64,000 bases of DNA, from assembly GCA_032622095.1 (NCBI GenBank), contig CP136062.1, positions 137,472,351 through 137,536,350 on the forward strand, given 5' to 3'. Positions within the stretch are counted from its first letter, which is position 1. The number at the start of each line of letters is the position of its first letter. Below the pieces are notes generated by a model. It worked only from the letters and a program-made list of their open reading frames with translations. It was not told where the DNA came from and did no database searches. Positions 1 through 64,000 of this stretch are shown here, in pieces. This DNA comes from Siphonodentalium dalli (lineage: Eukaryota; Mollusca; Scaphopoda; Gadilida; Siphonodentaliidae). The position numbers and the translations under genes were made by a program.

Positions 1-33
1 TGGGTAAGGAGTCGATTAATTAGGGCATTGCTG
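1..33. repeat. Right end of a Tc1/mariner-type MITE, cut by window edge
   Basis: The sequence matches the right terminal inverted repeat of the complete 168-bp MITE at 20,824-20,991 (shared AGTCGATTAATTAGGGCATT, then CTG and TA). The TA at 34-35 would be the target duplication. Only the end is inside the window. Confidence 0.6.
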
Positions 34-568
34 TATACCACTGAGAACCAGGACGCGTGGCTATACGTGGTTCTGTTAGTGGGATGTCCAGGTTTGAATT
101 TCCAACCCCCCCCCCTGAACCAGATAGAAAATTACATTTTGAAACTGGCTCGATCCTCAAGATTAAAACCTGTTAGTTCAAGTTTCGTTCGTAAACCAGC
201 TAGTGACATCGGTTTGGATTGTTGCTGTTTTACGTCGAAGTCCCTGTATATATCTTTTTATATCGGGGTTTAGCATTGTTGACCGTCTCCCCTGAAATCC
301 ACAATAACAGAAATAAAATGTCACAAATGCATGTGACATTAAAACGGTTTATTACACTCCTATGTGTGATTTCCATTGAAAACGCCGTTAATTAAAAATG
401 TTAATGTCACTAGTGAATTGTGTCATTTCTCGTTACGTCATTGACGTTACGTCGCCTACTGATCTTGTCTGAAATTTAGGTGGTTAATCTTTCTCCACAT
501 CGGGACTTTCATGCATTAATTATGTGTGTTTTAATCATATTATGCGAACCAAATTGATGCAGAAGTGT
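34..568. other. Non-coding stretch
   Basis: No gene is supported. It holds a C-run near 105, next to a TTGGAAATTTCC-like repeat fragment (compare 32.1-32.9 kb), and a short palindrome around 318-340 (AATGTCAC...GTGACATT). Confidence 0.4.
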
Positions 569-744
569 AATAAATAGAGTAATCAATTAGTTCCGAGAAT
601 TACGTTAAATAATTCACTCGAGGTGAGAGACGTTTAGGTAAGAAACTCGTGCGCTAACGCGCACTCGTTTCTTACCGACGTCACTCACATCTCGTGAATT
701 ATTAAACGTAATTCTCGGAACCAATTGATTACTCTCTATTTATT
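569..744. repeat. Hairpin (foldback) repeat, 176 bp
   Basis: Two arms of about 65-85 nt are inverted copies of each other, starting AATAAATAGAG and ending CTCTATTTATT. The centre is itself palindromic (GGTAAGAAACTCGTGCGC ... GCGCACTCGTTTCTTACC). No open frame and no clear target duplication are seen. It is best read as a foldback MITE; family unknown. Confidence 0.6.
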
Positions 745-1000
745 GCATACCAATTCGCTTATTTTTGGCGAAATACACAAAATACAGAAGATTTAAAAAC
801 GTTCAAAATAGAAATTGTAATATCCTTGAACAATTATATACAAACCGATTGCGTCAACAATTAACGTCATTGGCGACGTCAAGTTTAACAGAAAAATATT
901 TTAACTAAATTATGAGTATATAGTATACACAAAAGACACGTTTGTTCAATTAAATAAAATACTATATAGACAGAACATAATGCGCTTCTTAATCCAGAAC

Positions 1001-1101
1001 CTTTTATCGAATGAGTTGCGGATGGCGCAAGGATGTATTTCACGAGAGCGTAGCTCGAGCGAAAGGTAAATATGCGCCGTCCGCAACGAGTTCGATAAAA
1101 G
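1001..1101. repeat. Hairpin repeat, 101 bp
   Basis: Left arm 1001-1029 (CTTTTATCGAATGAGTTGCG...) and right arm 1073-1101 (...GAGTTCGATAAAAG) are inverted copies with few mismatches. The 43-nt loop contains AGCGTAGCTCGAGCG. Probably a small MITE or foldback remnant. Confidence 0.55.
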
Positions 1102-3079
1102 ATTCGAGTTTATGATGCAAGTTGTGTTCTGCATTTATTCTGCACCATTGTGTCAGATAAGTTCAGTCCATGACTGTCACATTCATTGATACTTTACTAA
1201 ATATAGCTACCTTTATTGTGATTTAAATCTGATGAATAACCAGTAATTATCGGGGCAGCACCGAAGCGGATTGTTGACTTAATGTACGTCATCTTTCTTG
1301 GCAACAACGTAAACAAGAGTAGTTCCGGCTTGTATTGCACTAGAGGTATACACTAAAATGTATTAAATGACTGGGATTCCGTTGAATACATGTGCCTCAC
1401 GTCAATGGGTGTGGAATATATACAAACCTAAATTTCAGTATATTACAAACTACACAATCTTCAGAGTATGCAATGAATTGTTTATTGACCTCCATCATAT
1501 AATGAGAGTATATGTACACTATTTCAAGTATTTACAAGCAAGATATATGACTATAACACAATATTATGGTATATATAAGTATATATAAATACATGAACGT
1601 AATAAATATAGTACGATAATTAATTGACATGCTTTAATCTCTGATCTCTTGCATTCGCGGCGCCGCGGGTAAAACTCGAACACACGGTATTCGTTTTACA
1701 ATCGAGTCACAACAAAGTCGTGCAACCAGTTCACACACTTGTGTCGCATTTATTCCGTAGAAAATGTTATATTCGCTCTGGACTCCACAATAGTTGCCAA
1801 CTGAAAGTGGTATTGCATTGTGAACAATATATTTTACCAAAATGTTTACAAGAATACGAACTCAATTGACCTCGCGAAGTGACAATGTGTATTAATTAAG
1901 AAGCGGAATCCTAAAATAAGTTTATGTGGTCAAATTCTACTATACACGCCAATGTGCAGTGTATTTATTTCTTTTGTAACTCGACTGTATGTTTTGGTCG
2001 AAATTGTAGTGACATACGTCCAACCTGCTAACCCAGTTTCTAGCTCTGCATGGTATAATTTTCCACGAAACATTTCTTCTCTTAGAACTGTAACGTCAAA
2101 CATGACGTCACTTTTGAACGGCGATCCCTTTTCATTGCCATTTTGGCCAAAAAGTTTCAGTTAAGACTTATTTTTGTTCTATATCTTAAATAAAATTCAG
2201 TATAGTACAATAGGTAGTCATTATATGTCTCTTTCTTCAGTCTGTATCATGACATTAACCAATGCCTTGTGGTTTGACTTCTGAAAGTTTGAGGCGTTAT
2301 ATAGCCCGGATTGCACTGATTGTACCACATTTATTTTGGTGGTACAATTCAGAATATCTAGATTTGTACCACAAAACGACGGTCGTGTCTCCATGGGAAT
2401 ACAGGATACTGACCAATCAGGACGAGCCTTGTATTAAAGTCGTATTAAATGTAAATACAACATCAAGGTTACTCATAATTACGCAGCATATTCGATGCGC
2501 AATTTAACATGAAACTTAGATTATAATTCAGCAGTATGACCGTATGGTGGCATTCTTTCTGATATATAGCATCACTTATTGCTCTGTAGGCTATCGACCA
2601 ACAATTGACTAAAAATCCCGCCACTGGCTCTGGGCGTAACGCCTTCTATCGAAAGATAATTACACGGGGCTCGATTTAAAACAGCATGTTCCCTACAATT
2701 TGACAAGCTATCTGATGTATGTCGAAGGAAACTTGGAATAACCAAATCTTTGGAAATTTCGAACCGAAAGTTGATAGAAAGTATAGGATAATATTCGACT
2801 CGGGTATAAAAACAATAACTTTTACAATACATATACTGTTTGGAAACGGAAACTACTATAGGAAATTCAAACCCATATCCATGTCACCACATCCCTGTCG
2901 AGAACACGGTGGTTATTTACATGGTACTGTGAAGATTGGATAGCCCGGTCTCCGAATAGAAATAAATGTGATCCAGATCCTTATACTTCTGTAAGAGTAT
3001 AAACTAGTGCATGTATACTGGTATTTATCCATCACCTTTGTCCTCTACCATATAGATAAAGGCTGCAAAATAAACCATG
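1102..3079. other. Non-coding stretch, no gene seen
   Basis: Open frames here are short, contain no recognisable motif and lack codon-bias or splice context that would support an exon. No repeat of note was recognised. Confidence 0.35.
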
Positions 3080-3135
3080 GCTTTATTTTAGCACGTGCTA
3101 AAATAGCTTTATATTAGTACGTGCTAAAATAAAGC
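3080..3135. repeat. Nested palindrome with CACGTG/TACGTG cores
   Basis: GCTTTATTTTAGCACGTGCT is followed by AAAATAGCTTTATATTAGTA and CGTGCTAAAATAAAGC. Two tandem palindromic halves together form a larger palindrome. The first core is a canonical E-box (CACGTG). Function unknown. Confidence 0.5.
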
Positions 3136-3639
3136 AAGAACGGCTACAGCTATCATAATAAAGTCACATGCTCAGAACACAGGAGCTTGGAATTTGGTCA
3201 AAACCCCTCTTTTATTGGCGGAACCACCTCCCGGGACCATAGGCCACGGAAGGAACGAAACAAGAAATTGTTGCCACCCATTTTGAACTCAACTGTATTC
3301 CTACAAAAAATATATTTTCACTAAAAACTGTTGGTACCTCTTACACCTTAGATGCCAATCTACAACATTCCATAGGTATATTTGTCCAGTTCTTCGAAAA
3401 CCTCACTTTATTTCGGTAATGTATTGTAAATTCACCAACGAACACAAATCCGCGACATCTCCATCACCTGTTTTAAAATCGAAGTAGCGGAACTAGTACC
3501 GAAATATGCGGAAACTTTAAAACTATGATCCGGAGACGGATAACATAAAAGTACCGTTTATAATTTCGAACATAGCTGCTGATTACATGTTTATTACATG
3601 ACCGTATCGATGCACTGATCATCATGAACTTTTTGATGG

Positions 3640-4250
3640 AAGATAACATTGGCATCTAGATGGGAACGAATCTTTTTGGCCTCATTTGCATAAAAACATG
3701 GCCGCTGGCAGCCATCTTGGATTCAGTGATAATACTAGATAAATCTGAATCAATAACACAGCCTAGAGCCTGTGTCGATGCTCCTATCATCACGAAATTT
3801 TTCATCGATCATGACATTGATATATAGACGGCACAGAGTCATTTTGGGCTTATTTGCATGAAAAACATTGCCGCCAACAGCCATCTTGGATTTCAAAATT
3901 GCATCATTTAGCACGGGCAAGAGGTCGCAGTGTTGGTCCGATCATAGTTAAATTTGTCACGGAGGTTGACATTGACATGTAGATGGGAACGAGTCATTTT
4001 GGTGTGAATTCTCAAAGAAACATGGCCGCCGTCGGATTTCAGCGACAACACCGCATATATAATTAAATCAATAACACTGCCTAGAGCCTAGGCCTATATG
4101 TCGATGCACCGATCATCGTGAAATTGTTCATGGGTCATTACATTGGTATCAAAATGAGAACGAATCATTGCTAGAGACTGTAACATTGGTGCGATCGTCG
4201 TGAAATTAGTCATAGAAACTTGGCCGCCGTCGGATTTCAGCCACTCGTTT
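3640..4250. repeat. Degenerate tandem repeat with ATGGCCGCC...CATCTTGGATT core
   Basis: About four diverged units of 130-190 bp repeat the order: GGGAACGAGTCATTTTGG-like block, ATGGCCGCC, CATCTTGGATTTC, then TCATCATGAAATTTTTCATCG-like text. The same core occurs inside the hAT-like MITEs at 18.5 and 34.5 kb and at about 40.87 kb. Confidence 0.6.
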
Positions 4251-4269
4251 CATAGACCATGAAAGTTAC

Positions 4270-4730
4270 GCCAATGGGGTCATTGTCACAAGGCTCCGGT
4301 CGCATTCGTAGCCAGTGTAGCCAGCTTATTTCACCGGCGATCACATTCGTAGTCAGCTTTTCTAATTCGTGGTTTATATTGCCCGAAATATGACGTCATC
4401 ACGTTCGTGACTAAAATGTCGACGTCATGCTCCAAAACTGACTTCGTTTATCAATTTATATTGGAATATAATTCGAGCATTCCAACGACATTGATCCGAA
4501 ACATCAGGTTATTAGATGAACTTTATCAAAACTAAATTCAAGTTGTTGTTTATCCATCAACTCAGAAAAATTAGATTAACCTGATCGTGTTCATTGAGGC
4601 TCGCCTGAATATGAAAAGCTGGCTACAAATGTGATCGCCATAAAAAAGCTGGCTACATTTGTGATCGATTAAAAAACCTGGCTACGAATGTGATCGGATC
4701 GCGGAGCCTTCTGACAATGACCCCATTAGC
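4270..4730. mobile_element. Nested Mutator-like MITE with 9-bp TSD
   Basis: The 461-bp element is flanked by an exact 9-bp duplication GAAAGTTAC (4261-4269 and 4731-4739). Termini are GCCAATGGGGTCATTGTCA and its inverted partner ending CCCCATTAGC, followed inward by repeated GGCTACGAATGTGATCG-like blocks. No coding capacity. It sits inside the larger 9-bp-TSD element and is therefore younger than it. Confidence 0.75.
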
Positions 4731-5555
4731 GAAAGTTACATTAAATAATGTTTTTAATATGTTTTTGGTATTTTTGATTTTGAGAAAAACAATGCCGATG
4801 GTGGCTAGCTGTCTTGAATTTAAAAATTTAATTTACAATTCACGAGCACAGGCTATATAATCATATGCATAAAGCCATTCTTTGAGAGTTTTGGTGCTGA
4901 TTCGTTACGAGTCACGAGTGACGTATACTATTTATAGATCCTGGTACCGGTACAGTTGACAATACTTATAGTTGCTTATTAAATAAAATTTATGTTAGCG
5001 AGTTTATCACTAACTCAAATTTATAAACTAGTTATTCGGTAAACCGGTTCGCATTACAACTTGCAAACGCACAAATAAAACGTATACTGTAAAGAATACG
5101 CAGGATAATTTTGTGCTCTTACATTAAAGAATCTTATTACATTTTGTTACTGTATTTGGCATATTAATGGCGAGTTTTTGTACCCTACATTGACAATTTT
5201 GAATTTCGCGAAACTAAACACTCGTTCTATATATGCATGGCCAATATCGTTACCTAACTCAAGAAAAATGTCTTCTCTCATCAACTAAGACATATATTTG
5301 TTCGTCAGAACTAGTAAAAAACAGCATTTTATGTGGAAATAATTCAGATATTCTGGCAACGAATCTGCACCAAAACGCACAAAGGAATCGCTTCATGCAT
5401 AGGCATATTATATACCAGGCCTCCCAGTGAGTCTATATATCTTCTTTTTCTTCTACTTCATGATATTCGACCAGTAATTGGGTTGATTACTATTACTATT
5501 ATATGATGGATTGTTTAGGCCTATACAACGGAGCGCGACACAAGCTCATATATAT

Positions 5556-5606
5556 GAGAGAGAGAGAGAGAGAGAGGGGGAGAGAGAGAGAGAGAGAGAG
5601 AGCTAG
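5556..5606. repeat. (GA)n microsatellite
   Basis: About 25 GA units, interrupted by one GGGG block. Confidence 0.9.
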
Positions 5607-6497
5607 AGAGTTTTGGTCCCTTTATGACCAATCATTGCAACCAGTAGCATTACAAAGTCAACTAGTACATAGGCCTACCGGTATATAACGAACATAAAAC
5701 AAGAAGAAAAAAACAATACCACGTGGTCGTGCCATAAATAGAAATAAATTATATGTAAAATATTTGTACTAATTACCATTCAGTCAAATGAAGAATATCT
5801 TCTTGGGTAGTCGTCATTTTCATAAGATTATAACAGCAGACACAGAAAAATACATAAATTTTCAGGAAAATGCACAAAACATCAGGATTAGATCTTAAAA
5901 AACGCGCATAGTATGACGCAAACATAAACTGATTTAAGTTTTCTGGCGCCTAAGTTCGAAAACCGCACGCACTTTCAAATATTTTTGAATTTCGCGGGCT
6001 TTAAATTTAGGTTTCGATTTTATTTCGTTCCGACTTTGTTATTCCGGAAAAATGGTTTTGTGCCGTTTGTCATTCCGATTCTAAAACAGGTGATGGAGAT
6101 GTCGCGGATTTGTGTTCGTTGGTGAATTTACAATACATTACCGAAATAAAGTGAGGTTTTCGAAGAACTGGACAAATATACCTATGGTGTAAGAGGTACC
6201 AACAGTTTTTAGTAAAAATATATTTTTTGTAGGAATACAGTTGAGTTCAAAATGGGTGGCAACAATTTCTTGTTTCGTTCCTTCCGTGACCTATGGTCCC
6301 GTGAGGTAGTTCCGCCAATAAAAGAGGGGTTTTGACCAAATTCCAAGCTCCTGTGCTCAGAACTTCAACCGAAAACTTGCAATCGATTTTAATTGTTTCC
6401 TAAAGAATTCCCCATTAATTTCTTATCCCATTTAAACAAATTTAATAGACTTTAACTACTTTTAAACTATGGCGGTGGATAAAAACAATACCCATAA

Positions 6498-6617
6498 AGT
6501 TTGACGAGATACTAGGTTTCGCTCGTATGATTCAGCAAATGGGGAACCTCGTTAAACCTCGGCCCCCATTTGCTGAATCATACTCGCGAAAAAATAAACC
6601 TTATATCTCGTCAAACT
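6498..6617. repeat. Hairpin MITE, 120 bp
   Basis: The ends AGTTTGACGAGATA ... TATCTCGTCAAACT are inverted. The inner stem ATGATTCAGCAAATGGGG pairs with CCCCATTTGCTGAATCAT around a loop of about 25 nt. No target duplication was resolved. Confidence 0.6.
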
Positions 6618-7351
6618 ATATGGATATTCTATATAAATGTATGTACGGTATACATGTCATTCTGATGACTATCCCCGTAGGGTGCGCTATGTCATCGCTT
6701 TATAAATATCAACATACATGTATGTCCAGGTTTATTATGATTAATATAACATGTATACATGTATAGCATCAGGATGTTGGTCATTTGTGCAATATATTGA
6801 AGGGTTGTGCGTTTATCTTTCAAAGCAAAACATGCACAGGCTTTGAGGGAGAGAACAATGACAAGTGTACTTACAGTGCACTACAACAGCACATATATAC
6901 CCAACCGTTAGACCCAGAGACTTCTATTGGGATATGGCACTAAAACACCTCAATAATAAGTGTATTCCCTCACATATTACATTCATCAATTATTCTGGTG
7001 TCGAATGTCGAGAAATGTTTTTGTCAAAAGACTGACGAAGTGAGTTCACTCTTCCTTTACTAAATACTCATGTTCAGATAATCAGTTTTACAAAGTTTGT
7101 TGTTGAATTTCTTATCTGAACATTTCCCTGCAATCAATGGGACTATACTCCTTCTGTATTCATACTATCTGCTTATTTATCATGAAAACACCTGCAGATG
7201 AATAATATATAATTGCTATGCTATGCTTTATTTCTCTGTAGACATGAATTCACATGCTACGAGAGTATATATTTAAACGGCGCATGTTAATTAAGTGCAA
7301 TATTATACAGATATACAGTGACGGTATGAATGCGTTTAGTCTTTACCATCT
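6618..7351. other. Non-coding stretch, nothing recognised
   Basis: No open frame with a protein motif and no clear repeat boundary is seen. Confidence 0.3.
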
Positions 7352-7436
7352 GTCATCATTATCATCATCATCATCATCATCAACACCATCATTCGCATAA
7401 TCATCATTATATATATCATTATCACGTCGTCTGCGT
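7352..7436. repeat. (CAT/ATC)n microsatellite
   Basis: Imperfect trinucleotide run of CATCAT/ATCATC units. Confidence 0.85.
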
Positions 7437-10127
7437 TAATGTTTACATATGAGTTAGTCGTTTAAACACTATTTAGTCAATTATTCATCTTGTTCATATA
7501 TGTTATATGGATAATTCATTCGAAAATAACAATAACAGCGACAACAACAACATTATCATCATAGCTATACTAGTATATCATAAAAACAACAGCAATAGCT
7601 TTTATATAACCGATACTGATTTCTGAGATTGAATGCTAACTTTAAGTACAAGCACACATTTCTCAGTTAATCCAATCGACAATATTTTGTTCCAATGCAT
7701 GTATAATTATATAACTGAGGGAGATAATACATTTAGAAAAGAATGTGTTAATATCAACCTGATAAATTCTTGAATGTTTGCATCGGCACCGTTTGGGTGG
7801 AAGTACTACTTAATTTAAAGGTCACCAAAGCGACAAATATAGTTCAGTTAAAGACTCATGTGACGATGTGAACTATCGGCCTATACCGGTATCTAACCGC
7901 CAAGGCACGTCAAGGTTATCAACGTTTTCTGTTTACCGCTCATTTGATCTCGCTACAAGGGTGCCAAGTTACCAATGACAGGATCTGGCTGCATATACCA
8001 GGGTATTCTGTTATAGGGATATGCCCATATGACCAGCATACATGGAGTTTGAACATGTTCACTTTGGGGTGAATCCAGCAATTTTGTGAATTTTGGATAG
8101 TTGACTTTCCTCATTCAATCGACGATCATTCAACAATTAAGTTACTAGACTGGTCGTCAAGAGGGTTAGAACCGGGAGAAATTTGCAATAAAGGTTTCTT
8201 GGTATCATTGTGTGTGGGGAAGTGTTCTGTGTGATTCTGTATATTCAAAATCCGCTAAATGCAAAATTCCCAATTCAACATGGCGTCTATAATGGCACTT
8301 GGTATCGTAAAATACTCATTTGTTTGCGGTAGGTGCACCAAATTCGCAATCAATTGAAGTATACACACCATTGCTTAGTCGTAAACCATACCTGTGGAAT
8401 GTCTGTCAAAAATGACGCCAAAATGGACAAAATGGAATGAAATTGACATTGTGTGCAAAATTGAATAGCTAGTCATACAATAGTCAACACACGTTCGAAT
8501 TATGCGAGGAAGAATGATTGCAGAGTATAAGAAACACTTTTTTATCAGATATACACGAATTCTCACCAATGTATCTCACGAGAGAGCAATCGTAAGCAGA
8601 GTCTCATACAACGGTTAAATCTTGAATTTTGGGCGCCCAGAAACGGAAAAATTATGCAGTTTTATCTCTTCTGTTTATCTTGAACCGTGTGAAATATGTG
8701 TAATTAAACACTTAAACTGGATTTAATAGGGATGTATTGATTATGGGACCTGTTCTGGAAGAAGAAATATATGTACTCAGAGCATTCTCACATTTGAACA
8801 CAATTGTCTACTAAGAAACCGGTTTGGCAGCAGCATGAAAATTATTCTGAAATAAAATGTGCGATGTACAGTCTCTCTGATCTGGTGATATGGGGGGGGG
8901 GGGCTAATCTATGGGAGAGATGAGTGCTTCTTTACAGTATAACAAGCATTGCTACATACGTGTATGGCTTATTCACGGAGAGTGTTGGGCATTATGGAAA
9001 TTAAACTAGTATTACTATAGTATTAATTTATATCGCAATGGTATGGACTTCAGTGTCTGCGTTACATTGAATAATTAATAGTCATCATGCCGACTGAAAC
9101 TGTTGCATGCCCGAAATAAGTATTATGTGTTTTTACTGTGGCCCGCGCCATCCAACGGAATAACGGGTTTAAGTCCACTATGCGCTTAATCCAGAATCAA
9201 ATAAGTCCCAATATGAACCAATGTCAATATTTAGGTCCAATGTGAATCTATCTGCACGAGGATATATTGAAGTAGCATAATCAATATTAGCTCTATATAT
9301 AACAGAATAGGATCTGTCTGCCATGTGCGCACACAGGGGCCGCAGGGTGCTTACGCACAAAGGGGTCGGTGCCTGTTTCAGCTAGTATAGTTATATTTGA
9401 ATTGACATACAAAAACAATTTAACATATTGCGTTTCTGCAGGAGATACATATTTGCCATGGATCTAGCTTATATCACACTGGTACATGTATCCATGGAAT
9501 AACTGGCCACACAGTACACACTGCTATATATTGGGATGATATACTGGTGCACACATCAAAGTCGAATCATCTAGTTTTGCATTCCTCATAACTTTGCCAG
9601 AAATATATAAGTTTCCATTACTGTAATTATCTAAGCTTTGATGATTGCATAATACTGGCATTTTGTTTAATGCTTTTATCTTTCACGTTGATGGTCGGGG
9701 ACAATTCCACTGGAATCGGAGAAAGAGGGGTTTCAAATGGGCAGGGAGTGTGAAAAAGTCACACACATTCGTTTTGTGAATCCTATTTTTGGACTTTAAA
9801 CAAATCTATCTGTTGTTGTAACGTGTGCTGTATATCAGGTATAAGCACGGTACATGGTGAATCCATATTAATTAGTACGAATACATATCCATTCTCGTTT
9901 TAGTAAATACGTAAACATTAGATCTTAACGGAAAAAATTTTCCATAGCCACCTGTGGCAGAACAATCCACGGGGCGACTGTGGCGGCAAGAGATACATGA
10001 GTTCGAATGGTATAGTTGTGAATTTATGGATGACATGAGCGCATAATGAAAACTGGTTTCCAATGATATACAGCTACCTATATACCAACCAATTACATGG
10101 TGAAAATATACAGTGCTAATAATAATA
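7437..10127. other. Non-coding stretch, no gene seen
   Basis: Only short unsupported frames are found. A G-run lies near 8892. No coding motif, RNA gene or element boundary could be supported. Confidence 0.3.
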
Positions 10128-10175
10128 ATGGTACGTTCACATGTAGCTACAAGAAAATATCTGCAAGATAATATC
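10128..10175 (+). repeat. Copy of the R1 terminal motif
   Basis: ACGTTCACATGTAGCTACAA followed by GAAAATATC resembles the left terminus of repeat R1 at 49,108 (GGGCGCGTACACATG...GCAAGAAAATATCAGG) and, inverted, 25,565-25,600 and 60,733-60,774. Confidence 0.45.
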
Positions 10176-10282
10176 AGATACAATTGTGTCATTACGCCAC
10201 AAGGTGGTGTAAATTGTTTTGGAAATTTTGATTTTCTGTGGTCGACTGGGCGAATGCATTGTGGGAGATTTTTTTTGTACCT

Positions 10283-10450
10283 TACTCAATCGTACCGATA
10301 GAATCACGTAGATGCTGAAATTGTAAAGTTAACGCCACCGGTGTATAATATGTTTTTGAAAATATAACTCAATCGTATCGATAGTGTCATGACAGGCTGA
10401 AATTGTAAACTTAAAGTCGCCGGTGTAATAATATGTTGAAAATATAAATA
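10283..10450. repeat. Tandem duplication of an approximately 85-bp unit
   Basis: Two adjacent diverged copies each run ACTCAATCGTAYCGATAG, GCTGAAATTGTAAA, GCCGGTGTAATAATATG, TTGAAAATATA. Confidence 0.65.
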
Positions 10451-11335
10451 ATCTGATAGCCTGAAAATAATGTATAACCCATTGGGAGCCCCTGGTGTAG
10501 TGAAGTGAATTATGGGTAATTTTAATTGGAGTGCGCATGTCTGTTGTAGTAACCGCGATCTTTTATTTTCTGTTCATCAAGTCAAAATTGTATCGTATAC
10601 ACAATGTGTTTGCACCGATAGGCCCTATATAACCTATGCTCACGAAAACGAGCAGAGTCGCGATATCTGATAGAATTCCAGGAATCGTACATTCACTTTC
10701 AATAGTATAGATTCTCTAAATCTGCCGCGGAATTCCCAAAATTGTACTTTCATTTTCAATAGGATTTTCCGAATTTTCACTTTCACTTTTCACTTTTACC
10801 TCGCAAAGCGACCTTAGTTGACACAGATATATGGCACACTGGCTGAGTCCATGACAAATAGTTTTATGTAGCATTGCTTCTTTCATTAAATTAAAGCTCA
10901 CCTCGTTAAAAGGCATGTCAATCGTATTTGTTTACAAATTGCATTGGGTGCGACGATCTGCAGTAGGTCCCTATTTGCGGAGGTCACTTTGCGGAATTCC
11001 CCGAATTCGCGGAGGTCCCCTAAAATGGGCGATATGTGTAGATTTTAATTAGGGAACGGGTGCGTATATGTCAATTAATACGTATTTTAAACAAATAACG
11101 ACACGATCATCATAATAGAGGTCTGTTCTATCAATTATATATGCGCCGAGTTCACGTGGTGCAAATCAAACGGCGATAAATATTCTCGTGTGCCAGAAGG
11201 ACTCCTTAAAGTTGTGAATAAGATGAATATTTATTAGATGTTATTTAACAAGTCAATCAAATAATATTATGCATTAGTTAGCGCCTATATTAGCGCTAAC
11301 TAATGAATAATATTTTATATTATAATTATATTATA
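10451..11335. other. Non-coding stretch with one short palindrome
   Basis: No gene is supported. 11,272-11,305 is a palindrome (CATTAGTTAGCGC, 8-nt spacer, GCGCTAACTAATG). Around 10,975-11,030 are repeated GCGGAGGTC/GCGGAATTCCC words. Confidence 0.4.
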
Positions 11336-11545
11336 ATTTATATTTATGGCTAATAATATGATCTTGGTGGCGTTACCATTTCTGACTATGGTTTTCTTGT
11401 ATTTTCTTGCTGCTAAGATTACACCCGTGAGAACGCGGCGGTTTAGATGGCGATTATTGAGCTCAATCAGAAAGTAGTAGTCGTGCTGGTTCAAGTGAAT
11501 TGCGTCCGGTAAACAACCAATAGTCCATATTGGCAATTAATAGCG
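11336..11545. repeat. Fragment of repeat R1
   Basis: TATTTTCTTGCTGCTAAGAT, then CCCGTGAGAACGCGGCGG and the following 130 bp, recurs at 49,170-49,246 continuing at 50,353-50,420. The second copy is split by a Harbinger-like MITE. The first 65 bp also recur near 38,390-38,450. Confidence 0.6.
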
Positions 11546-12290
11546 TTATGACATGTCCAACTGTTGAAATGTATCACCGCGTAGTCGGGTGGGGTGAGGC
11601 ACCCATATGTAGCCACGTTGCTGCTCTCGTGTACACAGCTCTGAAATGTTCATCGCCAAACATGCAACGGCCATTGCATTGATACACCAATAACCACACA
11701 CACATTGCCAAAGAAGTGACGAACGCCTTGAAGATTGACACATTATTATGTTGACGCGCTGCCAGCTCTCGGCAAATACAATAAACTGTTGGTTTCTATC
11801 TTCTACGACATTTGAATTGTTTTCAATATTGCATGAAATAGGATGCAAAATAATACTCAGGCCAAAAAGCTCTCGATCTTCGTTACATGGTTGAAGTACG
11901 CAAATACTGAGTACGTTTCTAATCACACTTGGTCCATCCGAGTACGCAAATACCTGTTCTAATTTCTATTGAAATAGAGGTATGAAAAGTGCATGAAATT
12001 GCATGCAGGATAATAATGCGACCAAAATTGTCGAGCTTCGTTACATGGTTCAAATACGCAAATATCGAGTACGTTTCTAATCACATTTAGTCCATCCAAG
12101 TGTGCAATTACCGAGTACGTTTTAGTCACATTTAGCCACCACCTCCTACGAAAGGGTCCAATATACTTGCCAATATACACCATAAGAGGGCGTAATGGTG
12201 CATGATCTAAGAATGGCAGCAGGTAATGCACTCCTGATATCAACTGAAGATATGGTCTCTCGTGAGGGTTAATTAAAATAGGGTCACACA
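11546..12290. repeat. Block A, segment 1 (approximately 190-bp tandem duplication)
   Basis: Two diverged tandem units (about 11,815-11,985 and 11,990-12,170) share CTTCGTTACATGGTT, ACGCAAATA, GAGTACGTTTCTAATCACA and AGTCCATCC. The block recurs in inverted orientation at 61,250-61,830. Open frames within it are repeat-borne and not supported as genes. Confidence 0.65.
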
Positions 12291-12295
12291 CACAC

Positions 12296-12840
12296 AGAGG
12301 GTTATTTAAAATATGTTCACATGAGGGTAAATTAAAATATGGTCACATGATGGTTAAATAAAATATGGTCCCATGACGGTTAATTAAAACATGGTCCAAT
12401 GAGGGTTAATAAAAATATGGTCCCATGATGGTTAATTAAAATGGTGCCATGATTGTTAACTACAATATGGTCCCATAACTGATCAGGGTTAATTAGTGGT
12501 CCCATAACTGATCAGGGTTAATTAATGGTCCCATGAGGGTTAATACAAATATGGACTCATGGGGTTTAATTGAAATATGGTCCAATGAATGTCAATTAAA
12601 ATATGATAACATGGGGGTTAATTAAAGTTAAAATATGGTCCCATTACGAGAGTTAATTAAAACAAAAAATACGGTGTCATCAGCCTGAGTGTTGATTAAC
12701 TAGGGTCGCATGGGATTAAATAAAATATAGTCACATAAGGGTCAATTAAAATATGGTCCAATGAGTACTAATTAAAATATGCCCCCCATGAGGATTAATT
12801 AAAACAGGCCGGGTCATAGGAGGGTTAATTTCTTAACATT
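12296..12840. repeat. Minisatellite, approximately 22-24-bp unit
   Basis: About 23 imperfect units of the form GGTTAATTAAAATATGGTCC plus CATGA. The inverted homologous block at 61,150-61,270 has only about four such units, so the array has expanded here or contracted there. Confidence 0.85.
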
Positions 12841-13406
12841 GTTCAATTCATATAACATTCTGATATAGAATAGAAGAATAGAATAGAATAGAGTTTATTT
12901 ACCAATAAAGGCCCTCAGTGGGTAAGTTACAAAGTGTTATAAGTATAACAAACATATAGTATAGGGTGTAATAGCTAGATATAATCAGATACAAACACAT
13001 AAAGTGACCATGACTGCATAACTAGTGAGAACTTTTATGCCCTTGCTTTGAAGTAAGATCATGGTTGTTAGCAAGTAATCTGAATAAAACGAAAAAATTA
13101 ATTTAAAAAAAAAAAAAAATTTTATACCAAAAGATTTAAATATGTAGCATTTGAGAATGGAGTTAGCTTTTGTGTTTGTATAAAAAGCTAATCTAGTAGC
13201 TATATAGGCCTTGGCTAGGCGTGACGTTGTCCGAGTAGTCGGCAGTCATGGTACAGCATGGGTTAAGTGATAAATAAGTAAGTGACTAGATTCTTGAAAC
13301 ATACTAAATAATGAGAATATAAGAGATAAGTAATATAGTGTGACAATAAGAAAGGTTAAGGTAATTCCATATTTAAAGTTATGGGTATTTAATGTACAGC
13401 CCTGGA

Positions 13407-13985
13407 TTATTGGGATAAAGCAGTTTGTCTAAGTATAAAGCTTTCCTTAATGAAATTGCTAATAATCTTAAGTGAGTGAATGTTTTCAGTTGACATGAGC
13501 CAATGAAATGTTTGCTGGTTACTCAGGTTTGAGAAATATGTACACTGATAAACTATTTCTTTATATAGTTGTTTTCTTGAATTCTGATATCTTGAGCATT
13601 CTGTCAAAAAATTATATTCATTTTCAATTTTATTCTCATTGCATACTTTACATAATCGTAAGGACCGGGTGTTTTTTTGTTTTTTTTGTTTATGTCTGTC
13701 CATCTCTATCCTCAGGTTATGAGCACTAATTCTGAGTTGACACATAGCTTTTCTTGACTCATAGTTATCTAGATTTAAATATTCTTTTTTAAATGTGTTT
13801 TTGTAAGTGAAATATGAGTCCAGTTTGCCCTCCCCATTTGTAAGAAATGAGTCACGAATAGAGTGCCATTCTTTCTTGAACATTTTATACATTTGTTTAT
13901 CAGTAATTCTCAGAACTTGCTCGAGTGGGAGATTTAGAATGGCCTGTTCTCTCATTTTTAGGTTTTGTAATATTGAGGTCATGGT
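13407..13985 (-). pseudogene. LINE ORF2, C-terminal domain (frameshifted from RT)
   Basis: This is the continuation of the reverse transcriptase polypeptide after a frameshift near 13,985. It contains the conserved tail of CR1/L2-like ORF2 proteins: a QLRISAHNLRIEMDRH motif, then a putative zinc knuckle CKVCNENKIENEYNFLTEC. In the related copy at 48.2 kb the third ligand is His (VHFIMDC); here it is Asn, so the knuckle is degraded. It shares a short overlap with the RT frame, which is why the break is placed at the CCTAAAAATGAG tract. The domain is presumed to bind RNA or DNA during target-primed reverse transcription; that role is inferred from the family. Confidence 0.75.
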
Positions 13986-15365
13986 AGAATACCATGTGTT
14001 GATGCCCTTGTTTATGACCTAACTGTGTTGCCCGAAAAGCCTCTTGTAATAGGGGGTTGGCATTATGGTGAAGACGATGTAGATATGTAATGAGATATCT
14101 GACTATTTGAAAATACATTGGGAACCTTCCTAGCTCAAATTGAACTCCTATATTGGGGCTTTTTTTGTTTACTCCCAGAATGAATCTACAGAATCTTATA
14201 TGCGATCGGTCAGCAATGTTGTCCTCATATATTGTACTAAAAGGGTTCGCATTTGTACTAGCTCTTTGAACTGCCTTGTAGTTAGGGTTGTAACATCCCC
14301 AGACTTCTACTCCATAGAGTAGAATTGGTTTGACGGTGTGATCGAATAGGTGTAACATGGTTTCAGGAGAGGCTCTAGAATTTGACATTATTTTACTTAA
14401 TTTAAAAGATGCCTTAAGGGACCTGTTATAAATATCCTGCCTACCGTGTGTGAACAGACCGCTTGATTGAAAAATTAGACCTAGATATTTATATTTTTGG
14501 ACACACTCAATTATACAATTGTTGTAAATGAAGTTTTGTTGGAGAAGATGGCCACCTTTGTTAAAAATAATAATTTTTGTCTTAGTTGTGTTAAGAGTAA
14601 GGCAACAATCATTGCAATATTGTTCAAGTAATTGAAGCTTCTGTTGTAAGCCAGTTGCAGTATGTGACATAAGAATAAGATCATCTGCATACATTAGGCA
14701 TTCAATTTCATTTTCAACTAGTTTTACCTTGTCTTTTGATGATGAGAGATATGAAGGTAGGTCATTAACATATAGGTTGAACAGCAATGGGCTTAATGTG
14801 TCCCCTTGTTTCACACCGATATTTGATGCGAAAGAGTTACTAATACATCCATTTACTTTTACAGATAATTCACCCTTTGAATACATGTTTTTTATTATGT
14901 CGTAGAACTTCCCACTGATATTAGATTTTAAGAGTTTTATGAGTAAGCCCTGATGACTAACGGTATCAAAAGCTTTTCTTAAATCCACAAAACAGCAGAA
15001 TAATTTCCCCCCTTTGTCACCCGTGTATTTATCTATGAGACTTTTCAGAATGAACATGTGATATGCTGTTCTGTAATTTTTTCTGAAACCGGCCTGACTG
15101 TCTGATAACATGTCATGTTGATCGAGGTATTTGGTTAACCGTGTGTTCAAAATCTTGTTAAATGCTTTCCCCAGACATGAATTTATAGTTATTCCTCTAT
15201 AATTATTAGGATCTTTGGGGTCACCTTGTTTAAATATTGGTATGATATACCCTTGGGTCCATTCTTTTGGATAAATTCCATTTGAGTATATTAGATTAAA
15301 CAGTTTGTGATATTATTTGAGAAGATATGGTAGACTGACACCTATGATCTCATTTGATATGGAGT
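13900..15365 (-). pseudogene. LINE ORF2, reverse transcriptase domain
   Basis: From the methionine at 15,150 the frame is open for 416 codons and shows the RT core in order: GFRKNYRT (about residues 21-28), FVDLRKAFDTVSH with catalytic Asp56, GVKQGDTLSPLLF (112-124), and MYADDLIL with Asp156/Asp157. KYLGLIF follows. Upstream, 15,150-15,365 encodes the finger region (SNKAVGLDSI just before it), but an in-frame TAA at 15,313-15,315 interrupts it. Another frameshift lies in the T-run near 15,450. The YADD box and the following thumb match CR1/L2-group LINEs. It is a pseudogene because of the stop and the two flanking shifts; the catalytic residues are retained. Confidence 0.85.
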
Positions 15366-15578
15366 CTAACCCAACAGCTTTGTTGCTCTTGAGAGATTTG
15401 AGACTATTTTCAGTCTCCTCCATGTAGATACGAAAGTCGAGTTCTGAAAAAAAAATTCTCTTTCAAGATTTTCCAGGCATTCCGATATTTGTTTATTTCT
15501 GTCAGAGACAGATGGGTTCATTTGATTGAGGTTCTTAAAATAGGATGCCCAACTGTCCAGTTCAATATTGTTTTCCAA
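15366..15578 (-). pseudogene. LINE ORF2, linker between endonuclease and RT
   Basis: A 70-codon frame continues the endonuclease polypeptide after a shift near 15,560-15,580 and is lost again at the homopolymer around 15,445-15,455. It encodes the charged linker (DSWASYFKNLNQM) that precedes RT motif 0 in this family. Confidence 0.6.
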
Positions 15579-17062
15579 CCTGGGTTCCTGACTGCCTTCT
15601 CATATTGAAGAGTTTTGAGTAGTTTCCAGTATTCATTAGGTTTATTCTCTCTAAGATTATCGAGCTTCTGTAGGAGAAGCAATTTATATTTCTTTTTTTT
15701 TACTCGGAGTATTTTTTTATACTGTCGGTAGGATTTGAAATAACTATCACGTTTTGCCTTATTGAAGGGATTTGTTGACATGTCGTTGGCCTTATATTGT
15801 AATGTCTTGCGCCTATCTCTCATTTCACCATCAAACCAATTATTTGTGCGTTTCCGATTGTGGTATTTGGAATTTTTGAACTTTAGTGATATGTTGGCTG
15901 CCTGAATTAAAATATTTTCTAGATCTACTGTTGCTTCGCCAATCTGCTCTGCGGAATAAGTTGATTGTTGAAATTTGTATATTTGTTTTTGGATATTCGG
16001 ACAATGGAGTGCATGCTGGGATGCAGATTTGGAAGTGTTTGACCAGCTAAATTTGCCAGGGGCTGGTTTCTGATGTTCGGTTGAATGTGATTTTGATTTG
16101 ATTTTTCTGAATGTTGTAGATATAATACATTTAAGACTGCAATGACAGTCAGACATTGTAGGTTGGAATGGAGAGACCTGGAAATTTAAAATTTGGTTCA
16201 TTAGCTCCATTGAGACTATCATATAATCCACAACACTCACACCGTTCTGCTTAAAGCAAGTGGGACTACCAATGGCGTCTCCAACAATTCTACCATTTAA
16301 TAATATTAAGCCTTGTGAAACACACATGTCTATCAGTTGTTTACCCTGTTTGTCACTGATTGGGTCAGAATTAGTTCTTATATTAATTTGACTTGAATTG
16401 TCTGTAAGATCAATCATTTGGTGATCATCGTCATTTTCAACAATGTCAACTCTGTTACCAGTTCGAGAGTTCAAGTCTCCACAAATCATAATGTGACCTT
16501 TCTTTGAATAAGTTTTCGTTATGTCCTCCTCTATTGAACTTAATACATCATAATCGAGCCTACTCTCATAATGTAAATTTGCCGGGATGATGTAAGCTAT
16601 GCAAATATATAAATCTTTTGTTAAATTGAAGAAATGTTTATCAAGTTGGAGCCATTGGTAGTCTACACTGGTGTTCTTCAAAAGGTGTACTCCTTTGGCT
16701 ATGCTGGTACCCAGGCCACCAAAGTATCTACCGTTTGAAGAAATATTCCGACATACTGGGAAATACTTGAAACCGTTTACATTAACACTTTCTTCGGGAC
16801 CTACATGTGTTTCAGTTAGAATGATATTGCAATCATGAATATGTTGAAGGAAATATGGATCATTGTACTTTTTATATGATCCTGATGTTAAACCTCCAAC
16901 ATTCCATGATAGGATTTTCAGCTGACGAGTCAGCTTGTTGGAACAATTGTCACCTGCACTAGTAGTCCTGGTTGTATGGTCAGGTTGAGTAGGAACGTTG
17001 ATGTCTCCTATTGTTTTGTGTGAAACCATTGTTTCTACTAGAGTAGCTTTGGTCGTTTTCAT
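15518..17062 (-). pseudogene. LINE ORF2, APE-type endonuclease domain
   Basis: This is the N-terminal part of ORF2 (514 codons open). Apurinic-endonuclease landmarks appear in order: LSWNVGG with Asn54, ILTETHVG with Glu84, MICGDLNSRTGNR with Asp196 and Asn198, and a C-terminal SDCH block (residues 304-307) where the family's SDH catalytic pair is usual; a Cys separates Asp305 and His307. The enzyme nicks target DNA to prime reverse transcription. The start ATG lies 4 bp after the ORF1 stop and in another frame, an arrangement seen in two-ORF LINEs and compatible with re-initiation. The frame is lost at about 15,560, so the full ORF2 product cannot be made. Confidence 0.85.
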
Positions 17063-17066
17063 TTAT

Positions 17067-18107
17067 CTAGTTCCGTGGATTGCGGTTGTTGTTGTAGTTT
17101 GTCCATCCTTTGATTTGATGTTCATGCTGATGAGTATTGGTTGTGATGCCTAACTGGTCTTTGATTTTAATTGAAATATTAGTGGCGAGAACTATAGCGC
17201 CATGACCAGATAGATGGTACAAGTCATCTTGATTTAAAAGTTGTTGTCTAGGTTGATCCCAATCCCACATGTTTCGATGGTCACATAGTGTAATTTCCTT
17301 TACATTTAGGAAGTCACGTTTCAGTGTTGCATTTACCACGTTGACATTGGCAAGATGTTTTTCGGAATCGCTTCTGGGAGTCGCTAAGGAAATTATTAAT
17401 TTAGTTTTTGGCATTTTATTTTTTACTGTTGATGCCAATGCTCTCACTTTTGGTGCGCAACTTTCAGGATTCGATTTCAGGTCATTTGTGAGAGAATGTA
17501 AGACCAGAATATCTGGATAACTATTTTGGTCTTTGTCTTTGATTAGTTCGTTAAGTTCTTTTGCAGTCTCATCCAGTGTATAAGCTTCTATTTTATGTAG
17601 GTCAAATCTCTGTGACATTTTCTTAGGGTCTATTTTCCGAATGTTAGATGTGCCGATTAAGACAACTTTCGGCTTATGGGTGACAACTTTTCTGTTAGGC
17701 GATGATTTATTCTCTGTTACTAGTTTGCTCTGACTATGGGAGGATAACGGTACATTTTTCCACGGTAAGGTACTTTTATTGTCCTCCTGTGTATGTAGTT
17801 TTAGCTGGATTATCTCATCTTCTTTGCACTTGAGTGTTGTCTTTAGTGACCGTATTCCTTCTTCCAATGTCTTTATCTCCTTATATTGAGTATCGTTTTT
17901 AGACATCAGCAGTTGTATGTCACTGCGAATATTGTTAACCCCTGTGACGTGAGATGATTCCATCTGTTTTATGGAGTCTTTTTGCTGTTTTATAACGGTT
18001 CGCAGTGTTTCAGATTCTAATTCTGTCTCATAACGTAGCTTTTGTAATTCGTGCTCCATATCTCTCTCGGCGTTGTTCCTTGAAGTAGATGTGAGGAGAG
18101 TCTGCAT
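17067..18107 (-). pseudogene. LINE ORF1, coiled coil plus SGNH-type esterase domain
   Basis: A 346-codon frame encodes a charged coiled coil (about residues 12-105), a basic Ser/Lys linker, then a GDSL/SGNH-hydrolase-like domain. The nucleophile block is VLIGTSNI (Ser154), block III is LHSLTND (Asn208), and the last block is DDLYHLSGHG with Asp295 and His298. Esterase-type ORF1 proteins are known from CR1-clade LINEs. The frame remains open upstream of this Met to the MITE insertion at 18,216, so the true start was further 5'. The sequence beyond the MITE (18,754-18,998) is in a different frame, showing decay. Role inferred from family: RNA-binding or membrane-associated chaperone of the LINE particle. 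Confidence 0.75.
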
Positions 18108-18216
18108 CTTGTCTAATTTGTGTAATATGCAATTTATGTTGGTACGGTGATCCTGTTGTGTGTTTTTTTCTGTTTTTAATGATAAACACTCATTCCGAAA
18201 AAATTTCGAATGCTGC

Positions 18217-18753
18217 CGGGGGGGGGGGGGGGGGGTCGGAAAAATATTTCAGGCACGTATGGCATTTTTTCCCTTTCGATCATTTTTTGTATCCACCCAC
18301 CCCCACCGCCAATTTTTTTCTCCGTTTTCGGCAGTTTTTTCAGACCATTTTTTGACACCCACCCCCCCCCTTTTAACACTAAAACAGAGATTTGCGGGGG
18401 GAAATTCACTGTATATGAATTTCTGTGCATACTATTTATCATGGATGTTAACATGGACATGTAAATAGGAATGAGTCATTTTGAGGTCATTCGGCCCAAA
18501 AACATGGCTGCCAGCGGCCATCTTGGTTTTCAAAATTTGCAACAAAATACAACACGATAACTGCCTGCAGTCAGTTTACCAGTTATAATTACATTATTTC
18601 TCTCATTCAAAGTGGTTTTGAAGCCCAACTCATTGCCAAAACACTAAAAAACAAGCAGGAAATTTTTTATTTAGTTGCGGAAAAAATTGCTTGTTGGTGG
18701 CTTTGACCACCCACCCACCCCGGCATACGTGCCGGAAATTCCCCCCCCCCCTG
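18217..18753. mobile_element. hAT-like MITE, copy 1 (inside LINE ORF1)
   Basis: A 537-bp element with termini CGGGGGG...CCCCCCTG and subterminal inverted blocks GGCACGTATG (near 18,254) and CATACGTGCC (18,724-18,733). Flanking repeats ATGCTGC at 18,210-18,216 and 18,754-18,760 are a 7-bp duplication. Copy 2 at 34,163-34,708 has the same ends. CAGGG-type ends suggest hAT, but hAT normally makes 8 bp. No transposase. It contains the ATGGCTGCCAGCGGCCATCTTG-type core. Confidence 0.75.
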
Positions 18754-18998
18754 ATGCTGCTGTAATGTTTTGTTCTAGGGTTGTGAACATACTGGATTGG
18801 ATCTCTGTTAATTTCCTCTCTATGTTATTCTTCATTTCTTCTAAGTCAGAGTGATGTAGGACTTGTGCTGAATCAGATTGTATGTTATTTTGTTGAGAAG
18901 TTTGTGTTTTGCTTTTGAAAATTTAGTCTTTCTCTTGATGGTGTATAGTCCTGTTTTTCTAACAACAAGGGGTTTCTTCGGTTTCGGGGTAGCTTCAG
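18754..18998 (-). pseudogene. LINE ORF1, 5' remainder beyond the MITE
   Basis: On the minus strand this encodes more coiled-coil sequence (LEEMKNNIERKLTEIQSSM) in one frame, and a Pro/Lys-rich stretch (EATPKPKKPLVVRKTG) in another. The frame shifts once within it and once more at the MITE junction. It ends at the LINE 5' boundary at 18,998. Confidence 0.55.
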
Positions 18999-19438
18999 GA
19001 TATATGCTGCGTACATAGACATAAAACGGTGTAGACATAAAACGGTGTTTAGAATATAAGGCCACATTGCATGTTAAACAACCATTGTGAAGGGTTAGTG
19101 TTGGAACTTTTCTTAATAACATCTCTAGTCATTATTAGCTCAGATATATTCCGCATACAAAGAAATGAAAAAAACAAGTTTTGAGACGGAGACTAAAGTT
19201 CACTAAACGTCAATATGTACAAACAGCACGAAGGTGTAACGTGTGAATTGGTTAATAATTACAATCCCAATTCATTTAGAATATAACATGCCGATATTTA
19301 TCGCGAAAAAATAAATGAAAAAGTTCAATAAACGATGTTAAATAACATGTTAAAATGTGTTATACCATCCTCAAATCCCCATGCAATATAATAGTAGCTA
19401 GCATTCCGATTTATGTCACGTGAAAATAACAAAGCAGT
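18999..19438. repeat. Block A, segment 2
   Basis: Inverted and diverged copy of 60,775-61,138: shared GTTCACTAAACGTCAATATG, CACGAAGG, GTGAATTGGTTAATAATTAC and CAAATCCCCATGCAATATAA. The segment at 19,395-19,438 also matches 49,060-49,105 inverted (ATTCCGATTTATGTCACGTG). Confidence 0.65.
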
Positions 19439-19469
19439 TTAACCCTTTACCCAACAGAACGGCCATGTT

Positions 19470-19534
19470 CCAATGCATTCTCTTATATATGCGAGTCGGC
19501 CATAGGTCTCCTCGCATATATAAGAGTGCATTGG
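19470..19534. repeat. 69-nt palindrome family, copy H1
   Basis: CCAATGCATTCTCTTATATA then GCGAG, a short loop containing CCATAGG, and the inverted arm. One or two bases diverged from the copies at 29.8-30.7 kb. Confidence 0.8.
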
Positions 19535-19563
19535 CTTAACACATATTAAAAATGATTTTTAGG

Positions 19564-19629
19564 CCAATGCATTCTCTTATATATGCGAGGCGACCTATGG
19601 TAGATTCGCATATATAAGAGAATGCATTG
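19564..19629. repeat. 69-nt palindrome family, copy H2
   Basis: Same hairpin as H1; the loop reads GCGACCTATGGTAGA and the last bases of the right arm are diverged. Confidence 0.8.
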
Positions 19630-19936
19630 AAACAGGGCATAACTGTAACCATCACAATGTGGTCAATAAACCGGTTCCAATGATATCCATATTTGTATGG
19701 TGTTATTGAGACAGACCGAAGATATTTTAGGCTGTTGAAGCTTTATTTGGACGTTTTTGGCCGTTTTGTTGGGTAAAGGGTTAAACAGCAACAGAAACAC
19801 ACAACGCACTATACGGGTTTACACTGTAATTCCCGTTCCAAGTCGGCGCCCACTTCTCATCGTGGCTAACAATCCATGGTTCAATAAAGCATGTCGGCAT
19901 GTGCTGTACACGCCGATCAGACCCCAAATGCTTTAA

Positions 19937-20377
19937 AGGCCCACTTAATTTTCGAATGTCCAGATAACATTGTACACAACATATTCATATTATATACCTT
20001 TTGGAAGAGGAACCAAAAATATATATATTCCACCAGAATATGGAAGAGCTGTAGCCTAGGAGTGTCCACTAAGTGCTAGAGATTGTTAGATTAATTCCAA
20101 GACTCCCCCTTGTCAACCCACAATGCATCAGAATTCAAACTAAGAGATAGAGTTATTCCCCTTCCGTTGAGAATAATAGAGTTTACAGTACAGTCTGGGT
20201 CAAAATTAAGCACCAACAGACCTTGGTACCTTGACAAAACAAAAACAACATGTTCCCAGTTTATTCAACCGGATAAGTTGATAATACAATGTTTTGAAGC
20301 TTCCTCTTTCAAATGGTATATAATATGGAATATGTTGTATATAATGTGATCTGGTGATTCGAAAATTAAGTGGGCCT
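19937..20377. mobile_element. TTAA-target MITE (piggyBac/Kolobok-like)
   Basis: A 441-bp element with inverted ends AGGCCCACTTAATTTTCGAA and flanking TTAA at 19,933-19,936 and 20,378-20,381. The inverted similarity extends inward (CCAGATAACATTGTACACAAC against GTTGTATATAATGTGATCTGG). No coding capacity. The family is inferred from the target site only. Confidence 0.7.
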
Positions 20378-20381
20378 TTAA

Positions 20382-20821
20382 GCGATACGTGAATATACAT
20401 CGCGACGAGATGCAACCTATGTTAGACCACACCAATAATTATTGTCAAACTTCGTCACATATTTCTGGTACGAAGTACCAAAATACCCACCTACCTTTCT
20501 ATTAACATCGTTCGGGTACGAAAATATCCAAGTACCATTTTAATCATATTTCACACATTCGCCCATACCCCCATTGACAAGTAAAAAACACGAGTACAGA
20601 AAACACCATAGATGGCGTAATGAGAAAGTGGTCACGTCATTTTGAAATAGGTACACGCCAATGTTATAATTTAATAGCACCATATATGGGGTGACAACAG
20701 TTATTGTGGTTTTGTGGCAAATCCGATAACCTCACCCTCATTGAGACGCCATATGAAATTTTCGATAGTTGTGGATTTGGTTTGGTTAGTGTGGCTGTGG
20801 TGTGTATCACGTTACCAAACA
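20382..20821. other. Block A end and unclassified repeat sequence
   Basis: 20,530-20,620 (TTTCACACATTCGCCCATAC, CACCATAGATGGCGTAAT) is an inverted copy of 48,945-49,010. No gene is seen. Confidence 0.5.
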
Positions 20822-20823
20822 TA

Positions 20824-20991
20824 CAGTAATGCCCTAATTAATCGACTCCCTAACCACAGCAGAATTATGGGTAACTTTTCAGGATTGAGAGCTTTCCGAT
20901 GAATGGCAACAAGCCATATATCCGACTAAATCCTGAAAAGTTACCCATAATTCTGCTGTGGTTAGGGAGTCGATTAATTAGGGCATTACTG
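20824..20991. mobile_element. Tc1/mariner-type MITE
   Basis: A 168-bp element flanked by TA (20,822-20,823 and 20,992-20,993), with near-perfect TIRs of about 64 bp starting CAGTAATGCCCTAATTAATC. CAGT ends and TA targets fit Tc1/mariner. A second, partial copy opens the window at 1-33. Confidence 0.8.
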
Positions 20992-20993
20992 TA

Positions 20994-21568
20994 CAATGGT
21001 GTGGCGGCATGGGGACCCTCCCGCCAACTACGGTCAAATTTATCACCAGTTTTTAATTTTTTCATTTCATACCTGACGCAATATTGCATGTAGTTGGAAA
21101 TTTCACACCAACAACGGGTTGAAATTGTTTTGGAAGTCTGATTTTCCAACATTAATTTGTTTTAGACAAACATTGGAATGTCTTCATACTTTTAGTCAAA
21201 ATATTTGTTTGAAATTTCATATAGGTCCCTCCCTCCCCGATATCCAATCAAAATTCATGTAAAAAAAAGCATGTGAAGTACCAAGCGGGAAATTCAAAGC
21301 CGATGGGATTGTGCAAATTGAGTTATTTTATCTTGGTAGTTTGTCCTGGTTCAAGTGGGGATCAGTTGGAAATCCCACATCCACATCCTCCTACAACGGA
21401 AGTCCTCTGTAGCTACATCCCTACACACATATCCATATAATACTTCGGCGATTATGTCAACCCATCTAAAATGGAATTACGAAGTCAATTGTCGAAACAG
21501 GCGATAATATTCATGGATCATAACTCGAGTGTGAACAGTTACCCGCGTATCCCCTAGATAAACATTAT
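20994..21568. repeat. Repeat mosaic including R1 sequence
   Basis: 21,090-21,150 is a fragment of the GGAAATTTCC-type repeat (TTGGAAATTTCACACCAACA). 21,484-21,545 matches 51,268-51,305 of R1 (ATGGATCATAACTCGAGTG). Confidence 0.5.
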
Positions 21569-24500
21569 ACAAGAAAACTAAGATGCATGCATCAGGTCGG
21601 CCGTGAACTATCTACCATAGAATTGTTGTAGCTATCGATTATACATTTTGAAACACCTGTCTGTATGTATGTATGTGTGTATGCATGAATGCATGTGTGT
21701 ATGTGTTATAGACTCTAACACTGCTCGAATTTGGTATTAAACGTGTCAACTTGACCTCGCTAATAGGCATGTTTCTGGACCTTGACCGATCCGACTAAAA
21801 ATTTGTGTGTAGGACTACTTCGATCCCGGGAGCAATATGGACGCGTCCAATTTCACGTGGGACCATGTTCTCGAACGTGCTGATATAGGCATGTTTCTGG
21901 ACCAATTGAACAATAGTTTGGCCAGACGCTGTATATACTGGGTACTGTCCAGATGGAGGCGATCACAAAAAAATCCCTAACTAGCCCGAACGAAGTCGAG
22001 TACATCAGCTAATCTAATATATATTTTGGACATTCGTCTGTCTGTTTGTCTGTTAGCTATGGCCGGGAAAACTGCCTGACAGATTTGACGAAATTTGATA
22101 CCTAGGGGAAATTATTTCCAGGGAGTATTTTGGACGGGTCAAATCTTGATCCCGACCTGACTTTGATATTCAAAAAGATCAATTCAAGGTCAAATCTGGT
22201 AAAACGGAAGTATTTCAACGAAATTTGATACCTACTGTTACTTTTGTCCCAGGAGTGTTTCGGGTGGGTCAAATCATGACCCTGACCTGATCTTGACATT
22301 CAAAATTGTCAATTCAAGGTCAAATCGGGTAAAGCCGGGCGGATTTCGACGGGTACTTTTGTCGTGACTTTTGTCCGGGGAGTGTTTTGGACGGGTCAAA
22401 TCGTGACCCCGACATGACCTTCATCTTTAAAATAGTCAATTCAAGGTTAAATCGCGCAATTCTCCGAAAATCAGAGGGGAACATCCCGGACGAAGTCGGG
22501 TCCACCAGCTACTATTATATATTTCTAGATTTAGTTACAAACTAAATACCTGTATATTGTACAAAGAAATGTTTGACAAATATATCTGTATCAATATTAC
22601 CATGCGGGTCATTAAAATAGATACGACGAAACAAATTTTGACGGGTGCATGTAACAGGTAAATTTTTATATTTCAAATGATGACAGGAATGCGGAAAGTT
22701 GAAGTACCTACGTAATACTGGCTATCCGCATGAAGAGATATACATGTATATAAAAACCAAAATAGAAGATGACTGCTGCCGACAATGTTTTCCAAACAAA
22801 TTCAAAGCATTCGATAGCTCCCATCTAGTTGTCAGCCCGAAGATCAATATGAAGTTTGGTGACTATCAGATGAGGGACATGTCTGTACAGTTGCTAAACA
22901 ATTCAGTCATGCAAAAGAGGATCAAAGAGTAAGATACCAAATTGCTGCCTGTGGTAATGTTTTTTAACGAAATTCGAGAAAATTAGATTACTCTCACGCT
23001 GGTTATCCAGAAGATAATTGTGGAATCTGGTGACGATCGGACAAGGGGTGTCGTCTGTAGGATCAACCAAATTATTTAGCCATAAAAATAGTAAAATTGA
23101 AGATCACCACTGGCAGTGATGTCTTCACAAGGACAGTTTGAGAACAAAATATGGCTCACATCTAGCGGTGACCCAAAATATCCACATGAGAAAAAGTTCT
23201 CCAATAAAAGCTGGCTGCAGGGTGTGCCAATTGATTCAAATTCGATATTTAGCAGGGTGTACTGCTTGTGGCCATGTTTTCCCCGCAAATTTGATAGACT
23301 GATGGACAAAACCACTGAATCCGTTGAATCAATATACATGTATACATTGATTAATTTATATGCATTGTTATACACAGTACTGGTATATAAAGGTACTGAA
23401 AATAACTATATTACTAGTATACATAAAATAAACCATATATCATGGCTATGGGTTCATGACAGCTGAGAACTTGGTGTGAATTAAAGAGTGGTGGTTTCTC
23501 AAGCATATCTAACCCTCCACGTTAGAAACATGCCATTAAATGTCATAAGTATAATCTAGCTTGAGGACAGAAGTGATCCATAAAACCCCCCTTAATTCAA
23601 CCAGGTCCTCGCGCGATGTATGGTCGATCACATGATGATCTAGGGGGATTAGAATTGTTGTATAAAAACAGCACTGCGTGTAAATATAAAATAAAATAGT
23701 GCTACATCTTATTACAGATTATTGCCATATATAATCAGTGATTATACAGACAGTCTGACAAAATAAAGTTTCAGTGACACTCTATCCGAAGAGGGGAATA
23801 ATTTCATCTGTTACAGTCAATGGAGCAATTATGAATCTGGAAAGGTGAAATTTCTAAGTAATACTAGATATCGACATAACGCGATAACATATAACGTAAA
23901 TGCAATATGTATTTTCCTATGAAATTAAAAAAATATTTGATAGCTCTCATCTGATAGATCAATATCAAGATAAATATGAAGTTTGGTGATGATCGGATGA
24001 GTGAAGTGGACTGTGGTCTATGCTAAACGGTTTGGTAATGCTTAAAACGATTCTTACCTTAATATTTTTATGTTCACTTTATAAACTTCACTGAGTCATC
24101 TTTGTCATGTATTGAGTTTGATATCTTTTGTTAACAGTTTATAAATTATGTATGTCTCATGTTTGTTATTTTAATTTATGTGTTTATTATCATTAAATAA
24201 AGTTGCATTCCTTAAAAAGATTCTTACCTCAATGTTTTTATGTTCACTTTATAAACTCCACTGAGTCATCTTTGTCATGTATTGAATTTGATATCTTTTG
24301 TTAACAGTTTATAAATTATGTATGTCTCGTGTTCGTTATTATATTATATACACTTTATAGTGTGTTTTCAGAACGAAAAAAAAGAGAATAAAATCAACAA
24401 ATTTGTAAATTTAAAAACAATTCAAACGTTGTTGTATTCCATGTCCCAGCCCGGACATATACACCAAATTTCAATAATATTCATTGAGAAACAATGGACA

Positions 24501-25066
24501 AAACGCTATATAACACCCGTATACATATTTATATTCCGAGCCGGACTCATCCTCGGGTACATGTTATAGTAGGTACCGAATTGACACACGTCGACTGGGG
24601 CGAGTTGGCCCTGGGCAATTAGGCCGATTCCGGCACCTTCTATAATTTACCGTATGTTTCCATGTACGCGTAGTTTACTTTAGAAAGTTCCGCAATTAAT
24701 ACCGTAAATAGAGCGACCATATTTGACAGAGAATGCCTCTGTTATTGATTATCAAGTTGCTATACATTAAAAACGACAAATTCACATGCTCGTTCAAGCG
24801 CAGTAGTCTATTTTCCCCATGTTAAAGGACATCCACAAATACTAAATAACGCTAACCTACTGCCGAATGTTTTACACGACAACTGTTAACATATTCGGGC
24901 TGAATTCATCTGACGCGGTATTATTCCTCAAAATAAACAACAAAACCATCGTTACTTGGAAATGTAGTTTGGGCTAACATTTACATAAATCCTCCACATC
25001 ATTTATTCGACACACACGTCAGATGAAAAACAGACATGAAGTAAACGGCCAAATTGGCCGAAATAA
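21569..25066. mobile_element. 3.4-kb non-coding element, copy 1
   Basis: This copy is about 95% or more identical by eye, and collinear, with 38,634-42,026. Both copies begin ACAAGAAAACTAAGATGCAT and end GGCCAAATTGGCCGAAATAA, while outside sequences differ. In the flanking R1 repeat the site is uninterrupted at 60,600-60,625, so this is an insertion. It has no TIRs, no clear target duplication and no supported ORF. It contains Helitron-like blocks (22,017-22,512), a 135-bp tandem duplication (about 24,048-24,345) and an AATAAAGTTGCATTCC tail-like segment. Compared with copy 2 it has about 100 extra bp near 22,760-22,870 and lacks about 17 bp near 23,910. Mechanism unknown. Confidence 0.7.
22017..22512. 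repeat. Helitron-like subrepeats
   Basis: After a GTCTGTCTGTTTGTCTGTTA start and GGCCGGGAAAACTGC, three units of about 125 bp repeat GGGTCAAATC...GACC / TCAATTCAAGGTCAAATC. The segment ends in a small hairpin CCCGGACGAAGTCGGG and CACCAGCTA. A similar end at 22,000-22,016 (GAAGTCGAGTACATCAGCTA A/T) resembles Helitron 3' ends (hairpin then CTRR). Autonomy and family are uncertain. Confidence 0.4.
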
Positions 25067-25605
25067 CCACCATTCAAGGTGATCACATATCACCATAGCC
25101 GTACGAGCGCCTGATCGCATATCACCATAGCCGTACGAGCTCCCAAGTATTCAGGGGGACTGAGACTTTTTGTCCGATGTTGTTTACATTATATATTATT
25201 CATAGCTGTAACACAGTTTTTATAGAATATACCTTGCATATACACAGAAATAAAACCAAATTAACCTTAAATATGTATCATTCGGCCAGAAATGTGAAAA
25301 AATACTGTAATGTGGCCATAATTTTCATGAATTAACATTCAATTTTCAGAAAATAGCCCGAATTTGACCGAAAATATATCCATTTTGAGCTTTCAAAACG
25401 TTTTGGAGCTGCAACACTCCCAGTCCCTCCCATTACATGGCCCGTGCGGCTATATGAATATCACATGCACACTAGCGAGAACATAGCAGTGCACTGTCTC
25501 CCTTGGATATATTCCTTTATTATTTTGTTCATTGGTCAAGTAAGTCATATGGGAATACCTGACATTTTCTTGCACCTACATGTGAACGTGCAATAAGTGA
25601 AGTTT
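25067..25605. repeat. R1 right-end sequence
   Basis: CAAGGTGATCACATATCACC near 25,076 and TCATTGGTCAAGTAAGTCA ... ACCTGACATTTTCTTGC ... ACATGTGAACGTGC (25,530-25,600) parallel 60,618-60,770. It includes a tandem pair of CATATCACCATAGCCGTACG (25,087-25,140). No gene. Confidence 0.55.
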
Positions 25606-25696
25606 TGTGTAAAGTTTAGTGTAATACATGGAGAGAGGCAAGATACATAACAAAATTGTTATTGATGTTACGGCAATTCGAGGATTGTTCACATAC

Positions 25697-25916
25697 CAAT
25701 CGCGTACACCAGTTTCTCGTCCGGGTCCACTGCTATCTGCTCCAAAGCACCAGAGTCCAACCAGAACACACCCGCAGTATCGTTATCATAACGTCCAGGT
25801 ATGAATACACTCGAGATAAAATCCAATTCTATCTTTCCGGAGTGTGAAGTAGCAGTAGCAGGCACCAGAGCCAGAGCCAGAAATGTTGAGAACAGTTGGA
25901 CCTTAAACGAGAACAT
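25697..25916 (-). CDS. First coding exon of a secreted MSP130-like (choice-of-anchor I type) protein
   Basis: The ATG at 25,914-25,916 (context CACCATGT) opens 73 codons plus one base, ending at a good splice donor, G|GTATGTG (intron begins 25,696, phase 1). Residues 1-23 form a signal peptide (Lys5, hydrophobic core FSTFLALALVPATA). The mature part reads IELDFISSVFIPGRYDND, then GALEQIAVDPDEKLVYAIG. Order and wording match, from memory, the N-terminus of the MSP130/mesenchyme-specific cell-surface glycoprotein family, in which EQ.AYD...K.VY..GE opens a beta-propeller-like domain. A sequon NDT is at 45-47. Members are known in echinoderm skeletogenic cells and in shelled lophotrochozoans. An in-frame GTG upstream (25,940) is not a likely start. 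Later exons should lie at lower coordinates but none was recognised; they may be beyond the window. The adjacent intron is filled with transposons. Confidence 0.6.
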
Positions 25917-25961
25917 GGTGGATGGGTAAGAGTTGACCACCTACGACGGTTAGTTGCACAC

Positions 25962-25999
25962 TGAGATGAGTTTGTTGCGGCACGTTATATACCCCGCCC
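25962..25999 (-). promoter_or_regulatory. Core promoter of the MSP130-like gene (GC box, TATA box, initiator)
   Basis: Reading the minus strand: GGGCGGGG (25,992-25,999) is followed directly by TATATAA (25,985-25,991), and an initiator-like TCAGT puts the start A at 25,962, 29 nt from the TATA 5' end. The predicted 5' leader is about 46 nt. Spacing fits a classical TATA promoter; inferred from sequence. Confidence 0.65.
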
Positions 26000-26473
26000 A
26001 TTGTGATCGGGAATGACACAAGTCACTATTATCACTCATGACCTCCGCTTTTCTTGGTTCTGTGTTATAACCAGCGAGGTGCGACATATCAAATGAGATA
26101 ACAAATTGAATCTATTCCTAATAGGTTGTGTGATATTTAACTTGACGATGGGTATATAGTAGACACTATGTATGCGACTCTGCAATTCAGTTCGTGCACA
26201 CATGGGAACTTATTAGTACAGTCCTCGTTCTGTATAACGGTACCATTTAAAAAAAAATATATAACACTGTGTCTTGGGCTCTTAAGATTTATAATCGAAA
26301 TGGTGTTGTGAGTGTCTTCTTCAGAAAACGTGTTGTGCGGATCCATGTTTTGAAAGAATGTATATATGTGGGAAGCGCAGTCTTAACCCATTCACAGCGA
26401 GAGCTGCGCTGGTGCTGCATGACCTATTGTGTACCAGGCGAGTGCATGTTATGGAATCATATTAGGGCCACTT
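26000..26473. other. Upstream region of the MSP130-like gene
   Basis: No second gene is recognised. It presumably holds upstream regulatory sequence, but no specific binding site is asserted. Confidence 0.3.
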
Positions 26474-26670
26474 GCTAATGGCGCTTTCGGCGCGCGCCGA
26501 AAGCGACAAAAAGTGCGCCATTAGTACGGCGCCGAAAGCGCCGAAAGCGACAAAATGTGCGCCATTATCGTTGTTTCGGCGCGCGCCGAAAGCGACAAAA
26601 TGTGTGCGCCGTTAGTAACGCGCCGAAAGCGACGAAAGCGCCGAAAGCGGCAAAATATGCGCCATTAGCG
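26474..26670. repeat. CpG-dense palindromic repeat patch
   Basis: Four irregular units built from GCGCCGAAAGCGACAAAA and TGCGCCATTA. Perfect palindromes such as GCTTTCGGCGCGCGCCGAAA recur (26,481 and 26,574 regions). The outer words CTAATGGCGC and GCGCCATTAG are inverted. GC and CpG content are far above the flanks. Confidence 0.7.
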
Positions 26671-26850
26671 CATGTACAATTAAGTATGTGATCACCCCAG
26701 TGCAGATCGGACATGGCGATATGTATATGTATCAATTTTAAAAGGGAGGGGCTGAAATTTGCTGTAGATAGACCTCTAAATGCTATAATTTTTCATTATT
26801 CAGATTATTGTGGCCGTGTGGTTCTGGTCCCTCCTCTGAGGGCAGTTAAA

Positions 26851-27120
26851 GGTACTCAATCCGATCAGACGGTCCTAAGTTACTGGACAATTTGCGGATG
26901 AAGATGGATAACTATAAAATCTAGTGGTACTTTAGTAATAATACGGACATAGTTTGTTGAACAAATACAAAGTTTTGAGAAATTTGATACCATACATGCA
27001 GTTGGTAGTGGTTATCATTATTTTGTAGAAATGCATCGATTGTGATAATTTACGTGTATTTTGATGAAATATTGTTGTTGTATCTTGGTGGTGTGGGGAC
27101 CGTCTGATCGGATTGAGTAC
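26851..27120. repeat. MITE with 24-bp TIRs
   Basis: Ends GTACTCAATCCGATCAGACG and its inverse enclose about 270 bp with no ORF. No convincing target duplication was resolved. Confidence 0.6.
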
Positions 27121-27204
27121 AGAAATGAGATGGCAGATCATGTCCAGAGACCGTCCTGGTGTCACCTTTTGTCGACTCTTTTTTAACATCTTGGAGTGGC
27201 AGGA

Positions 27205-27300
27205 TAAGATTGGATAGGATAGGATAATTTTATTTACAATATACACACATGGAAAGTACAATTACAAATAAATATAATATTAATAGACTATACATGTATA
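27205..27300 (-). repeat. LINE 3'-end remnant with repeated TCCTA tail
   Basis: On the minus strand, GTAAATAAAATTATCCTATC continues into more CCTAT units, closely resembling the tail design of the LINE at 12,868 (TAAATAAACTCTATTCTATTC). Only the end is recognisable. Confidence 0.45.
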
Positions 27301-28775
27301 TTGTTAGGGTGATATAGTCATGACTGGCTGTCTTCCTATCACCCATGAATGTGGTGACAGATTATATGATGTAGATGGCAGAATGAATTTGATTGTTTTT
27401 TTGGGTTATGTTCATCGTGTTACGTTCATCGTGTGCACGCCATCAAATACCATCAACATGAAGAACTATGGAGTACGTAAACTTGGCATTAGATCACACA
27501 ACAGGACACAACGGATACCAGCGTATAACACAATCATCCTGGATTATGACCATCTGTGTCCGTGGACCCGCACCAGCGGGTACTTCAACCGCGAAAATGG
27601 GTACTTTCACAAGAAATTACACCGATCTGTTGATACTCATAAAGTTATCGACAACAATTATTTAAATCCATAATTTGGCGTTTTTGTATGATTTTAACAC
27701 ACGACAAGGACTTTTTCCTGTCAAAGTAATGTACATCTTTCCAAATAGCTTCAGGATGACATGGACATTTGAAAACGGTTGTGATTATATCAATATTTAG
27801 TCAGAATTATTTCCTCAGACTGTAAAATGCTCCAAGTAATCATTTCAAATCATTAGAAAATCACGATTTAAATGGGCCAGAGAATTTCTATCAACGAGAG
27901 ATTATACATCTTCATAATATGTGGTTAATTGTTCTTCTGAGATATCGATTAGCAGTCATTTCAGCGATGTTAACATTGGTACCTTCCTCTATCGCACGGG
28001 ATATGCGTGAACGGATTATCCCGATCGGTGGTATGATCACCGTGTTGGTGATACGCAGGTGACCGGCGTGTTTACGTTGTGGTAGTATACAAGAGACAAG
28101 GGAAAAGATAGCATTTCCGCCGATTTACCATCGCTCGCGCAGAAACTGACAAAATTTAGCCCGTTTATCCTAGCAATGACATCGATGTCGTTACGGATAG
28201 ATCGACGAAGGATGCCTTTTTCAATTAAAACCACAAACGCTCCTCAATTCCATTTATATCCCTATTAAGCATATAATTAGTATTATATTCTACATATTTA
28301 CAACAAATCACATATCAGTATCCAATATTTTTGCTAAAACTGCATGGTTCAAGAATGGAGACATACAGTGGGCCGGCATGAATAGGTCGGTAATTCCCAG
28401 TATTCGGGACTAAAAAAATACTTCGTACGACTCCGGCAACCATCGGGATATTCTTATAAAAAGTAGTCCGTCGGCAATATGTTGATTGTGAATAAACGAG
28501 TCTGATATCGGTAAGCTGATTCGTTGAGAGTGACGATTGAGTAAACACCTACAAGGAGAAAACGTTTGTGATATCACTTGTGACATTCACGAATATTCGT
28601 ATGCAACACACCTCACTGCACATATGCTGCATGGTGGAATCATATATCGCCATAAGCGCAAACAAAGAACAAATTTAAAGATCAGCGGTGATATTAAGTA
28701 TACCATATATTGTATTTCGTTGCGCAATTCGTAAAAGGAACATACATTTTATATCTCAGATCACCAATAGGACTT
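27301..28775. other. Non-coding stretch, no gene supported
   Basis: A 117-codon frame at 27,320-27,673 has no recognisable domain and overlaps probable LINE 3' sequence, so it is not called. Nothing else stands out. Confidence 0.3.
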
Positions 28776-28886
28776 TAGACGACCCATCCATGCATGGCAC
28801 TATATATCAGCTTGACTCCATATATTTGAGCTTTATACAACCTATCCATGGCGCTATATATCAGCTTGACTCCATATATTTGAGCT
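28776..28886. repeat. Tandem duplication of an approximately 50-bp unit
   Basis: Two copies of CTATATATCAGCTTGACTCC followed by ATATATTTGAGCT, each preceded by CC(A/T)ATCCATG. Confidence 0.75.
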
Positions 28887-28969
28887 GAGACGGTCGTTCA
28901 CATGTCACGCCATTCTAACCGACTTTTCACAAGAACGTAATAACTATTATTAATATTCAAATATTACTC

Positions 28970-29056
28970 AACATCTGGGGTAATAATGTGAAGCGCTTAT
29001 ATAGGAATCTCGCGGGGATAGGCGCTCTATAACCACAATTATTATTATTTATTATA
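28970..29056 (+). repeat. SINE/LINE 3' tail
   Basis: GTGAAGCGCTTATATAGGAA ... GGCGCTCTATAACCACAATT then (ATT)n is a common retroposon tail form (GCGCTATATAA + ATT repeats) in marine invertebrate genomes. Confidence 0.5.
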
Positions 29057-29104
29057 ATAGAATATGCACCGCATAGAATTATCTGATATTGATATATAAT
29101 TGCG

Positions 29105-29500
29105 GATTTTTTTACCATCTAATTATGTACTTGTTCGGGTGGGAGAAACTGATACGTTAGTATCCAGGCACTATGCCAATTGGAGGAATGCAAACATTCT
29201 ACTAACACCGCCGATAATCTGAAGCAAATCGACCATGCCACTCCATAGAAACATCGTCTGAACTACGCTCAATTGTAAATATTTAATTACTACTCGATTC
29301 GGGACGCATCTATCGGCAATAATTTAACGAAAACGACTTCACCATCGAGAGTCACTGCATTTAATTAATACATACTAAAGACGATGTGTGTTGTCAATTT
29401 AGATATACTATTTGTAAAAAATAACTACTTTGAACAAGATTATTCTCCATTTCTATTTGATCACCCTGCCGGAGTGTTTCACATCACTTTAACACTAAAC
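29105..29500. repeat. Dispersed repeat, copy 1
   Basis: Diverged direct copy of 33,545-33,920. Shared landmarks: ACCACTCCATAGAAA-like block, ACGCTCAATTGTA, GTGTGTTGTCAATTT, ATAACTACTTT, GCAAGATTATTCTCCAT and ACCGGAGTGTTTCAC. Confidence 0.7.
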
Positions 29501-29754
29501 CACTGGATCTGGTGCGCTCGATTTCAAGTTCAAAATATATTTCAATAACGTCAATTGTAGTTTTTCTATGTCAGGTATATAGTAACATCACTAAACGTCA
29601 CATCCATACAAGAGAATCGGCTTCACCGTTTTCAAGAAGAGATCAATTTGCAAATCAAATGGTATATCCATGTCCTTGCACTTGTAAATTAGCGAATACA
29701 TATGTGACCCGCCATATCAAATCCAGTCGGAAGTCGGGATTTTTTTTACCCTGT

Positions 29755-29823
29755 GCCAATGCATTCTCTTATATATGCGAGTCGACCATAGGTCGCCTCG
29801 CATATATAAGAGAATGCATTGGC
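29755..29823. repeat. 69-nt palindrome family, copy H3
   Basis: A 27-nt perfect stem (starting GCCAATGCATTCTCTTATAT) around a 15-nt loop that is itself GGTCG/CGACC paired. Confidence 0.9.
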
Positions 29824-30041
29824 CTAACAATTTTTTATCATTTTTTTAAAATAAATGTTTCTTACAATTTTTAGGACATAAAATAAAAAACATCCATTAC
29901 CCTGCAGGGAGCCCCACACATATATAGAAGCAAATAGAAGAGTGTCGTCTGCTCATATTTGTCTGGGGCTCTGTATGGGTGAAATTATAAAATTGTTAAA
30001 GAATACAAGAAAAAATTATTAAAATTGTAAAAAATTGTTAG

Positions 30042-30110
30042 GCCAATGCATTCTCTTATATATGCGAGGCGACCTATGGTCGACTCGCATATATAAGAGA
30101 ATGCATTGGC
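30042..30110. repeat. 69-nt palindrome family, copy H4
   Basis: Inverted relative to H3, perfect 27-nt stem, loop GCGACCTATGGTCGA. Confidence 0.9.
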
Positions 30111-30523
30111 ACAGGGTAAAAAAATCCCGACTTCCGACTGGATTTGATATGGCGGGTCACATACATATAGGGCGTCTTGTCTTTGATTTTTGTCTAGCAT
30201 TAACAAAATTTCCAGTTTCGTGAAAATAACTCCCAGGTAATCCTATACCTTTTCAATTTCTTGGGCATTTATCATTAATTTTGTACAAGGTTTTCGCCCA
30301 TTTCCAAGCATCAAAAACTTAGTGTTCTTTACATTTAGATTTAGTTTCCAAAAAGATTATGCATCAAAAGTTTTCAGTGCTAATTCCTTGTCTTTCATTG
30401 TATCAGCATAATTTGATATAACTGTTTCGTCAGCGTATATATATATTACAATTAACAATTCCATGTGTATCCCAATCTCAATGAACAGCTCGTTTTAGAC
30501 CCTGGTTTCTAAATTGTTCACGG

Positions 30524-30774
30524 TTGAGTGAGCAGACGACACTCTTCTATATGCTTCTATATATGTGTGGGGCTCCCTGCAGGGTAATGGGTGTTTTTTA
30601 TTTTATGTCCTAAAAATTGTAAGAAACATTTATTTAAAAAAAATGATAAAAAATTGTTAGGCCAATGCATTCTCTTATATATGCGAGGCGACCTATGGTC
30701 GACTCGCATATATAAGAGAATGCATTGGCACAGGGTAAAAAAATCCCGACTTACGACTGGATTTGATATGGCGG
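30524..30774. repeat. Half copy of the 29.7-kb MITE with hairpin H5
   Basis: TCTATATATGTGTGGGGCTC to GGCGGGTCACATA is an inverted copy of 29,702-29,950, including the palindrome at 30,661-30,729. The other half of the element is missing. Confidence 0.75.
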
Positions 30775-32097
30775 GTCACATATAGTTGGGATGTGGAGTA
30801 CGGCTTATCAATAAGAATGATTCCGCCGGTGTAGGAAGGTATGTCGTTGTTTTACCATCTGACATTTTCGGGGTCCCACCACCCCAAACCCGCAAACAAA
30901 ATACTTGTTTACACCCCACCGCCCCCTAATTCAACTCCCATGCAAATGACAATAGAACCAGTTTTAACAGCTATGTTTTAAAGGCACGTGCGGCCTTGAT
31001 TGTCGAAAATATTCATATTTGTTCCAAACACCGTAAACAGAAAAACATTAAAACGCATACAGTTCCGTTCATATATACAATGACCATCGCGTAAACAGCA
31101 TGTTATCATAAAGACCTACTATATTTTCCATAAGCAAGAGCCTGATTGTGTTACAGAAGATAGCACAATGCTACTGGCTAATCACACACAAATGGCATAA
31201 ACGCTCTTTATTAGTTCCATATCAGGTATTCACCAACAAAGAACGCTCTTTATGTTTACCATCATAATATAAACAAACAACAGAAAAGTTACTTTTTATG
31301 CTTTTGTTTACATAACAAGGGTCAAACATGTGGCCATAACATACTGTTTATGCGATATTTCTTATGTGTATACGGACAAAGTCTATCTACATGTTGATGT
31401 TCTTTCTGTTTGTGGCGGTTTTTGACGGGTGGAGATATTTTCACAGGATACCCACCGCCAAGGCCAACCGTGTCTTTAATGAAAAAAAGGAAAATGAAAA
31501 AAATCCATGCACACGGCTAAATTGAAATTATAACGCATCGATGTAGTGGACAAATACAGTAACCATTAAGAATTAAGCTGATAGCTACTGCACATACTAG
31601 AACTATAGTATAAGGCATAGGCATCCAATTTTACAAAAACAAATTGTACAGACCCAGTGAGATATAATTTCCCCTGCTGTTATATGAACCGAACATGTTT
31701 GGACTCAGTAACATAAATATGGTGTTTGTGCAGTTATAGTATGTTTTAAACTGTTAGATATATCAGATATAGACAGAAAAGGTCTTTAGTCAAAATTTGC
31801 ATGAGGTTGTAATCACCCACATCGACATATATACCTTCCTGCGATTTTGTTACTACCCCCCCCCCCCCGGCCGGTGGTATGTATTGTTAGCTTCACACAA
31901 CAGTGGCTTGGTAATTGTCTATGTTATTCAAATCTCGCACCAATGTGTGACCCTTGAACAAGGTTGCTCGTATTGTAACTGCTTCGCACCACTCATGTGT
32001 TAAAAGAGTAATCGGTGTGGTGTCGATGGGTATTATATTGCCAGTATGATTAATCCTGATGCGCTATTACTCGATGTACAGACCCAGTGAGATATAA
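30775..32097. other. Non-coding stretch
   Basis: No gene is supported. It holds two AACGCTCTTTAT words (31,199 and 31,242), a C-run at about 31,856 and a duplicated TGTACAGACCCAGTGAGATATAAT segment (31,646 and 32,075). Confidence 0.4.
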
Positions 32098-32900
32098 TCA
32101 GAGACGTGGCGACAGGGGGGTTTGGGTGTGTCTCACCCCCCCCCCCCCGGTGTGTCTCACCCCCCCCCCCCAATTTGGTCAAAATTTTCAACATTTGGAA
32201 ATTTCGTACCTGCCAAAACATTAGTTGGAAATTTCACACCAATAATAGGTTGAAAATGTTCTTGTAGTCTGATTTTCAAACAATTTATTGGGGGGATTAC
32301 TTGTTTTTGGACCAATATTTGCACATTTTCCTATTTTTTGTCAAAATTTTGGACTGAAATTGTCATCAGTTGGAAATTTTCCAACCTTAGGGCGGTGACA
32401 GGTTGGAAATTTCCAACACTTGGAAAGATTGTGTCCTGGTCCTTCCCCCGTGGCAAGCCAAAAACTGCTACTTAATTTAAGAAAACAATATTGTCATACA
32501 TTTGGTCAACATTGTCATTGGAATTGTCATCAGTTGGAAATTTTCCAACTCTAGGAAGGCTTGAGACTAGTCTAGATGCTAGGATTTTGCGATTTTCTTG
32601 TTCAGATTTTAAAAATTTTCGCACCATGGTCGGCCCGGTGTGTCATTGTCCCTCCCCCGTGGCCAATACAAAACTGCTAATTAGTTTAACAAAATAATAT
32701 TTTACTACATTTGGTCAAACTTGTGGACTGAAATGGTCATCAGTTGGAGAATTTTCCAACATGAGGGGGGGGGGGTGAGGTTTGAATTTCCAACACTATA
32801 GGAAAGCTTCAGTTGAGGCCAGTCAAGATGCTAGGATTTGCAATTTTCTTGTATAGTTTACAACCATGGTCAGCCCCGTGTGTCCTGGTCTCTTTCTGTA
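32098..32900. repeat. GGAAATTTCC-type repeat, several degraded units
   Basis: Starts GAGACGTGGCGACAGGGGGG. AGTTGGAAATTTTCCAAC-type palindromes recur at about 200-bp spacing. 32,100-32,420 is an inverted copy of 50,865-51,190. CCCCCC runs and GGTTGGAAATTTCCAACACT are internal. Confidence 0.65.
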
Positions 32901-33544
32901 GCCGTGTGCATTTGTCAGGAGTTAGACCACTAGATTATAGGATTTATGCAATTTTTCAGGTTAAAATATCTGAATGTTCTCATACCGGGAATATTGGGTG
33001 AAATGGGCCACTTCTGGAATTATGAAAGGGATCTGAATTTGGCACCTGATGCTAGCCAGAATGGTCCAGAATGAATCCATGTGTACTAAATATTATGCAC
33101 ACAAGAGTTTTCCAATAATCTTGTATTATATCTTGGGAATAATCTATGTTAGTGAATAAGAGGGTAGATTTATATCAATGAGGAGTGTTATGTTTGTGTT
33201 CGGGGTATAATTGTGGAGGGGAACCTAACCAATCAGCTAACTCCCGGATATCCGGAAAGGGCGGATATCTGGTATCGGATAACGGATCAGTGCGGATCTG
33301 GTTGTTTAATTTATATCACATAACTGTTTGAGCTGTAACAATACACCTGACCAGTTTTTCTTCCTGATAATTATCTGATATGGAACAGTGTTTATATATG
33401 GATATAAGAATCAGAATGTCACGTTTTTGCAACCATATAATGACGATGCACATTAATTTGTATGTACCATTTTCGCTACAAAAAAAAACTACTGAAAAAA
33501 AAACAAGTTGAGTTTCAATGAAAGAATAAACTGTTTAAAGACAT
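32901..33544. other. Non-coding stretch, no gene seen
   Basis: Contains GGATATCCGG/GGATATCTGG words near 33,245-33,290; otherwise nothing was recognised. Confidence 0.3.
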
Positions 33545-33920
33545 ATTATGGACTTGTTTGAGTTCGATAAACTTATAAGTTAGTACTCAGGCGCTATGAC
33601 AACCTGGAGAATTTATCATTCTACTAAGATCATCGAAAATTTCAAATGAATCGAACATACCACTCCATAGAAAACATCGTCTGAAATACGCTCAATTGTA
33701 TTTTTTTTCATCTCAATTCGAGACTCGCAACAATCGGCGATAAACTAACGCAAACGATTTCGACATCTAGAGTCATTGCACTTAATTAATATATAAGAAT
33801 GAAAGTGTGTGTTGTCAATTTGGATTAATTTTCGTGAAAAAAATAACTACTTTAAGCAAGATTATTCTCCATATCTATTTGATCACCCTACCGGAGTGTT
33901 TCACGTCATTTTAACAATAC
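33545..33920. repeat. Dispersed repeat, copy 2
   Basis: Direct diverged copy of 29,105-29,500 (see that entry). Confidence 0.7.
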
Positions 33921-34162
33921 AAACAGTGTTGACTCCCATTAACCCTTTCTGTACTAAATACTATCATGAAATGTTCAGAAAATATTCTACTGCGCTTGTA
34001 CACTATAATTATTTGTAACCAACAGGTTTTTTGTTGGTTTTTCTGCTTGTCCCGTATTTGTAACCAAAGTAGGTAACAATTCGGTTCTTGGTAGCCATAA
34101 TACCAGAACTTTTGGTTACTTGTGTAGAACTTATTTGGAAAGCACCTGATTCGTCGCTCAAT

Positions 34163-34708
34163 CAGGGGGGGGGGGGGGGGGGGGTCGGAATTTTTTTTAG
34201 GCACGTATGGCATTTTTTCCCTTTCGATCATTTTTTGTACCCACCCACCCCCACCGCCAAATTTTGTTCCGTTTTCGGCAGTTTTTTCCGACCATTTTTT
34301 GACACCCACCCCACTTTTAACACTAAAACGGAGATTTGCGGGGGGAAGTTCACTGTAAACAGCTGTATATGAATTTCTGTGCATACTATTTATCATGAAT
34401 GTTAACATGGACATGTAAATAGGAATGAGTCATTTTGAGGTCATTCGGCCAAAAAAACATGGCTGCCAGCGGCCATCTTGTATTTCAAAATTTGCAACAA
34501 AATACAACACGATAACTGCCTGCAGTCAGTTTACCAGTTAGAATTACATTATTTCTCTCATTCAAAGTGGTTTTGAAGCCCAACTCATTGCCAAAACACA
34601 AAAAACACAAGCAGGAAAAATTTTGTTTGGTTGCGGAAAAAATTGCTTGTTGGTGGCTTTGACCAAACGGCATACGTGCCAGAAATTTGTTTTCACCCCT
34701 CCCCCCTG
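34163..34708. mobile_element. hAT-like MITE, copy 2
   Basis: A 546-bp element, CAGGGGGG...CCCCCCTG, flanked by the 7-bp duplication GCTCAAT (34,156-34,162 and 34,709-34,715). Collinear with copy 1 at 18,217-18,753; it has 9 extra bp (AAACAGCTG-like) near 34,360 and small indels in the G and C runs. Confidence 0.8.
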
Positions 34709-35027
34709 GCTCAATAACCGATGGCTCTGAAATTTTGTCAGTATTTGTAACCAGAAGGTTCCGAACACGATTATTGGTTCCACGCGGTGAAACCATTCCT
34801 TTAGAGCCAATGGAAGAACCGAATGATTACGTATTGGAACAGACTATATATAGCAGACATTTGTCTATGGGACACGTGGACCAACTATGGCTTGACTACA
34901 GATATATTACCAATTACAAAACAAAACATTCTTGGATATTGATCCACTATTGGAGAGTTATTAAAGGTGGATTATCTCTTTGTAAGCGTGTACTATATAG
35001 TTACAGTGGTACTTAAAATATTAGATC

Positions 35028-35344
35028 TGAATCGAAGACTCCTGTACGGAAATGCTTCTATCGATTAATATTCATTTTACTTCGAATATGTTCTGGTCTA
35101 AAAAGGTGTGTTTTTTTAGCTAACGAACAATAGTGGTTACTGATAACAGAGACCAGAAATAATAATCTGGGACATTTGACGTTCGTTATGTAGCCATAGG
35201 AACAGCCTGATGATCTCTATCGCTATATGGTATCACCCGAAAGGTATGTTATAAAAATAGACAAATAGACGGTCCCAATAACATATTTCAAATAAAATCA
35301 ATATTAATTGATAGAAGCCTTTCCGGACAGGGGTCTTCAGTTCA
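35028..35344. repeat. MITE with approximately 60-bp TIRs
   Basis: GAAGACTCCTGTACGGAAAT ... ATCGATTAATATT is inverted at the right end as AATATTAATTGAT ... CTTTCCGGACAGGGGTCTTC. No ORF. Confidence 0.65.
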
Positions 35345-37231
35345 TATTTATTATGTTATACCAACGCAACTATTTCAAATTTGTTATTTAAAGAGATAAT
35401 TCATCTTTAAAACCATCTGAATATCAAAACACGAGAGTCTGTTTCACATTCAAATAGTACAAAACTTGAATATAATATAAGGAAAGGCTCGTGATAGGCA
35501 CCAAGGCTGTAGATTAGAGCTATCTCTATTTGGTGTAACAGCAAAACAGCATATGCTTACTATGCATGAGATACACAACATTTTTTTTACCAGACTGAAA
35601 TTTCGGGTTTTCTAGTCAACAGACTAAACCGTACAAGTCATAATGGAAATGGTAAGGAATTATAAAATATTAAGCTCCCCTCAAACCCTCCACCAACTCT
35701 GGCGGACAAGAGTCTGTCAGCCACTATTGTTCTTGTGACATGCGCCACTGTCTCCACTCCACAGTTAAAAAGTAAAAATGACGATGCAGATCAACGTTTG
35801 CCGCTTCTTTAAAATAACTTTTTCGAGAGAAAACAAAAACGCTCTTTAAAAACGTTTATTAAAATGTTTAAAAAAAAAAATTTCATCTCCGTTCTTTAGC
35901 CAATATTAACTTCTTCGAAAAAAAAAAAACTCTTTTTAAAAATATTATTCCTTTTTTAATTTCTGAATTTCTCCGTTAGTTCGTCATTATAATGATACTG
36001 TTGTGCCCGTTTCAGTTCAATATTAAGATTTTCATGCATATAATGTAATTGTGGGCTCGATGGGCGTATACGGTGAACAATAATTTAACTATATATAGAT
36101 GGTAAATAAGCATTAAGGTGCTGTTCACACATATCCGGTTATCTATCTAAGCGGCGAACGCGTTCACCGACGAAAGCTACTGCAGACTGAGTTTACACAT
36201 TGGCCGGCGAATATACGCATACATTCATTTGTCTCCTTTGCTTGTTAATTGTTTCCCCTTTAGTTCTCACTTAAACTGCAATATGATATTGTTGTACACA
36301 TGCAAACATCTAGCCACTTCCTTTTAGAGCTATGGTTGGGAAGTATAGTGAAGTGCAAAATAATTAGAAATGGAAATTCCGAAATTAAGAATATCCAACT
36401 CGAACTTTCAGGTATTTCTCTTGGTAATTTTATAGATATTTAAACAACATTGTTAAATGCCTGTTTGAGTTCCTGGACAATCTGTGAAGTGAGTGTCGCG
36501 TCAAAAGCAGGCCATCAGAATTTATATTAGTGAACGTTTGAATCCATTGAAAAGTGTCATTCCCATTTCTTCCACATAAATGAGCATGCATGTATATGAA
36601 CGCGCACATTTAATTCACTTGAATTCGCAACAAATGTACCATCCACGTGCAGAGTACGTGTGCCTGACACCTCTTAACAACTCTCCGTTGGTTGCGTTGC
36701 ACACCATCATCGGTCAGTATTTATAATAATAGCTTATATAATCAAGGTGCGTGACCGATGAACAGTTTATTAGAGCCAATGAAACTGACACACTGATCCA
36801 TGCTAGTTAATGGACGATTTGGGACCAGCAGAGTTATCGTCGATGACCGGTATTATTACGCCACCGTAGTGTGGTGTTTCTAGCTTTTGGTTTTTTTGAT
36901 ATCGCATGGTCGATCGATAATTCACTGGGTGATTGTACAGGGCGAATGCATTGTGGGGCTTTTATTTATTTATAGAGTTGGAAATTCCGTTTATTTAAAA
37001 GTCGGAACTACGCGACGAGTAGGCCAAGTCCAGTAAAACGGTTCGTTATAGGTGCTGGTTGTTATTGTTATTTTAACGGAATTCTGAGTTGGTCATTCGC
37101 GAAACCAATATATTTTATATTCTATAATTAAAACCGTGGGTATATAATATATGATCCTCTTTATGGATATTGTAGGAAGGTAAATTTAGCTAAAGCGGTG
37201 GGATATCTTGCAAGACAACACATTTCGGTTT
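35345..37231. other. Non-coding stretch, no gene seen
   Basis: A-rich low complexity lies at 35,865-35,945. GGGCGAATGCATTGTGGG at about 36,940 is shared with 10,247. No exon or RNA gene is supported. Confidence 0.35.
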
Positions 37232-37936
37232 GCGCTATAACTGCTCAATGTTTTAAGGTGTTACACAGCGTCTGATAAAAAGAGTTCTATCTGGAATATT
37301 CACACAATTTTTTCAGAGAACATGCATAGAGTAAACATAGTCCTATCGGACTATCGTAAAGTAGTTCCGTTTAATTCGGGATTAATTAACCCTCAGACTG
37401 CCGAAACTGCCGACAATAAATTCGCTTGTTTGTGTCCCCCGAAAATCAAACTTGCCTGTTTAGAGGTCCCATTTTCGTGGCTAATGGTGATAGAATCACA
37501 ATTTTTCAGTCAAGTTCATGGATAAATTACATTACACTTAATCGGCTTATGTCCGCGGCCATAAACCTGCGTTTTGATAACAATTTATTTGAGACAAACT
37601 GTTGCGCGGGTATCAGTCGGCGCTTATCGGTTGAAGTTATTATGATCGTGCAGCCTGCACGTGCAACAAGTGTTCAAATACAACAGAAAAAAAATACTAT
37701 GTCAAATAAATAACGTGATCAATGGACAGACACGTTTCATTTCCGTGGGACACGAAAAAGCGAATTTAATGTCGTCAGTTTCGGCAGTCTGAGGGTCTTA
37801 ATTAATCTCCTTTACGATATCCCGATAGGACTATGTTTACTCTTTGTTCTCTGAAAAAAAAATGGTGTGAATATTCCCGATAGAACTATTTTTATCAGAC
37901 GTTTTGTAACACATTAAAACATTGAGCAGTTAGCGC
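37232..37936. repeat. Foldback element with nested inverted repeats
   Basis: Outer arms (about 37,232-37,390 and 37,790-37,936) pair from GCGCTATAACTGCTCAATGT through GTCTGATAAAAA, GAATATTCACAC and AACATAGTCCTATCGG. Inside, CCCTCAGACTGCCGAAACTG and its inverse (...GTTTCGGCAGTCTGAGGG), next to TTAATTAA words, look like the TIRs of an inner TTAA-type MITE (37,391-37,797). Confidence 0.7.
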
Positions 37937-38633
37937 AATTTTCTGAAATTTCGGACTATTTCGTCTATAAAAATACGATGAGCAACTGAAAATGTTTTTC
38001 AACATTCTGGAAGGGGTATATGTCCATGGTATATATGTTTAAAATTTCACGCATAAACTATGACAGATAACAAAGTTATAATTAGTTTTATAGGCCCACC
38101 ATAAATCCCCTATAATAAACGCATGCCTCCGTAAGCACATGGCTTTGCTGTGGATACTTTCGTTCCCAGCATGCATCATTCTCGCTATCGGTAAAATGTC
38201 TATGAACAATGGCTGCATGTGCCATGCACTCTTAGCTTTGATCCGCATTTAGAAGCATTCTGGTGTGGCGAATGAGAAACCTGCAGTAATTTATAAGCCG
38301 TAGTTCATTGTAATAATTTGAAGAATTACTTGTCTTAACGGAATTCTGAGGCGGTCCATTCATGTAACCAATATATTTTATATTATGATTTATATTTATG
38401 ACTAATAATACGATCTTGGTGGCGTTACCATTTCTGACTATGGTTTTCTTGTCTCCCCTGACTAGTATGTATATCGAGCTCTCTTGGAATCAGGGAGCTA
38501 AATGTGTTCCAGAGTCGGGGAGCGAGTACACCGTGGAAAGGTGAAGGTAACTGAATAATGACCTTCACCTGATACATGGGACACGTTATTAAAGGATGAC
38601 ATCGCGTTTAGTTGATTTGTACATCATATATAA
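37937..38633. other. Non-coding stretch with an R1 fragment
   Basis: 38,385-38,452 (ACGATCTTGGTGGCGTTACC, TTTCTGACTATGGTTTTCTT) matches 11,343-11,402. No gene. Confidence 0.45.
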
Positions 38634-41600
38634 ACAAGAAAACTAAGATGCATGCATCAGGTCGGCCGTGAACTATCTACCATAGAATTGTTGTAGCTAT
38701 CGATTATACATTTTGAAACACCTGTCTGTATGTATGTATGCGTGAATGCATGTGTGTATGTGCTATAGACTCTAACACTGCTCGAATTTGGTATTTAACG
38801 TGTCAACTTGACCTCGCTCATAGGCATGTTTCTGGACCTTGACCGATCCGACTAAAAATTTGTGTGTAGGACTACTTCGATCCCGGGAGCAATATGGACG
38901 GGTCCAATTTCACGTGGGACCATGTTCTCGAACGTGCTGATATAGGCATGTTTCTGGACCAATTGAACAATAGTTTGGCCAGACGCTGTATATACTGGGT
39001 ACTGTCCAGATGGAGGCGATCACAAAAAAAATCCCTAACTAGCCCGAACGAAGTCGAGTACATCAGCTAGTTTAATATATATTTTGGACATTTGTCTGTC
39101 TGTTTGTCTGTTAGCTATGGCCGGGAAAACTGCCCGACAGATTTGACGAAATTTGATACCTAGGGGAAATTATTTCCAGGGAGTATTTTGGACGGGTCAA
39201 ATCTTGATCCCGACCTGACTTTGACATTCAAAAAGATCAATTCAAGGTCAAATCTGGTAAAACGGAAGTATTTCAACGAAGTTTGATACCTACTGTTACT
39301 TTTGTCCCAGGAGTGTTTCGGGTGGGTCAAATCATGACCCTGACCTGATCTTGACATTCAAAATTGTCAATTCAAGGTCAAATCGGGTATAAAGCCGGGC
39401 GGATTTCGACGGGTACTTTTGTCGTGAATTTTGTCCGGGGAGTGTTTTGGACGGGTCAAATCGTGACCCCGACATGACCTTCACCTTTAAAATAGTCAAT
39501 TCAAGGTTAAATCGCGCATTTCTCCGAAAATCAGAGGGGAACATCCCGGACGAAGTGGGGTCCACGAGCTACTATTATATATTTCTAGATTTAGTTACAA
39601 ACTAAATACCTGTATATTGTACAAAGAAATGTTTGACAAATATATCTGTATCAATATTACCATACGGGTCATTAAAATAGATACGACGAAACAAATTTTG
39701 AAGGGTGCATGTATCAGGTAAATTTTTATATTTCAAATGATGACAGGAATGCAGAAAGTTGAAGTACCTACGTAATACTGGCTATCCGCATGAAGAGATA
39801 TACATGTATATAAAAACCAGATGAGGGATATGTCTGTACAGTTGCTAAACAATTCAATCATGCAAAAGAGGATCAAAGAGTAAGATACCAAATTGCTGCC
39901 TGTGGTAATGTTTTTTAACGAAATTCGGGAAAATTAGATTACTCTCACCCTGGTTATCCAGAAGATAATTGTGGAATCTGATGACGATCGGACAAGGGTG
40001 TCGTCTGTAGGATCAACCAAATTATTTAGCCATAAAAATAGTAAAATTGAAGATCACCGCTGGCAGTGATGTCTTCACAAGGACAGTTTGAGAACAAAAT
40101 ATGGCTCACATCTAGCGGTGACCCAAAATATCCACATAAGAAAAAGTTCTCCAATAAAAGCTGGCTGCAGGGTGCGCCAATTGATTCAAATTCGAAATTT
40201 AGCAGGGTGTACTGCTTGTGGCCATGTTTTCCCCGCAAATTTGATAGACTGATGGACAAAACCACTGAATCCGTTGAATCAATATACATGTATACATGGA
40301 TTAATTTATATGCATTGTTATACACAGTACTGGTATATAAAGGTACTGAAAATAACTATATTACTAGTATACACAAAATAAACCATATATCATGGCTATG
40401 GGTTCTAATATCCGAACATGACAGCTGAGAACTTGGTGTGAATTAAAGAGTGGTGGTTTCTCAAGCATATCTAACCCTCCACGTTAGTAACATGCCATCA
40501 AATGTCATAAGTATAATCTAGCTTGAGGACAGAAGTGATCCATAAAACCCCCCTTAATTCAACCAGGTCCTCGCGCGATGTATGATCGATCACATGATGA
40601 TCTAGGGGGATTAGAATTGATGTATAAAAACAGCACTGCGTGTAAATATAAAATAAAATAGTGCTACATCTTATTACAGATTATTGCCATATATAATCAG
40701 TGATTATACAGACAGTCTGACAAAATAAAGTTTCAGTGACACTCTATCCGAAGAGGGGAATAATTTCATCTGTTACAGTCAATGGAGCAATTATGAATCT
40801 GGAAAGGTGAAATTTCTAAGTAATACTAGATATCGACATGACGCGATAAAATATAACGTAAATGCAATATGGCCGCTGGCGACCATTTTTTCCTATGAAA
40901 TTAAAAAAATATTTGATAGCTCTCATCTGATAGATCAATATCAAGATAAATATGAAGTTTGGTGATGATCGGATGAGTGAAGTGGACTGTGGTCTGTGCT
41001 AAACGGTTTAGTAATGCTTAAAAAGATTCTTACCTTAATATTTTTATGTTCACTTTATAAACTTCACTGAGTCATCTTTGTCATGTATTGAGTTTGATAT
41101 CTTTTGTTAACAGTTTATAAATCATGTATGTCTCATGTTTGTTATTTTAATTTATGTGTTTATTATCATTAAATAAAGTTGCATTCCTTAAAAAGATTCT
41201 TACCGCATTGTTTTTATGTTCACTTTATAAACTCCACTGAGTCATCTTTGTCATGTATTGAATTTGATATCTTTTGTTAACAGTTTATAAATTATGTATG
41301 TCTCGTGTTCGTTATTATATTATATACACTTTATAGTGTGTTTTCAGAACGAAAAAAAATTGAATAAAATCAACAAATTTGTAAATTTAAAAACAATTCA
41401 AACGTTGTTGTATTCCATGTCCCAGCCCGGACAAATTTCAATAATATTCATTGAGAAACAACGGACCAAACGCTATATAACACCCGTATACATCTTTTAT
41501 TCCGAATCGGACTCGGGTACATGTTATAGTAGGTACCGAATTGACACACGTCGACTGGGCGAGTTGGCCATGGGGCGATTAGGCCGATTCCGGCAGATTC

Positions 41601-42026
41601 TATAATTTACCGTATGTATCCGTTTACGCGTAGTTTACTTTAGAAAGTTCCGCAATTAATACCGTAAATAGAGCGACCTTATTTGACAGAGAATGCCTCT
41701 GTTATTGATTATCAAGTTGCTGTACATTAAAAACGACAAATTCACATGCTCGTTCAAGCGCAGTAGGCTATTTTCCCCATGTTAAAGGACATCCACAAAT
41801 ACTAAATAACGCTAACCTACTGCCGAATGTTTGACACGACAACTGTTAACATATTTGGGCTGAATTCATCTGACGCGGTATTATTCCTCAAAATAAACAA
41901 CAAAACCATCGTTACTTGGAAATGTAGTTTGGGCTAACATTTACATAAATCCTCCAGATCAATTATCCGACACACACGTCAGATGAAAAAGTCACATGAA
42001 GTAACCGGCCAAATTGGCCGAAATAA
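38634..42026. mobile_element. 3.4-kb non-coding element, copy 2
   Basis: Collinear, nearly identical copy of 21,569-25,066 with the same first and last 20 bases but different flanks. An internal deletion of about 100 bp at 39,820 joins TATATAAAAACC to AGATGAGGGA. It keeps GGCCGCTGGCGACC near 40,871, which copy 1 lacks. Helitron-like subrepeats lie at 39,070-39,572; CATCAGCTAG|T near 39,061-39,071 fits a Helitron CTRR end. No supported ORF. Confidence 0.7.
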
Positions 42027-44405
42027 TTTAAACTGGTGAATTAATGGGGGAATGGATTTTTGTGAGCGGGAAATTTATTTAACTATGCAGCTGCAGTTCT
42101 GGGTTATTCCAGATCAAATTTGGCTGTGGGATAGCCCTGTCGTACACTTGGGGATTCATTTTTAAAAAGTAAACACATGACCTATGATTTTTCTTGTATT
42201 TTCGTGATCAACTGGTGTCAATCTAGCTGGGTAAACATCACTGGTATGACCTGCAGGCTTCAATTCAGTGAATTTGGCCGAAACGTTAACACTGCATGTC
42301 GCCTATATATGGGAAACCATTTAGTTCAGTGATTCCCTAAGCAAATGAGTAATGGCCAGGCGTGTTCTTCAACAAAGCGATGTTTTATCAAACGCTGCGC
42401 AGCATGATTTTGTTGTGTTATTTGTCTAAAACGACACACTTAGGTATAATTATAAAGCCACGTACAACTATTAAAGCTATATTTGCTAATTCTTTCACGT
42501 TGTATATACAGGGAATATATAGTTCCACGCCGATAAAAACGCGAATTGCTAATATCCGACTGCGGACTGTCTTTATGCACCTTGCCCATTCATGGAAAGA
42601 CATATATACATGTATACATATTGTCGTCTAAGAAAGAAAATTAATTCATAAAATAAAGTGACTCTTGTTTTAAATTTACTCCGCATATCATGTAAAAGCG
42701 ACAGCTGTATTTAAGCCGGAACTTGCGCTGTGTTCGAATTCCTACTATTTATACTCCAACAAATTACTTCCACGCAAATGTACATACAACATGTGAAAAT
42801 AAAGAGCGTTCACTAATACACTATATATTTATATGGTGAAATAATTAAAGAGCGTTTGACTCACTGTTCTGAATTATTTGGGAACTCGAAAATACAAAAA
42901 GCTTGATCAGATGTATAATAAATTTGGTCAATAATTGTTTAGTCTTTTCCGAATTTACGAGGAATGTGTATATATGAGCTAGTATATGTAATATATTTCC
43001 AGTCATAAAGAAGTAAGAGAAACGCTCTTTATTGTACAATGTCAGGAACATACTAAGAACATATGCTCTTTATTGTTTCATAATAAAAACAAATCCTGAC
43101 ACGATGTATGCGATGACTTGAAGAAGTGTGTTGACGATGTGCTTGTGCACGGTGTCCTTGTATGACGCAAGCCGTTGGTGAATTCAGTTTCAAAGTCTGC
43201 TTTCCGCAGTATATAGTATAATGTTGATATGAAGAAATAAAAACATTAAAGTTATATTATCCTAGTTTCTGAAAAAAAATTCTTATTGTGTTTGCCATAT
43301 TCGCCTTTTTAGTGATGATTATGTCAATGTTAAGCCACCTTTTCTCTAACTTAAATGCGGCTTGCAAATAAATAAGAAAATATTTAGCAATTAATTATTA
43401 CTCAAGATAGAACTGTATAATGTAGATATTTATGAAGTTACATGGACGATGTACCACGCTGTGGTATATATTTGACCCTGCATATTTGTTTTTAACACAA
43501 CTTGCCTCCGACGTGCAAGCTAACTGGTAGCAAGAGTTGAACTATTAGTTGAAACAAGCCCCCGAACCTTTTATCTTGCGATCAGTTTATTATTATAAAG
43601 TAAATTAGATCATAAATAAATCAATTAATTTATAGGCAACATCGGCATTCAAGTTAATAACCACACTGGTGTTGAAACTAAACCCTCACAAATTATGATA
43701 TTAAGTAAATTAGATATCATGGCACACATATAGCATAACTCAATTTCCTTTAGAACTTCCCGATTTTATTTCAAAAACTTACATAAACACTTTCCAACAA
43801 CGCGAATGCGCGCACATAAGTTTATGTATAATGCCATGCATTTGCTAAAAGTGACTTATATAGGTCCTATGGACCGCATGTTAGCCACACATATGTTGCA
43901 TTAATAAATATACTCATGAATACAAATCACAAAAAGAAGATATGCTCTTTATTGGCCTGCTTAGTGGCAATGTAAAGGTCATTGTACCCATATGCACAAG
44001 GGACGATGAAACAATGACAAAATAAAATCAAACGAGCACACTAAAACGTTATCATCGTGCATGATGGATAGCATGAATCCATAAACTCCGTGATAGTAAT
44101 TCATTGGAGTTTTCGGTAGGAACATGGTGGAAACAAGCTTATTTATTTCCAATCCTTTTGATTGTTTATTGCAAAGTCGTTAATTAAGGCGAAACATGCT
44201 ATAACATATATACAATATTTACAATATTTACAATATTTGCTGCAAGTTCGGTAAACCAGAAAACCTCCAACAGTGTCTTCTCATTTTATGCACAAGGAAC
44301 TAACTGTGTTCAGGCACATGCATTATAATTTGTTGTCACCCATGACGGCATGACACCAGATACAGATCTAACTTTACTGCAGAGCGAAGTGCAATCTATA
44401 TATCA
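42027..44405. other. Non-coding stretch with recurring AACGCTCTTTATT words
   Basis: The word or its inverse appears near 42,797, 42,845, 43,021, 43,063 and 43,942. No gene, RNA or bounded element was resolved. Confidence 0.4.
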
Positions 44406-47071
44406 CCCCGTATACGTGGTATCGCAAACCCGGACGGTATCGCCAAACCAGACCATGCGGTTTTGATAAATGAACATATCTTCCCTCAGATGAATCTATA
44501 TATCTCTATTATCTATTATAAATTTAATGGAAATTCCGGCTCATTTCCGATTTTAACATAAACTAGCAGGGTTGCCCGGCGTGGCCCAGGTTAAAGTGGT
44601 GTGAAAACCTCTGCTGTGTATATTTGGTGATGATAGAGGAAACTCTTGCTCAGTGTTACACGTATTCTCATAAATTGTATATCCAAATGACATCACAAAA
44701 CGTCATTCTTATACATGGATTATAAGTAGCACAATAACCCACATTGTCGGAGTGATTGTCATTTTGTTTATCGCGATTAATTCGCCCCACCAATAAAGAA
44801 GTATTTATTTATTTACCGAGTTCTGCTCGTACTTCAGAGTTCAGACGTTATATATTTTTTAATCGCACAGTCGACGAGGTTGACAAAAATAAAAGGCGAC
44901 CATTGGGTTTTAAATAGAGATGTATAAATCAATCTAGTGGGGTTGACTAAGATGTTGAGGTCACCGGGTTACCATATCTCCATGAAGATACAGAACTGTT
45001 AAAGAAACATCCAGGTGATTTAGTGCCCCATCTCTCTCCCCAAACGGCACCAAATTGGCGTTATTAAATCACACGATTAGTTTCCTCGTATCATGGAGAA
45101 GAATGTGTATCAATTTGGTGGAAATCAATGCTAAGAATAGCTTATTGTAATCAATATAGGTGCCCATCTCCGCCTCCGTGCACCCCTGACTCGAACGGCG
45201 CCATAGTATGAAGATGATTATGTATAATTTTTGTCGAAACCGGCGATAAAAATGCTGCCCCTCCCCGTTTTCTGCGACTTACACCAACAGCGTCGATTTA
45301 GAAACTTTTAACCCGCATCCTTATCTTCCTCGTAAAATGTTACACATGTTAGATCACTTTGGTGCTGTCTAGATGATCCCACGTGAAGTGATATAGAACA
45401 TAGACAGACATTCGCAAATATAAGCACCAAATTTGGCCTCTTTAACCCACATGATTTGATTTCACGTATCACTGGAGAAGAACGTGTATGAATTAGGTGG
45501 AAATTGGCGCTAAACAAACTGTTATCAGTTTTGGTGACCACCCATTCCATATCCACGACTCAAGATCGCCACTGTTAAACATCTTTAAACACACAATTAA
45601 GACTCATTATGAAGACGACTATATAAAACATTGGTGGAAATCGGCGACTAAACAAATTCATCAAATTTAGTGTCCCCATCTCTCACCCAAATGGAACCAA
45701 CTTGGCGTCTTTAAATCACACGATTAGATTCCTCATATCATGGAGAAGAATCTGTATCAATTTGGAGGAAATCGGCGCTAAAATATATTTATAAATTTTG
45801 GTGCCCCTCCCCCCCTTCCGTGCACCCCTGACTCGAATAACGCCACTTTTTTTTACAACTTTAGGCCACTCTATTAGACATATGATATCACAGAGATGAT
45901 TATGTATAATTTGGTGGTAATTTGCGACTAAACAAATTCTTATCAGATTTAGTGCCCCTCTCTCTCATCCAAATGGCACTAATTTGGCACCTTTAAATCA
46001 CACGATTAGCTTCTTATATCATGGAGAAGAATGTGTATCAAATTAGTGGAAATCGGCGCTAAACATATTTTTTAGCAAATTTAGCTTCCCTCTTCGCCCC
46101 CCGCCCCTCCATGCATCCTGACTCGAACGGTGCCACTTTTGATATTTCTAGACCACATGCACCATTTGACTCATGATATCATGGAATGATTATGTATAAG
46201 TTTGGTGGCAACCGGCGACTAAACAAATTATTATCAAATGTAGTCCCCCCCCCCCCAACCATCTCTCACCCAAACGGCACAAATGTGTCGTCACACGATT
46301 AAAATCTTCGTATAACGTTACAGACACATGCACCCCTGAGGTATAAGTGCTTCATAATAAACTATCAAATGTTGCACTATCATGACTTGTCACGTGTGCC
46401 ATAATAATACAACAAACGTATTGTGCCATCACGACTCGATACATGTGTTATATAAAATAAACCAACCACCGATTGCGCCATCACGACTCGGTTGGTGATT
46501 ATGATGGCGCAATAGAAAATATTCGCCTTTGTCACATTCAGGTGTTCAACATTAGGAATGCATCTTACTCAAACCCAACACATTAAGAAGCTGTGCGTCT
46601 TTTCTTTACCATTAAAATCGACAGTTTTATGATACAACAAGAGACCATATATATGCATGTGTATTTCATTGGCCACTTTCAAACCATTAGGCTGCTAGCA
46701 TTTAATTCACCTATACAGTTGAACATCCTGGTGATAGGTCTGCTTTTTCAATGAATACATTAGCAGAAAGACTATAATGAGCTGAAGGTAACATAAACAG
46801 CAAACTAAAAGTGAGAATATTTTTCTTCTCAACTGCTTGCTGTTAACTATGATAAACGAAAGCGATGGTTCATATATTGATAAGTAGTCAGCGAATGAAC
46901 GAATTGGTGGGTAAATACTCCTGATTCGTGTGGACGTACACATGCGTTGTTCGTTGTCTGTTGTACGATGAGAAACAAACATGTTCCCATATCATATATA
47001 CGTGAAAATTACTTTCCCATTCAGTCTGGTTTGGCGATAGCTTCCGGTTTGGCGATACCACGTACAAGGGG
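44406..47071. mobile_element. Putative TIR-flanked element, 2.7 kb
   Basis: The left end CCCCGTATACGTGGTATCGC ... GGTATCGCCAAACCAGAC and the inverted right end (47,018-47,071) match over about 50 bp with a few mismatches. No coding frame inside and no clear target duplication. The interior contains a long tandem array. Family unknown. Confidence 0.5.
44990..46310. repeat. Tandem array of approximately 300-bp units
   Basis: Repeated order: TTTAGTGCCCC(T/A)CTCTC, AATGGCACC, AAATCACACGATTAG, ATCATGGAGAAGAATGTGTA, TCAATTTGGTGGAAATCGGC, GCCCCTCC, GCACCCCTGACTCGAACGG, GATGATTATGTATAATTT. Four or more diverged units, each with two related halves of about 150 bp. Confidence 0.75.
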
Positions 47072-47099
47072 CTGCATATATATACATATCTATATATAT

Positions 47100-48742
47100 T
47101 GATAATATTAAAACAATTTTTGACACAAACTGCGATCCAATAAAACTAGGCGATAGTTCTATAAATCACATGTTATTCGCTGATGACCTAGTTTTAATGT
47201 CCGAGAGTCAATCAGGACTTCAAAGATGCCTCGAGGCTCGAACGGCGTGAAGATTTTACACGGGCAAATGAACTAACAATTAATGAAGAAAAAACTAAAT
47301 GCATGATTTTTCGATCTCGAGCTTCAAAACACTTAACAACATTTTCGATAGCAGAAAATAACCTCGAAACGGTTAAGCAATACACATACCTTGGAGTAAA
47401 GTTTACATACACTGGGAAATTCACAGACGCGGTATCGGACCTAACTTCCAAAGGTCGCAAAGCTATGTATGCTCTCAGAAATGCATCCGACAGCACAGCA
47501 CCCCTACCAGTGAGTACATCTATGAAATTATATGAGAAGTTAATCAAGCCAATTGTCTTATACGGAAGTGAAATATGGGGAGTGGAAGCAACGTCTAAGA
47601 ACTACGATAGGCTAGAATGCGAAAAGTTACACATAAAATTCTGCAAAATAGTATTAGGAGTAGGCAAATATGCATCTAACACTGCAGTTAGGACGGAATT
47701 GGGTAGCTATCCACTTTACATCGACGCTATTTGTAGAATGGCCGCATATGCTATTAAAATTTCTAATAATGTTGACAGTAACTTGATCAGAAATGCCGTG
47801 ATTGAACAACGTTCACCCGGCGTTCAGAAATCAATATTCAAAACGACGGCAGCATTTGGGTTAAATATCACCGACGGCACACAAGTTGTCAAGAATCTTA
47901 CTAACTTGAGACAGCAGTTACAATCCAACTATCATAACGACTTTATTTTTAATATGAGCGATGAAGCATCTAAAACAGGGAGTAACAAATTACGGATGTA
48001 TCGCATTTTCAAAACTACTTTTCAAATGGAACCATACTTGCTCAATACCCAATACAATGAAGACAAAATAGCATTCACGAGATTAAGAATAAGTAATCAC
48101 GCCCTAGCGATAGAGCGTGATAGACATTACCAACCCCCGATACCCTTACCAGATAGAGTATGTACCTTTTGTTTCAATACAAAAAAGCAAATAGAGGACG
48201 AAGTTCACTTCATTATGGATTGTCCTCTTTACGCGGCACTGAGATCGGAATTATTTTCCATAATGGGAAATAATTACAAAAATTTCCAACTATTAGACCA
48301 AGAGTATCAATTCATAACTATTCTAGAAAACAGATGTCCTCGCATATGTGCGAAAATCTGCAACATGGTTAAACAATTCTTCCAACTCAGAACAGAACAG
48401 TGTTAAATTATTTCAGATTAATGAGCATAATAGATCTGAGAAACAAACCTTATTGAGATATACATTAATTATGGAATTACATGACATGTATTGTGAAATA
48501 TTATAGGACAGTATGCTTGTACCCACATTGATACACCATTATAGGTAGTACGTGGTAGTACCGTATATATATATTTTTTTCTTTTTCTTATTATGATTGT
48601 ATGTTTAAATGTTATAAGATATAGCATGCTTAATTTCACATGTATGGTTATAATAGTGTTATAACCAGTATAATGTATTACACTGTATAGGGCAACCTAC
48701 CCATGTGGGTGTTATTGCTATTACACATTATTATTATTATTA
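47100..48742 (+). mobile_element. 5'-truncated CR1/L2-type LINE
   Basis: Starts within the RT domain (FADD box at about 47,172-47,183), continues through the C-terminal domain, then a 3' UTR ending in (ATT)n at 48,725-48,742. Opposite strand and different subfamily from the 12.9-kb LINE. Confidence 0.75.
47303..48406 (+). pseudogene. LINE ORF2, RT thumb and C-terminal domain
   Basis: A 367-codon frame beginning inside the RT palm/thumb: YTYLGVKFTYTGKF (about residues 28-41), VLYGSEIWGVE (about 86-96), then the LRISNHALAIERDRH motif and a complete CCHC knuckle CTFCFNTKKQIEDEVHF...C (about 280-300). Upstream, the LFADDLVLMSESQSGLQRCL box (47,166-47,225) is separated by one frameshift at 47,240-47,250, after which a TGA closes the first frame. 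This is a 5'-truncated dead copy although its 3' half is clean. It resembles the 13.4-kb domain but retains the His ligand. Confidence 0.8.
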
Positions 48743-49107
48743 TACAACAATGTGCTTGTATTGACTAATTGAATCCAGAGATAAAAATCGGTTATCAGCA
48801 TCACCGGCAGCTGTAATTCTTACCCGGCGAAGTATAATCACTCTATTGTTATCGCTAACCGATTAAATCAGATATAATCTTAGCTGGCTAATGTATAAAT
48901 ACCCACTAAGTGTCTATATATCATCACGCCATCTATGTTGTTTTCTAATTACGCCATCTATGGTGTTTTTACTTGTCAGTTGGGGTATGGGCGAATGTGT
49001 GAAATATGAATTCCCGCTTTAACTATTAGCGCACTGCGCACTGTGTGTTTCTATCGTTGTTTAACATGCTTGTTATTTTCACGTGACATAAATCGGAATG
49101 CTATCTA
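48743..49107. repeat. Block A, second copy, left part
   Basis: 48,945-49,107 is the inverted counterpart of 20,620-19,395 (TACGCCATCTATGGTGTTTT, GGGTATGGGCGAATGTGTGA, TCACGTGACATAAATCGGAA). It lacks the TTAA-target MITE found there. Confidence 0.6.
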
Positions 49108-49246
49108 CAGTAAGGGCGCGTACACATGAAGCTGCAAGAAAATATCAGGTACAATTGTACTCTGATATTTTCTTGCTGCAAAGATTAGGCCCGTGAGAAA
49201 GCGGCGGGTTAGTTGACGTTGATTGAGCTCAATATGACTAGTGTTA

Positions 49247-50352
49247 AGGTTGTTCCATACAGGGCGCGAGCGAGCGATTATAACGGCCGTTTTCTAACGT
49301 CCGTAGCAGTTCAAAGCGCGCGATTTTTATGTTCACACCGCAAGCGACCGACTCGCTGACCACGAGGCGATTAGAGCAGTGATTTTATGCTTCGTCGAAT
49401 TGTCGCTTTGTTGCAAACCAGCGAGATAATTGGACGGCTTTCAAATAGGTGTTTACACGACCGTTATTTTTCTATTTGATGACGGCACACTGATTTGTCG
49501 CCGCGATAATGGAGGACTTTAGCGAGAGGCTAATAATCGAAGTACAACGCATGTGTGTCTTATGGCACATGTGTGTCTGTATGACTGTGTATGTATGTAT
49601 GCATGTATGCCATGTGTGGCTGTATGACTGTATGTATCAATGACCAAATAATTAAACCATTTATTTTTGTTATTTTTCGTGACTGAAATTCCACCTTAGA
49701 TTACTATATTCAGTTTATTCCTTGTAAAGAACTAAAATCATGGACCGTATAATCTGCTCCATTGGCTGGTGAATTATATTTTGGTATAATCAGGGAAAAA
49801 TGATGAAGAATATAACGAGGCTAGTTCATTCCAAAAGACGTTGTGGTAAACATGAGACAATGTATTCATCAACTAATAATAATATAAATCTCCATTTGCC
49901 ATGCATACTATATATATATATACCCACAGTTCGGAATACTGAACTTTACATTCTTGTCTACGATATATATGTGTAAGAATTTACACATCATGTGTAAGGC
50001 ATAGGTCTTGATTTTATGCACACCACTGTGTATACATGTGTATAAATTGACCCATGTATTGTGTAAAATATGTTTAAGATAAAACATGAATAATGGTTGT
50101 GTAGCAGGGCTACACGTTGTTTGGAGAAACCCTACAAATTAGTCATAAGTGTGTGGGGTGGGGGTATCCCCTATGTAGCCACCTGACTCCCCTGCAATTA
50201 GCGTACACACAGAATAATAACCTGACTATCGCGCGCGACGAAGCGTTTCAGTCGCTTGCGGTGTGGACATAAAAATCGCGCGCTTTGAACTGCTACGGAC
50301 GTTAGAAAACGGCCGTTACAATCGCTCGCTCGCGCCCGGTGTGGAACAACCT
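49247..50352. mobile_element. PIF/Harbinger-type MITE
   Basis: A 1,106-bp element with about 104-bp TIRs (AGGTTGTTCCAYACMGGGCG then CGAGCGAGCGA) and a TTA duplication at 49,244-49,246 and 50,353-50,355. The uninterrupted site is seen at 11,475-11,490. TTA targets fit PIF/Harbinger. No transposase or MYB-like ORF. Confidence 0.75.
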
Positions 50353-50419
50353 TTAGTCGTGTTTGTTGAAGTGAATTACTGCGGACAAACAACCTATAGT
50401 ACATATCGAATATTCATAG

Positions 50420-51358
50420 AGTTATAAAGTGTTATGGAAAATTTAAAATGCCACCTATTTTAACGAGAAGGGAACGCGCCCTCGTCGTTGGAGTAGGGAT
50501 GTGTGTTCAGGGACGCGATGAACTCTGATGTATGTTCTCATTACTTGATATTCCAACCAGTGTAACTAGTTGCACATCTTCCTACTTTTGGTCAAAATGT
50601 TAGTTTGGTTCACCTATGCATACCCTCTATGCATACAGCCCAAATTAAAGTAAAACAACTAAATCAAGGCATGCATGTGAGGTACCAAATTATAAAGCAT
50701 TCCCATATACGCAGAGCTAGGCTTTCCGTTCGGGGGTGTCCACCTTGGGAAATTCTGACTGCACCCTCCCCCTTGAATCAGAATCAGACCAAACACAAGT
50801 TTTCCATAATTCCATTTGCACCCCCTTGCACCTCAGTGCTCTTAGGCCTAATATTAGACCACGGGGGAGGGACCAGGACACAAGCTTTCAAAGTGTTGGA
50901 AATTTCCAACCTGTCACCCCCCTGAGTTTGGTTGGAAAGTTTCCAACTGATGACCATTTCAGACCAAAAAATTTACCAAAAATAGGAAAATATGCAAATA
51001 TTGGTCCAAAAACAATTAATTCCCCCAAGAAATGTTTTGAAAATCAAACTACAAGAACATTTTCAACCTATTGTTGGTGTGAAATTTCCAACTAATGTTG
51101 GCAGGTATGAAATGTCCAACTGTTGAAAATATTGACCAAAGTTGGGGACACACCCAAGCCCCCCCCCCCCTGTCGCCACGTCTCTGTACACACGTATATA
51201 CATGTATATATAATACATCAGCGGTTCTGACAACCAATATAAAAGGAAATACGTAGTATGTTGAAACAGACGATACTATTGATGGATCATAACTCGAGTG
51301 CTTGAATTGTTATGATCATATCCCTGCGAGATTAGTTAACGGATACCGATGGCCCAGA
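50420..51358. repeat. R1 interior and GGAAATTTCC-type repeat
   Basis: 50,865-51,190 is the inverted copy of 32,100-32,420 (CAGTTGGAAACTTTCC-type words, GTGGCGACAGGGGGGG end). The remainder is R1 sequence shared with 21.5 kb. CCCAGA at 51,353-51,358 is the left target duplication of the following palindrome. Confidence 0.6.
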
Positions 51359-51448
51359 AGTAGTACGTGAGGCTCGTTAGACCCACATCTAAAAATAGAT
51401 TTTTTGGGGTTAAAATTGTTTGTACTAAAATATTCCCACAAAAAAAAA

Positions 51449-51563
51449 CTTCCAAAACTTCAAAAATTTCAAAAATTTCAAAAATTTCAAAAACTTCAAA
51501 AATTTCAAAAATTTCAAAAACTTCAAAAGCTTCAAAAATTTCAAAAAACTTCAAAAATTTCAA
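51449..51563. repeat. (TTTCAAAAA)n minisatellite, left arm
   Basis: About a dozen 9-bp units of TTCAAAAAT/TTCAAAAAC, some 90 bp inside the left terminus. Phe/Glu/Ile-rich frames across it are repeat artefacts. Confidence 0.85.
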
Positions 51564-52289
51564 TATAATGAAGATGACGAGCAACCAATTTTCGACTGGC
51601 CTGAGGCATTACGTTATGAAATGAATAACGACAGCGGATCAGAATGTGATCATACACGCAATAATAGAAGTTACTTTGATGTTGTTGTTATGAATAGAAT
51701 TTTATCAACCTTACGTATTAACAGTTTATTGAGTTATGCATACATATAGTACGTCACTTGGACATTTTATCAGTTTATCACGTGATCACTAAATGTGCCA
51801 ATCGGGTATCCACCGATGCCTGCAATGTATTATTTATAATAATTGGACTCATTGATCTCACGTAAATAATACTCTTAGTTGTTCCAATAAAATAGTTATC
51901 AAATTCGATCACCAATAGATTTGACTGTGGAATATAATGACCTTTAACTTATTTATCGATCTAAAGGGACACTCATTATGAATGAATGTTAACAATACAA
52001 GCGCACGAATGAAGAGCGTTGAACATATACGAAATTACTACACGAATGAATTGAACCTTGAAATTTATATTTCACATCTTACCAACAACAGCTACAGACA
52101 TAGTCATAGTGTTATACTGTCTTGCATGTACACACGCTATGACATCATTAAAGGCGGACAATCCACTCACGGTGTGACAACAGATACAGACATAGGCATA
52201 GTGTTATACAGTCTTCTATGTACCCACATTAAATGTGACACCATTAAAGTACATTGGATGTTAGGTCTATGACTCTTGAGTATGCACCA

Positions 52290-52745
52290 ATCAATGAGCA
52301 AATGAGCAAACAAAAATGAGCAAATGAGCAAAAAAATTAGCAAATGAGCAAGAAAATGAGCAAATGAGCAAGAAAATGAGCAATAAAAATGAGCAAATGA
52401 GCAAGAAAATGAGCAAATGAGCAAGAAAATGAGCAAATGAGCAATAAAAATGAGCAAATGAGCAAAAATATGAGCAAATGAGCCAAAAAATGAGCAAATG
52501 AGCAATAAAATGAGCAAAATGAGCAAGAAAATGAGCAAGAAAATGAGCAAATGAGCAAGAAAATGAGCAAATGAGCAAGAAAATTAGCAAATAAGCAATA
52601 AAAATGAGCAAATGAGCAAATAAATGAGCAAATGAGCAAAAAAATGAGCAAATGAGCAAAAAAAATGAGCAAATGAGCAAGAAAATGAGCAAGAAAATGA
52701 GCAATATAAATGAGCAAATGAGCAAGAGGTGAGCAAGTGAGCAAG
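52290..52745. repeat. (GAGCAAAT)n minisatellite, left arm
   Basis: About 455 bp of ATGAGCAA / AAATGAGCAAGA units. Long open frames on the minus strand (repeating Leu-Ile-Cys-Ser-Phe) are produced by the repeat. Confidence 0.9.
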
Positions 52746-53099
52746 TGATCATGTCGATAATAAAAAGCAGCATTTTATAGATCGAAAAGAAATTTTGTCA
52801 GAATATTGTCATCAACTCAATCAAGATCTCAACGAAACGCATTATTGACATCGATAACTATCATGGTGCATTGGCATTCATGGCCAGACAAATACAATAC
52901 AACCTACCTATCCAAATGTCAATGCAATTATGAGTGATTTCAATATGAGCACTCTATTATATAGATATGTGTAACCTGGTGACATGATGAAATCGATTGT
53001 GATACAAAGCTAAAGTACCGCCCCATAGGGCAGATACATAGCTAAAGTACCGCTCATAGAGCAGAAGCTAAAATACCGCTCTAACGTTGTCTGAATCTA

Positions 53100-53230
53100 C
53101 AGCCCCTTCATTATTATATCCGTGTTTGGTCAGTTTGACCATTTTCTTCATGATCATGGTATGTATGGGTGATGTTTTCATTCGATGCTGGTATTCTATT
53201 AATCGTTCGTAACTTTTGAGAAAGAGGAAC
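53100..53230 (-). pseudogene. Partial second zinc-finger gene copy, left arm
   Basis: Encodes only the C-terminal helical part of the 211-aa protein found at 55,150-55,785 (LKSYERLIEYQHRMKT...MKKMVKLTKHGYNNE), preceded by a (CAA/GTT)n microsatellite (53,227-53,262) instead of the finger and acidic region. No start or finger remains. Confidence 0.7.
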
Positions 53231-53439
53231 AACAACAATAACAACAACAACAACAACAACAACCGCCGCCGTAGCGTGACGAGCAAAATGTGATGTTTAC
53301 ACACTTAAGCTCTGGATAAACAATACATATCGCATCTGCAGCAGTCTACTTCATTGTGAATTAAGTCACTCTGGGTTAGTTGACTACATGCATGCACACA
53401 CAACACAGCCGAGGGTTATTGTAATTTAATAAAAATGTC

Positions 53440-54060
53440 ACACCGAGGTACGCCATCTTGATTGCTTTCAAAAATAGTGCAACTTACCTGTTGGTAATTA
53501 CTCATACGAATGAAGAGCGTTTAACTGATACGAAATTACTACACGAATGAACTGAATCTTGACATTTATATTTCACATCTTTCTTAAATGTTCCAACACA
53601 TACAGACATAGACATAGTGTTATACAGTCTTATATGTACACACGCTACGACACCATTAAAGGTGGACAATACACTCACGATGTGACAACATATACAGACA
53701 TAGGCATAGTGTTATACAGTATTCTATGTACCAACGCTATGACATAATTAAAGGGGGGTAATGCACGCACGGTGTGGAATGTTAAAGTGACACGAGGTAA
53801 GGGACGTAATGTAATATTGGTGTGTGAATATTAAAGGAGCACAATGCGCTCTAAAGGGACACACGGCACTCATTATGAATGAATGTTAAAGAAACACAAT
53901 ACACACGCAGTGGGTTAAAGTTAAAAAGACACAGAACAATATTTAAACTTAAAATTTTAGGGCTCTTAATGTACCATTTATGTATCGTTTCTCGCTCTAC
54001 AATCTCCCATCCCCACTTATAGATATATAACGAAGACGAGAATAACATGTTGATGTTTTC
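53440..54060. repeat. Arm subrepeat X2, left arm
   Basis: Direct repeat of 54,480-55,135. Both contain ACGCCATCTTGATTGCTTTC, AATGAAGAGCGTTTAACTGA, two copies of a 100-bp unit (ACAGACATAGACATAGTGTT) and TATAACGAAGACGAGAATAA. Confidence 0.8.
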
Positions 54061-54479
54061 ATGTTTAAGCTCAGGTATGACTCAAATTGTATCAATGGTA
54101 CATATATGTGCATCTTATCACGTGGCGATCAAAATGTGATGTTTACACACTTAAGCTCTGAATAAACTATACATATCGCATCTGAATGAATTTCTGGAAT
54201 GTAGGTTAGCCATGCGTTCACAGACACTGGAATACAATAGTCACTGTCTATAGAGAAGTATGACCTTGTACGTAAATAATAAAGCGCGTTATCGAGTCTA
54301 TTCATTCTCAATAATAGATGGTCATTTAGTCAAAACAGTATGGTGTCATTTATCCCCCACATATTGGAGCCACACATTACTTGATGTTCACTTATACAGT
54401 TGTATGTCAATTATCAGTGGAGTGTCAGTGTACTTCATTGTGAATTAAATCACTCTGGGTTATTTGACTATAAACTATA
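54061..54479. other. Inter-repeat spacer of the left arm
   Basis: Partly homologous to 53,270-53,430 (ATGTGATGTTTACACACTTA). No gene. Mirrored at 57,540-57,945. Confidence 0.5.
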
Positions 54480-55135
54480 AACCTGTTACACCACAGCCGA
54501 GGGTTATTGTAATTTAATGAAAATGTCACACCGATGTACGCCATCTTGATTGCTTTCAAAAATAGTGCAACTTACCTGTTGGTAATTACTCATACGAATG
54601 AAGAGCGTTTAACTGATACGAAATTACTACACGAATAAACTGAGTCTTGACATTTATATTTCACATCTTTCTTAAATGTTCCAACACATACAGACATAGA
54701 CATAGTGTTATACAGTCTTATATGTACACACGCTACGACACCATTAAAGGTGGGCGTTACACTCACGATGTGACAACATATACAGACATAGGCATAGTGT
54801 TATACAGTCTTCTATGTACCAACGCTATGACATAATTAAAGGGGGATAATGCACGCACGGTTTGGAATGTTAAAGTGACACGAGGTGAGGGACGTTATGT
54901 AATATTGGTGTGTGAATATTAAAGGAGCACAATGCGCTCTAAAGGGACACAAGACACTCATTATGAATGAATGTTAACAATACACACGCAGTGGGTGAAA
55001 GTTAAAAAGACACAGAACAATATTTAAACTTCAAATTTTAGGGCTCTTAATGTACCATTTATGTATCGGTTCTCGCTCTACAATCCCCCTCCCCACTTAT
55101 AGATATATAACGAAGACGAGAATAACATGTTGATG
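54480..55135. repeat. Arm subrepeat X1, left arm
   Basis: See X2. It lies directly downstream of the zinc-finger gene. Similar 100-bp units recur a third time near the minisatellite (52,080-52,250). Confidence 0.8.
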
Positions 55136-55149
55136 AAGTTTATTGAAAT

Positions 55150-55785
55150 TTAATCATTGTCAGAAGCTTCGACCGTTAGATTTATTTCTAGGAGTTTCTT
55201 GAATTTTCTCATCGCTTCATCCGCAGCCCATTCATTATTATATCCGTGTTTGGTCAGTTTGACCATTTTCTTCATGATAGCGTTATGTATGCGGGATGTT
55301 TTCAATCGATGCTGGTATTCTATCAATCGTCTGTAACTTTTGAGAAAGAGAGAAAACTCTGTGTCGACGCGTTCTAGCTGAGCTTTTCCCTCAGCCTCTT
55401 CTCCCGACACGCCCTCTTCTTCCATCAGTTGATCAAACTTATCAGACAATGCTTTCACATCATCGATGACGCGTTTCATCATACTTTTGAATGTGTCCAT
55501 CTCATTGACGCATCGCGCAGCTTTCTTACGGCCGAATACCGATCTACTACCGGCGACAGTATCATCCTCTGAATCTGAAGAGGACGAAGCGGTTCTAGAT
55601 TCTGATGAAGGTGAACGGGGAATGATATCAGATTCGGACGAATCTAGAACCGTTTCTCGGTCATCTGTATCTTTCCCGAAAAAATCTCCATTCGTTCCTG
55701 ACATAATTCCGTGTTTAATCTGTTTATGTCTTTGTAGATTGTAGTTCGTCGATAAAATATTTCCGCATAAATGGCACCCAGGCAT
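55150..55785 (-). CDS. Small C2H2 zinc-finger protein, intact copy (left arm)
   Basis: A 211-aa single-exon frame. Residues 4-25 form one C2H2 finger (C4, C7, H20, H25; CHLCGNILSTNYNLQRHKQI). About 40-85 is Ser/Asp/Glu-rich (SSESDIIPRSPSSES, DSEDD). 85-92 is basic (GRKKAAR). 95-211 is mostly charged helix (MDTFKSMMKRVIDDVKALSD; LKSYRRLIEYQHRLKTS), possibly a coiled coil for dimerisation. A single finger with an acidic tract suggests a DNA- or RNA-binding regulator or accessory protein; no specific function can be assigned. An AATAAA signal (55,139-55,144) lies just after the stop. The gene points away from the palindrome centre and faces its mirror copy across a 436-bp intergenic region. It is the only reading frame in the element that looks protein-like. 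Confidence 0.7.
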   Translation of the reverse strand: MPGCHLCGNILSTNYNLQRHKQIKHGIMSGTNGDFFGKDTDDRETVLDSSESDIIPRSPSSESRTASSSSDSEDDTVAGSRSVFGRKKAARCVNEMDTFKSMMKRVIDDVKALSDKFDQLMEEEGVSGEEAEGKAQLERVDTEFSLFLKSYRRLIEYQHRLKTSRIHNAIMKKMVKLTKHGYNNEWAADEAMRKFKKLLEINLTVEASDND

Positions 55786-56221
55786 TATCGCGAATTATTG
55801 GAATAACGATCACTCTTATATTAACGAAAAGATCGAAAAAGTTCTGTTAAAAAAAAATGGCGCGCGCGGCCCCTTCCCCTTTTTTGGTTCGGATTTTTTT
55901 TGTATGGGGGATCGTACGTATCAAAAGGAAAAGTGCATTCGAGGAGAGGAGAAAAGAGTAAATGAGCAAGAAAAAAGAGCAAATGATCAAGTGGGGGAGT
56001 GGGACAAAGAGCAAATGAGCAACTGAGCACAGGAGCAAGAGTGGAGAACACCAAAACGACCTTAACGTCATCGTTAGCATGTATGAATATAATGTTATCA
56101 AGCGTACATTTTTTTCCAAAAAAGGGGAAGGGGCCGCGCGCGCGCGCCATTTTTTTTTAACAGAACTTTTTCGATCTTTTCGTTAATATAAGAGTGATCG
56201 TTATTCCAATAATTCGCGATA
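55786..56221. promoter_or_regulatory. Palindrome centre, putative bidirectional promoter
   Basis: 436 bp separate the two divergent start codons. The outer parts (55,786-55,887 and 56,113-56,221) are mirror images and include a GGCCCCTTCCCC/GGGGAAGGGGCC block and CGCGCG. The central 225 bp is single-copy and contains scattered GAGCAAA/GAGCAACTGAGCA words. Promoter function is inferred from the gene layout; no TATA element is asserted. Confidence 0.5.
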
Positions 56222-56846
56222 ATGCCTGGGTGCCATTTATGCGGAAATATTTTATCGACGAACTACAATCTACAAAGACATAAACAGATTAAACACGGAA
56301 TTATGTCAGGAACGAATGGAGATTTTTTCGGGAAAGATACAGATGACCGAGAAACGGTTCTAGATTCGTCCGAATCTGATATCATTCCCCGTTCACCTTC
56401 ATCAGAATCTAGAACCACTTCGTCCTCTTCAGATTCAGAGGATGATACTGTCGCCGGTAGTAGATCGGTATTCGGCCGTAAGAAAGCTGCGCGATGCGTC
56501 AATGAGATGGACACATTCAAAAGTATGACGAAACGCGTCATCGATGATGTGAAAGCATTGTCTGATAAGTTTGATCAACTGATGGAAGAAGAGGGCGTGT
56601 CGGGAGAAGAGGCTGAGGGAAAAGCTCAGCTAGAACGCGTCGACACAGAGTTTTCTCTCTTTCTCAAAAGTTACAGACGATTGATAGAATACCAGCATCG
56701 ATTGAAAACATCCCGCATACATAACGCTATCATGAAGAAAATGGTCAAACTGACCAAACACGGATATGGGCTGCGGATGAAGCGATGAGAAAATTCAAGA
56801 AACTCCTAGAAATAAATCTAACGGTCGAAGCTTCTGACAATGATTA
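56222..56846 (+). pseudogene. C2H2 zinc-finger protein, frameshifted copy (right arm)
   Basis: Mirror copy of 55,150-55,785. The finger (C4, C7, H20, H25), acidic tract and helix are preserved, with two substitutions seen (Ala to Thr near residue 66, Met to Thr near 102). A 10-bp deletion (AATAATGAAT) at 56,767 shifts the frame: the product would stop at codon 188 (56,788) with a five-residue altered tail, losing about 25 residues. The original frame resumes beyond and ends at 56,846. AATAAA at 56,853-56,858. The truncated protein might still be made. Confidence 0.7.
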
Positions 56847-56869
56847 AATTTCAATAAACTTCATCAACA

Positions 56870-57530
56870 TGTTATTCTCGTCTTCGTTATATATCTATAA
56901 GTGGGGAGGGGGATTGTAGAGCGAGAAACGATACATAAATGGTACATTAAGAGCCCTAAAATTTGAAGTTTAAATATTGTTCTGTGTCTTTTTAACTTTC
57001 ACACACTGCGTGTGTATTGTTAACATTCATTCATAATGAGTGTCTTGTGTCCCTTTAGAGCGCATTGTGCTCCTTTAATATTCACACACCAATATTACAT
57101 TACGTCCCTTACCTCGTGTCACTTTAACATTCCAAACCGTGCGTGCATTATCCCCCTTTAATTATGTCATAGCGTTGGTACATAGAAGACTGTATAACAC
57201 TATGCCTATGTCTGTATATGTTGTCACATCGTGAGTGTAACGCCCACCTTTAATGGTGTCGTAGCGTGTGTACATATAAGACTGTATAACACTATGTCTA
57301 TGTCTGTATGTGTTGGAACATTTAAGAAAGATGTGAAATATAAATGTCAAGACTCAGTTTATTCGTGTAGTAATTTCGTATCAGTTAAACGCTCTTCATT
57401 CGTATGAGTAATTACCAACAGGTAAGTTGCACTATTTTTGAAAGCAATCAAGATGGCGTACCTCGGTGTGACATTTTCATTAAATTACAATAACCCTCGG
57501 CTGTGGTGTAACAGGTTTATAGTTTATAGT
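56870..57530. repeat. Arm subrepeat X1, right arm
   Basis: Inverted copy of 54,480-55,135. Confidence 0.8.
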
Positions 57531-57949
57531 CAAATAACCCAGAGTGATTTAATTCACAATGAAGTACACTGACACTCCACTGATAATTGACATACAACTG
57601 TATAAGTGAACATCAAGTAATGTGTGGCTCCAATATGTGGGGGATAAATGACACCATACTGTTTTGACTAAATGACCATCTATTATTGAGAATGAATAGA
57701 CTCGATAACGCGCTTTATTATTTACGTACAAGGTCATACTTCTCTATAGACAGTGACTATTGTATTCCAGTGTCTGTGAACGCATGGCTAACCTACATTC
57801 CAGAAATTCATTCAGATGCGATATGTATAGTTTATTCAGAGCTTAAGTGTGTAAACATCACATTTTGATCGCCACGTGATAAGATGCACATATATGTACC
57901 ATTGATACAATTTGAGTCATACCTGAGCTTAAACATGAAAACATCAACA

Positions 57950-58590
57950 TGTTATTCTCGTCTTCGTTATATATCTATAAGTGGGGATGGGAGATTGTAG
58001 AGCGAGAAACGATACATAAATGGTACATTAAGAGCCCTAAAATTTGAAGTTTAAATATTGTTCTGTGTCTTTTTAACTTTCACCCACTGCGTGTGTATTG
58101 TGTTTCTTTAACATTCATTCATAATGAGTGCCGTGTGTCCCTTTAGAGCGCATTGTGCTCCTTTAATATTCACACACCAATATTACATAACGTCCCTTAC
58201 CTCGTGTCACTTTAACATTCCACACCGTGCGTGCATTACCCCCCTTTAATTATGTCATAGCGTTGGTACATAGAATACTGTATAACACTATGCCTATGTC
58301 TGTATATGTTGTCACATCGTGAGTGTATTGTCCACCTTTAATGGTGTCGTAGCGTGTGTACATATAAGACTGTATAACACTATGTCTATGTCTGTATGTC
58401 TTGGAACATTTAAGAAAGATGTGAAATATAAATGTCAAGACTCAGTTCATTCGTGTAGTAATTTCGTATCAGTTAAACGCTCTTCATTCGTAGGAGTAAT
58501 TACCAACAGGTAAGTTGCACTATTTTTTGAAAGCAATCAAGATGGCGTACCTCGTTGTGACATTTTCATTAAATTACAATAACCCTCGGC
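57950..58590. repeat. Arm subrepeat X2, right arm
   Basis: Inverted copy of 53,440-54,060. Confidence 0.8.
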
Positions 58591-58768
58591 TGTGTTGTGT
58601 GTGCATGCATGTAGTCAACTAACCCAGAGTGACTTAATTCACTATGAAGTAGACTGCTGCAGATGCGATATGTATTGTTTATCCAGAGCTTAAGTGTGTA
58701 AACATCACATTTTGCTCGTCACGCTACGGCGGCGGTTGTTGTTGTTGTTGTTGTTGTTATTGTTGTTG

Positions 58769-58897
58769 TTCCTCTTTCTCAAAAGTTACGAACGATTAAT
58801 AGAATACCAGCATCGAATGAAAACATCACCCATACATAACATGATCATGAAGAAAATGGTCAAACTGACCAAACACGGATATAATAATGAAGGGGCT
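58769..58897 (+). pseudogene. Partial second zinc-finger gene copy, right arm
   Basis: Mirror of 53,100-53,230, preceded by (GTT)n at 58,735-58,771. Same C-terminal helix fragment; one residue differs (His-Asn-Met against His-Thr-Met). Confidence 0.7.
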
Positions 58898-59264
58898 GTA
58901 GATTCAGACAACGTTAGAGCGGTATTTTAGCTTCTGCTCTATGAGCGGTACTTTAGCTATGTATCTGCCCTATGGGGCGGTACTTTAGCTTTGTATCACA
59001 ATCGATTTCATCATGTCACCAGGTTACACATATCTATATAATAGAGTGCTCATATTGAAATCACTCATAATTGCATTGACATTTGGATAGGTAGGTTGTA
59101 TTGTAGACACACGAATTAAATTTGTCTGGCCATGAATGCCAATGCACCATGATAGTTATCGATGTCAATAATGCGTTTCGTTGAGATCTTGATTGAGTTG
59201 ATGACAATATTCTGACAAAATTTCTTTTCGATCTATAAAATGCTGCTTTTTATTATCGACATGA

Positions 59265-59622
59265 TCACTTGCTCACTTGCTCACCTCTTGCTCATTTGCT
59301 CATTTGTATTGCTCATTTTCTTGCTCATTTTGCTCATTTTCTTGCTCATTTGCTCATTTTCTTGCTCATTTTCTTGCTCATTTGCTCATTTTTTTGCTCA
59401 TTTGCTCATTTTTTTGCTCATTTGCTCATTTTTATTGCTCATTTGCTCATTTTCTTGCTCATTTGCTCATTTTCTTGCTCATTTGCTCATTTTCTTGCTC
59501 ATTTGCTCATTTTTATTGCTCATTTGCTCATTTTCTTGCTCATTTGCTCATTTTCTTGCTCATTTGCTCATTTGCTAATTTTTTTGCTCATTTGCTCATT
59601 TTTTTTGCTCATTTGCTCATTG
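59265..59622. repeat. (GAGCAAAT)n minisatellite, right arm
   Basis: Mirror array, about 100 bp shorter than the left one (about 360 against 455 bp). Confidence 0.9.
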
Positions 59623-60337
59623 ATTGGTGCATACTCAAGAGTCATAGACCTAACATCCAATGTACTTTAATGGTGTCATAGCGTGGGTACATAGAAGACT
59701 GTATAACACTATGCCTATGTCTGTATCTGTTGTCACACCGTGAGTGGATTGTCCGCCTTTAATGATGTCATAGCGTGTGTACATGCAAGACAGTATAACA
59801 CTATGATTATGTCTGTAGCTGTTGTTGGTAAGATGTGAAATATAAATTTCAAGGTTCAATTCATTCGTGTAGTAATATATGTTCAACGCTCTTCATTCGT
59901 GCGCTTGTATTGTTAACATTCATTCATAATGAGTGTCCCTTTAGATCGATAAATAAGTTAAAGGTCATTATATTCCACAGTCAAATCTATTGGTGATCGA
60001 ATTTGATAACTATTTTATTGGAACAACTAAGAGTATTATTTACGTGAGATCAATGAGTCCAATTATTATAAATAATACATTGCATGCATCGGTGGATACC
60101 CGATTGGCACATTTAGTGATCACGTGATAAACTGATAAAATGTCCAAGTGACGTACTATATGTATGCATAACTCAATAAACTGTTAATACGTAAGGTTGA
60201 TAAAATTCTATTCATAACAACAACATCAAAGTAACTTCTATTATTGCGTGTATGATCACATTCTGATCCGCTGTCGTTATTCATTCCATAACGTAATGCC
60301 TCAGGCCAGTCGAAAATTGGTTGCTCGTCATCTTCAT

Positions 60338-60506
60338 TATATTGAAATTTTTGAAGTTTTTGGAAATTTTGGAAATTTTGAAAGTTTTTGAAATTTTAAA
60401 AGTTTTTGAAATTTGTGAAATATTTGAAATTTGTGAAATTTTTGAAATTTTTGAAGTTTTTGAAATTTTTGAAGTTTTTGAAATTTTTGAAGTTTTGGAA
60501 GTTTTT
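60338..60506. repeat. (TTTTTGAAA)n minisatellite, right arm
   Basis: Mirror of 51,449-51,563 but about 50 bp longer and with GAAATTTGTGAAAT variants. Confidence 0.85.
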
Positions 60507-60774
60507 TTTTTGGGAATATTTTAGTACAAACAATTTTAACCCCAAAAAATCTATTTTTAGATGTGGGTCTAACGAGCCTCACGTACTACTCCCAGATGGA
60601 GGCAATAAAGAAATATACACCTATCAAGGTGAACACATATCACCAATTGGCGATAAAATATCAGCGCGCTGCCTTCGTCGGATATTTTCCGGTATTATTT
60701 TTTTCATTGGACAAGTAAGTCACATGGGGCATACCTGATATTTTCTTGCTGGCCATGTGTACGCGCCCAAACTG

Positions 60775-61830
60775 TTATATTGCATGGGGATTTGAGGATG
60801 GTATAAGAAATTTTAGCTTGTTATTTAACATCGTTTAGTGAACTTTTTCATTTATATATAAGATATAAATAGCATGTTATATTTTAAATGAATTTGGATT
60901 GTAATTATTAACCAATTCACACGTTACTCCTTCGTGCTGTTTGTACATATTGACGTTTAGTGAACTTCAGTCTCGGTCTCTAAACTTTTTTTTCATTTCT
61001 TTGTATGCGGAATATATCTGAGCTAGGAATAGAGATTTTATTAACAAAAGTTCCAACACTAACCCTTCACATTGGTTGTTTAACATACAATGGCCTTATT
61101 CTAAACATCGGTGTATGTCTGTGTACGCAACATATATCAGAATGTTATATGAATTGAACAATGTTAAGAGATTCACCCTCATGTTACATGTTTTAATTGA
61201 TCCTCATGGGGTGGGCATATTTTAATTATTCCTCATTGGACCATATTTTAATTGATCCATCATGGGACTACGACTATGGTGTATATTGGCAAGTATATCG
61301 GGCCCTGTCGTAGGAGGTGATGAATAAATGTGATTAAAGCGTACTTGGTAATTGCATACTTGGGTGGACTAAATGTGATCAGAAACTTACTCGGTATTTG
61401 CGGACTTGAACCATGTAACTAAGATCGACAATTTTGGCCGCATTATTATCCTGCATGCAATTTCATGCACTTTTCAGACCTCTATTTCTATAGAAATTAG
61501 AATAGGTATTCGCGTACTCGGATGGACTAAGTGTGGTTAGAAACGTACTCGGTATTTGCGTACTTGAACCATGTAACGAAGATCGAGAGCTTTTTGGCCT
61601 GATTATTATTCTGCATGCTATTTCAAGCACTATTCCTCTATTTCAATAGAAATTAGAACAAATAAAAAAGTAATGATATATGCTTCGATTTAACAATTTA
61701 AATGTCGTAGAAGAGAACCGAGAACCCAACAGTTTAGTGTATTTGCCGCGAGCTGGCAGCGCGTCGACACAATGGCGTTTCAATCATCAAGGCGTTCGTC
61801 ACTTCTTTGGGAATGAACGATGCAAACAGT
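60775..61830. repeat. Block A, second copy, right part (contains LINE empty site)
   Basis: 60,775-61,138 matches 19,415-18,999 inverted, and 61,133-61,830 matches 12,867-11,690 inverted. The two pieces are contiguous here (CATATATCAGAATGTTATAT), whereas in the first copy the 6.1-kb LINE separates them. About four minisatellite units remain at 61,150-61,270. Confidence 0.75.
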
Positions 61831-62083
61831 ATAGTAATTATAATGAAAACGAATTTATGACTGGAGTGAATAATTACCATGTTGTTTGTATCTTTCATAG
61901 ATCACATGAGTGCATTTTTCACACATACATTGCTCAAATTCATTCTTTTGTTGCATATATTATGTTGAGTATAAAAGAAAATGTCCCAGCAATGTCCGGG
62001 TACAGTCCTCCATTAAACAGACTATATACCAGTATATAAATATGTCGATCACACTATGAATATAACTATTCCAAGTCTGCTCG
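61831..62083. other. Non-coding stretch
   Basis: An open frame running from 61,680 into this region starts inside block A and has no motif; not called. Confidence 0.35.
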
Positions 62084-62765
62084 TACTAAAACCAACTAAG
62101 ATATTGTGATAGTTAGATGCTAGTTTTAGACGAGAACGTCCCTATAGGCTTTATGTGACACGAGTTACACCATGCAGGGTTGGTGGCGGCAATTGTAGTC
62201 GATTTTACTCGATTTTACCTAACAAATCAATACCTGATGCTAAAAATATATCGGAAAGAGTGACATCTTATGGTCATACTGGTGTATAATAATCTAACTT
62301 TCATGCTAAATTACACATAGAATATTCCGGTTTAGTAGGACTAACATCGGTTTAGTTACCTTTTAACTGAAAGCCGAAGTGTTCCGTAATGTACTCGGCT
62401 AAGTTCGGCTTCTGTGCCGTCTATCGAGTACAAAATCAATATTGATTAAAACTATTATGTGTTTGTTTTTATTGTAAGTGGTCCTATATTAATTATTAGA
62501 CTTAGTCAAACGTTTCTTACACATCTCGCGATATATTAGCAATTTAAAATTGACAAATTACAGCTTTCAATTGACAACTGATGTGGTTTTCAGAACAAAT
62601 ATCGTGTCTTCTACTGAATAAACCCGTTTATTGTCGCTTATTGTCCTTTATTGTGGTTTTATGTGAGCTGGTCACTATAAGGCGTAACTCATGCCATATT
62701 TAAACCATATCTGGACGTTCTCGTACTAAAACTTGCATCTCACAATATCTTAGCTGGTTTGAGTA
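62084..62765. repeat. TIR element, approximately 680 bp
   Basis: CTAAAACCAACTAAGATATT ... GAGAACGTCC at the left is inverted at the right (GGACGTTCTCGTACTAAAAC ... TATCTTAGCTGGTTTGAG), with TA on both sides as a possible target duplication. No ORF. Confidence 0.6.
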
Positions 62766-64000
62766 ATGTACTTTTAATTACAGTACAGACGCTTTTGACG
62801 AAACCTTACACCAAACGTATTAATTTCACCTAACCACAACCAGTTATCTTCCTTGTATTTCTCATAACTTTTTTTTTTCAAATATCAACAAGCACAACAG
62901 ATGGAAGTTTATTCTCCAGACAAGATGGCGTCCAATAGGGCAGCAGATTTGAATATGTGTCCCGTTAGTTTGATCTGCATGTTAATACAATCCATCATAT
63001 GGATGATGGGTCGTTTCATATTTTTTTTATAATAACAAGGCTTTGTGTTGACCAGAACACACGGAACTTATAATCCAATATGACAGCGAAATGGCTTCGA
63101 AAAGAAAAATGGGGGAAAACATGTCTGGTAAATTACAAGTGTTAAATGTTATTAACAAGATTCAACTGGTCAATGTTTCTGTTCATTCCAATCTATGTTT
63201 TGTCGCGCATAACGGCGGCTGACATTGAATTTTAAACATATAATCTGAATTGGATATCTGAAGTTCAGAACATAAGGTAATCAGTTGGGTTCTTATCTAG
63301 CGATCACGCGCAGTGTATACAATTTATATAGTGTCGATACAATTACAAATTTATGCGGCGATTAATCACCGTCACGGGTTGCGATCGAAGCACATACTTT
63401 GCATAATACGCGTCCAATCTGAACGCATACATTCAAAATTACATACGTTGGCTAACTTGGCAACCTTGTGCTTCAATTTTTGTGATCTAAGGTCATTTGG
63501 CATGTGTTATCTATATAACGCAAAAAACGAGACAACACCAAAGTACCCGAATCGAAAATATCCGAATCAGCGAAACGATTCGGTGTCGACCTCGAATCAG
63601 GTGCCCGACATCGACATCGAATCGAATCTAGAATATATTCGCAGATCCCTAACTAACAGGTGACCAAAAACCATCGGGATAGCATAAGAAAACGGTCTGG
63701 AGACCATTTATTTGCATTATGGTCCCATAACGTTATCATGTATTGATTGTGGTATAGATTATTTCAATTAAGAGGTTGCACAGGCGGTGCTGGCATACAT
63801 CCAAGATGCCAAATTAGAATATAGCCAGTTAGGAACCCAAATACTAAGGTAGTAGTCATAAAAATAATGGTTAACAAACATTAGCAGAAAAGCCGGTCGT
63901 ACACAAATCATGAACTTCCAACACAAATTTTATTAAGATCCGTATGGTTGAGATATCTGCTCGAACGGAGAGAAAAAAACATTTTCATATAAACAAAGAT
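62766..64000. other. Non-coding stretch, no gene supported
   Basis: A 116-codon frame at 63,313-63,663 has no recognisable domain; its 3' part is made of repeated CGAATC/ATCCGAATC words (63,545-63,640). No other feature was recognised up to the window end. Confidence 0.3.

Follow-up and report, generated by a model that had tools for sequence, protein, structure and literature searches.

A chromosomal 9.2-kb palindrome with Polinton-type ends in the scaphopod Siphonodentalium dalli

Protein-primed replicons such as adenovirus and linear plasmids yield symmetrical snap-back defective genomes. These are free replicating molecules that carry two copies of one end and a small central loop, the interior having been lost. 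Protein-primed replication as linear DNA is also expected of Polintons, or Mavericks, as inferred from their genes and ends, with the end repeats predicted to allow jumping-back during this process, according to passages of a study of vertebrate elements (PMC8097293). The same passages give intact vertebrate Mavericks a length of 12.7-24.6 kb, terminal inverted repeats (TIRs) of 46-1,447 bp and eight conserved genes (seven in one frog), and name (AGT)2//(ACT)2 and (AG)3//(CT)3 as the two earlier reported end motifs that were used to screen for them (PMC8097293).

We analysed a stretch of 64,000 nucleotides from Siphonodentalium dalli (contig CP136062.1), hereafter the window, in which self-BLAST and alignment of the two arms delimit a palindrome of 9,232 bp at positions 51359-60590. 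Its main parts are as follows.

51353..51358, unstranded: left target site duplication (TSD), CCCAGA (self-BLAST, printed sequence)
51359..55887, plus strand: left palindrome arm, 4,529 bp, beginning AGTAGTACGTGAGG (self-BLAST, arm alignments)
55888..56115, unstranded: central spacer, non-palindromic, 228 bp (self-BLAST, printed sequence)
56116..60590, minus strand: right arm, 4,475 bp, mirroring the left arm and terminating in ACTACT (self-BLAST, arm alignments)
60591..60596, unstranded: right TSD, CCCAGA (self-BLAST, printed sequence)

The element begins with AGTAGT at 51359, its last six bases up to 60590 are ACTACT, and the CCCAGA duplication on its two sides is exact, with no extension past 6 bp. 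The sequence-only reading had therefore placed the element and its mirror-image arms of about 4.5 kb correctly, and its AGT...ACT ends with CCCAGA on both flanks are likewise confirmed. An 18-bp end sequence, AGTAGTACGTGAGGCTCG, is found in the window at both element ends only, even when three mismatches are allowed (two matches, against 0.01 expected by chance). The innermost identical bases of the arms are 55887 and 56116, and the unpaired spacer between them contains GAGCAAAT-type repeats that have diverged and share the strand of those in the left arm.

Like vertebrate Polintons/Mavericks, the element has TIRs, ends of the form (AGT)2//(ACT)2 and a perfect TSD of 6 bp, and this reported end type bears out the earlier assignment of Polinton-type ends with a 6-bp duplication (PMC8097293). 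Unlike intact vertebrate Mavericks, it measures only 9.2 kb, its 4.5-kb arms exceed the TIR range given above, and no core gene was found in the open reading frames (ORFs) scanned; the size and TIR ranges describe intact vertebrate elements and are not a strict definition. Of the 34 ORFs of 60 aa or more at 50500-61500, 12 were searched against Pfam; none gave a match above the cut-off, and these searches revealed neither protein-primed PolB, rve integrase, ATPase, protease or capsid genes nor a transposase domain. The earlier claim that core genes are missing is supported to this extent.

Long, internally repetitive TIRs are also typical of Foldback and Galileo, and the element could instead be a transposon of the fold-back type from some other superfamily capable of 6-bp TSDs, which we regard as improbable. 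Extracts of one paper describe the same appearance, in which long TIRs contain tandem repeats and a transposase is absent (PMC3573991), and variable TSDs that include 6 bp are described for some groups, such as IS256/MuDR with 4-10 bp, a comparison made by TSD length only (PMC10045372). However, Galileo belongs to the P superfamily, with TIRs of up to about 1.26 kb and, in those extracts, copies bounded by 7-bp sequences (PMC3573991), whereas the element has a 6-bp TSD, 4.5-kb arms and no transposase domain in the 12 scanned ORFs. IS3EU (TA..TA) and GingerRoot (TA..TA, occasionally TG..CA) also create 6-bp TSDs (PMC10045372), but the termini of the element are AG..CT. The pairing of (AGT)2//(ACT)2 with a 6-bp TSD fits Mavericks instead (PMC8097293).

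Each arm contains two tandem arrays and an internal duplication of ~0.7 kb, which are listed here for the left arm.

51444..51563, unstranded: subterminal 9-bp tandem array (AAAAATTTC), mirrored at 60342-60506
52293..52744, unstranded: GAGCAAAT-type tandem array, 452 bp, with a mirror of 354 bp at 59268-59621
53100..53233, minus strand: incomplete copy of the arm ORF, drawn from its 3' part (116/127 bases identical), mirrored in the right arm
53342..54055, plus strand: outer copy (L1) of the internal direct duplication, with mirror copy R1 at 57942-58656
54426..55135, plus strand: inner copy (L2) of the internal direct duplication, with mirror copy R2 at 56862-57571

When the four copies of the ~0.7-kb segment are aligned, 23 columns unite L1 with R1 against L2 with R2, none separates the left arm from the right and one is crossed, the other 12 changes being confined to single copies. 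The duplication within each arm is therefore older than the mirror image.

Inverted self-BLAST matches link 51359-51563 to 60590-60388 (94.6% identity), 51444-52639 to 60461-59269 (94.5%) and 52408-55887 to 59621-56116 (97.4%), and much of the difference between the arms sits in the tandem arrays. Once four repeat stretches are set aside, 3,781 left-arm positions remain, at which the arms show 22 substitutions (~0.6%); the count stood at 28 in 3,782, plus six indels, before six substitutions beside a central indel were dropped. These 22 have an even distribution (p=0.50 for the longest gap, p=0.46 for dispersion), although the test has little power at this number and repeated conversion of whole arms would give the same picture. 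Together with an internal duplication that predates the mirror image, the even spread favours one recent copying event and disfavours a fold-back made during assembly. The view of the mirror image as the product of a single event, already taken in the sequence-only reading, thus gains support from both the four-copy comparison and the substitutions.

Palindromic fold-back reads are a known artefact of long-read sequencing and can tangle assemblies, as an extract of PMC12870357 relates, and such a read, or a haplotype misjoin, could in principle have doubled one arm. We consider this assembly or library artefact very unlikely. The symmetry ends exactly at transposon-like ends with a TSD, beyond which the flanks are different, and the arms carry 22 substitutions outside the arrays as well as arrays of unequal length. 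Moreover, fragments of the two flanks are found again at 21414-21541 and 25060-25573 of the window, in unchanged order and without the palindrome, so the two flanks appear from their sequence to belong together; the recurring pieces are short and 77-86% identical, and the insertion point falls within an alignment gap. A further candidate, two separate insertions placed tail to tail, was rejected, since it would take additional events to arrive at a single pair of matching TSDs and a short spacer common to both insertions.

A stronger, though still doubtful, competitor is TIR expansion, by which an integrated Polinton would lose its core while recombination or conversion between its inverted ends extends the TIRs until they nearly meet, with no free palindromic molecule involved. 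The TIRs of Galileo are described as having recruited internal sequence, and its copies with the longest TIRs are non-autonomous; passages of the same paper cite inverted-repeat expansion as reported for Polintons too (PMC3573991); in addition, the filter of a polinton-like virus survey admitted TIRs of up to 8 kb, according to an extract (PMC12220804). This route predicts the TSD equally well, and the CCCAGA duplication is compatible with a palindrome that may have arisen before or after integration. However, TIR expansion requires both loss of the core and conversion across more than 4 kb, and the even distribution of substitutions, at the weak power that 22 sites afford, reveals no patchwork.

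Mirror symmetry that spans both exact ends and runs inward to a short spacer is the geometry of fold-back copying. We judge the chances to be about even that this is a non-autonomous derivative of a Polinton/Maverick, which arose from one end by snap-back copying and relied on enzymes provided in trans for its integration. The putative parent would have been a Polinton with AGTAGT ends that already carried the tandem arrays, the duplicated ~0.7-kb segment and an end-facing accessory ORF within ~4.7 kb of one end. While this linear DNA was being copied by protein-primed strand displacement, a displaced or nascent strand might have folded back ~4.5 kb from the end and been copied on itself, which would make the 228-bp spacer the former loop and would entail loss of the remaining genome. 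Because such a product has two copies of one end, the terminal protein/PolB and the integrase of an intact relative could still act on it, and it would then have been inserted with an ordinary 6-bp CCCAGA duplication. Since that insertion, the arms would have diverged by the observed ~0.6% and the arrays come to differ in length. Unlike the snap-back genomes of adenovirus and linear plasmids, the element is chromosomal and has a TSD.

In the sequences compared, likeness to the element elsewhere is confined to short stretches, and neither a parent Polinton nor another palindromic copy was seen. The rest of the window gives no BLAST match at E <= 0.01 with the low-complexity filter on, and one 28-base match (89%, 7525-7552) with it off. 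A 14-bp version of the end matches in 58 viral contigs; none of these 58 loci matches the element at E <= 1 with the filter on, and one gives two matches of 32-33 bases with it off. The 18-bp end matches two genome contigs, a Curtobacterium and an Acidobacteria MAG, which show no likeness to the element beyond those 18 bases. We take these viral and bacterial matches to be due to chance and reject them as relatives.

A chromosomal palindrome bounded exactly by Polinton-type ends and flanked by a normal TSD is the expected remnant of a snap-back product of protein-primed replication, and the element could therefore be a testable trace of a free replicating form of Polintons. No palindromic Polinton is described in the titles and abstract openings among the literature matches listed. 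Surveys based on core genes would miss such elements, and filters on the insert size between TIRs might do so as well; one survey kept 6-80 kb, according to an extract (PMC12220804). More speculatively, and against our expectation, there may be a family of chromosomal snap-back Polintons, palindromic and akin to defective interfering genomes. Such elements would borrow the enzymes of an intact Polinton to replicate and integrate, would each bear an accessory gene in two divergent copies, and would be competitors of their helper.

The sequence-only reading had the whole interior gone, which agrees with the lack of a detected core gene but overlooks one ORF that remains in each arm.

55150..55785, minus strand: left-arm ORF, 211 aa, outward-facing, N-terminus weakly C2H2-like (ORF list, Pfam)
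56222..56788, plus strand: right-arm mirror copy of this ORF, 188 aa, likewise outward-facing, and frameshifted (ORF list, arm alignment)

The left-arm ORF is the longest in the element. Its link to Polintons is putative, and its accessory role is a proposal. Relatives were sought in collections that are mostly viral or prokaryotic: the 192 candidates from a protein database all fell short of E <= 0.001, no viral contig matched the pattern, 23 stretches in genome contigs of prokaryotes matched a pattern but none was confirmed, and phage records and PHROGs yielded none. The protein database includes some animal proteins, so its negative result counts a little. A structure model built from the two arm copies (mean pLDDT 45.4) was too poor for a fold search. 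Among the scanned ORFs, sub-threshold Pfam matches were to zinc fingers, NAM-associated and SH3_19. The two arm copies differ by two substitutions, both amino-acid-changing, and by an indel that puts the right copy out of frame close to its end, and on these grounds a case for selection acting on the ORF after the mirror image arose was rejected.

Self-comparison of the window and inspection of the flanks bore out the sequence-only reading of a palindrome with AGT...ACT ends and a 6-bp TSD. The element spans 9,232 bp (51359-60590), and its parts are as follows.

Parts of the palindromic element, from self-comparison
51359-55887: left arm
between 55887 and 56116: central spacer, 228 bp, non-palindromic
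56116-60590: right arm

The outermost bases at one end are AGTAGTACGTGAGG, and the other end is their exact reverse complement. When up to 3 mismatches are allowed, the 18-bp end sequence occurs at the two ends of the element and nowhere else in the window. The motif CCCAGA directly adjoins both ends externally, and identity between the flanks ends after these 6 bp. The element has a G+C content of 36.3%, versus 37.2% for the remaining window. BLAST with a low-complexity filter (E <= 0.01) returned no match to the element in the remaining window, and a single 28-base match appeared with the filter off.

A palindrome of this kind could be produced artefactually by a fold-back read or an inverted misjoin, either of which should yield mirror-image flanks or arms that are alike save for errors. 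However, the actual flanks are unlike beyond the TSD, and substitutions separate the arms. Outside four repeat stretches, the arms differ by 28 mismatches in 3,782 aligned sites (12 transitions and 16 transversions) and by 6 indels. Six of the mismatches adjoin a central, misaligned GC-repeat indel, and their removal leaves 22 substitutions in 3,781 left-arm positions (0.58%). The GAGCAAAT-type tandem arrays also argue against an artefact, their lengths in the two arms being 452 and 354 bp.

The order of events within the arms can be read from a segment of about 0.7 kb that is present twice in each, giving outer and inner left copies (L1, L2) and their mirror copies (R1, R2). Among 36 variable ungapped columns (13 gapped columns were excluded), 23 group L1 with R1 against L2 with R2, none separates the left arm from the right, one is crossed and 12 are single-copy differences. 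The duplication within the arm therefore predates the mirror image. Spacing of the 22 arm substitutions is even (longest gap 584 positions, p=0.50; dispersion 0.89, p=0.46), which is what copying of the entire arm in a single event should give, although with n=22 the test is weak.

From 34 ORFs of at least 60 aa in 50500-61500, 12 were scanned with Pfam, the remainder being mostly mirror copies, translations of tandem arrays or external to the element. None of those 12 showed a polymerase, integrase, ATPase, protease or capsid domain, which agrees with the earlier claim that core genes are lacking. The accompanying statement that the whole interior is gone, however, overlooked one ORF per arm.

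ORFs of the arms
55150-55785, minus strand: 211-aa ORF, left arm
56222-56788, plus strand: its mirror copy, right arm

Both start about 100 bp out from the spacer and are directed outward. The N-terminus resembles a C2H2 finger at sub-cut-off Pfam scores (15.8 and 16.1 bits vs 25.2), and the remainder is predicted, with low model confidence, to form helices. Two substitutions distinguish the copies, both amino-acid-changing, and the right copy is frameshifted by an indel near its 3' end. Each arm also holds, at a greater distance from the spacer, an incomplete second copy of the ORF's 3' part, which in the left arm agrees at 116 of 127 bases. Searches of a protein database, viral contigs, prokaryote genome contigs, phage records and PHROGs found no relatives of the arm ORF.

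The most likely origin is snap-back copying, in which one end of a linear protein-primed parent genome would have been copied back and the palindromic product then integrated by an integrase supplied in trans. It is the simplest account of one end present in duplicate, an outer boundary that is exact, a short spacer and evenly diverged arms. Diverged GAGCAAAT-type repeats in the spacer (55950-56041) lie on the same strand as the left-arm array (52293-52744), which hints that the parent had the spacer next to the left arm. The chief competing account is that recombination lengthened the TIRs step by step and the core was lost; TIR expansion of this sort has been described for Galileo and, according to the same paper, reported for Polintons (PMC3573991). 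The TSD cannot separate the two. The defective-genome interpretation of the sequence-only reading is partly supported: the Polinton-type ends, the TSD, the mirror symmetry and the order of events are observed, and core domains are absent from the scanned ORFs, whereas parent, copying and trans-acting enzymes are what we infer. If a parent exists along with additional copies that share this centre, the element would represent a chromosomally fixed, defective Polinton of snap-back origin, of which we met no example in the literature searched (titles and abstract openings).

Like vertebrate Mavericks, which were screened for (AG)3//(CT)3 or (AGT)2//(ACT)2 ends and a perfect 6-bp TSD, the element combines (AGT)2//(ACT)2 ends with such a TSD; an AC-type end is also mentioned for one fish (PMC8097293). 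In Mavericks, the repeats at the ends are expected to be used for jumping-back during protein-primed replication (PMC8097293). Unlike intact vertebrate Mavericks, however, the element lies outside their range in size and TIR length (PMC8097293). IS3EU and GingerRoot share the 6-bp TSD but have TA..TA or TG..CA ends (PMC10045372), and for Galileo 7-bp bounding sequences are described (PMC3573991). Because core genes were sought and not found in the scanned ORFs, and because size and TIR length fall outside the intact vertebrate range, the element is best filed as non-autonomous with Polinton-type ends rather than as a Polinton, and the descriptions of IS3EU, GingerRoot and Galileo set it apart from these.

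Both flanks have partial matches elsewhere in the window. The left piece 51187-51312 matches 21414-21541 (77%), and the right pieces 60610-60645 and 60650-60749 match 25060-25095 (86%) and 25475-25573 (82%). Since these three short matches keep their order at 21414-25573, where the palindrome is absent, the comparison supports the view that both flanks belong together. The recurrent locus is not a clean empty site: a different 3.5-kb repeat (21566-25066) separates left from right pieces there, the right pieces stand about 380 bp apart but are adjacent at the palindrome, and the insertion point falls inside an alignment gap. Further parts of the flanks resemble other dispersed repeats.

The repeat of about 3.5 kb has a second copy at 38631-42026 (pieces 95.8% and 97.3% identical), with a 130-bp direct repeat inside and a short hairpin at the right end (CGGCCAAATTGGCCG); we take it to resemble a non-autonomous Helitron/Helentron-type element. 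A LINE-type retrotransposon with several ORFs occupies 13407-18248 (minus strand). For its reverse transcriptase (13900-15312), 803 relatives were found at E <= 0.001, the best of them unnamed; named ones among the 120 listed include Saccoglossus kowalevskii and Mytilus trossulus as well as MAG proteins with the labels Thiodiazotropha, Lucinoma symbiont and Omnitrophica. These names would suit an animal host, perhaps a marine invertebrate such as a bivalve. The plus-strand ORF at 47198-48406 appears LINE-like by eye. A 1.1-kb element (29700-30783), MITE-like by eye, carries 256-bp inverted ends that are 98% identical and an additional internal copy (30021-30163); a related piece lies at 19547-19637.
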